From positions 1 through 35,821 of the forward strand of contig JACMOI010000065.1 in the NCBI GenBank assembly GCA_014378105.1: 35,821 nt of DNA, written 5' to 3'. The first letter of the stretch is position 1, and every line of letters begins with the position of its first letter. The position numbers and the translations under genes are program-made. This document shows, in pieces, positions 1-35,821 of the stretch. The notes under the pieces are model-generated. The model worked only from the letters and a program-made list of their open reading frames with translations, had not been told where the DNA came from and ran no database searches. This stretch comes from Pseudopedobacter sp. GTDB taxonomy: Bacteria > Bacteroidota > Bacteroidia > Sphingobacteriales > Sphingobacteriaceae.

Positions 1-51
1 AATTACGGGTACACCTTGCGAAGTTCCGGTTCCTAAAAAAGTAACTTTCAA
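1..51 (-). CDS. MBL-fold metallo-hydrolase, N-terminal fragment cut by window edge
   Basis: The first codons on the minus strand read LKVTFLGTGTSQGVPVI. This matches the N-terminus of the PhnP-like/beta-lactamase-fold hydrolases common in Bacteroidota, where a GTGTSQGVP turn follows the first strand. The start is a TTG at 51-49 whose last two bases lie inside the TGA stop of the upstream 93-residue gene, a coupled arrangement. No ATG is available nearby. Only 17 residues are visible, so the metal-binding HxHxDH motif is outside the window and the substrate cannot be judged. Family assignment is from the N-terminal pattern only. Confidence 0.55.
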   Translation of the reverse strand, partial: MKVTFLGTGTSQGVPVI

Positions 52-323
52 AATGTAATCTGAGTTTGTTTTAATGAATAATAAAATGCTTTTTGCTTTT
101 CTCCGATGTTAGAAATATCTACATCTATATTTTTGATCAGGTCTATTAAAGAAATGATTTTACTTTTTAAGTTAGAGAATTTATTAACTACAATTATCTT
201 ACTGCTTTCTATCAGACAAGAGCCTGTTTTAAAATTCCCCTTTTCATACCTCACCTTAAAACCAACTTCTTTTAATAGTTGTTCTAACTTTTCTAAAGTA
301 TGGTTGGTAAATGAAATTGACAT
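48..323 (-). CDS. Small conserved protein of unknown function (91 aa)
   Basis: The product is a soluble, lysine-rich protein with no signal peptide or membrane segment. I do not recognise a named domain. The N-terminal half (FTNHTLEKLEQLLKEVGF) looks like a helix leading into strands, and the ORF is well formed, so I regard it as real. An ATG at 323 is preferred over a TTG two codons upstream. Its stop overlaps the TTG start of the MBL-fold hydrolase gene, so the two are probably co-translated. A longer spacer rather than an operon partner lies downstream of lolA on its 5' side. Function unknown. Confidence 0.6.
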   Translation of the reverse strand: MSISFTNHTLEKLEQLLKEVGFKVRYEKGNFKTGSCLIESSKIIVVNKFSNLKSKIISLIDLIKNIDVDISNIGEKQKAFYYSLKQTQITF

Positions 324-329
324 TAACAA

Positions 330-740
330 ATTTGCAAAAAAAACACAAGATGACCTCTGTATTAATTAAATTTTATTGCACCATTTAAATATAATTATGT
401 GAAGGCCAAAAGCTAAATGCTATTCTGCTGCCTAGCCGGCACAAAGATGAAAACCTGTGTTGATGAATATTACATCATATAATTGTGTAATTAATTATTA
501 AACGCTGTATGCTATCCGTATTTTATTGTGTTAACGATTGGAATGGGATCTTTTTTTGCTTTTTCTGCAAGAAAAAATATAATGAAAAGCGTGTTAAAAC
601 GCCCAAATTATATAGAGGCTAAAATCAAAGTGTACAAGGCTTACAATTAAAAACGTATATAACAGAATATTACATTGATTATTTGCGAAATTAATTAATG
701 GGCTCTACATAATCTATTAGGTCAAAAATTAAATACTAAT
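330..740. other. Gene-free spacer with one copy of a dispersed repeat
   Basis: I see no convincing ORF or RNA gene in this 411-base AT-rich stretch. It contains, at about 450-609, one copy of a diverged repeat whose second copy lies in inverted orientation at about 9938-10075. Both copies share an identical 21-base block (588-608 here). Confidence 0.6.
450..609 (+). repeat. Dispersed intergenic repeat, copy 1
   Basis: Shared landmarks in the same order as in copy 2 (read on the minus strand): a CCTGTGTT box, a TTAACGAT block followed by a T-run and GCT, then a perfect 21-base block at 588-608 beginning AGCGTGTTAAAACG. The middle is divergent, so this is an old repeat or a structured element with conserved ends. 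Its nature is unknown. Confidence 0.55.
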
Positions 741-1394
741 TTATCTTAAATCAACTACATCTACACCAGCATGCGCTTTTGGATCAAAGGTGAATGTAGC
801 ATCAGAAACCTTAACATTTGGAGTAAAACTTTTGATGGTATAAGTATAGACGTTTCCATTTTTGTCGTTTACCACGATATTTGAAATCTGTTTATTTATT
901 TTATCTACTCGTAATTTTATTTTAGAAAAAGAACGGGTTTGTAGTGGAGCCAATTCAATGTTTTGATAAACTCGCCCATTCAGTTTTGTATCCCCTAAAT
1001 AAATATATTTAAAACCTTTTTCATACATCGTAAAGATTTTGGCAGGGTTTAAAGCATCAGAACTGTTATCAATCTCACTGATCTGAACTTCATTATCATT
1101 TTTTAAATAAGTCCATTGTACCTGTCCATTAGAAATTAACTCTTGTCCACCAACGTTTACTTTATATTTATTTTGAGATGATTTTACTAATAAAATTCCA
1201 CTTTGGCTTTCGTTAATATTAGCTTGAGGGTTTTTTAAAGTGTAGCTAAAATCTGCCTTTACAACATTATACGACCTGTATTTTTTACTTACACCTGCTA
1301 ATATTGATTTTGCTGTAGCATCAGATTGTGCAAAAACGTTTCCAATGGTGGTTAGCAAAAACATTATCAACATCAATATATTTAATTTCTTCAT
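741..1394 (-). CDS. lolA: Outer-membrane lipoprotein carrier protein LolA
   Basis: LolA is the periplasmic chaperone that takes lipoproteins from the LolCDE complex to the outer membrane. The 217-residue length fits the family. A Sec signal peptide occupies about residues 1-22, ending NVFAQ. The mature part shows the LolA pattern: an early Y-x-A/S-F segment (VKADFSYTL), an internal QVQWTYLKNDNEVQI strand pair, and a late FDP motif (TFTFDPKAHAGVDVVDL). It lies one base downstream of ftsK on the same strand, a linkage often seen in Bacteroidota, so the two are almost certainly co-transcribed. The ATG start places the signal peptide correctly. Confidence 0.9.
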   Translation of the reverse strand: MKKLNILMLIMFLLTTIGNVFAQSDATAKSILAGVSKKYRSYNVVKADFSYTLKNPQANINESQSGILLVKSSQNKYKVNVGGQELISNGQVQWTYLKNDNEVQISEIDNSSDALNPAKIFTMYEKGFKYIYLGDTKLNGRVYQNIELAPLQTRSFSKIKLRVDKINKQISNIVVNDKNGNVYTYTIKSFTPNVKVSDATFTFDPKAHAGVDVVDLR

Positions 1395-1395
1395 T

Positions 1396-3972
1396 TTAAT
1401 CTTTTTTGTTCAAGTTAGACAAGAATTGTTCCAACGAATATTCATCTGGCATTAATACCTCTCTAGCTTTACTTCCTTCAAATGGGCCAACAATTCCTGC
1501 GCCTTCCAATTGGTCAATTATTCTACCTGCCCTGTTGTAACCTAATTTCAGCTTTCGCTGGATTAAAGAAGTAGAACCTTGTTGGTGCATCACTATTAAA
1601 CGGGCAGCATCCTCAAACATTGCATCACGATCGTTGGGGTCAAAATCTTTAACACTTCCGCCATCTCCATCATCGCCAACATATTCAGGAAGTATGTAAG
1701 CGGAAGCATAACCTCTTTGTTCTCCAATAAAATCGGTTACACGATCCACTTCTGGCGTATCTACAAATGCGCATTGCAAACGTATTAAATCACTACCTGT
1801 GGATAAAAGCATATCTCCTTTACCAATCAATTGATCAGCACCGCCACTATCCAAAATTGTCCTCGAATCTATTTTTGAAGTTACCCTAAAAGCTAATCGA
1901 GCTGGGAAATTGGCTTTAATTGTACCAGTTATGATATTTACCGAAGGTCTTTGGGTAGCTAAAACCAAATGAATCCCAATTGCCCTAGCCAATTGCGCTA
2001 ACCTTGCAATAGGTGTTTCTACTTCCTTACCGGCAGTCATCATTAAATCTGCAAACTCATCAATTACCAAAACAATAAAAGGTAAAAACTTATGTCCGTT
2101 ATTTGGGTTAAGCTTTCGCTTGATAAACTTCTCATTATATTCTTTTAAATTTCTTACACCTGCATCTTTTAACAGATCATAACGCTGATCCATTTCGATA
2201 CAAAGCGAATTAAGCGTATTGATTACTTTTTTTGTATCGGTAATAATCGCATCATCATCTCCTGGAAGTTTTGCCAAAAAGTGTCTCTCAATTTTTTTAA
2301 ACAGTGAAAGTTCTACCTTTTTTGGATCTACCAAAACAAATTTTAATTGCGATGGATGCTTTTTGTAAAGCAAAGAAACCAATATGGTATTGATACCAAC
2401 CGATTTACCCTGACCAGTTGCTCCAGCAACCAACATGTGGGGCATCTTAGCCAAATCGGCAATAAAAACTTCATTAGAAATGGTTTTACCCAAAGCAATC
2501 GGCAAATCCATCGTTGTATTCTGAAATTTCTCTGTTGCGATGATAGAACGCATAGAAACCATTTCTGGATGAGAATTTGGGACCTCAATTCCAATAGTTC
2601 CCTTACCTGGCATTGGCGCAATGATCCTAATCCCTAAAGCTGCCAAACTTAAAGCAATATCATCTTCTAAATTTTTGATTTTAGAAATCCTTACTCCCGC
2701 AGCTGGGATAATTTCATAAAGCGTAACGGTGGGACCAATAGTGGCTTTAATTTTATCAATTTCAATATTATAATTGTTAAGGGTTTCAACAATTTTATTC
2801 TTATTATTCTCTAATTCAGATGTATCAACCGCTATTTTTCCAGAACCATATTGCTCTAATAATTCTAGGGTTGGGTTTTTATAGGATGCTAAATCTAAAG
2901 TAGGATCAAATGCACCAAATTGCTCTACTAAATCTGCCGCTTTAGCATCCTCTTGCGTTCTTTCAATTGTTAGAGATAAATCTTCTTGATCTTCTATTTT
3001 TGGCGATGGCTTGCTGATTTTATTTACTACATCATCAAAATCTTCATTAACTTTAGAAATAGGCTCTTCTTTTTCTAAGGTATTTTCAACCTCAAAAGAA
3101 TTATCTTTAGTTTGGATAATTGGAACTATAGGATTATTTACTTGATTACTCCTTACCGGAAATTCTATTGGCGTGGTCGTATGATCATCATTATCTAAAA
3201 ATTCTTCCTCTTCTTCTTCCTCCTCATCAATAAAATTATTATCTGCTACAAAACTTTCTTTTATAGGTTTTGGTTTCCTTTCAGGGATTTTAAAATCTAA
3301 GTTATAAGCAATGATTAAACAAGTCAGTCCAGCAAAAATTAACAATGCACCAACTCCAGTAGAACCTATTTGTGCTTGTAATAAAAGATTTGAGAAATAA
3401 CCAAATTCTCCTTCTATGTAATGCGGATAATCGCCAATAAAAGAATGGAAAAAAGCTAAAGTGATGGAGGCAAAAATTAGTACAAAAAAACTATAAGCCA
3501 GTGTTTTATGTATTGATAATAATTTCACTTTAAACAATAATCTATAGCCAATAACTATAAAAACAAAAACAAAAATAAATGAAGCCAATCCAAACCATTC
3601 GTACATAAATTGGTGCGACAGTAAAGCTCCTAATTTGCCCGTCCAGTTTTGGATATTTGGATTAATTGCTCCATTAGATTTTAATTCGGCAACGGTTTTA
3701 AAAAGATTACTCCAACCTCCGTTTGCGTCTATTACATAACTTTGATCGTCTTGCCAAGTGAATAAATAAGAGGTTAATGAAACAAGAAAGTAAATAGATA
3801 GCAACAATAAAAATAGCCCAACAATTTTAATTGCCCTATCATTGTTAAAGCTGAACTTTGGCAATCCTTCCCTGTTTTCATTAATGATTTTCTTTTTATA
3901 AGGTTGTTGTAGTCCTTCCTGGGCTTCTTCCCTTATTGTGTTTTTTTTAAATTGGTTTCCTCTCACAGGCAT
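1396..3972 (-). CDS. ftsK: DNA translocase FtsK
   Basis: FtsK/SpoIIIE is a membrane-anchored hexameric motor that pumps DNA through the division septum and helps resolve chromosome dimers. The 858-residue protein has an N-terminal membrane domain with four hydrophobic segments (about 49-71, 130-148, 158-175, 205-223), then an acidic low-complexity linker (a run of glutamates near 250-256). The motor follows: Walker A GATGQGKS at about 516-523 and Walker B LVIDEFADL at about 634-642. The C-terminal winged-helix gamma domain (about 785-850; SLIQRKLKLGYNRAGRI) would read polar DNA motifs. It precedes lolA in an apparent two-gene operon, with a -7-like box at 3992-3999. Confidence 0.96.
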   Translation of the reverse strand: MPVRGNQFKKNTIREEAQEGLQQPYKKKIINENREGLPKFSFNNDRAIKIVGLFLLLLSIYFLVSLTSYLFTWQDDQSYVIDANGGWSNLFKTVAELKSNGAINPNIQNWTGKLGALLSHQFMYEWFGLASFIFVFVFIVIGYRLLFKVKLLSIHKTLAYSFFVLIFASITLAFFHSFIGDYPHYIEGEFGYFSNLLLQAQIGSTGVGALLIFAGLTCLIIAYNLDFKIPERKPKPIKESFVADNNFIDEEEEEEEEFLDNDDHTTTPIEFPVRSNQVNNPIVPIIQTKDNSFEVENTLEKEEPISKVNEDFDDVVNKISKPSPKIEDQEDLSLTIERTQEDAKAADLVEQFGAFDPTLDLASYKNPTLELLEQYGSGKIAVDTSELENNKNKIVETLNNYNIEIDKIKATIGPTVTLYEIIPAAGVRISKIKNLEDDIALSLAALGIRIIAPMPGKGTIGIEVPNSHPEMVSMRSIIATEKFQNTTMDLPIALGKTISNEVFIADLAKMPHMLVAGATGQGKSVGINTILVSLLYKKHPSQLKFVLVDPKKVELSLFKKIERHFLAKLPGDDDAIITDTKKVINTLNSLCIEMDQRYDLLKDAGVRNLKEYNEKFIKRKLNPNNGHKFLPFIVLVIDEFADLMMTAGKEVETPIARLAQLARAIGIHLVLATQRPSVNIITGTIKANFPARLAFRVTSKIDSRTILDSGGADQLIGKGDMLLSTGSDLIRLQCAFVDTPEVDRVTDFIGEQRGYASAYILPEYVGDDGDGGSVKDFDPNDRDAMFEDAARLIVMHQQGSTSLIQRKLKLGYNRAGRIIDQLEGAGIVGPFEGSKAREVLMPDEYSLEQFLSNLNKKD

Positions 3973-3991
3973 TCGTTAATTATTTACTCAA

Positions 3992-3999
3992 CAAATATA
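3992..3999 (-). promoter_or_regulatory. Candidate Bacteroidota -7 box for ftsK-lolA
   Basis: On the minus strand the sequence reads TATATTTG, an exact match to the phylum consensus TAnnTTTG, about 20 bases before the ftsK ATG. A clear TTTG -33 element at the usual 19-21 base distance is not seen, only a weak TGTG, so this is a half-supported promoter. Confidence 0.4.
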
Positions 4000-4018
4000 A
4001 TTTAATGATTTAGATGAT

Positions 4019-4252
4019 TGCACAGATTTTTTTTTCATTTCACAGATTGTTTTCGTGATTACTCAGATTTAGATAGTTACACAGATTTTCTTGGTTTTAT
4101 AAAGCTATGTAGCTTTTTACACTTTGTGGTTGATTGTCTGAATCATGATTTGCAGGATTTTAGGATTATTTTGATTAAACCTATAAAATGAAGATTAGCA
4201 AAATAAATTAGATTTGCTATTAATGAAAATTAGCGCATTAGTGGCAAAATAT
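4019..4252. repeat. Composite of degenerate intergenic repeats
   Basis: Four copies of (C/A)(A/T)CAGATT-like octamers start at 4021, 4041, 4062 and 4080, spaced 18-21 bases apart. They are followed by a CTGAATCATGATTTGCAGG-type segment (about 4138-4166) and an ATTAGCGCATTAGTGGCAAAA-like segment (about 4228-4248). I recall similar short repeats in spacers of many Bacteroidota genomes. They encode no ORF here and vary too much to be a CRISPR array. Confidence 0.5.
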
Positions 4253-4286
4253 CTATATCGTAGTTGTGTACATGATTAATTATAAT

Positions 4287-4423
4287 ATTTAGGTTAGTGG
4301 TGTAAAACCATTACCTAATAATCTTCGTATTTGTTATTATAATTCATTTAGGAATTTTTTCCATGATGTTTTAGGTTTTGATGGTTAAACCCTAGTTGAA
4401 TTAATTTTTAACTAGGGTTTTTT
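4287..4423 (+). ncRNA. Candidate small RNA or leader ending in a strong terminator
   Basis: A plus-strand intrinsic terminator at 4387-4423 has no plus-strand gene upstream of it. The neighbouring genes are ftsK, which reads away, and the ankyrin gene, which begins downstream. The segment before it can form a hairpin (about 4290-4319, TTAGGT...ACCTAA). The same ACCATTACCTAA arm can alternatively pair with TTAGGTTTTGATGGT at 4371-4385, just before the terminator stem. This could be an independent sRNA or a 5' leader with an attenuator for the ankyrin gene. No Rfam family is recognised. Confidence 0.3.
4387..4423 (+). terminator. Rho-independent terminator upstream of ankyrin gene
   Basis: Perfect 11-base stem AAACCCTAGTT (4387-4397) with AACTAGGGTTT (4410-4420), a 12-base loop and a following T-run. 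Orientation is plus. Confidence 0.7.
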
Positions 4424-4495
4424 AATTTTTAGAATTAATTAGCCATATATTTTAGCAAATACTTATAATTGCGTTTATTATTTTAATTTAGAATA

Positions 4496-5146
4496 ATGCT
4501 TCACAATAATTTAGAAGAATTAATTATTAAAGATGATGAGAATGACCTAAGGGAGTTCTTAAATAAGGATATTTCTCTATTAAAACAGCTTACCTCTCAT
4601 GACGTCTCGCCGTTAATGCTTTCCTGTTATTTTTCCAAAGCAAATGCGATAAAAGTTATTTTAGAATTTATAACCGATTTAAACCTTTTTGAAGCTGCCG
4701 CATCTGGAAAGTTTGATGAAGTTGCACATTTAATTTTTGTTGCCCCAGAAAAAATAAATGATTATTCGTCAAATGGATTCACTGCTTTAGGATTAGCAAG
4801 TTATTTTGGAAAAGAAGAAGTTGCAAGATATTTAGTTTTAAAAGGTGCAGACGTAAACCTGCCGTCAAATAATGGCTTTAATGTTTTTCCATTACATTCT
4901 GCAGTTGCTGCCAACAATTTAAATATTTCTAGAATGTTGATAGAAAATCATGCTTTAATTAATGTTTCGCAACAATCTGGAGTTACTCCATTACATTCTG
5001 CTGCACAAAATGGAAATGTAGAACTCATTATTTTATTACTGGAAAAAGGTGCTAAAGTAGATGTAAGAATGGAAGGCGGAAAATTACCCGCAGACTTGGC
5101 TAATGAAAAAGGTTATACGGAAATAGCTGAGATTTTAAGCACTTAA
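4496..5146 (+). CDS. Ankyrin-repeat protein
   Basis: The 216-residue cytosolic-looking protein has no signal peptide and consists almost wholly of ankyrin repeats. Recognisable units include GFTALGLASYFGKEEVARYLVLKGADVN (about 94-121, quoted here only as a pattern of TALxLAxxxGxxEVxxxLLxxGAxxN), NVFPLHSAVAANN (about 129-141) and GVTPLHSAAQNGNVEL (about 163-178). A last unit ends PADLANEKGYTEIAEIL. Ankyrin repeats are protein-binding scaffolds, and no catalytic domain is attached. It sits alone on the plus strand behind a terminator and overlaps the convergent PspC gene by four bases. Partner and role are unknown. Confidence 0.88.
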   Translation: MLHNNLEELIIKDDENDLREFLNKDISLLKQLTSHDVSPLMLSCYFSKANAIKVILEFITDLNLFEAAASGKFDEVAHLIFVAPEKINDYSSNGFTALGLASYFGKEEVARYLVLKGADVNLPSNNGFNVFPLHSAVAANNLNISRMLIENHALINVSQQSGVTPLHSAAQNGNVELIILLLEKGAKVDVRMEGGKLPADLANEKGYTEIAEILST

Positions 5147-5364
5147 ATCTCCTTAAACTGAATTCTGATTTTTTTAACGTAATTTCTGATGTCTAAAAAG
5201 AAAGCTGCAAAAAAGTAAAAAACTAGGGGAAAGCCAACGGCTAAAAACGAGGCGTAAATAAAAAACAGCCTAATTTTAGTTTGCGATATTTTAAATTTCT
5301 CTCCCAAATAGGTGCAAACCCCAAAAGAATAACGTTCAAAGAAAATTAAAATACGATTTAACAT
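5143..5364 (-). CDS. PspC-domain membrane protein
   Basis: The short 73-residue protein carries the PspC signature: a basic, aromatic start (LNRILIFFERYSFGVCTYLGEKF) in which the usual GVCxGLAxYF turn is GVCTYLGEKF. A single hydrophobic segment follows (about 31-55), with a basic tail. In enterobacteria PspC takes part in the phage-shock response. Stand-alone PspC proteins in Bacteroidota are often next to PadR regulators or GIN-domain proteins, but here the neighbour is a DUF2851 gene four bases upstream on the same strand. Likely inner-membrane; the specific role is inferred only from the family. Confidence 0.75.
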   Translation of the reverse strand: MLNRILIFFERYSFGVCTYLGEKFKISQTKIRLFFIYASFLAVGFPLVFYFFAAFFLDIRNYVKKIRIQFKEI

Positions 5365-5368
5365 GTTT

Positions 5369-6655
5369 TTATGCGCTAAGTATTTTTAAACCAATCACAC
5401 AATTTAAACATTTTTTTTGATCACAGTAATTTTTTTTCAAATGAATTACCGCCTGGCTATCAAAACTGTTCTGAGCAGACAATCCTCTTTCTTTAAATCC
5501 TTTGGTAATAATGTTGCTTTCAGGGTTAATATTTTCTAAAACCTCTAACGCCCTATCAATAAATTGTTTGTCTCCAATTTGTTTACCATAAAAGAATAAA
5601 AGTGGGGCTATGGCATTTATCAAAATGATTTCGATACTAGATTTTCCTAGATTAACTGATTTTTTATTAACCTCTTTATCAAACAAAAAATGCTTTTCCC
5701 AATAATTATTGATGGTCAAACCCTTAAATAATTTCACATAATCGGATTGCTTTTTTATATCGATTATTTTTGAAAATAAATGAGAAGATTTTATCACCAA
5801 GGCTGCAAATTGAGAAAGGCGAATAGTTGGGAAATTATCAGGACGAGTTTTAGAGAATTTCCAAAGACTTGCTTCCAAACTATTCAATTGATATTTTTTC
5901 TTTAAAAAATCAAATTCAACTTTCAATTGATTGGGATAATCATCATCAAATTTCCTATCCAACAATCCCGAAACGCCAAAAAACAAAGCTTCAATCTGTA
6001 ATGGATTATTTTTATGCTTCGCTAAAATATTTTGGGGCAACTGCTTAGCTAAAATCTCTAAAGGCAAACTGTTAACCTTAAAACCGAAGCTTTTAGCTAA
6101 CGCAATGTAAAATGTATCTTCCAAATTCCCTTTGTTTAGTTGATATATCTCATTGATGATGTTTGCTTTATCTTCCAAACGCTCCATCATCATCCTATCT
6201 AAAGTTTGTTGTTTGATAAAATTATCCACATTGGGCAACTGATTTTCGCAGGGAATCCAATAATTATTTTGCCTTAGCTGGTCGTAGTTTTCAATTATCC
6301 TTTTATCGATGATATTTTTGAGTTCTAAAACTGGAATAGTTGTTTGGTCGGTTCTTTTTATTTCTACATCATTTTCCCAAACCACATGTAGAATTACATT
6401 ATCATAAGCTTTATCAACATCATGACGATGCTTTAACCAATCAGAAGATTTTAAATGGATTTCTACATTTCCAGCCCAAATAGTTTCTCCGATCTTAATT
6501 TTAGATTGATGGAAATCTGGCCCAGCATCCATATTATGAATTCCTGTAGCAATAATTTGCAATGTCTCGCCCTCAAAAGTTCTCAACCCAAGCGGATTAA
6601 AAAACTTGTACTTCCATATAAAATGTAAAATAGCTTCTGATGAGGGTATTGCCAT
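5369..6655 (-). CDS. DUF2851 family protein
   Basis: The 428-residue soluble protein matches the DUF2851 family found almost only in Bacteroidota. Its N-terminus has the typical SEAILHFIWKYKFFNPLGL segment and then the conserved NMDAGPDFHQSKIKI and WAGNVEIHLKSSDWLKH blocks (about 41-95). The D-AGPDF and VEIH...SDW patterns resemble a nuclease-like core, but no function has been shown that I know of. The C-terminus ends with a four-cysteine cluster (CDQKKCLNCVIG), which may bind metal or an Fe-S cluster. The gene ends four bases before pspC, so the pair is likely co-transcribed. Confidence 0.85.
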   Translation of the reverse strand: MAIPSSEAILHFIWKYKFFNPLGLRTFEGETLQIIATGIHNMDAGPDFHQSKIKIGETIWAGNVEIHLKSSDWLKHRHDVDKAYDNVILHVVWENDVEIKRTDQTTIPVLELKNIIDKRIIENYDQLRQNNYWIPCENQLPNVDNFIKQQTLDRMMMERLEDKANIINEIYQLNKGNLEDTFYIALAKSFGFKVNSLPLEILAKQLPQNILAKHKNNPLQIEALFFGVSGLLDRKFDDDYPNQLKVEFDFLKKKYQLNSLEASLWKFSKTRPDNFPTIRLSQFAALVIKSSHLFSKIIDIKKQSDYVKLFKGLTINNYWEKHFLFDKEVNKKSVNLGKSSIEIILINAIAPLLFFYGKQIGDKQFIDRALEVLENINPESNIITKGFKERGLSAQNSFDSQAVIHLKKNYCDQKKCLNCVIGLKILSA

Positions 6656-6960
6656 GGTTAAATTTAGGGAAAATAATTATTAAGTCAACAATTGGTTTAA
6701 TCTCAATCACTACAAATAAGATTGAATGCAAATCTTAAAATAAACTACCTCGACCCAAGGGTACGAGGTATTAAGTAGGAATTATTTTTTTATTTCGACG
6801 CAAGCGTCGGGGAATTAGACCCTAAAATTGATTTAAAAAATATACTAAATCGATAATAGATAATATTCAATGATTTTGCAAACTTAGAACTACTTACTTT
6901 TAGAAATAATTTAATGACGTCCTATTGACCATCGCAGTGTACTTACCTTATCTACTTCCC
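6656..6960. other. Spacer between DUF2851 gene and GG-leader peptide
   Basis: No gene is seen. It holds two REP-like palindromes (6746-6770 and 6796-6809) and an AT-rich remainder. Confidence 0.5.
6746..6809. repeat. Pair of REP-like palindromes
   Basis: First hairpin: TACCTCG (6746-6752) with CGAGGTA (6764-6770). Second: CGACG (6796-6800), CAAG loop, CGTCG (6805-6809). Each is followed by a similar GGAATT/GGTATTAAG-like sequence, suggesting two diverged copies of one repeat. The GC-rich arms stand out from the AT-rich spacer. CGACGCAAGCGTCG-type palindromes recur in related genomes as far as I recall. Confidence 0.55.
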
Positions 6961-7092
6961 TCACTTTACAAAAGCACCAGTTATTACCATCGCACAATTG
7001 GCATCACAAAGTCTAAAAATCCTAAATCTACGATCTGTTCCACCAATAACCATTTTCATTTCATTTTTAGTCAATCTTACAAAAGTTTTCAT
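6961..7092 (-). CDS. GG-leader (double-glycine) peptide, putative bacteriocin/RiPP precursor
   Basis: A 43-codon minus-strand ORF begins MKTFVRLTKNEMKMVIGG. This is the Bacteroidota version of the double-glycine leader (L-S/T-x-x-E-M-K-x-[VIL]-[ILM]-G-G) cleaved by C39-peptidase ABC exporters. The predicted 25-residue core is TDRRFRIFRLCDANCAMVIT followed by GAFVK. It is basic at first, then hydrophobic, with two cysteines three residues apart (C-x-x-x-C), which could form a disulfide or be modified. Start ATG at 7090-7092, stop TGA at 6961-6963. No exporter, peptidase or modifying enzyme is encoded within this window, so it is an orphan. It is divergent from the PhzF-like operon. The leader match is strong; bioactivity is inference. 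Confidence 0.65.
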   Translation of the reverse strand: MKTFVRLTKNEMKMVIGGTDRRFRIFRLCDANCAMVITGAFVK

Positions 7093-7205
7093 GTTACTAT
7101 TATTTATAAATGCCGTTGCTTTTATATCTTAAATCTAAGAATCTAAAAAGGAATAAAAATCTTATTTTACTTAAATCTTTTTAACTTCATCGGTCAGATT
7201 AAAAA

Positions 7206-7994
7206 ATGAATAAACTAACTATATATCAAGTAGACGCTTTTACTAATCATGTTTTTGGTGGTAATCCAGCAGCCGTTTGTATCCTTAACTACTGGTTAGC
7301 TAGTGATTTAATGCAAAAAATAGCCTCAGAAAACAATCTTTCAGAAACTGCATTTTTAGTAAAAGAAAAGGATCAATATCATATCAGATGGTTTACCCCA
7401 ACTATAGAGGTAGATCTTTGTGGTCATGCTACTTTATCTTCCGCCCATATTTTATTCGAGTTTGGGTTTGAAAGTAGTAAACAAATTAATTTCTTCTCAC
7501 AAAAAAGTGGGGTTTTATCAGTTTCAAGAAATGAACACCTTTTAACTTTAGATTTCCCTATAGATAATATTTGCGAGGTAGAATTAACAGAAGAGCTATC
7601 TACACCATTTGATTTTGCGCCAATTGCAGCGTTTAAAGGAAAAACTGATTATTTATTGGTTTTTGAAAAAGAAGCAGAAGTAAAATTACTTGAACCAGAT
7701 TTCGTAAAATTAGCAAAGATTAATTGTAGAGGAATTATTGCAACAGCAAAAGGAGAAAAAGTAGATTTTGTATCTCGTTTTTTTGGACCAAAAACAGGTG
7801 TAAACGAAGATCCTGTGACAGGATCGGCACATACCACACTTGCGCCTTATTGGTATAAAAAATTAGATAAGACTAAAATGATCGCAAAACAGATATCCGA
7901 AAGAGGTGGAGATTTAGAGATTGAATTTGCCGGGGATAGAGTCAAAATTAGCGGTAGGGCAATTACTTATATGAAGGGAGAAATTTATTTTTAA
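7206..7994 (+). CDS. PhzF family isomerase/epimerase
   Basis: PhzF-like proteins share the diaminopimelate-epimerase double hot-dog-like fold and usually catalyse isomerisations. The PhzF of phenazine producers acts on dihydro-hydroxyanthranilate, but most homologues have unknown substrates. The 262-residue protein shows the family blocks QVDAFTNHVFGGNPAAVC (about 8-25), NLSETAF (about 44-50, containing the acid usually used for catalysis), DLCGHATLSSAH (about 70-81) and NEDPVTGSAHTTL (about 200-212). It lacks other phenazine genes nearby, so phenazine synthesis is not implied. Its TAA overlaps the ATG of the DUF3820 gene by one base, marking the first gene of a three-gene operon. Confidence 0.9.
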   Translation: MNKLTIYQVDAFTNHVFGGNPAAVCILNYWLASDLMQKIASENNLSETAFLVKEKDQYHIRWFTPTIEVDLCGHATLSSAHILFEFGFESSKQINFFSQKSGVLSVSRNEHLLTLDFPIDNICEVELTEELSTPFDFAPIAAFKGKTDYLLVFEKEAEVKLLEPDFVKLAKINCRGIIATAKGEKVDFVSRFFGPKTGVNEDPVTGSAHTTLAPYWYKKLDKTKMIAKQISERGGDLEIEFAGDRVKISGRAITYMKGEIYF

Positions 7995-8206
7995 TGGATA
8001 CACAAATTCTACTAGATCTAGTAAAAGTTAGAATGCCCTTTGGTAAATATAAAGAAAGGTTACTTTGCGATTTACCGGTATCTTATTTAGAATGGTTTGC
8101 CAGCAAAGGTTGGCCACCTGGTAAATTAGGCCAACAATTGGCAACTATTTATGAAATTAAATTGAATGGATTGGAAAGTTTGTTATCACCTTTGAGAAAA
8201 AGATGA
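7994..8206 (+). CDS. DUF3820 family protein
   Basis: The 70-residue protein matches DUF3820 (also labelled putative quorum-sensing-regulated virulence factor in Pfam, a label without clear meaning here). Typical features are the RMPFGKYKERLL motif near residue 13, LPVSYLEWFASKGWP (about 28-42) and a charged C-terminal helix. No catalytic residues are evident. It overlaps phzF by one base and the secreted-protein gene by four bases (ATGA), so translation of the three is probably coupled. Confidence 0.8.
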   Translation: MDTQILLDLVKVRMPFGKYKERLLCDLPVSYLEWFASKGWPPGKLGQQLATIYEIKLNGLESLLSPLRKR

Positions 8207-9684
8207 AGTATCTCTTAATTTTTGTTTTTCTATTCAGTTTTTTGTGCTTACAAACTCAAGCTCAGGTTTGTACTGGGAGTTTAGGGGATCCAACAGTTAC
8301 CATAAATTTTGGAACAGGAACGGGTGTAGGACCGCCATTAGGATCTGCTTTTACCGATTATCCTTTTAGTAGTGATGAATGTCCAAAAGATGGCTTTTAC
8401 TTAATAGTTAACAAAACAAATAATTGTTTTAATGGAAGTTGGCAAACCCTAACTGAGGATCATACACCTGGAGATACAAATGGTTATATGATGCTCGTTA
8501 ACGCAAAAGAATCAGCTGATATATTTTATACATTTTCAGTGGATAATTTATGTCCAAATACAACCTATGAATTTTCCTCATATATCATTAATATGTTGAA
8601 GGCTAATGTTGTTTGTAATAATCCACCAATTTCTTACCCACAAATTATATTTCGTGTTGAAACTGAATCTGGTAATTTTATTACTTCCTATGACACTGGT
8701 TTAATTTACGGAACTAACGTACCTGAATGGAAAAAATACGGGTTCTTTTTTAAAAGTCCGCCTAATACATCTAAAGTAGTTTTAAAACTAATAAATAAAA
8801 CAATAATCGGTAAATGTGGTAACGATCTAGCTTTAGATGATATAACTTTTAGGCCCTGCGGCCCAACTATTTTAGCAAATGAAGTGAATGCTACCGCTGG
8901 TGGCACCCTTACACTTTGCGAGGGTGCAACTGCAGATTATAGCTTTAACGCAGATGTTTCTGACGGGTATCAGGACCCAGCTTTTCTTTGGCAGGAGGAT
9001 AAACATGATGGGAATGGCTGGTTAGATATTCTAAATACTAACTCGAAAACATATCAAGCATTGATTACCAATGCAGATACCAAAGGATATTCTTTTAGGA
9101 TAGCAGCTGCCGAAAAAGAAAATATTGGAACGGTTAGTTGCAGAGTTTATTCTAATCCTATTGAAGTTACAGTTGTAAAAAATTTAGTTATTGATGCTGG
9201 CAAGGATATTTTTATTTTAGAAAATTCTTCAGTAAAAATATTGGCCACGGCTCCAGCAGATTTAGTTTATCAATGGTTACCAAGCAACTATTTAAGCGAT
9301 GCTAAAATTTTGCAACCCATTGTTAAACCAAAAGAAACCACTACTTATCAATTAATAGTTACAGATTTAAATAGTGGTTGCGTGGCAACAGATGAAGTTA
9401 CCGTTCATGTTGATTTGGATATTAAAATACCAAATACTTTTAGTCCTAATGGTGATGGCGTAAATGACCTTTGGCAAATTCAAGGTTTGTTAGGAAGTAA
9501 TGATGTTGATGTTACTATTTTCAATAGAAATGGACAGAAAGTATATTATTCAAAAGGTTACCCTAAAGCCTGGGATGGTAGATTAAAGAATATTAATTTA
9601 CCTCAGGGAATGTATTACTACATAATTGATACCCATTCACAAATCCGTTCTATTTACCGAGGCAGTTTGTTGATTATTTACTAA
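8203..9684 (+). CDS. Secreted T9SS type B cargo with CHU_C (gliding-motility-associated) C-terminal domain
   Basis: The 493-residue protein has a Sec signal peptide (about 1-20, ending LQTQAQ). An N-terminal cysteine-containing beta domain opens with a VTINFGTGTGVGPP segment, as in many Bacteroidota surface proteins. Two Ig/PKD-like regions follow (about 215-315 and 325-400), then a CHU_C domain at about 402-493. The CHU_C motifs are IPNTFSPNGDGVNDLWQI, VTIFNRNGQKVYYSKGY, WDGR and LPQGMYYYIIDT. This C-terminus directs export by type IX secretion and surface attachment or release. No enzymatic domain is seen, so an adhesin or surface-structure role is likely. It is the last gene of the operon. 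Confidence 0.88.
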   Translation: MKYLLIFVFLFSFLCLQTQAQVCTGSLGDPTVTINFGTGTGVGPPLGSAFTDYPFSSDECPKDGFYLIVNKTNNCFNGSWQTLTEDHTPGDTNGYMMLVNAKESADIFYTFSVDNLCPNTTYEFSSYIINMLKANVVCNNPPISYPQIIFRVETESGNFITSYDTGLIYGTNVPEWKKYGFFFKSPPNTSKVVLKLINKTIIGKCGNDLALDDITFRPCGPTILANEVNATAGGTLTLCEGATADYSFNADVSDGYQDPAFLWQEDKHDGNGWLDILNTNSKTYQALITNADTKGYSFRIAAAEKENIGTVSCRVYSNPIEVTVVKNLVIDAGKDIFILENSSVKILATAPADLVYQWLPSNYLSDAKILQPIVKPKETTTYQLIVTDLNSGCVATDEVTVHVDLDIKIPNTFSPNGDGVNDLWQIQGLLGSNDVDVTIFNRNGQKVYYSKGYPKAWDGRLKNINLPQGMYYYIIDTHSQIRSIYRGSLLIIY

Positions 9685-9937
9685 ATTCGGTTTTTACTTT
9701 TTTCTGTACAAGAAATTCCTTTCTGAAAATTAACTGAATACAATTAAAATCCCGTTAGTTACCATCGCCGATGAAGTAGGAAAAACAACCAAATTTCTTT
9801 ATAAAAAAAGGTAATTCAACAAAATATTGACGCAAACCAAGACCGTTTAATAACCCAGATAAATTTTCTTAGACTTTATTTTATGATTTTTAGAGAGTTT
9901 AAACCTGATTTCGATCATTAATGTCTAATAAAGTTTC

Positions 9938-10075
9938 ATTTGGGCGTTTTAACACGCTATTCGTTTAAGTTTTTTTGCTATTTGCGTAAAGGTAAGAGCA
10001 AAAAAAACTACCACTTCTATCGTTAAAGATGTAACCTAATCTAGAACAATGCGCAAACTAAACACAGGCGCTCAT
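9938..10075 (-). repeat. Dispersed intergenic repeat, copy 2 (inverted relative to copy 1)
   Basis: Bases 9938-9958 are the exact reverse complement of 588-608. Reading the minus strand, a CCTGTGTT box, a TTAACGAT block and a T-run with GCT occur in the same order as in copy 1. The 15 or so bases around each landmark are divergent. No transposase remnant was seen inside. Confidence 0.55.
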
Positions 10076-10124
10076 TTACTAATCGAATCTCAGGTTTTTT
10101 GATTATAAAAAAATATTTTAAAAT

Positions 10125-10157
10125 AAAAAAAGAATCCAAATTGGATTCCTTTTTTAT
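10125..10157 (-). terminator. Terminator of the thrS-infC-rpmI-rplT operon
   Basis: AGAATCCAA (10131-10139) faces TTGGATTCCT (10141-10150) with a one-base bulge, flanked by A- and T-runs. It could act in both directions; the gene that ends next to it is rplT on the minus strand. Confidence 0.65.
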
Positions 10158-10178
10158 TTTCCTAAAACAGAATATTAT

Positions 10179-10523
10179 TTATTTTACTGCATCAAATACT
10201 GCCTTAAAAGCATCTGGATGATTCATTGCTAAATCTGCAAGAACCTTCCGGTTTAGGCCGATATTTTTAACAGCAACTTTTCCGATAAATTGAGAATAAG
10301 ACATTCCATGCTCACGAGCGGCAGCGTTTATACGCTGTATCCATAAACCTCTGAATTCTCTTTTCTTAACTTTTCTGTCTCTAAAGGCATATTGTAAACC
10401 TTTTTCAACAGTATTTTTCGCAACGGTGTAAACCTTGCTTCTTGAACCCCAATAGCCTTTGGCTAGGTTCATGATTTTTTTTCTTCTTCTTCTTGACGCT
10501 ACTGCGTTAACCGAACGTGGCAT
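10179..10523 (-). CDS. rplT: 50S ribosomal protein L20 (bL20)
   Basis: The 114-residue basic protein begins [20 protein letters not shown], the typical bL20 N-terminus, and contains the conserved [30 protein letters not shown] helix region and the [19 protein letters not shown] block. It binds 23S rRNA early in large-subunit assembly. In other bacteria L20 can repress its own operon by binding the mRNA; no such site is evident here. It is the last gene of the operon, 74 bases after rpmI and before a terminator. Confidence 0.97.
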
Positions 10524-10597
10524 AATTTTAATTGTTTTTGGTAAGAGGTGATTCCTTTAACAGAATACTTAAACCCAATCCCTGGTTAATAATTTTT

Positions 10598-10798
10598 TTA
10601 TTTTCCGATGGCAAGCATACGTTTAACATTCCCCATGTCTCCGTCAGAAACTAACTGAGTGTGAGTTAAGTTGCGTTTTTGCTTGGTGGTCTTTTTAGTA
10701 AGAATGTGGCTTTTGTAGGCACTCTTTCTTTTGATTTTACCTGTTCCAGTAAGCGAAAAACGCTTTTTAGCACTAGAATTGGTTTTCATTTTTGGCAT
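10598..10798 (-). CDS. rpmI: 50S ribosomal protein L35 (bL35)
   Basis: The 66-residue basic protein begins [20 protein letters not shown] and has the bL35 pattern [20 protein letters not shown]. It is a component of the large ribosomal subunit. It lies between infC (30 bases upstream) and rplT, the usual order in most bacteria, so it should be on the same transcript. Confidence 0.96.
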
Positions 10799-10828
10799 AA
10801 TAATGCTTTTTAATTTAATCTGTTAATA

Positions 10829-11383
10829 TTAATTTTTTCCTGATTTAGGCGCTACTGTCAAGAACATTCTTTTACCTTCCAATTTTGGCAATAATTCTAC
10901 TTTACCAACATCTTCTAAAGCTTGAGCAAATTTTAATAACAAAATTTCCCCCTGTTCTTTATAAACTATCGCTCTTCCTTTGAAATGAACATAGGCTCTC
11001 ACCTTTTCACCATTCTCTAGAAAAGAAACAGCATGTTTTAATTTAAATTGAAAATCGTGATCGCTAGTGTTAGGTCCAAAACGGATTTCCTTAATCACCG
11101 TTTGTTTAGCATTAGCTTTAATTTCTTTCAGCTTTTTCTTTTGCTCGTAAACAAACTTATTATAGTCAACAATTTTACATACTGGAGGTACAGCGTTAGG
11201 TGAAATCTCGACTAAGTCAAGATCCATTTCTATTGCCATCTCCAATGCTTTTTCTATAGGGTAAATTCCCTGCTCTATATCCTCACCAACTACCCTAACT
11301 TCTTTAGCTCTAATTCTTCTATTGATATTATGAGCCGGTTCTGTTATTCGTCTGCTTCTATTCGGATTCAATTTTGGTCTAAT
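10829..11383 (-). CDS. infC: Translation initiation factor IF-3, probably AUU-initiated
   Basis: IF-3 binds the 30S subunit, prevents premature 50S joining and checks the start codon. The N-domain ([21 protein letters not shown]), the lysine-rich linker (about 80-95) and the C-domain ([20 protein letters not shown]) are all clear; the length is near 184 residues. No ATG is in frame before the conserved region. The first plausible start is ATT at 11383-11381, six bases after GGAGG (11394-11390), giving an N-terminus [20 protein letters not shown] at 11371 is possible but lacks any ribosome-binding site. A rare start codon matches the known autoregulation of infC in E. coli. It follows thrS by 22 bases. 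Confidence 0.93.
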
Positions 11384-11396
11384 GATTGTCCTCCAT
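11381..11396 (-). promoter_or_regulatory. Strong Shine-Dalgarno and AUU start of infC
   Basis: Minus strand reads ATGGAGGACAATCATT. GGAGG ends six bases before ATT. Strong Shine-Dalgarno sequences are rare in this phylum, so it decides the start. An out-of-frame five-codon ORF (ATG at 11396, encoding MEDNH, stop TAG at 11381-11379) overlaps both the Shine-Dalgarno and the ATT. Confidence 0.6.
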
Positions 11397-11405
11397 TTTT
11401 ATTAT

Positions 11406-13331
11406 TTATACTAAAATTTCTTTTTGAAGATGATTGCTAAATTCTTCTATGCTCATCACCCCTACATCACCTTCTCCATGTTTTCTTACAGAAACCGTAC
11501 CATCTAATGCTTCCTTCTCTCCAATAATCAACATAAAGGGGATTTTTTTGATTTCTGCGTCTCTAATTTTCCGACCAATCTTTTCATCCCGCATGTCAAT
11601 CAAACCGCGAATATCGGAATTATTTAACGATTCTAAAACATTTTTTCCATATTCTTCAAATTTCTCTGAAATAGGCAAAATAATAAATTGTTCTGGCGTC
11701 AACCATAAGGGAAAATTACCCGCACAATGTTCAATTAAAACCGCAACAAATCTTTCTAAAGAACCAAATGGAGCTCTATGAATCATCACAGGGCGATGTT
11801 TCTGATTATCACTTCCAGTGTATTCTAATTCGAATCTTTCCGGTAAATTATAATCTACCTGAATAGTTCCCAACTGCCATTTCCTGCCTAAAGCATCTTT
11901 CACCATAAAGTCCAGTTTTGGACCGTAAAATGCAGCTTCGCCAAGCTCTACTACCGTTGTCAATCCTTTTTCGGCAGCGGCTTCAATAATTGCCGATTCA
12001 GCTAATTCCCAATTTTCATCAGAACCAATATATTTTCCTTTATTTGAAGGGTCACGTAAAGAAACTTGAGCAGTATAATTTTCGAAACCTAAAGCTTTGA
12101 AAACATGTAGCACTAAATCGATTACCTTTTTAAACTCTTCTTTCACCTGATCTGGGCGACAAAATAAATGCGCATCATCTTGAGTAAAACCTCTTACTCT
12201 GGTTAAACCATGTAATTCGCCACTTTGCTCATAACGGTAAACTGTTCCAAACTCCGCTAAACGAACTGGTAAGTCTTTGTAAGAACGTGGTTTAAATTTA
12301 TATATCTCACAGTGGTGAGGACAGTTCATTGGTTTTAAAAAGAACTCCTCTCCTTCTTGCGGAGTTTTTATGGGTTGAAAAGAATCTGCTCCATATTTAT
12401 CATAATGACCTGAAGTGACGTATAAATTTTTATGTCCAATATGTGGAGTAATTACCTGCTCATAACCCGCTTTTTGCTGAGCTTTTGATAGAAAATTCAC
12501 TAACCTTTCTCTTAAAGCAGTTCCTTTAGGTAACCATAATGGTAATCCCATTCCCACTTTTTCAGAGAAGGTGAAAAGCTCTAATTCTTTCCCTAGTTTA
12601 CGGTGATCACGCTTTTTAGCCTCTTCAATCATGTGAAGATATTCAGTCAACTCACTTTGCTTAGGAAAAGTTACCCCATAAATACGTGTTAATTGCTTTC
12701 TAGTCTCGTCTCCACGCCAGTAAGCACCAGCAACATTCATCAGCTTTACAGCTTTGATAAAGCCAGTGTTTGGAATGTGCGGACCACGACATAAATCGGT
12801 AAAATTACCTTGTGTATAAAAAGTGATTTTTCCGTCTTCCAAATCCTTGATTAAATCAAGTTTGTATTCGTCACCTTTTTTCTCGAAATATTTTATCGCT
12901 TCAGCTTTTGAGACCGCTTCTTTGGTATATTCTGATTTGGTGCGGGCTAATTCTAATACTTTATCTTCTATCTTTTTAAAATCATCAGAAGAAAACTCTC
13001 GGTCTCCAAAATCAACATCGTAATAAAAACCTGTTTCTATTGCCGGACCAATTCCGAATTTAGTTTCAGGATATAAAGACTCAAGAGCTTCTGCTAATAA
13101 GTGAGCTGAAGAATGCCAGAAAGTAGATTTCCCATTCGTATCGTTCCAGGTTAATAACTTAACGCTAGCATCAGCATCGATGGGCAGAGATGAGTCAACC
13201 ACTTTTCCGTTTACTTCTGCTGCTAGTACATTACGGGCTAAACCTTCGGAGATAGAAAGCGCAATTTGGTGCGCAGTGGTTCCTTTTTCATATTCCCGAA
13301 TAGAACCATCGGGAAGTGTAATTTGAATCAT
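11406..13331 (-). CDS. thrS: Threonine--tRNA ligase
   Basis: ThrRS is a class II synthetase that charges tRNA-Thr and edits mischarged serine. The 641-residue protein has the TGS domain (about 1-60, [20 protein letters not shown]), the N2 editing domain with [11 protein letters not shown] (about 73-83, which includes the editing HxxxH), and the catalytic core. Zinc ligands are C336 in MNCPHHC and later histidines. Motif 2 is [15 protein letters not shown] and motif 3 is [11 protein letters not shown]. The C-terminal anticodon-binding domain starts near 545 ([15 protein letters not shown]). The length is standard. It heads the thrS-infC-rpmI-rplT operon behind a 5' hairpin (13372-13389). Confidence 0.97.
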
Positions 13332-13371
13332 TTACAATATGATTTATAAGTTGTGAAAAAATCTAAACGTT

Positions 13372-13389
13372 CACTCATACAAATGAGTG
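13372..13389 (-). promoter_or_regulatory. Hairpin in thrS 5' leader
   Basis: CACTCAT (13372-13378) and ATGAGTG (13383-13389) form a perfect 7-base stem with a 4-base loop, about 41 bases before the thrS start. There is no T-run, so it is not a terminator. It could be a translational operator for ThrRS, as in E. coli, but it shows no evident anticodon-like loop. Confidence 0.35.
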
Positions 13390-13403
13390 CTTTTAATTAA
13401 ATG

Positions 13404-13411
13404 CAAAAATA
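13404..13411 (-). promoter_or_regulatory. Candidate -7 box for thrS operon
   Basis: Minus strand reads TATTTTTG, an exact TAnnTTTG match. Transcription starting a few bases later would give a leader of about 65 bases containing the 13372-13389 hairpin. A matching -33 TTTG is not evident. Confidence 0.4.
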
Positions 13412-13515
13412 GAGGATTTTTTTCAGGATTCTACTTTTCTTTTAATTGATATAGAAATCAGTAATGATTAAATGTACAACAATTTAAGGTTCAATAATTT
13501 GAAAAGCAGTGAAAT

Positions 13516-13812
13516 TCAAAGTAGACTCAAACCAGTATATGCTAAAAACAAACATTCGATCACTAAAAAGACTTTTTTAGAGATATTATCACTTTTGATA
13601 AGGTCCACAATGATTATAATGATAGCAATTAAACTAATAATGAACACAAAAATCACGGCTTGATAAGCCTCAGAAAAGAATGGCCAAAATCCATTGAACA
13701 TTTTTTGTTGCTCCTCAAAATTGAATTTTAAATTCCTTGAATAAATTGATGAATAAAGAAAATATACTTGAAATAGAATTACAGATATTATCAAATACTT
13801 AAATTTTTTCAT
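13516..13812 (-). CDS. Small membrane protein of unknown function (98 aa)
   Basis: Three hydrophobic segments can be seen at about residues 5-21, 47-70 and 81-97, separated by a polar loop with an NFEEQQKMFNGFWPFF segment. No named domain is recognised. I prefer ATG at 13812 (MKKFKYLIISV), a standard basic-hydrophobic start, over an upstream start at 13860 that would add a cysteine-rich stretch. It lies downstream of the LldE-like gene, on the same strand with a 69-base gap. It is AT-rich with an isoleucine run, like a fast-evolving accessory gene. Confidence 0.6.
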   Translation of the reverse strand: MKKFKYLIISVILFQVYFLYSSIYSRNLKFNFEEQQKMFNGFWPFFSEAYQAVIFVFIISLIAIIIIIVDLIKSDNISKKVFLVIECLFLAYTGLSLL

Positions 13813-13881
13813 TTTATTTTTTTTGTAACCGCAGTAAATAGAGGCACTACAACAACTCAAACTTAAAAATTAAAATGCTCA

Positions 13882-14610
13882 TCAAACATTCCCCCAACCA
13901 GTAGCCAAAACATCTGCCAAATGCATGGTTTTTATGGATAGTTGATGTTGATCTATGTAGCCTTGCAACTGCAACAAACAGGAAGCATCGGTTGAAATAA
14001 TGTATTCTGCACCAGTTTCTAAGGCATTTTGAACTTTTTGCTCTGCCATAGCTGATGAAATTCCGGCAAATTTAACCGCGAAGGTTCCACCAAAACCACA
14101 GCAAACTTCCTGGTCTTTCATTTCTACAATCTCCAAACCCAATACTTTAGATAATAGTTGACGGGGTTCTTCTTTTATTCCACATTCTCTTAAACCACTA
14201 CAAGAATCGTGAAAAACTGCTTTACCTAAAAGTTCAGCTCCAAAATAATCCTTCTTTAAAACGTTGATTAGAAAATCTGATAACTCATAGATATGAGACT
14301 GGATATTCTTACACTTATTATGAATGGTGGTATTGAAAAACAAATCGTCATAAGCGTTTTTGACCATCCCTGTACAAGATGCAGATGGAGAAACAATATA
14401 ATTTTGTTCAGAAAAATCGTTTAAAAACTTACTTCCTACTTCTTTAGCTTCGTCCCAAAAACCGGCATTATAAGCGGGTTGACCACAACAAGTTTGATCT
14501 GGATTATAAATTACTTTGCAACCCGCTTTCTCTAAAACTTTTAAAGTGTTTTTCGCTGTTGTTGGATAAAGCTGATCTACAAAGCAAGGAATAAAGAGTT
14601 CTACGTTCAT
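13882..14610 (-). CDS. (Fe-S)-binding protein, LldE/LutA-like
   Basis: The 242-residue protein is two cysteine-rich (CCG) domains, as in LutA/LldE, GlpC and heterodisulfide reductase HdrB. CCG motifs are at about 41-43 (QTCCGQPAYNAG) and 170-172 (VCCGFGGTFAVK); further cysteines sit in SASCTG and DSCSGLRECG. LutA with LutB and LutC oxidises L-lactate in B. subtilis, but lutB and lutC homologues are not in this window. The gene is instead behind an MFS transporter, so lactate use is only a family-based guess. ATG at 14610 is chosen over TTG at 14619, since the protein then begins MNVELFIPCFVDQLYP like the family. Confidence 0.85.
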   Translation of the reverse strand: MNVELFIPCFVDQLYPTTAKNTLKVLEKAGCKVIYNPDQTCCGQPAYNAGFWDEAKEVGSKFLNDFSEQNYIVSPSASCTGMVKNAYDDLFFNTTIHNKCKNIQSHIYELSDFLINVLKKDYFGAELLGKAVFHDSCSGLRECGIKEEPRQLLSKVLGLEIVEMKDQEVCCGFGGTFAVKFAGISSAMAEQKVQNALETGAEYIISTDASCLLQLQGYIDQHQLSIKTMHLADVLATGWGNV

Positions 14611-14662
14611 TAAAGTCAAAAGTAATAAGTTTAAAGTTTAAAGTCATTTTTAAATCTTTAAA

Positions 14663-15985
14663 TCAATTCGTTTTTAAATTGAATAAACGTTCTTTTTTTA
14701 AAACAGAGAATAACATCACTAAACCGATGATAAAGAATATTGCTAAACTCACGGCAGAGTTTCTCATATTCCCGGTTAGTTCTTCGATAAATCCGAAACT
14801 GAATAAACCAGCTACTATCGCTAACTTTTCGGTCACATCATAAAAACTAAAGAATGAAGCGGTATCTGGCGTGTTTTCTGGTAAGAATTTAGAAAACGTA
14901 GATCTAGATAAAGACTGAATCCCCCCCATAATTAAGCCAACAACTGCTGCTAAACCATAGAATTGAAATTCATTTTGAATAAAATACGCTACCACACAGG
15001 CACCAATCCAAATGACAACTACAAAAATCAACACTTTTATATTTCCAAAAACATTGGATAACCGCGACATTAAATAAGCACCTAAAATAGCCACTAATTG
15101 GATAATCAAAATAGTTGCAATTAACTTTTCAGTTCCCAAATTCAATATTTTTTCCCCGAAATTTGCTGCTACCAACATGATGGTTTGTACGCCCATAGCA
15201 TAGAAAAAATAAGCAATTAAAAATGTTTTTAAAACGGGCATTTCCTTTAATTGAGACCAAACTTTTCTTAGTTCTTCGTAGCCACTGGCCACTTTTGTTT
15301 TCTCAGCTTTATTATAATTAGGGCTTCCTTTTGGCAAAACGGTGAATGGAATATAGGAGAACCCTATCCACCAGATTCCTACTAATAAAAATGATAGTCT
15401 TGCGGGAAGTGTCGCATCAGTAATTGCAAAAAGGTCGGGTTTTAAAACAAATACAAAACAGATGATTTGTAATAAAACACTTCCTATATATCCGTATGAA
15501 AAACCTTTGGCACTTACCTTATCTTGCTGATCTGGCGTGGCGATATCGGGTAAATAAGAATTATTAAAAACAATTCCTCCACAATATCCAATTGCCGCTA
15601 AAGCAAATAAGATCACACCCAATTCCAAATGATTTTTATCAAAAAAGAATAAGCCGCAGCAAGCTAAGGCGCCTAGCCAAGTAAAAATAATCATGAATAT
15701 TTTTTTGTTTCCTCGATAATCTGCGGTTGCTGTTAATAAGGGCGTAATGATAGCGATGATGAGATAAGCTACAGCTAAGGCATAATTTGTCAATGCGGTA
15801 TTCACGAATTTTATCCCAAAAAAATAAACTTTATCATTTATTAACTCACCATTTACCTTTGTAGATGTTATCGCTGTATAATAAGCGGGGAAAATGGTCG
15901 AGGTGATTACCAAATTATAGGCGGAATTTGCCCAATCGAACATTGCCCAAGCTCTAATGGTCTTTTTGTTATTTTTGAAGGTCAT
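14663..15985 (-). CDS. MFS transporter, UMF1/Atg22-like
   Basis: The 440-residue protein has about 11-12 hydrophobic segments. It starts with the signature AWAMFDWANSAYNLVITSTIFP (split here: the AWAMFDWANSAY core is at about 12-23), which is typical of the UMF1 family related to the yeast vacuolar effluxer Atg22. Substrates of bacterial members are unknown. It is 43-52 bases upstream of the LldE-like gene on the same strand, suggesting joint transcription, and divergent from the zinc-ribbon gene at 16028. Inner-membrane. Confidence 0.87.
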   Translation of the reverse strand: MTFKNNKKTIRAWAMFDWANSAYNLVITSTIFPAYYTAITSTKVNGELINDKVYFFGIKFVNTALTNYALAVAYLIIAIITPLLTATADYRGNKKIFMIIFTWLGALACCGLFFFDKNHLELGVILFALAAIGYCGGIVFNNSYLPDIATPDQQDKVSAKGFSYGYIGSVLLQIICFVFVLKPDLFAITDATLPARLSFLLVGIWWIGFSYIPFTVLPKGSPNYNKAEKTKVASGYEELRKVWSQLKEMPVLKTFLIAYFFYAMGVQTIMLVAANFGEKILNLGTEKLIATILIIQLVAILGAYLMSRLSNVFGNIKVLIFVVVIWIGACVVAYFIQNEFQFYGLAAVVGLIMGGIQSLSRSTFSKFLPENTPDTASFFSFYDVTEKLAIVAGLFSFGFIEELTGNMRNSAVSLAIFFIIGLVMLFSVLKKERLFNLKTN

Positions 15986-16027
15986 TAACGTTGGTTTAAG
16001 GAAAAATCTTTAACAAGTATAAATTAA

Positions 16028-16342
16028 TTGAGTGTAAAAAGAGAAATAAAATGTCCGCATTGCAATGAATGGACTTTATGGCGTGGAGAGATTTATGATC
16101 GCTGCTTGTACTGCGGTGAGTTTTTACAAAACGAGGATTTTACTAAAAAAGTAGAAAACGAAATTAGGAAACAGGTAAAAGAAGAAAATGATATTTTCTT
16201 CGTAAAGCCAAGTGACTCTAAGTTTATTGGAGTTTCTAAGCGATTTTTAAGAAAGTTTAGAAAGTTCGCTGTGTTTGCACAAGCAGCACTGATTGCTTTT
16301 ATGAGTTTATTATTATGGATTATTGGTTTGATGAGCACATGA
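16028..16342 (+). CDS. Zinc-ribbon protein with C-terminal membrane segment
   Basis: The 104-residue protein begins with a zinc ribbon: CPHC at about 9-12 and CLYC at about 26-29, with an aromatic WTLWRGEIYDR between. A charged helix follows (about 38-60) and one hydrophobic segment near the C-terminus (about 83-102, ALIAFMSLLLWIIGL), so it is probably a tail-anchored membrane protein with a cytosolic ribbon. The start is a TTG. Its TGA overlaps the ATG of the next gene (ATGA), so the two are a unit. Family not recognised. Confidence 0.7.
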   Translation: MSVKREIKCPHCNEWTLWRGEIYDRCLYCGEFLQNEDFTKKVENEIRKQVKEENDIFFVKPSDSKFIGVSKRFLRKFRKFAVFAQAALIAFMSLLLWIIGLMST

Positions 16343-16713
16343 GAAAAGCATTATTAAATTATTGGTTTATCGTTTTTAGCATTTTGTGGTTGATTATTTT
16401 TACTTGTACCAAATTGCATTTTTATTTTTGGTGGCCTATTCAATTTTATCTGATTGATTTAATGGCTATTCCTATTTTAGGTACACTAAGCCTTGTTTTT
16501 TACCGATGGATTTTACAGACCGAAAAAGCAATACTTCCTTTATGGAGTATTGCTTTTCTATTCATTAGTTTGTCTTTAATTTTTGAATGGTATTTACCGA
16601 AGTATAACTCGAGATATGTTGCCGATGTTTGGGATATTTTGATGTACCTGTTAGGTGCTATTTTTTTTATTGTGACGATGAATAAAAAATCAGAAATTAA
16701 AACCTATCGTTAG
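16339..16713 (+). CDS. Four-segment membrane protein of unknown function (124 aa)
   Basis: Starting at the ATG that overlaps the previous stop by four bases, the protein has about four hydrophobic segments (about 10-22, 32-50, 63-80 and 97-112), with an FTCTKLHFYFWWPIQFYLIDL stretch (18-38 approx.) rich in aromatic residues. The C-terminus is short and basic. Only translational coupling with the zinc-ribbon gene hints at its role. The last 17 bases overlap the convergent gene at 16697. Confidence 0.65.
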   Translation: MRKALLNYWFIVFSILWLIIFTCTKLHFYFWWPIQFYLIDLMAIPILGTLSLVFYRWILQTEKAILPLWSIAFLFISLSLIFEWYLPKYNSRYVADVWDILMYLLGAIFFIVTMNKKSEIKTYR

Positions 16714-16897
16714 TTTTATTTTTAATCTGAGTCCAAAACTGCCTGATAAATCCGGTAATAGCAATAAGCACTATTCCTATTAAGAAACCATATTTCTTTT
16801 CTATTAAGCCTGGAGAAATATTAGTTAATGATAAAGTTAATGCGATTACTAAAGCAAGCCAAATCAATATTAAAAGCATTAGAAATATGTTTTTCAT
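16697..16897 (-). CDS. Small two-segment membrane protein (66 aa)
   Basis: Two hydrophobic segments (about 3-25 and 37-54) with a short loop and a basic C-terminus (RQFWTQIKNKTNDRF). ATG at 16897 is preferred over TTG at 16915. No family is recognised. It sits 38 bases downstream of the GIN-domain lipoprotein gene on the same strand and may be part of that transcript. Confidence 0.55.
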   Translation of the reverse strand: MKNIFLMLLILIWLALVIALTLSLTNISPGLIEKKYGFLIGIVLIAITGFIRQFWTQIKNKTNDRF

Positions 16898-16935
16898 ACC
16901 TAAATATTTAATCAAAAATATAAAATCTACCTTAT

Positions 16936-17658
16936 TTAATCAACATGCTTTAAAGATGCCGCACCACTTTTATCTTCACTTACATTTTTCGGATTGCCCT
17001 TGTAATAAATTTTACTAGCTCCGGAAGTTTTGACAAAAAGACTAGTTAATGCATTTATTTCGCAATTACTTGCCCCAGTTGATTCAATACGATAATCACT
17101 TACCACAAAATCATAAGCGTGAATTTCAGAAGCACCGCTTAAATCAACATCATGCTGACGGGCTTGTCCTCTTAATAAAATAGATGCTGAACCTGAGGAC
17201 TCGGTAGACAACTTACCAGTAACTAAATCCAGGTTTACTTTGGAGGCACCACTCAAGTCGAGTTTAAAATTATCAGAATGTATTTGATTTTCTGAAATAA
17301 TTTGCGTTGCCCCAGAAGCTTTTATACCTTCCCATTTTTTAGCCCCCAATTCAATTTCGATTAAACCTGAATTACAAAAGTTTCCATCCATTTCAATTTC
17401 TAAAACTCCGTTTCTTACTCTGGTTTTAATTTCTTTTTGTATATTATCATCAGCTGTTATTTTCATTGAAAAAGTAGAATCTTCTTTTACTTTTAATCTG
17501 ATATTTCCACCAAATTCCACTTTTGTGAAATTAGAAACGTTTCGACTTTCGGTGGTTTGCCTACCCGAACCTTTAATACAATTGATGTTACAAGCTGTTG
17601 TAAACATTAATAATACAACCGTTAAGGCTGATAGTGATTTAGTTATTTGATTTTTCAT
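16936..17658 (-). CDS. GIN-domain (DUF2807) lipoprotein
   Basis: The 240-residue protein has a lipoprotein signal peptide with a lipobox-like LMFTTAC ending at about Cys23. The mature part is a right-handed beta-helix-like GIN/DUF2807 domain with the typical opening NVSNFTKVEFGGNIRLKV and repeated short strands such as IKASGATQI, LDLSGASKVNL, DLSGASEIHAY and VKTSGASKIYY. The SGAS repeats mark the helix turns. Such proteins are common envelope proteins in Bacteroidota, of unknown function, often near PadR or PspC genes. The gene follows a second GIN-domain gene but is separated from it by a terminator. Confidence 0.85.
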   Translation of the reverse strand: MKNQITKSLSALTVVLLMFTTACNINCIKGSGRQTTESRNVSNFTKVEFGGNIRLKVKEDSTFSMKITADDNIQKEIKTRVRNGVLEIEMDGNFCNSGLIEIELGAKKWEGIKASGATQIISENQIHSDNFKLDLSGASKVNLDLVTGKLSTESSGSASILLRGQARQHDVDLSGASEIHAYDFVVSDYRIESTGASNCEINALTSLFVKTSGASKIYYKGNPKNVSEDKSGAASLKHVD

Positions 17659-17712
17659 ATTCTCTATTTTTAAATTGGACTACATGATAAGATTTAAGGT
17701 TACATATTAAAT

Positions 17713-17743
17713 AAAAAAAGCCGCTTTTATGGCGGCTTTTTTT
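17713..17743. terminator. Terminator between the two GIN-domain genes
   Basis: GCCGC (17720-17724) pairs with GCGGC (17732-17736), extended by seven A-T pairs (17713-17719 and 17737-17743). The A-run and T-run make it potentially bidirectional; the gene just upstream of it on the minus strand ends at 17761. Confidence 0.8.
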
Positions 17744-17760
17744 ATTTATGATGGAGATTA

Positions 17761-18420
17761 TTATTGTAGTGAGAAAATTTCTTCTAGCTTATCTAATTTT
17801 TGAGCTACAACTTTAGTTTCAAATGTTTTAGAATTCTTACTATTTCCTAAAGTGATACTTGAATCATCATATAGTTTTAACTCTTCTGTTTGTGCGGTGA
17901 ATTTAGTTACATCGATGTTCGAAGAATCATGAGCTACTATTTGATGAAACTCTGATGAACCTTTCAATTTCAACTTTGATGAGTCTGAAATATCAGTAGT
18001 TAAATCAAAAGCTTGAACATCTAATAACGCTACAGCCTGATTTCCTAAAGTCACTTTAAAATCTATCGCTCTAAATTGATTCAAACTGTAAACTAAAGCA
18101 TGATCATAAGCCTCAACACTACGTAAATCTTTTACCGTAACCCAAACTGTTAACTTTTCCTTCTCAAATGAACTGATTCTTAAAGTACCGCCTTCTACTT
18201 GTGTTAATGCATTTTGAGCATAGTAATTGTTACCAACTTTAATTTCTTGCTCTTCACCTTGTGAGATAAAAACCTGAACATTTCCTTTTGCGAAAATGTT
18301 ATGAATCGGAGTTTTCTCGTTTAAAACTGTTAACGCTTTGTTATTTTCTGACGCCATTACTTTTTGAGTTCCTGAAACTATGATCAGGATAAATAATACA
18401 ACATACAATGCTGCTATCAT
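17761..18420 (-). CDS. GIN-domain (DUF2807-like) exported protein
   Basis: The 219-residue protein has an N-terminal hydrophobic segment (about 1-20, a signal peptide or anchor). A DUF2807-like region follows with the family's opening pattern TPIHNIFAKGNVQVFISQGEEQEIKV and short repeating strands (VEAYDHALVYSL, KLKLKGSSEFHQIVAH, SNIDVTKF, LYDDSSITL). It is more diverged from the consensus than its downstream neighbour and lacks a lipobox. A perfect 19-base palindrome lies about 86 bases upstream of its start. Function unknown. Confidence 0.75.
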   Translation of the reverse strand: MIAALYVVLFILIIVSGTQKVMASENNKALTVLNEKTPIHNIFAKGNVQVFISQGEEQEIKVGNNYYAQNALTQVEGGTLRISSFEKEKLTVWVTVKDLRSVEAYDHALVYSLNQFRAIDFKVTLGNQAVALLDVQAFDLTTDISDSSKLKLKGSSEFHQIVAHDSSNIDVTKFTAQTEELKLYDDSSITLGNSKNSKTFETKVVAQKLDKLEEIFSLQ

Positions 18421-18712
18421 TCTTGCTTTTAAATTTTTAATCTTATTAAATATTTTTCTTAATTATTAATTATTAAACCGTTCTTATTCATTCAGAACAT
18501 TTATGTACTATGTATTACATAGTATTATTCTAATTTTTAATTTGTTCGTTAAGGAATCTTAGTAAGCTTTTTTCTTTTTTGCTTGCTGTAATTAAGACGT
18601 CGTTTAGTAAAAAACGTTACACCAATCAGGTGAAAAACCTTAATAATTTATTTCTTAATAAGAAAAATCCATTTAAATGATTTAAACGCATTTTTTTATT
18701 TTAATTTGTAAT
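18421..18712. other. Divergent promoter spacer
   Basis: It separates the minus-strand GIN gene from the plus-strand glycosyltransferase gene. It contains the 18506-18524 palindrome and no ORF of note. Confidence 0.5.
18506..18524. promoter_or_regulatory. Perfect 19-base palindrome, putative operator
   Basis: TACTATGTATTACATAGTA reads the same on both strands apart from the central base. Arms of TACTATGTA are long for chance in such a short spacer. Its spacing fits a dimeric repressor site, and the TACT/AGTA ends recall PadR-type operators, but no PadR gene is present here. Confidence 0.5.
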
Positions 18713-19573
18713 GTGTTATCCATTTGTATTCCGCATTATAATTATCAAAATCTTGAACTTTTTGAAACTTTAAAGTCTCAAGCAGAGCAACTTCATCTAA
18801 ATTTTGAGCTATTAATTATAGATGATGCTTCAAAAGAGGACCATAAAAGTTACTTAAGAAAGCTTACTGAATCTCCTTACAGAGTTGAGTTTTTAGAAAA
18901 AAATATTGGGCGATCAGCGATTAGGAATTTATTGGCTAAGAAGGCAAAGTTTGAAAGTCTTTTGTTTTTGGATGGGGACTCTTTGGTTGAGCATCCTGAT
19001 TTTATTAAAAATTATTGGGTCAATAGGGAATTAGACTTTATTTCTGGTGGAAGATATTATCAAGATAAAGTACCAGAAACCAATTATTTACTTCATTGGC
19101 TTTATGGGAAAAAAGTAGAATCATTAGCAAATAGTCAATTTCATAGTTGTAATTTTATGATTAAAAAATCAGTATTTGATAAAATTAAGTTTGATGAAAA
19201 TTTAAGAAATTACGGTTATGAAGACGTCCTTTTTGGAGTTAGAGCGAAAAATATGGATGTCGTTTTGAATAATATTGAGAACCCTATTAAACATCAACAA
19301 TTAAAAACTAATACCCTATTCTTGAAGGATATTGAAATAGCTATAAATAACCTAAAAATTCTTGAAGAATTAAAACCTAAATTTAAATGGGCGAATGAGA
19401 TTAAATTGTTAAAAAAATATCAACAATTTAAAAAAATTGGTTTTACAATCCTTATCCCAAAAATAAATTCAAAGCTTTTCAAAAAAATTGAAAACAGTTT
19501 AATTCATGCTCCAAATAAAAATTTCTTTTTGTTAAATATTTATAAATTGAGTTTATACCACCACATTAATTAA
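18713..19573 (+). CDS. Family 2 glycosyltransferase
   Basis: The 286-residue protein has a GT-A fold: SICIPHYNYQNLELFETLKS at the N-terminus, LIIDDASKEDH (about 35-45), LEKNIGRSAIRN, and a DXD-like LFLDGDSLVEHPDF at about 85-98. A later NYGYEDVLFGVRA segment (about 166-178) resembles the acceptor-binding E-D motif. GT2 enzymes transfer sugars from nucleotide donors to polysaccharides, lipids or proteins. No other surface-sugar genes are near. The start is a GTG (an ATG two bases earlier is out of frame). The C-terminal end overlaps recQ by eight bases, convergently. Confidence 0.85.
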   Translation: MLSICIPHYNYQNLELFETLKSQAEQLHLNFELLIIDDASKEDHKSYLRKLTESPYRVEFLEKNIGRSAIRNLLAKKAKFESLLFLDGDSLVEHPDFIKNYWVNRELDFISGGRYYQDKVPETNYLLHWLYGKKVESLANSQFHSCNFMIKKSVFDKIKFDENLRNYGYEDVLFGVRAKNMDVVLNNIENPIKHQQLKTNTLFLKDIEIAINNLKILEELKPKFKWANEIKLLKKYQQFKKIGFTILIPKINSKLFKKIENSLIHAPNKNFFLLNIYKLSLYHHIN

Positions 19574-21458
19574 GTTGAAAGTAACCTTCATTTTTTTTAA
19601 TTTCTTTAGCGTCTAGTAGTAAACGAATGATTTCTAGCTTTTCCTTGTCCGATCCCTTCTTTAAACATTTAACCAAATCGTTCAATTTTAGTGGCGCAAA
19701 TTGCAATGCCTTTAAAATATCATTGGTGATCTGAGACTTTAAATCTGGTTTTTTAGCTCTTTTCTCTGCCAAACAAACATCACAAACACCACATTTCTCT
19801 GCGTTAGCCTCATCAAAATAGTTTAATAACTGCCTACTACGACAAAGGGGCTTTTCTACAAAAGCCAACATGGACACCATTTTTTCTTTGTAAATCTGTT
19901 TTCTGTTCTCGTAATATTTTCTATCGATGGTGATATCTTCGGTTTTAATCCTAGGTCTTAGAAAAGTTAATAAGGGCTGATTACTTTGCTCTATATAACT
20001 AATAACTTCTAATTTATCCATTTCTCTCAAAAATGCTTTTACCTCAAATTGAGTCAAATTTGTTTTCTGTGAAATATCAAGCTCTTTTATGTGCACAAAT
20101 CCATCAAAAGCACCACCATATGAACGTAAAATGGCCTTTATAAAACTATCAAACTTCGAATTTTCAACCTGGAATTTATACAAATCTTCTCCATTAACTA
20201 TAAACTGAATCCTAGAAGGGATTAATGCATTTTCGGATAGTACAAAGTATTCATCATGTTCTAAAAACTTAATTGCACTGATGGTAAGCTGTACCTCTAG
20301 TTGAAATTTAGAGCAGAAATCAGCTAAATTAAACTCGTAAGTAACTTGTTCGCCAGTATCAATTGGTATTTGGAGGTAATTACAGATGAAATGATAGGTC
20401 TTTTTAATCAGATTAGGTTCAGGAAAATTTTGTTCAAATTTCCTTTCAAATGAAAATTTATCTCTAGCTTGATACAAAACTACCGCATAGGCTTTTTTCT
20501 CATCTCTTCCTGCCCTACCCGCTTCTTGATAATAGGCTTCTAAACTCTCAGGCATCTCATAATGCACTACAAAGCGAACATTGGATTTATCAATTCCCAT
20601 CCCAAAAGCATTGGTTGCAACCATCAAGCGCACTTTATCTTCAAGCCAAAGTTGTTGCTTTTCCGATCTTTCGTCTAAATTTAAACCAGCATGGTAATAT
20701 TGGGCTGCGATGCCATGTTGATTAAGATATTTGGCCAACTCTACCGTATCTTTTCGAGTTCTTACGTATAAAATCCCACTCCCTTTTACGCCATTACAAA
20801 CATCAATCAGCTTTTGTAATTTATTTTCTTGATTGATGACTGCATAACTTAAATTTTTTCTTTCAAAGCTCTTTCTATAAATATTTTGGTTTTTAAAGCC
20901 AAGTTTTTCAATGATATCTAACTGAACTTTTTCTGTAGCAGATGCCGTTAAAGCTAAAATCGGAACTTTGGGATGCAGATTTCTAAATTCGATGATATGC
21001 ATGTAAGGAGGACGAAAATCATATCCCCACTGAGAAATACAATGCGCCTCATCAACAGCTAACAAATTCACTTTCATGTATTTAATTCGCTCTTTCACCA
21101 ATTCAGAAAGCAACCTTTCTGGGGATAGATAAAGAAACTTTACTGGCCCGTAAATACAATTATCCAAGGCGATATCTATTTCTCTTTTGCCCATACCTGC
21201 AAAAATCGCGATAGCAGAAATCCCTCTTTTATGAAGATTTTCTACCTGATCTTTCATCAATGCAATCAATGGCGAAATTACAATACAGATTCCCTCCATC
21301 GCCATTGCAGGCACCTGAAAGCAAATAGATTTACCGCCACCTGTTGGTAGTAAAGCTAGTGTATCTTGCTTTTGTAAAACGGAATTAATGATTTCCTCCT
21401 GTAAGGGTCGAAATTCATGATAACCCCAGTATTGCCGTAAAATTTCCTTTACTTCCAT
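19566..21458 (-). CDS. recQ: ATP-dependent DNA helicase RecQ
   Basis: RecQ is a 3'-5' helicase for recombination and replication-fork repair. The 630-residue protein has Walker A LPTGGGKS (about 37-44), DEAH box VDEAHCISQWGYDFRP (about 135-150), helicase motif VI MPESLEAYYQEAGRAGRD (about 305-322), and a C-terminal zinc-binding set (CRSRQLLNYF...EKCGVCDVCLAE, near 537-560). A winged-helix domain ends the protein; there is no HRDC domain, making it the short type. Many Bacteroidota have a second, longer RecQ. It is divergent from the amidohydrolase gene. Confidence 0.94.
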   Translation of the reverse strand: MEVKEILRQYWGYHEFRPLQEEIINSVLQKQDTLALLPTGGGKSICFQVPAMAMEGICIVISPLIALMKDQVENLHKRGISAIAIFAGMGKREIDIALDNCIYGPVKFLYLSPERLLSELVKERIKYMKVNLLAVDEAHCISQWGYDFRPPYMHIIEFRNLHPKVPILALTASATEKVQLDIIEKLGFKNQNIYRKSFERKNLSYAVINQENKLQKLIDVCNGVKGSGILYVRTRKDTVELAKYLNQHGIAAQYYHAGLNLDERSEKQQLWLEDKVRLMVATNAFGMGIDKSNVRFVVHYEMPESLEAYYQEAGRAGRDEKKAYAVVLYQARDKFSFERKFEQNFPEPNLIKKTYHFICNYLQIPIDTGEQVTYEFNLADFCSKFQLEVQLTISAIKFLEHDEYFVLSENALIPSRIQFIVNGEDLYKFQVENSKFDSFIKAILRSYGGAFDGFVHIKELDISQKTNLTQFEVKAFLREMDKLEVISYIEQSNQPLLTFLRPRIKTEDITIDRKYYENRKQIYKEKMVSMLAFVEKPLCRSRQLLNYFDEANAEKCGVCDVCLAEKRAKKPDLKSQITNDILKALQFAPLKLNDLVKCLKKGSDKEKLEIIRLLLDAKEIKKNEGYFQLN

Positions 21459-21472
21459 AGATTGAATCTATT

Positions 21473-21480
21473 CAAAGCTA
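21473..21480 (-). promoter_or_regulatory. Candidate -7 box for recQ
   Basis: Minus strand reads TAGCTTTG, an exact TAnnTTTG match about 15 bases before the recQ ATG, which would give a very short leader. No clear -33 TTTG is seen. Confidence 0.35.
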
Positions 21481-21519
21481 TAAAATTTCCTAAATTAGCC
21501 ACTGCTAAAAATAACATCC

Positions 21520-24500
21520 ATGAATAAATTCTTACTTGGTACTTCTATTTTCTTCTTTTCTTGTTTAATCGGTTTTTCTCAAGAAAAAGAAACCAAAAAA
21601 TGGGATGTAGAGAAACCAATGGGTCCTTCAAAAAACATTTCTTTTAATACTACAGAAGGAACCTATATGGATATTGATGTAAGCCCTGATGGTAAATTTA
21701 TTGCATTTGATTTATTAGGAGATATCTATAAAATGCCGATAACTGGCGGTAAAGCCTCTTTGCTTTCAGGTGGAATGGCATTTGAAGTGCAACCTCGCTT
21801 TTCGCCAGATGGTAAATACATTTCATACACCAGTGATAAAGAAGGTGGAGATAATATTTGGGTGATGAATGTAGATGGATCTAATCAACATTCCATTACC
21901 AAAGAAAATTTCAGATTGCTAAATAATGCAGTTTGGACACCAGATAGCAAATATTTAATTGCTCGTAAACACTATACAGGAACTCGATCTCTAGGTGCTG
22001 GCGAATTATGGATGTATCATATTGCCGGAGGATTAGATGGCATACAATTAACTAAAAGAAAGAATGACCAACAGGATTTGGGTGAGCCTTGGGTTTCATC
22101 TGATGGAAAGTTTGTTTATTACAGTGAGGATGTAAGTTCAGGTCCCTTTTTTCAATACAATAAAGATCCCAATGGAGAAATTTACGCTATTAATAAATTA
22201 AACTTAGAAACTGGAGAAATAGAAAAAGTTGCTGGTGGTGCTGGCGGTGCAGTTAGACCACAGGTATCACCAGATGGAACGATGTTAGCTTTTGTAAAAC
22301 GAGATCGTTTAAAATCTGTTTTATACATTCAAAATTTAGCTACTGGAGAAGAGTATTCTATTTATAGTGACTTATCTAAAGATCAACAAGAGGCTTGGGC
22401 AATTTTTGGCGTTTATCCAACTTTTAACTGGTTGCCAGATAATAGAACCATTGTATTTTATGCTAAAGGGAAAATCAGAAAGGTTGATGTAGTTACCTAT
22501 TATTCAGAAGAAATTCCATTCTCGGTAGAAGTGAAGCAAACCATACAAGATGCCTTACATTTCCCACAAAAAGTATTTACTGATGAGTTTAAATCAAAAA
22601 TGATTCGTCAACTAACCACTTCACCCGATGGAAAGAAAGTTGTTTTCAATGCGGCAGGTTATTTATACATTAAAGATTTACCTGATGGCAAACCAGAACG
22701 TTTGACAGACCAAACTGAATGGGAATTTGAGCCTGCTTTTAGTCCCGATGGAAAATCAATCATTTTTACAACCTGGTCTGATGAACAGCGAGCTGCAATT
22801 ATGCGATACGAGTTTAAAGGAAAAAAGCTGAAAGTTTTAACTACTGAAAGAGGATTTTATTATTCCCCAAAGTTTAATCACAAAGGCGATATGATTGTTT
22901 ATCGAAAAGGTGTGGGTAACGAAGTTTTAGGATTCAACTACGGTAAAAATCCTGGTGTTTATATTACTAATGTTGATAATAGCTTTCCAAAACTAATTAG
23001 TAAAAAAGGAATTAAACCACAATTTAACACTACCGATGATCGCATTTTTTTCCAGTCTACACAGGATGGAATAAAATCCTTTATGAGCTGCGATTTAGAT
23101 GGCGGACATTTTAGAACTCATTATACTTCTAAGTACGTTAATGATTTTATACCAAGCCCAGATGGAAAATGGATGGCTTTTAACGAGTTGTTTAATGTTT
23201 ATCTCACTCCTATGGTGACCACTGGGAGTGCTCAAGATTTATCATCACAAAATAAAGCACTTCCACTTAAAAAATTAACTAGAGATGCTGGAAGTTATAT
23301 TCATTGGAGTAGCGATAGCAAAACATTACATTGGACTTTAGGTCCTCAATATTTTTCGAGAAATATAAAAGATGCTTTCACTTTTGTAGATGGTGCCCCT
23401 GATAAATTGCCTGTAATTGATTCGACTGGTTTAGATTTAGGTTTGATGCTTAAAGCAGATAAACCTGAAGGTAGAATTGCTTTTAAGGGAGCAACCATCA
23501 TTACCATGGATGGGAATGAGGTGATTGAAAAAGGAACCATTATCATCAACCAAAATAAAATCGAAACGGTTGGAAACGAATCTGATGTAGTTATTCCTGC
23601 AGATGCTAAAGTTTATGATGTCACTGGAAAAACCATCATGCCAGGCATAGTCGACGTTCATGGACACTTACATACAAGTCCAGATGGAGTTTCGCCAAAG
23701 CAGGATTGGGCTTATTACGCTAATCTGGCTTACGGCGTCACTACTTCACATGATCCTTCTAGTAATACGGAAATGGTTTTTAGTCAATCAGAAATGCTAA
23801 AAGCAGGTAGAATGGTTGGTCCGAGAGTTTATTCTACTGGAACAATTTTATACGGAGCAGATGGTGATTTTAAAGCTGTGGTTAATAGTTTGGATGATGC
23901 CCTTTCTCATGTTCGTAGAATGAAGGCAGTAGGTGCATTTTCTGTAAAATCGTATAATCAGCCTAGAAGAGAACAACGCCAACAAATCATTGAAGCAGCT
24001 AGAGAATTGAATATGGAAGTTGTTCCAGAAGGTGGCTCAACTTTTTTTACCAATATGAGTATGATTGCAGATGGACATACTGGAATTGAGCATAATATTC
24101 CTGTTTTGCCAATTTATAAAGATGTTCTTAATTTTTGGAATGCTAGTAAAAGTGGTTATACTCCTACTTTAATCGTTTCTTATGGATCACAGTCTGGCGA
24201 AAATTATTGGTATGATAGAACGAATGTTTGGGAGAATGAACACTTATTAAGCTTTACACCTAAAGCAATTATAGATGAGCGATCAAGAAGAAGAACAACT
24301 TCTGAATACGGAGACTATGGACATATTGATGTATCGAGTGCTGTAAACGATATTGCCAAAGGAGGAACTAAAGTTAATTTAGGTGCACACGGACAATTAC
24401 AAGGTTTAGGTGCTCATTGGGAGTTATGGATGTTGGCTCAAGGTGGCATGAAACCAATTGATGCCTTAAAATGCGCAACTATTAACGGGGCATCTTATTT

Positions 24501-24774
24501 GGGTATGGACAAAGAAATTGGTTCTCTAGTAAATGGAAAATTAGCCGACTTAATCGTTTTAAATTCAAATCCTTTAGACGACATCCGCAATAGCGATAAA
24601 ATCAAATACACCATGGTAAATGGCCGTTTATTTGACTCCGAAACAATGAATGAAATTGGGAATTATTCGAATCCGAGAGGTAAGTTTTGGTGGCAGTTTA
24701 GTAAAAGTGATAATTACATCATCCCAAATGGAGAAGTAGAAACCTATACTTTTGAAACACCAAATTGTGATTAA
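21520..24774 (+). CDS. Exported TolB/PD40-like beta-propeller amidohydrolase
   Basis: The 1084-residue protein has a signal peptide (about 1-20, ending GFSQ). A beta-propeller of PD40/TolB-like blades spans about 40-640, each blade marked by SPDGK motifs (SPDGKFIAFD, SPDGKYISYTS, SPDGTMLAFVK, SPDGKKVVFN, SPDGKSIIFTTW, SPDGKWMAFNE). An amidohydrolase domain follows: TIITMDGNEVIEKGTIII, GIVDVHGHLH (HxH near 714 and 716), HTGIEHNIPVL, and a C-terminal ADLIVLNSNPLDDI strand. Such two-domain proteins are known in Bacteroidota and Proteobacteria; the substrate is unknown, possibly dipeptides or cyclic amides. It is probably periplasmic. Single gene, no operon partner. Confidence 0.9.
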   Translation: MNKFLLGTSIFFFSCLIGFSQEKETKKWDVEKPMGPSKNISFNTTEGTYMDIDVSPDGKFIAFDLLGDIYKMPITGGKASLLSGGMAFEVQPRFSPDGKYISYTSDKEGGDNIWVMNVDGSNQHSITKENFRLLNNAVWTPDSKYLIARKHYTGTRSLGAGELWMYHIAGGLDGIQLTKRKNDQQDLGEPWVSSDGKFVYYSEDVSSGPFFQYNKDPNGEIYAINKLNLETGEIEKVAGGAGGAVRPQVSPDGTMLAFVKRDRLKSVLYIQNLATGEEYSIYSDLSKDQQEAWAIFGVYPTFNWLPDNRTIVFYAKGKIRKVDVVTYYSEEIPFSVEVKQTIQDALHFPQKVFTDEFKSKMIRQLTTSPDGKKVVFNAAGYLYIKDLPDGKPERLTDQTEWEFEPAFSPDGKSIIFTTWSDEQRAAIMRYEFKGKKLKVLTTERGFYYSPKFNHKGDMIVYRKGVGNEVLGFNYGKNPGVYITNVDNSFPKLISKKGIKPQFNTTDDRIFFQSTQDGIKSFMSCDLDGGHFRTHYTSKYVNDFIPSPDGKWMAFNELFNVYLTPMVTTGSAQDLSSQNKALPLKKLTRDAGSYIHWSSDSKTLHWTLGPQYFSRNIKDAFTFVDGAPDKLPVIDSTGLDLGLMLKADKPEGRIAFKGATIITMDGNEVIEKGTIIINQNKIETVGNESDVVIPADAKVYDVTGKTIMPGIVDVHGHLHTSPDGVSPKQDWAYYANLAYGVTTSHDPSSNTEMVFSQSEMLKAGRMVGPRVYSTGTILYGADGDFKAVVNSLDDALSHVRRMKAVGAFSVKSYNQPRREQRQQIIEAARELNMEVVPEGGSTFFTNMSMIADGHTGIEHNIPVLPIYKDVLNFWNASKSGYTPTLIVSYGSQSGENYWYDRTNVWENEHLLSFTPKAIIDERSRRRTTSEYGDYGHIDVSSAVNDIAKGGTKVNLGAHGQLQGLGAHWELWMLAQGGMKPIDALKCATINGASYLGMDKEIGSLVNGKLADLIVLNSNPLDDIRNSDKIKYTMVNGRLFDSETMNEIGNYSNPRGKFWWQFSKSDNYIIPNGEVETYTFETPNCD

Positions 24775-24872
24775 TTGAATCTTGGGTTTGAAGATGATTC
24801 ACTATTAATAGACTCATCAACTGTAAATAAGAATTATCGTCCAAATCTAAGAATATAGATCCTTTATTTTAT

Positions 24873-25835
24873 ATGTCAGAATACATAAAAGCCGAAAAGT
24901 CTGAGGTAAATCATATCATTCAACTTTTATCAACTATTTACCCAGTAAGTAACGAACTGGCAGAATTATTTTACGAAAATGCCATTTCTATTCAGGTCGA
25001 AAAAGACGACCATATTTTAAAACAAGGAGAGTTTTGCAAATACATGTACTTTATTAAAAAGGGTGCAATGATGGCATACTCCTATCACAACCATCAACAA
25101 ATCACAACTTTTATTTCTGTAGAAAATGAATTCTTAAGCTCATTATCTGGTTTATATGGCGAAGCTCCTTCCAGAGAATCTATTATAGCAATAGAACCCA
25201 CTTACTTATTAGGAGTACATACAGATGTACTTTTAGGATGGTATGAGCAGTTTTTCGATTTGAATTATATCATTAGAAAAGTTTACGAGAGTTATTATAG
25301 AGATGCTCAGGAAAGATCGCATATGGTGAGAGTTGGAGATGCCAAGGAGCGATATCAATATTTCGTTAATTCAAGGACAAGTGATGTAGATAGACTACCG
25401 ATTGAATGTGTTGCTTCTTTTTTAAATATGAAACCCGAAACATTAATTAGGGTAAAAAAACAGTTAGGAAAAGAAATAAAACCTAAAGAATTAGAAAACA
25501 TAAAACAAAATTTCGAGAGTTATATTGTAAAAAATGAGCTTTTTAAAATCAATGATATTAGTATTAAAAAGATATCCAAAGAAATGAAAATATCATCTGA
25601 GAAAATATCATATTTATTAACTCATCACTATAAAAAGAGCTTTAAAGACTTTATTAATAAATATAGGATAGCTTGTTTTAAACAGTTAATTAAAGATGAA
25701 AATAACCTTCAAAATTATACTGTGGCCACAATAGCATTGCAAGCAGGATTTAGTTCTAAAAGTATTTTTTATAAGGCATTTAAAGATCAGGAAGGTATTA
25801 GCCCTAAGAATTTTTTGAATGATACTAAACCTTAA
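24873..25835 (+). CDS. Transcription regulator: cNMP-binding, Crp-type HTH and AraC-type HTH
   Basis: Residues about 20-140 form a cyclic-nucleotide-binding-like beta barrel (KDDHILKQGEFCKYMYFIKKG, with the family's glycine turn). Residues about 172-200 (RLPIECVASFLNMKPETLIR then VKKQLG) match the Crp/Fnr helix-turn-helix of Bacteroidota. Residues about 215-318 match a full AraC double HTH, ending in the classic GFSSKSIFYKAFKDQEGISP. The RPR phosphate-binding signature of cAMP-binding CAP proteins is not evident, so the ligand may differ. Two DNA-binding domains on one chain are uncommon. It stands alone, with no obvious target cluster except the downstream small membrane gene. Confidence 0.85.
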   Translation: MSEYIKAEKSEVNHIIQLLSTIYPVSNELAELFYENAISIQVEKDDHILKQGEFCKYMYFIKKGAMMAYSYHNHQQITTFISVENEFLSSLSGLYGEAPSRESIIAIEPTYLLGVHTDVLLGWYEQFFDLNYIIRKVYESYYRDAQERSHMVRVGDAKERYQYFVNSRTSDVDRLPIECVASFLNMKPETLIRVKKQLGKEIKPKELENIKQNFESYIVKNELFKINDISIKKISKEMKISSEKISYLLTHHYKKSFKDFINKYRIACFKQLIKDENNLQNYTVATIALQAGFSSKSIFYKAFKDQEGISPKNFLNDTKP

Positions 25836-25837
25836 AT

Positions 25838-25864
25838 TTTGTCCTGTTTTCATATCGGGACAAA
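25838..25864 (+). terminator. Weak hairpin after regulator gene
   Basis: TTTGTCC (25838-25844) pairs with GGGACAAA (25857-25864). It directly follows the stop but has no T-run of length, so termination is uncertain. Confidence 0.35.
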
Positions 25865-25904
25865 TTAAAAGACTACAAATAACAGCATCGAAGTACCTAA
25901 TACA

Positions 25905-25912
25905 TAACTTTG
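25905..25912 (+). promoter_or_regulatory. Candidate -7 box for small membrane gene
   Basis: TAACTTTG, an exact TAnnTTTG match, ends 16 bases before the ATG at 25929. No clear -33 TTTG at the normal distance. Confidence 0.35.
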
Positions 25913-25928
25913 TAAATAAACTATTTAT

Positions 25929-26165
25929 ATGGATAAAAATTTACTTCTCATTACTTCGTTAGAAAATTACACATACTATCTAGGGATCACTTTAACTGCT
26001 ATCATCGTTTTTACTTTATTAATTATCTCTATAATTACGCTATCTCAGCTTTTATTTAGCAAAAATGACAACGAGATTTCTATTTCCAGAAATGAGTTTC
26101 TTTTAACAAATATGTTTAAACATCAAGTAAAAGAAAGAAAAAGGAAAGCTAACTCTGATCAGTAA
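25929..26165 (+). CDS. Small single-segment membrane protein (78 aa)
   Basis: A single hydrophobic segment spans about residues 17-43, followed by a charged, cytosolic-looking tail ending in a lysine/arginine-rich stretch (KHQVKERKRK). No family is recognised. It is 94 bases downstream of the regulator gene and next to a flavoprotein pseudogene on the opposite strand. A candidate -7 box precedes it, so it may have its own promoter. Could be a regulatory small protein; role unknown. Confidence 0.55.
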   Translation: MDKNLLLITSLENYTYYLGITLTAIIVFTLLIISIITLSQLLFSKNDNEISISRNEFLLTNMFKHQVKERKRKANSDQ

Positions 26166-26171
26166 TTATCT

Positions 26172-26549
26172 TACTGTAATACCAATCCCACTGAAAATTA
26201 CAACCATCTAACCATGCAATAATATCTACATATTACCCACCAAATTATAAACCTACAATCGTTCTAAATTCTAAATTTTCCTAAGAAAGCTTACCAATAC
26301 AAACGCCGCCACACACTACTTCTGCTTTAGGATTAACATTATTTCCATCTGATTTCACTTTAAAATGGTGAATAAAGTTTTCAAATACTGCTAAATCATA
26401 TTTAGATAATGAGACGCTATTTTTATAGTTAGGAATAGATTTAAATGAATTCGAATAACTTTTTGATTTTAAATCAAGTAAGGAAATTGGCTAAAAAATT
26501 TAAATTTATATCTAGCTTCTATACTATTAGCTCAGTAATGTTTTAATGC
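26172..26549 (-). pseudogene. Decayed 3' fragment of a BaiN/YhiN-family flavoprotein gene
   Basis: Translated on the minus strand, this stretch aligns with residues about 266-399 of the intact flavoprotein at 28179-29378. Examples are NFIHHFKVKSDGNNVNPKAE against SFIHHFKVKPAGDKGYDKAE, SVSLSKYDL against LASLSKDDF, and CNFQWDWYY against YNFQWAWAC. Nucleotide blocks such as CCCACTGAAAATTA and TTTCACTTTAAAATG are shared. The reading frame is broken by several stops (after GKLS, after TIVGL, after FGG, in place of Gln in NFLTQF) and at least one frameshift near 26440. The 5' two-thirds of the gene is missing. The 600-base spacer is otherwise very AT-rich. Confidence 0.8.
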
Positions 26550-26848
26550 GGTTGCACAAATACTATAAAAAAATTCAATCCTTTTAGCAATTTTTAAATT
26601 ACTCATTTTTTTTTACCTATAAACAGAATTCTAATGATGCAATATGACTAGACTTTATTTGTTAGTTCTTATCAAAATGATAAAATAACAGTCATTATCT
26701 TTTTGATTTTAAATAATTCATATTTAAATAGATTTATTTTAATAAAATTATAAATATAAATAACTTCTATTGAATAATATATAAAATATATAGCATCTGA
26801 TTAAACAATATGAATCTTTGATAGTTGTGTGTGTATAAATTAAAAGTT
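26550..26848. other. AT-rich spacer upstream of the peroxiredoxin gene
   Basis: No ORF or RNA gene is seen. It is extremely AT-rich and may hold the peroxiredoxin promoter (a TTTG at about 26815-26818 and TATAAATTAA before the start), but no clean consensus is present. Confidence 0.4.
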
Positions 26849-27481
26849 ATGTCGTTAGTAGGAAAAAAAGCTCCAAAATTCACCGTGGGAGCTGTTATAA
26901 ATGGTGAAGAAATAGTTGAAGATTTTAGTTTAGATCAGTATGTAGGAAAGAAGAATGTGATATTTTTCTTTTATCCAAAAGATTTCACTTTTGTTTGTCC
27001 TACAGAAATTCATGCTTTTCAAGAGAAAGTAGCTGAGTTCGCCAAGAGAGATACTGTAGTTGTAGGTTGTTCTACAGATTCTGAAGAAACTCACTTAGCA
27101 TGGTTAAATACACCTAAAGACAATGCAGGCATTCAAGGTGTTACTTTCCCTATTGTTGCTGACAATTCTAAAGTAATTTCCATGAATTTTGGTGTACTAG
27201 GTGGCGAGTATAGTTTTGATAATGAATCTAGAACTTGGTTTTTTACTGGCGCTCCAATTGCATACAGAGGCACTTTTTTGATTGATAAAGAAGGAATTGT
27301 AAAACATGAATCTATCAATGATTTCCCTCTAGGAAGAAACATTGATGAGTATTTACGTTTAATTGATGCGCAATTACACGTGGAGAAATTTGGTGAAGTT
27401 TGTCCAGCAAATTGGGAAGAAGGTGGAACCGCAATGGTTGCAACTTCCAAAGGAGTCGCTGATTATTTTTCAGCAAATTAA
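26849..27481 (+). CDS. 2-Cys peroxiredoxin (AhpC/TSA family)
   Basis: It reduces peroxides using a peroxidatic cysteine. From ATG 26849 the protein is 210 residues. The peroxidatic Cys50 is in FYPKDFTFVCPTE, and a resolving cysteine near 185 is in EVCPANWEEGG, so this is a typical 2-Cys (Prx1/AhpC-type) enzyme. The start at MSLVGKKAPKF is chosen over a TTG eight codons earlier. It is followed by a short hairpin with T-run and then thioredoxin and a small conserved gene, so the reductant may be the adjacent thioredoxin rather than AhpF. Confidence 0.93.
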   Translation: MSLVGKKAPKFTVGAVINGEEIVEDFSLDQYVGKKNVIFFFYPKDFTFVCPTEIHAFQEKVAEFAKRDTVVVGCSTDSEETHLAWLNTPKDNAGIQGVTFPIVADNSKVISMNFGVLGGEYSFDNESRTWFFTGAPIAYRGTFLIDKEGIVKHESINDFPLGRNIDEYLRLIDAQLHVEKFGEVCPANWEEGGTAMVATSKGVADYFSAN

Positions 27482-27488
27482 TTGTTAG

Positions 27489-27507
27489 GCGGGGAAACCC
27501 GCTTTTT
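27489..27507 (+). terminator. Intercistronic terminator/attenuator between prx and trx
   Basis: GCGGG (27489-27493), GAAA tetraloop, CCCGC (27498-27502), then TTTTT. A short, GC-rich intrinsic terminator in an otherwise AT-rich region, 14 bases before the thioredoxin ATG. It may lower expression of the downstream genes relative to prx. Confidence 0.6.
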
Positions 27508-27520
27508 AAAACAGAAGATT

Positions 27521-27835
27521 ATGTTAATAGAATTAGAACAAGATAATTTAGAATCGGTAATTGCAGAAAATGGTACAGTGATGGTGCAGTTCTCGGCCGG
27601 ATGGTGTGGAAATTGTCGCTTAATGAAGCCAAAATTCAAAAGAATGTCGACACAAAACGAGGGAGTTACTTTTGTTTTAGTTGATGCTGAGAAATATCCA
27701 AATTCAAGAAAATTAGCTAACGTTAGTAATCTACCTACTTTCGCTAGTTTTAAGAATGGTGCTTTAGTGAACCAAATTCAAACTAATAAAGAGGATCTAT
27801 TAAAAAACTTATTCAATGAAGTTACCAGTAATTAG
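27521..27835 (+). CDS. Thioredoxin-family protein with CGNC active site
   Basis: From ATG 27521 the protein is 104 residues, the usual thioredoxin length, with FSAGWCGNCRLMKPKFKRM at about 24-42 (redox pair C29/C32) and the cis-proline segment NLPTFASFKNG. The CGNC replaces the standard CGPC, which should alter redox potential. It lies between peroxiredoxin and the small DUF6952-like gene, whose ATG is 20 bases inside it. It is likely a dedicated reductant for the adjacent peroxiredoxin (inference from order). Confidence 0.88.
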   Translation: MLIELEQDNLESVIAENGTVMVQFSAGWCGNCRLMKPKFKRMSTQNEGVTFVLVDAEKYPNSRKLANVSNLPTFASFKNGALVNQIQTNKEDLLKNLFNEVTSN

Positions 27836-28064
27836 ACAAATACACAGCTCTAGCTCTATTGAAGAAATTAATCATACAATTTCTGTGTTAGAGAATATTT
27901 CCGAAGCCCTGTCTATTAAAGAGAATGAATTAGATTTAATTGGCGAATTAATTTCTAATCTATGTGGTGCTTTAGAAGTTCATCAAATGGTTGATGAAGG
28001 AATGACTGAAAAAGATGCTTTAAATGCATTTATGAAAAAAGTTTTAGGCTCTATTGACCAATAA
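27816..28064 (+). CDS. Small conserved protein, DUF6952-like
   Basis: The 82-residue acidic helical protein reads MKLPVIRQIHSSSSIEEINH at its start and ends NAFMKKVLGSIDQ. I recall this pattern as DUF6952, a small Bacteroidota family that accompanies peroxiredoxin and thioredoxin genes; no function is known to me. Its start overlaps the end of the thioredoxin gene by 20 bases in another frame. The DUF number is from memory; the ORF is clearly real. Confidence 0.7.
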   Translation: MKLPVIRQIHSSSSIEEINHTISVLENISEALSIKENELDLIGELISNLCGALEVHQMVDEGMTEKDALNAFMKKVLGSIDQ

Positions 28065-28092
28065 AAATTGTTTTTAGTTTTTAGTTAATGAG

Positions 28093-28122
28093 AATGCTCG
28101 GCTTTTATTCGGGCATTTTTTA
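28093..28122 (+). terminator. Terminator of the peroxiredoxin operon
   Basis: AATGCTCG (28093-28100) pairs with CGGGCATT (28110-28117, one G-T wobble) and is followed by a T-run. Confidence 0.75.
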
Positions 28123-28178
28123 TTTATTTATGATTTAGGTTTTCAACAAAAATCTCTCCGACAAAAATGCTAGAGGTT

Positions 28179-29378
28179 TTAAATATTTTGAGCAATAACG
28201 TAGCCACAAGCCCATGCCCACTGAAAATTATAACCTCCCAACCATCCAGTAACATCTACACACTCCCCTCCAAAATATAAACCAGAGATGCTTTTGGCTT
28301 CCAATGTTTTGGAGGACAATTCATCAGTAGAAACACCTCCACGCATCACTTCAGCTTTATCATAACCTTTATCCCCGGCCGGTTTCACTTTAAAATGATG
28401 AATAAAACTTTCAATGGTTGTGAAATCATCTTTAGATAAGGATGCGAGATTTTTATCTATCGGGATAAATTTAGAGATAGCTTCTACAAACTTTTTGGTG
28501 TAAAATTGAGTAAGAAAGTTCCCTAGAAACTTTCTTCCGTTTAAACTCCGCTCCTGTTCCATTAACTCAATAATATTTTGATGAGGTAATAAATCAATTT
28601 CAATTTGCATTCCAGGTTTCCAATACGAGGAAATTTGTAAAATAGCTGGTCCACTTAAACCCCAATGTGTAAAAAGGATGTTTTCTTCGAAGCTGATTTC
28701 TTCATTACTCACCCTCGCAAAAATAGAATTACCTGATAATCCTGAAAAGAATGACTCCTCTTTTCCAGTAATAGTTAATGGGACTAAAGCTGGTGCAGTA
28801 TATGTTAATTTTATACCCAACTGTTTAGCTGTTTTCATTGAAAAATCAGAAGCTCCCATTTTAGAAATAGGTAAGCCACCACTTGCCATCACCACTTTTT
28901 TAGATTTTAAATTAATGATTTTTCCACTTTGCTGGTAGGTAATTTCAAAGCCAGAATCTACTTGAGTTACATTCTTCACATCGCAATTCAATATTATCTC
29001 TTGGTCTAGCTGATCACATAAATCAGTGAAAATATTAACAATGTCTTTTGCCTTATTAGATTCTGGGAATAATTGACCTAATGTTTTTTCTTGCCCTATA
29101 ATTCCATAGGTCTCAAAAAAAGAAATAGAATCTTCTACTGTCCATTGGGATAATGCCGATTTACAGAAATGCTCATTCTCTGAAATGAAGTTTTGGGGCG
29201 AGGTATGAAGATTGGTATAATTACATCTTCCACCACCAGAGATTAAGATTTTAGCACCCACCTGAGCATTTTTTTCTAAAATTAAAGTCCGCTTTCCTAA
29301 AAACCCTGCTTGTACCGCACACATTAAACCACAAGCGCCTCCTCCAATAATTATTGCATCAAAATCTGCTGATTTCAT
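28179..29378 (-). CDS. BaiN/YhiN-family NAD(P)/FAD-dependent oxidoreductase
   Basis: The 399-residue protein is of the HI0933/BaiN/YhiN flavoprotein family. The FAD-binding Rossmann start is DAIIIGGGACGLMCAVQAG (about 7-25); ISGGGRCNYTN at about 47-57, SGGLPISKMGASD (about 166-178) and the C-terminal GGECVDVTGWLGGYNFQWAW (about 372-391) are family signatures. BaiN of gut clostridia acts in bile-acid dehydroxylation, but most members are unrelated to that and their substrate is unknown. It stands alone on the minus strand, converging on the peroxiredoxin operon. A decayed relative lies at 26172-26549. Confidence 0.88.
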   Translation of the reverse strand: MKSADFDAIIIGGGACGLMCAVQAGFLGKRTLILEKNAQVGAKILISGGGRCNYTNLHTSPQNFISENEHFCKSALSQWTVEDSISFFETYGIIGQEKTLGQLFPESNKAKDIVNIFTDLCDQLDQEIILNCDVKNVTQVDSGFEITYQQSGKIINLKSKKVVMASGGLPISKMGASDFSMKTAKQLGIKLTYTAPALVPLTITGKEESFFSGLSGNSIFARVSNEEISFEENILFTHWGLSGPAILQISSYWKPGMQIEIDLLPHQNIIELMEQERSLNGRKFLGNFLTQFYTKKFVEAISKFIPIDKNLASLSKDDFTTIESFIHHFKVKPAGDKGYDKAEVMRGGVSTDELSSKTLEAKSISGLYFGGECVDVTGWLGGYNFQWAWACGYVIAQNI

Positions 29379-29415
29379 TTTTCAAAAATGGCATTTTAAA
29401 ATCATATCTCTCAAA

Positions 29416-29449
29416 TTTGAATAAAATAGCGCTTCAATTATTAACTTTG
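29416..29449 (+). promoter_or_regulatory. Promoter of nuoA, probably giving a near-leaderless mRNA
   Basis: TTTG at 29416-29419 and TAACTTTG at 29442-29449 match the Bacteroidota consensus (TTTG, then TAnnTTTG), with a 22-base spacer, slightly long. The -7 box ends four bases before the nuoA ATG (29454), so transcription should start at or very near the start codon. Confidence 0.5.
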
Positions 29450-29453
29450 TATA

Positions 29454-30035
29454 ATGGCAGAAGTAAATAGCATTACTGAATTTGGTAAAGTTCTCATTTT
29501 CATAATTACAGGACTACTGGCTGTAGGTTTTGCTTTTGCCGTCAACAAAGGGATTGCACCACATCATCCCAATCCAGAAAAAAATAGCTCTTACGAATGT
29601 GGTGAAGAAGCTATTGGGAATTCTTGGATTCAGTTTAACAGTCGTTTCTATGTGATTGCATTAATCTTTTTGTTATTTGATGTAGAAATGATTTTTGTGT
29701 TTCCATGGGCAACCATATTTAGCGACAAAGCTTTAATTGCGGAAGATGCTAGTTGGGGCTGGTTAGCATTTTCTGAAATGTTAATTTTCATCGGTATTCT
29801 ATTATTAGGATTGGTATACGTTTGGTGTAAAAAAGATTTAGAATGGATTAAACCAACATCGTTCTTACCAAAAGTAAATACGACAATTCCAATAACTGCT
29901 TATCAAAACATCAATCAAGAAAAATATATTCCATTTAAAAACAAAAGTAAAGCACAAGAAGTTTTGGCTATAGAAATAAAAGTAGAACCAACCATTGCTA
30001 AACCTCAATTTAAGCCAAGATTTAAGAAAGCATGA
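29454..30035 (+). CDS. nuoA: NADH-quinone oxidoreductase subunit A
   Basis: NuoA is a small membrane subunit of respiratory complex I at the junction with the peripheral arm. Three hydrophobic segments (about 13-32, 60-82, 97-121) and the conserved [20 protein letters not shown] block (about 43-62) and [17 protein letters not shown] are present. The protein is 193 residues, whereas typical NuoA is near 120-140. The excess is a basic, low-complexity C-terminal tail after about residue 125 ([18 protein letters not shown] onwards). It overlaps nuoB by four bases (ATGA). Confidence 0.93.
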
Positions 30036-30514
30036 GTTTAGAAAAGCAATTAGAAAATACTGGAGTAGTCGTTACTAAACTCGATGACTTAATGAATTGG
30101 GCTCGACTTTCTTCCTTATGGCCACTAAGCTTTGGTATCGCTTGTTGCGCTATCGAAATGATGGGTTCTATGGCTTCGAACTTTGATTTAGATCGTTTTG
30201 GTGTTTTCCCTCGTCCTTCTCCAAGGCAAGCAGATGTTATCATCATTGCCGGAACAGTGACTTTTAAAATGGCCGAACGTATCAAAAGATTATATGAACA
30301 AATGCCCGAACCAAAATATGTGATATCGATGGGATCCTGTTCTAATTGCGGTGGACCCTATTGGGAGCATGGCTATCATGTGGTTAAAGGTGTGGATAGA
30401 ATTATTCCTGTAGATATTTATGTTCAGGGTTGCCCTCCACGTCCAGAAGCACTGATTGGTGGTATTTTAGAATTACAGAAGTTAATTGAGAAGGAAAGTT
30501 TGAGTAATATTTAA
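30032..30514 (+). CDS. nuoB: NADH-quinone oxidoreductase subunit B
   Basis: NuoB carries Fe-S cluster N2, the last electron carrier before quinone. The 160-residue protein has the four cysteine ligands: C38-C39 ([11 protein letters not shown]), C103 ([10 protein letters not shown]) and C134 ([14 protein letters not shown]). It is soluble, at the membrane interface. It overlaps nuoA by four bases. The next complex I genes (nuoC, nuoD) are about 3.3 kb away. Confidence 0.97.
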
Positions 30515-30613
30515 ACTTATCGAGCTTATTTCTCGCAAATAGATATAAAAAGCACAAAATATAAGCACACCTTTTAAACTTATCGATCTTTGTATAAAAA
30601 TCATTTATAAGTT
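30511..30613 (+). repeat. Short direct repeat after nuoB
   Basis: TTAAACTTATCGA followed by N-CTT occurs at about 30511-30527 and 30574-30590. An inverted ATAAGTTT at about 30606-30613 could pair with the second copy. No T-run follows, so this is not a standard terminator. Confidence 0.35.
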
Positions 30614-30675
30614 TGCGGACTTTACGTGATTATTCTTTATCAATTCAAATCATTTAATTAAACTTGTAAGGTTCA

Positions 30676-31815
30676 ATGAAATCTTCAATCTCAGAAACCC
30701 GTTTAGGCATTTTAGGTGGTGGCCAGCTAGGCCGAATGTTTATTCAAGAAGCCATCAATTATAATATATCCATTAGTATTTTAGACCCTGATCCAAATGC
30801 GCCCTGCAAAAATATTTGCGATAGCTTTGAAGTAGGTTCTTTGGGTGATTATCAAACGGTATATGATTGGGGTAAAAACCTAAACCTGATCACCATAGAA
30901 ATCGAAAAGGTAAATATTGATGCTCTAGAAGATTTGGAAAAAGAAGGTGTTGTAGTTTATCCTCAGCCAAGAATTATTCGTTTAATTCAGGATAAAGGGT
31001 TGCAAAAGCAATTCTTTAAAGAAAACGACATCCCAACAGCTCCCTTCCAATTGTTTAGCTCGAGAGAACAATTAGCCAACGCCAATTTGAATTTTCCATA
31101 CATCCAAAAACTAAGAAAAGATGGTTATGACGGTAAAGGGGTGATGAAAATTGCAAATTCTGCTGATTTAGAAAATGCTTTTGATGCGCCAAACTTGGTG
31201 GAACAACTCATAGATTTTGAAAAAGAAATCGCTGTCATTGTCGCCAGAAATGCCAGTGGAGAAATGAAAACGTTTCCAATGGTGGAGATGGATTTTAATC
31301 CGCAAGCCAATCTAGTTGAGTTTTTGATTTCACCCTCAACCTACTCATTCGAAATCCAACAAAAAGCTGAAACAATAGCAAAAAATATTGCTTCTAGCTT
31401 AAGCATAGTAGGCATTTTAGCAGTAGAAATGTTCTTAACTAAAGATCATCAGATATTGGTGAACGAATTGGCTCCTCGTCCGCACAATAGCGGACATCAA
31501 ACGATAGAAGGAAATTACACTTCTCAATTTGGCCAACATTTAAGAGCAATTTTCAATTTACCTTTAGGCGATACTAGAAGTATAACCAATGCCATCATGG
31601 TGAATTTATTAGGAGAAAATGGCTACGAAGGCATTGCTGAATACGAAGGGTTAGAAGATATTTTAGAAAAAGATGGCGTTTATTTGCATCTTTATGGTAA
31701 AAAATACACCAAACCTTTTCGCAAAATGGGGCATGTCACCATTATTGATGAAGACAGAAACTCGGCAATTGAAAAGGCTAAATTTGTAAAGGAAACGATA
31801 AAAGTAAAAGCATAA
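30676..31815 (+). CDS. purK: 5-(carboxyamino)imidazole ribonucleotide synthase
   Basis: PurK uses ATP and bicarbonate to carboxylate AIR to N5-CAIR in purine synthesis. The 379-residue ATP-grasp protein starts LGILGGGQLGRMFIQEA (about 10-26). ATP-grasp elements include FPYIQKLRKDGYDGKGVM (about 141-158) and VLVNELAPRPHNSGHQT-like HNSGHQT near 292-298. Its natural partner purE follows 116 bases downstream. It is divergent in function from the nuo genes around it. Confidence 0.95.
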   Translation: MKSSISETRLGILGGGQLGRMFIQEAINYNISISILDPDPNAPCKNICDSFEVGSLGDYQTVYDWGKNLNLITIEIEKVNIDALEDLEKEGVVVYPQPRIIRLIQDKGLQKQFFKENDIPTAPFQLFSSREQLANANLNFPYIQKLRKDGYDGKGVMKIANSADLENAFDAPNLVEQLIDFEKEIAVIVARNASGEMKTFPMVEMDFNPQANLVEFLISPSTYSFEIQQKAETIAKNIASSLSIVGILAVEMFLTKDHQILVNELAPRPHNSGHQTIEGNYTSQFGQHLRAIFNLPLGDTRSITNAIMVNLLGENGYEGIAEYEGLEDILEKDGVYLHLYGKKYTKPFRKMGHVTIIDEDRNSAIEKAKFVKETIKVKA

Positions 31816-31824
31816 ATTTTAATT

Positions 31825-31919
31825 AACCACAAAGCACACAAAGAAAAACACGAAGTTCTCAATTTTTTAGGAAATCATCCTTTGTGAACTCTGTGAAAAA
31901 CTCTGTTAACTTTGTGGTT
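31825..31919. repeat. Palindromic ACCACAAAG-type repeat between purK and purE
   Basis: AACCACAAAG (31825-31834) pairs exactly with CTTTGTGGTT (31910-31919). The interior carries CTCTGTGAAAAACTCTGTTA-like near-repeats. It recalls a repeat common in Bacteroidota spacers. A GTG at 31884 inside it opens a spurious purE extension. Confidence 0.55.
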
Positions 31920-31931
31920 CATAAAAAAACA

Positions 31932-32444
31932 ATGGGGAAAGCTAAAGTAGGTATTATCATGGGTAGCCGTTCTGATTTAGGAATTATGGAAGCTGCGGCT
32001 GATGTTTTAAAAGAATTAGGAATTGATTACGAATTAACTGTTGTTTCTGCTCATCGCACTCCCGATAGAATGTTTGACTATGCTAATACTGCGGAAAGTA
32101 GAGGCTTAAAAGTAATTATTGCTGGAGCTGGTGGCGCCGCCCATTTACCAGGAATGGTCGCTTCAATTACTTCACTTCCAGTTATTGGCGTTCCTATTAA
32201 ATCAAGTAATTCTATTGATGGATGGGATTCTGTACTTTCTATTTTACAAATGCCAAATGGAATTCCAGTGGCAACCGTAGCTTTAAATGCGGCAAAAAAT
32301 GCAGGAATATTAGCTGCTCAAATGTTAAGTATTGGTGATGCGAAAATTTCAGAAAGAGTAGTGAAATTTAAAAATGACTTAAAAAATAAAATAGAAGAAT
32401 CAGCAGAAAACTTGAAAAATGAAGGCTATCCATCTAGCTTTTAA
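31932..32444 (+). CDS. purE: N5-carboxyaminoimidazole ribonucleotide mutase
   Basis: PurE converts N5-CAIR to CAIR, the step after PurK. From ATG 31932 the protein is 170 residues, the usual size, with [20 protein letters not shown] (about 8-27), [13 protein letters not shown] (about 40-52) and [16 protein letters not shown] (about 63-78), all class I PurE signatures. I reject the GTG at 31884, since the first 16 codons are repeat sequence. Its stop overlaps the convergent yqgE stop by four bases. Confidence 0.96.
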
Positions 32445-33004
32445 TTTAAAGAAGGATCTTCTGGAAAATTAGAAATATGGGCATACTTAACGCCCATATT
32501 TAAAATGGCTTCTTTCCATAAATGATTTTCATTTTCTTCAAAAACCATTTCTATGTTGTATTTATTGGATACAATCCAACTATTAGTTGATAATTCATCA
32601 TCTAATTGATCTTCGCTCCAGCCAGAGTACCCAATAAAAAACCGAATTTCATCCTCTTTTACATTGTAATTGTTGATCTGTGTTTTCAAACTCTCAAAAT
32701 CACCTCCCCAAAACAAACCATTTCCTAATTCCTGTCCCCCAGGAATTTTATCAGGAATTTGATGAATAAAATGCAAAGTATCTGGCGCAACAGGACCGCC
32801 TATATAAACCTGAAAATCTGCATCCCAACAATCTGGTATCAAGTCCTTTAAAATAAAATCACTCTGTTGATTTAAAATATACCCTACAGTTCCTTCAGCA
32901 GCATGTTCCGTTAATAAAACTACCGACCGTTTAAAGTTAGGATCCGTCATAAATGGTTCTGAAATCAACAAACTTCCTTTAATTGGTATTACTTTACTAA
33001 TCAT
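32441..33004 (-). CDS. YqgE/AlgH family protein
   Basis: The 187-residue protein matches the YqgE/AlgH fold: [20 protein letters not shown] (about 9-28), [27 protein letters not shown], and [18 protein letters not shown] (about 121-138). AlgH has been linked to alginate regulation in Pseudomonas, but the general biochemical role is unresolved. It is oriented against its neighbours and separates purE from pdxH. Confidence 0.88.
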
Positions 33005-33135
33005 AATTTTAATAACGATTATTCAAATTAAATAGTTTTGTCTTGCCGTTGCCACCTTAGCTATACAAACGAAATAATAAGTTTTATCCAATATCTGAAT
33101 TTTTAAAACATTCGTCGAAACTATTTTACAATCAT

Positions 33136-33143
33136 TAAGTTTG
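33136..33143 (+). promoter_or_regulatory. Candidate -7 box for pdxH-nuoC-nuoD
   Basis: TAAGTTTG matches TAnnTTTG exactly; TTCG at 33111-33114 is a one-mismatch -33 with a 21-base spacer. The ATG is seven bases downstream of the box, so the mRNA would have almost no leader. Confidence 0.45.
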
Positions 33144-33150
33144 TCTTATC

Positions 33151-33804
33151 ATGAGCATAAACAAAAGTACCATTCAAAATTTAAGGCAGGATTACCGCTC
33201 TGCTTCTTTATTAGAGTCAGATGTGGCGGAAAATCCTTACAGTCAATTTGAAAAATGGTTTAATGAAGCTCTAAATGCCAAGGTTTTAGAACCTAATGCC
33301 ATGACTTTAGCAACTGCAAATACAAATGGGATTCCATCGGCAAGGATTGTATTATTAAAAGAATTTACTGATGAAGGCTTTGTTTTTTATACCAATTATA
33401 ACAGCCAAAAAGGAAAGGAAATTGAAAGTAATCCTTATGCTGCGCTTATTTTCTTTTGGGCTGATTTAGAAAGGCAAATCAGGATTGAAGGTGTGGCAGA
33501 AAAGGTGAGTGAAGAGGAATCTAATCAATATTTCAACTCTCGACCTAAAGGAAGCCAATTAGGTGCTTTAACTTCTCCTCAAAGTCAGACCATTGCTTCC
33601 AGAGAATTTTTAGAAAAAAAATTAGCTGATTTAGAAAAACAATATGAGGATAAAGAAGTAATCAAACCTGAACATTGGGGAGGTTACCGCGTAATTCCAA
33701 ATCGTATAGAATTTTGGCAGGGACGATCCAGTCGTCTTCACGATCGTATTGTTTACATTCAGGAAAAAGATAAAAACTGGAAATTTGAAAGGTTAGCCCC
33801 ATGA
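33151..33804 (+). CDS. pdxH: Pyridoxamine 5'-phosphate oxidase
   Basis: PdxH makes pyridoxal 5'-phosphate from pyridoxamine or pyridoxine 5'-phosphate using FMN. The 217-residue protein has LRQDYRSASLLESDVAENPY (about 11-30), AMTLATANTNGIPSARIVLLK, FFWADLERQIRIEGVAEKVS, YFNSRPKGSQLGA and the C-terminal WQGRSSRLHDRI...RLAP, all family signatures. Its TGA overlaps the nuoC ATG by four bases, so complex I subunits C and D are translationally coupled to it. Confidence 0.96.
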   Translation: MSINKSTIQNLRQDYRSASLLESDVAENPYSQFEKWFNEALNAKVLEPNAMTLATANTNGIPSARIVLLKEFTDEGFVFYTNYNSQKGKEIESNPYAALIFFWADLERQIRIEGVAEKVSEEESNQYFNSRPKGSQLGALTSPQSQTIASREFLEKKLADLEKQYEDKEVIKPEHWGGYRVIPNRIEFWQGRSSRLHDRIVYIQEKDKNWKFERLAP

Positions 33805-34301
33805 TATTTGATCGTGTAAAAGAAATACTAATTGAAAAATTTGGCGAACAAGTAATTGTTGCAGAAGAAAGAGATCAAAAGCAACCCGCTTTAGTCATAC
33901 TGCCGGATTTAATAGCCGAGGCTTGTTTATTACTCAGAGATCATCCAGATACTTGGTTTGATTTTCTTTCTTGTTTAACTGGCATAGATTACGGCGTGGA
34001 GCAAAATAAATTCGGAGTGGTTTATCACCTTTCCTCCATCATCAAGAATCATCAAATTGTTTTAAAAGTTAATTTAGAGAGCGATAGAGCACTTACAAAT
34101 TTACCTGTTTTTAAAAGCGTCAGTGAAGTTTGGAAAACTGCCGAATGGCATGAACGAGAAGCTTTCGATATGGTGGGTATTTATTTCGAAAATCATCCTG
34201 ATTTAAGAAGGATATTACTGCCAGACGATTGGCAAGGTTTTCCATTAAGAAAAGATTATCAGAACGCCGAGGAATATCACAACATTAAAATTGAATTTTA
34301 A
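33801..34301 (+). CDS. nuoC: NADH-quinone oxidoreductase subunit C
   Basis: NuoC is a soluble subunit of the complex I connecting arm. The 166-residue protein has DTWFDFLSCLTGIDYG (about 51-66) and the C-terminal EWHEREAFDMVGIYF...HPDLRRILLPDDWQGFPLRKDY block. It is coupled to pdxH by an ATGA overlap, and three bases separate it from nuoD. C and D are separate genes here, unlike the fused nuoCD of E. coli. Confidence 0.95.
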   Translation: MIFDRVKEILIEKFGEQVIVAEERDQKQPALVILPDLIAEACLLLRDHPDTWFDFLSCLTGIDYGVEQNKFGVVYHLSSIIKNHQIVLKVNLESDRALTNLPVFKSVSEVWKTAEWHEREAFDMVGIYFENHPDLRRILLPDDWQGFPLRKDYQNAEEYHNIKIEF

Positions 34302-34304
34302 GAT

Positions 34305-35510
34305 TTGGAATCTCTCCCTAGAAATTTTCATCAGGAAGCTTTAGACCGTTATCAGGCTAAAATCAATGCAGTTTCTGCAGAGGAAATGGTTTTAAACTTA
34401 GGTCCTCAACATCCAAGTACACATGGTGTTTTACGTCTAGAACTCATCACAGATGGTGAAATTGTAAAAGAAGTGATTCCGCATATCGGCTATTTGCACC
34501 GCTGTTTCGAGAAACATGGTGAAGCGCTTAATTATGCTCAAATTATTCCATACACAGATCGCATGGATTATCTGGCTTCCATGAACAACAACCACGCTTT
34601 TGTAATGGGTGTTGAACGGATGTTGGGAATAGAAAATGATATTCCCAAAAGAGTGGAATATATCCGTGTGCTGGTTTGTGAGCTCAACAGAATCGCTTCT
34701 CATTTAATTGCTATAGGAACCTACGGCATTGATATTGGGGCCTTCACTCCTTTCTTATGGTGCTTTAGAGACCGCGAGCATATTATGAATATGCTGGAAT
34801 GGGCGTCAGGTGCCAGAATGTTGTACAATTACATTTGGGTGGGTGGTTTATTTTATGATGTCCCAGTTGGATTTGAGGAACGTTGCCAAGAGTTTGTACA
34901 ATATTTCAAACCTAAAATGCAGGAATTAAATGAATTATTGACAGACAATCAAATCTTCATTTCTAGAACCGCAAATATTGGTGTTTTACCGTTAGATGTC
35001 GCCATCAACTATGGTTGTTCTGGCCCGATGTTGCGAGGTTCAGGTTTGAAATATGATTTGCGTCGTGTAGACGAATATTCTGTTTATCCAGAGCTAGATT
35101 TTGAAATCCCTTATGCAAAAGGGGAAATTGGAACAGTTGGTGATTGCTGGAACCGTTATAAAGTAAGGATTGATGAAATTGCGGAGTCTTTAAAAATTAT
35201 TGAGCAGTGTACTGAAAAACTTACCAAAGAACATAAACGTACCAAAGAGTTTGACCCAAGAGCTTTAGTACCAAAGAAAACCGTTCCTAAAGCGCAGGAT
35301 TTTTATATCAGAGCAGAAAATCCTAAAGGAGAAATTGGATTCTACTTTATAGCTGATGGACGTTCTGAGAAGCCGTTCAGAGTGAAATCTCGTGGACCTA
35401 GTTTCAGCAACCTTTCTGTCTTACCCGAAATTTCTAAAGGTGTGATGATAGCTGATTTAGTGGCAATTATTGGATCAATAGATATTGTTTTGGGCGAAGT
35501 AGATAGGTAA
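34305..35510 (+). CDS. nuoD: NADH-quinone oxidoreductase subunit D
   Basis: NuoD forms part of the quinone-binding pocket of complex I. The 401-residue protein has [18 protein letters not shown] (about 31-48), [13 protein letters not shown] (about 62-74), and [15 protein letters not shown] near 240-254. Length is typical. The start is a TTG three bases after the nuoC stop; no in-frame ATG precedes the conserved region. No nuoE follows in the remaining 311 bases. Confidence 0.96.
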
Positions 35511-35582
35511 ATCAGTGTTAAGTTGTCGGTTAAGCGTCTAAAGTTTAAGAGAATTTCTTTTCCATTAGGGATAGAAACAGCA

Positions 35583-35644
35583 GCTTTTTTGTTTTTTATC
35601 CTGAGCAAAGTCCGATGGCTATCGGGCGAAGGACAAACAAAAAA
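35583..35644. repeat. REP-like long hairpin
   Basis: Inner stem CCGAT (35612-35616), GGCT loop, ATCGG (35621-35625), framed by a CTGAGCAAAG and CGAAGGAC pair and by outer GTTTTTT and AAAAAAC arms. GC-rich core in AT-rich surroundings, as in REP elements. Confidence 0.5.
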
Positions 35645-35654
35645 CTATAGTGTA

Positions 35655-35731
35655 TAGCCCGAACCAATTGGGAAATGCCCTATGTAACGTCCTAAAATAG
35701 GTTGACTAGTTTGTGAATACTAATATGGCGT
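35655..35731. mobile_element. Possible insertion-sequence end
   Basis: The segment containing TGTAACGTCCTAAAATAGG resembles, from memory, ends of IS3-like elements in Bacteroidota. No transposase frame is visible in the window and no matching opposite end is present, so this is tentative. Confidence 0.25.
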
Positions 35732-35771
35732 AAAAACCTCAAACATCTTTAAAAATGTTTGAGGTTTTTTT
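35732..35771 (+). terminator. Strong intrinsic terminator downstream of nuoD
   Basis: Perfect 15-base stem AAAAACCTCAAACAT (35732-35746) with ATGTTTGAGGTTTTT (35755-35769), 8-base loop, then further T residues. Could act in both directions. Confidence 0.75.
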
Positions 35772-35821
35772 GTAGGTTTTTACTTTTATCTTTTGTTGAT
35801 TGTGCATACGGATAGGTGTTA

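Follow-up and report, generated by a model that had tools for sequence, protein, structure and literature searches.

An orphan double-glycine leader peptide gene of Pseudopedobacter sp. and a candidate exporter system encoded elsewhere in the assembly

A GG-leader precursor gene without adjacent export genes

The analysed window, a stretch of 35,821 nucleotides that represents all of contig C97 of the Pseudopedobacter sp. assembly, contains on its minus strand (positions 6961..7092) a real gene for an orphan precursor peptide of the known double-glycine (GG) leader kind, the core of which remained unmatched. With somewhat better than even confidence, the deduced product is regarded as a class II or bacteriocin-like precursor that is most likely processed in trans by the ABC exporter encoded on contig C173, competition being its likeliest use. 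The first-pass annotation, which had proposed a GG-leader precursor probably processed in trans, was right for the most part; the mechanism is ordinary for this kind of precursor, and only the core of the peptide is new.

The assignment of the gene is based on its translation, on a leader HMM and on the DNA similarity of its leader. Translation of the minus strand yielded 43 codons followed by a stop codon (MKTFVRLTKNEMKMVIGGTDRRFRIFRLCDANCAMVITGAFVK), comprising an 18-residue leader that ends in GG (MKTFVRLTKNEMKMVIGG, 7039..7092) and a predicted mature core of 25 residues with a single C-x3-C motif (TDRRFRIFRLCDANCAMVITGAFVK, 6964..7038). The leader was recognised by translation, by the HMM and by the pattern EMKxVxGG, and a cut after the GG is predicted. 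The HMM was built from 14 leaders of other genomes of the family, with the window peptide, the C173 precursors and the loci L107 and L110 (leaders of differing length) left out. It assigned 20.3 bits to the window peptide and 8.8 bits to the next best of the 297 small readings that begin with ATG in the window, a number that includes nested starts. These data bear out the earlier description of a 43-codon GG-leader gene with a 25-residue C-x-x-x-C core, and a computed net charge of +2.4 at pH 7 and a pI of 9.7 agree with the claim that the core is basic.

The gene is overlapped on the plus strand by a 73-aa ORF with a TTG start (6925..7146), which matched no NCBIfam family at E<=1 and was judged to be spurious, as already proposed. 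The neighbours of the peptide gene are a DUF2851 gene on the minus strand (5369-6655) and a PhzF-like gene on the plus strand (7206-7994). Downstream of the peptide gene, a terminator-like stem-loop with a T-rich tail was detected on the minus strand (6748..6760; one found versus a mean of 0.1 in shuffled sequences), which represents a consensus match only, and promoter scans were uninformative (five found, 3.4 expected). Three matches to the Flavo-1 RNA exceeded the gathering score, located at 526-600 and 35560-35668 on the plus strand and at 9946-10034 on the minus strand. The domain search revealed no C39 domain on the contig, and no modifying enzyme was seen on reading the window ORFs of at least 80 aa, three of whose proteins were also scanned against Pfam; the orphan position claimed for the gene is supported.

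Sister precursors and a C39 exporter on contig C173

A search of the assembly with the window peptide retrieved the peptide itself, two leaders encoded on C173 (E 0.003 and 0.004) and a poor match on C147 (E 1.15). The C173 leaders belong to a gene cluster specifying an HlyD protein (913-2205), a C39-peptidase ABC exporter (2293-4467), a thioredoxin-like protein (4464-4949), an unassigned protein of 328 residues (4933-5919), a precursor consisting of MENFVKLSKNEMKMVVGG and 40 further residues (5970-6146), a thioredoxin-like protein of the AhpC/TSA type (6340-7476), a second precursor consisting of MENLVKLSKSEMKMVVGG and 36 further residues (7526-7690) and a fusion of C39-like, VKOR and thioredoxin domains (7930-9516). 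No radical SAM domain was present in the six proteins of this cluster that were scanned. The exporter sequence displays the DCG cysteine, a histidine and an aspartate.

Both C173 precursors contain the leader motif EMKMVVGG, which is nearly that of the window peptide, and the window leader is identical to that of the first precursor at 13 of 18 positions and to that of the second at 11 of 18. At the DNA level, the leader of the window peptide matches the two C173 precursors with 82% over 60 nt and 76% over 72 nt. Across the 18 leader codons, NG86 gave dN values of 0.13-0.18 and dS values of 0.77-0.91, which are rough figures because YN00 failed for one pair and returned a negative dN for the other. 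According to the leader (GG end, conserved E and hydrophobic positions), the window peptide is a member of the class II-like GG-leader precursors that are exported by C39 systems. The assembly contains four C39 domain matches over the cut-off on three contigs, one of the four being the VKOR fusion, and the one full exporter of C173, with its HlyD protein, adjoins the two sister precursors; an exporter elsewhere in the genome had been anticipated by the first-pass annotation. Within the genus, C39 domains occur in five of 18 genomes.

Two further C39-ABC ORFs of the assembly are located on C147 and C69. Near them, glycine-rich peptides of 55 aa ending in CLGWW are encoded (L011 on C147, 10679-10846, minus strand; L012 on C69, 7323-7490, plus strand), which look like class IIb-type bacteriocins and gave only sub-cut-off matches in NCBIfam. 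ORFs that we take to be rhomboid-like and Xre-like are also found close to these peptides.

Starting from the observed ORF, leader, sister precursors, exporter and redox genes, we infer that the peptide gene is expressed and that its leader would be recognised in trans by the C39 peptidase domain of the C173 ABC exporter. The precursor would then be cleaved behind the GG, and the basic, partly hydrophobic core of 25 residues would be exported with HlyD to the periplasm or beyond, where its two cysteines may be closed to a disulfide by the thioredoxin-like and VKOR proteins of the cluster. Competition with related bacteria would be the likeliest use, with signalling as the alternative.

The core of the peptide and the question of decay

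The C173 cores are acidic (charge -3.2 and -2.3), comprise 40 and 36 residues and contain six cysteines each, whereas the basic window core with its two cysteines is the shortest among 19 aligned precursors, the alignment being a hand selection in which L114, L115 and L116 were shortened to an inner ATG and from which, for example, L089, L090, L094, L096, L100 and L106 were left out. Because it is shorter, basic and equipped with two cysteines, unlike the acidic six-cysteine cores of C173, the window core is possibly a poor substrate or a relic. Searches of Pfam, NCBIfam, PDB, plasmids and phages yielded no match to the core sequence other than sub-threshold or unrelated ones, consistent with the earlier statement that the core was not recognised; the PDB matches were seven unrelated-looking chains with E values of at least 0.12, and the single match in viral contigs reads as a 13-residue frame without a start.

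Beyond the leader, the DNA of the window peptide showed no convincing similarity to the two C173 precursors (p 0.049 and 0.43 in 2000 single-base shuffles), and the post-leader DNA of the latter two showed no similarity to each other (p 0.93). A conserved leader followed by a freely varying core is usual for precursors of this kind.

The short core and the lack of an orthologue would also be expected from a decaying precursor, in which mutation has shortened the core behind a surviving leader and nothing useful is made, an explanation that we consider rather unlikely. In its favour, the neighbouring minus frame over the end of the core (ORF 6911-6997) also contains cysteines, as would a shifted Cys-rich core; a frameshift relic derived from this observation was set aside on the grounds that the DNA lacks convincing similarity to both C173 precursors, yet it was kept as a rival. 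The post-leader DNA gives no clear trace of a parent core, the leader has a dN below dS in the rough NG86 estimate and a terminator-like site is present, three points that argue against decay without being strong.

Comparison with known systems and likely use

With respect to its leader pattern [K/R]LS+xEMKxVxGG, the window peptide resembles the 'bacteriocin-like protein' family NF047798 (leader_Chryseo) and the Cys-rich GG precursors of the taxonomic family, from which it differs by the missing NF047798 match and by a short, basic core with two cysteines instead of a Cys-rich one. A weak leader similarity also exists to TIGR04149 (GG_sam_targ_CFB), a family of radical SAM-modified RiPPs, although the score of 13.4 bits lies below the curated cut-off of 25 bits.

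Bacteroidetocins, as characterised by Coyne et al. (2019, PMC6671954), likewise combine a GG leader, a C39 ABC transporter, partners of the thiol oxidoreductase type, which are here part of the C173 cluster, and a mature peptide that is basic and contains two or more cysteines. They are described there with leaders of 15-16 aa, mature peptides of 42-48 aa in the core group and ancillary genes (exporter, membrane-fusion and thiol oxidoreductase genes) close by, whereas the window peptide has an 18-aa leader and a 25-aa core, and no match to the C173 machinery is located within about 1.5 kb. A precedent for such a dispersed arrangement is provided by the prochlorosins, the precursor genes of which can lie dispersed in the genome, at a distance from the machinery that serves them (PMC10783134); but they are lanthipeptides, produced by an enzyme of the LanM type.

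Small GG-motif proteins that depend on a C39 transporter in a Gram-negative cell are represented by EbfG1-4 of Synechococcus elongatus, which require PteB and serve biofilm formation (PMC4997328); they differ in being encoded on a four-gene transcript and in their biofilm function. This precedent, together with the fact that no immunity gene was recognised beside the peptide gene, favours a secreted signal or biofilm peptide that uses the same export route and is not antimicrobial. Such a role seems doubtful: a lineage-restricted, variable core would fit antagonism better than a conserved signal, and neither a receptor nor a regulator was recognised beside the peptide gene. On a more speculative level, and with equally little confidence, the gene may specify a solitary precursor that was mobilised recently and has a new, minimal core: 25 residues, basic, with one possible disulfide that would close a small C-x3-C ring. 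It would use in trans the exporter and oxidase system of a different, Cys-rich precursor family, the leader in common serving as a general 'export tag' for a core of a wholly different kind.

The reading preferred here, a bacteriocin-like precursor processed in trans, has implications for the detection of such peptides. GG-leader precursors are often found by looking beside exporters, and the window peptide would be missed in this way; it is of some use precisely because it would escape cluster-based mining. The curated family models that were tried also miss it, yet the leader makes it recognisable. If export in trans holds true, the set of secreted peptides in the family would be larger than cluster-based mining shows. 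Moreover, the core is a small and easily synthesised candidate for activity tests against related bacteria.

A variable genome segment and the origin of the contig

The first-pass annotation had made its reading depend on conservation of the frame in close relatives, and this expectation failed. No match to the window peptide was found at E<=0.01 in the 17 further genomes of the genus; a weak match in G010 (E 0.037), interrupted by two internal stops, was the only one. No orthologue was detected in 398 other genomes of the family, the 17 congeners included, where a weak match in G245 (37%, E 0.006) stood alone; the search has little power for a protein this small and its first pass scored few candidates per genome, and therefore weak or distant relatives could be missed. 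Since the surrounding segment is absent from G010 and different in G007, the outcome points to a variable segment and not to the lack of a gene.

This segment (6674..10124) was delimited by comparison with G010 and G007 and contains the peptide gene, the PhzF gene (7206-7994), an ORF of about 70 aa (about 7994-8206), which we take to be DUF3820-like, and a gene for a CHU_C protein (8203-9684). In G010, window position 6673 joins 10125 across about 90 bases, so that all four genes are missing between DUF2851 and rplT, and in G007 proteins of 1781 and 314 residues are encoded at this place. One of the Flavo-1 matches (9946-10034, minus strand) lies just within the right edge of the segment. A second copy of the block from PhzF to CHU_C, with 73% nucleotide identity, is located on C173 (L010, 13167-15708), and homologues are present in G017, G003 and G016. 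In both copies of the assembly, GG precursors adjoin the PhzF/CHU_C block or are situated a few kb away, the latter applying to the C173 precursor cluster.

The assembly comprises 3.35 Mb in 191 contigs, with a completeness of 96.68 and a contamination of 6.38%, and the origin of the contig was examined by comparison with G007 and G017. The left part of the window (741-6666, with LolA, FtsK, ankyrin and DUF2851 genes) is about 84-86% identical to G007 at the nucleotide level, while second, G017-like copies exist of FtsK on C99 (96.6% to G017) and of DUF2851 on C54 (97.6% to G017). Between FtsK and the ankyrin gene, a stretch at about 4008-4257 matches many places in G007 and represents a dispersed repeat. 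Position 10125-13405 is 93.7% identical to G017, and the right end is colinear with contig C16 of G017 (25031-26552, 85.1%; 28180-30513, 92.8%; 30644-35682, 93.8%), with 26553-28179 remaining unmatched. The thrS gene is present in a single copy, the protein being 98% identical to that of G017. Thirteen GTP_EFTU matches were obtained in the assembly; eight of the nine loci compared were clearly G017-like (87-99% nucleotide identity), and the ninth (L146) was distant from both G017 (78%) and G007 (75%).

By these identities, the left end of the contig is foreign, through transfer or misassembly, because it is G007-like and its genes recur in G017-like form on other contigs of the assembly; the right part is native. 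The idea that the whole contig is a contaminant, suggested by the second DUF2851 copy and the GTP_EFTU loci, was overturned by thrS and the colinear right end. Within about 560 kb sampled from the assembly, second copies were found for six of 29 window proteins (lolA, ftsK, ank, DUF2851, PhzF and the CHU_C gene), a count that is not random because C99, C54 and C173 were chosen after earlier searches had pointed there. Contig C173 is assigned to the G017-like main organism by its identity to G017 of 97.4% over 15001-17139 and 91-92% over 10096-16000. An exporter to the left of the window was considered from synteny, as G010 has one about 8 kb from DUF2851, but it could not be deduced in this way because G007 has no C39 domain match.

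The segment with the peptide gene is located between the foreign left and the native right part and has no homology tie to the main organism. That the precursor stems from another organism, brought into this genome by binning or assembly, and that the C173 exporter is not its partner, appears quite unlikely, even though the G007-like left part with its second copies, the contamination value and the missing C39 match in G007 are in line with it. Against it stand the three stretches on the right side, which resemble the main organism with 92.8-93.8% identity to G017, the single copy of thrS and a leader whose nearest counterparts are those of the main organism's C173 precursors. This near-unique leader argues, short of proof, that the peptide belongs with C173, and the C173 exporter and the window peptide gene are likely to reside in the same organism.

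The leader in other genomes and against chance

No curated family of Pfam or NCBIfam claims the window peptide. Bacteriocin_IIc of Pfam reached 16.3 bits with a gathering cut-off of 27.1 bits, TIGR04149 stayed below its cut-off as stated above, and NF047798 was not among the NCBIfam families listed for the peptide at E<=10. The two C173 precursors scored 15.3 and 15.2 bits against NF047798, below the cut-off of 23.5 bits. A chance ORF, for which the mere 43 codons and the missing curated family could be cited, is a very improbable explanation, since the peptide reached 20.3 bits, whereas the top score in 100 order-2 Markov randomisations of the entire window was 10.4 bits, and the DNA similarity is limited to the start and leader of two exporter-adjacent precursors.

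In 16,109 readings from 1.82 Mb of loci, in which overlapping loci were counted more than once and pattern-fetched loci were excluded, only the C173 precursors (20.7 and 21.1 bits) and one cysteine-free ORF of G017 (16.4 bits) otherwise attained at least 9 bits. This kind of ORF, at about 16 bits by the leader profile, is encoded at L233 (contig C13 of G017, 7629-7802, plus strand); its 57 aa include EMKRVIGG and lack cysteines, and it may be a further orphan or else a caution that scores of this size can arise by chance.

The pattern EMKxVxGG, coded as GARATGAARNNNGTNNNNGGNGG, gave 53 matches in 18 of 121 genomes of the family, versus four matches for the backward control pattern, and the EMKMV form accounted for three of the 53, all in this assembly. 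Thirty of the 53 loci were fetched, and 24 were judged to be clean short GG precursors; L087, L091, L092, L097, L103 and L104 were dropped, of which L091 and L092 may be genuine if a different start is used. The 24 loci are not all independent (L088/L105 and L090/L106 overlap, and L113 is the C173 locus), and contig ends truncate some of them. Related precursors often neighbour such machinery: by tblastn with the C173 and C147 proteins (E<=1e-3, a threshold that generic thioredoxins can pass), 14 of the 24, including that of C173, had a thioredoxin-like, VKOR/C39 or C39-ABC match no farther than about 1.5 kb away, and none was found within this distance at the other ten, including the window locus (L102). 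At E<=0.01, which is an E threshold and not the curated cut-off, NF047798 matched 13 of the 19 aligned precursors, the window peptide not being among them.

In the literature, the strings EMKMVIGG, EMKMVVGG, LSRAEMKNV, leader_Chryseo and NF047798 were absent from the published papers searched, no publication joining Sphingobacteriaceae, double-glycine and precursor peptide was found, and titles and the beginnings of abstracts contained no description of the window peptide.

A tighter EMKMV pattern yielded ten loci over 84,980 species, a scan that may have omitted records close to the genome of the window. Nine of these loci were set aside, as they offered no short, ATG-started precursor-like reading with the motif near its start; among them, L126 is a 50-residue frame without an ATG. 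The tenth is a clean ATG-started GG precursor of Parabacteroides sp. 52 (MKKLEKMTLQKKAEVLNEQEMKMVVGG...). At this locus (L125, about 7557-7579, minus strand), the leader EMKMVVGG is combined with a CNGSC core, and the exporter encoded nearby is 57% identical to that of C173.
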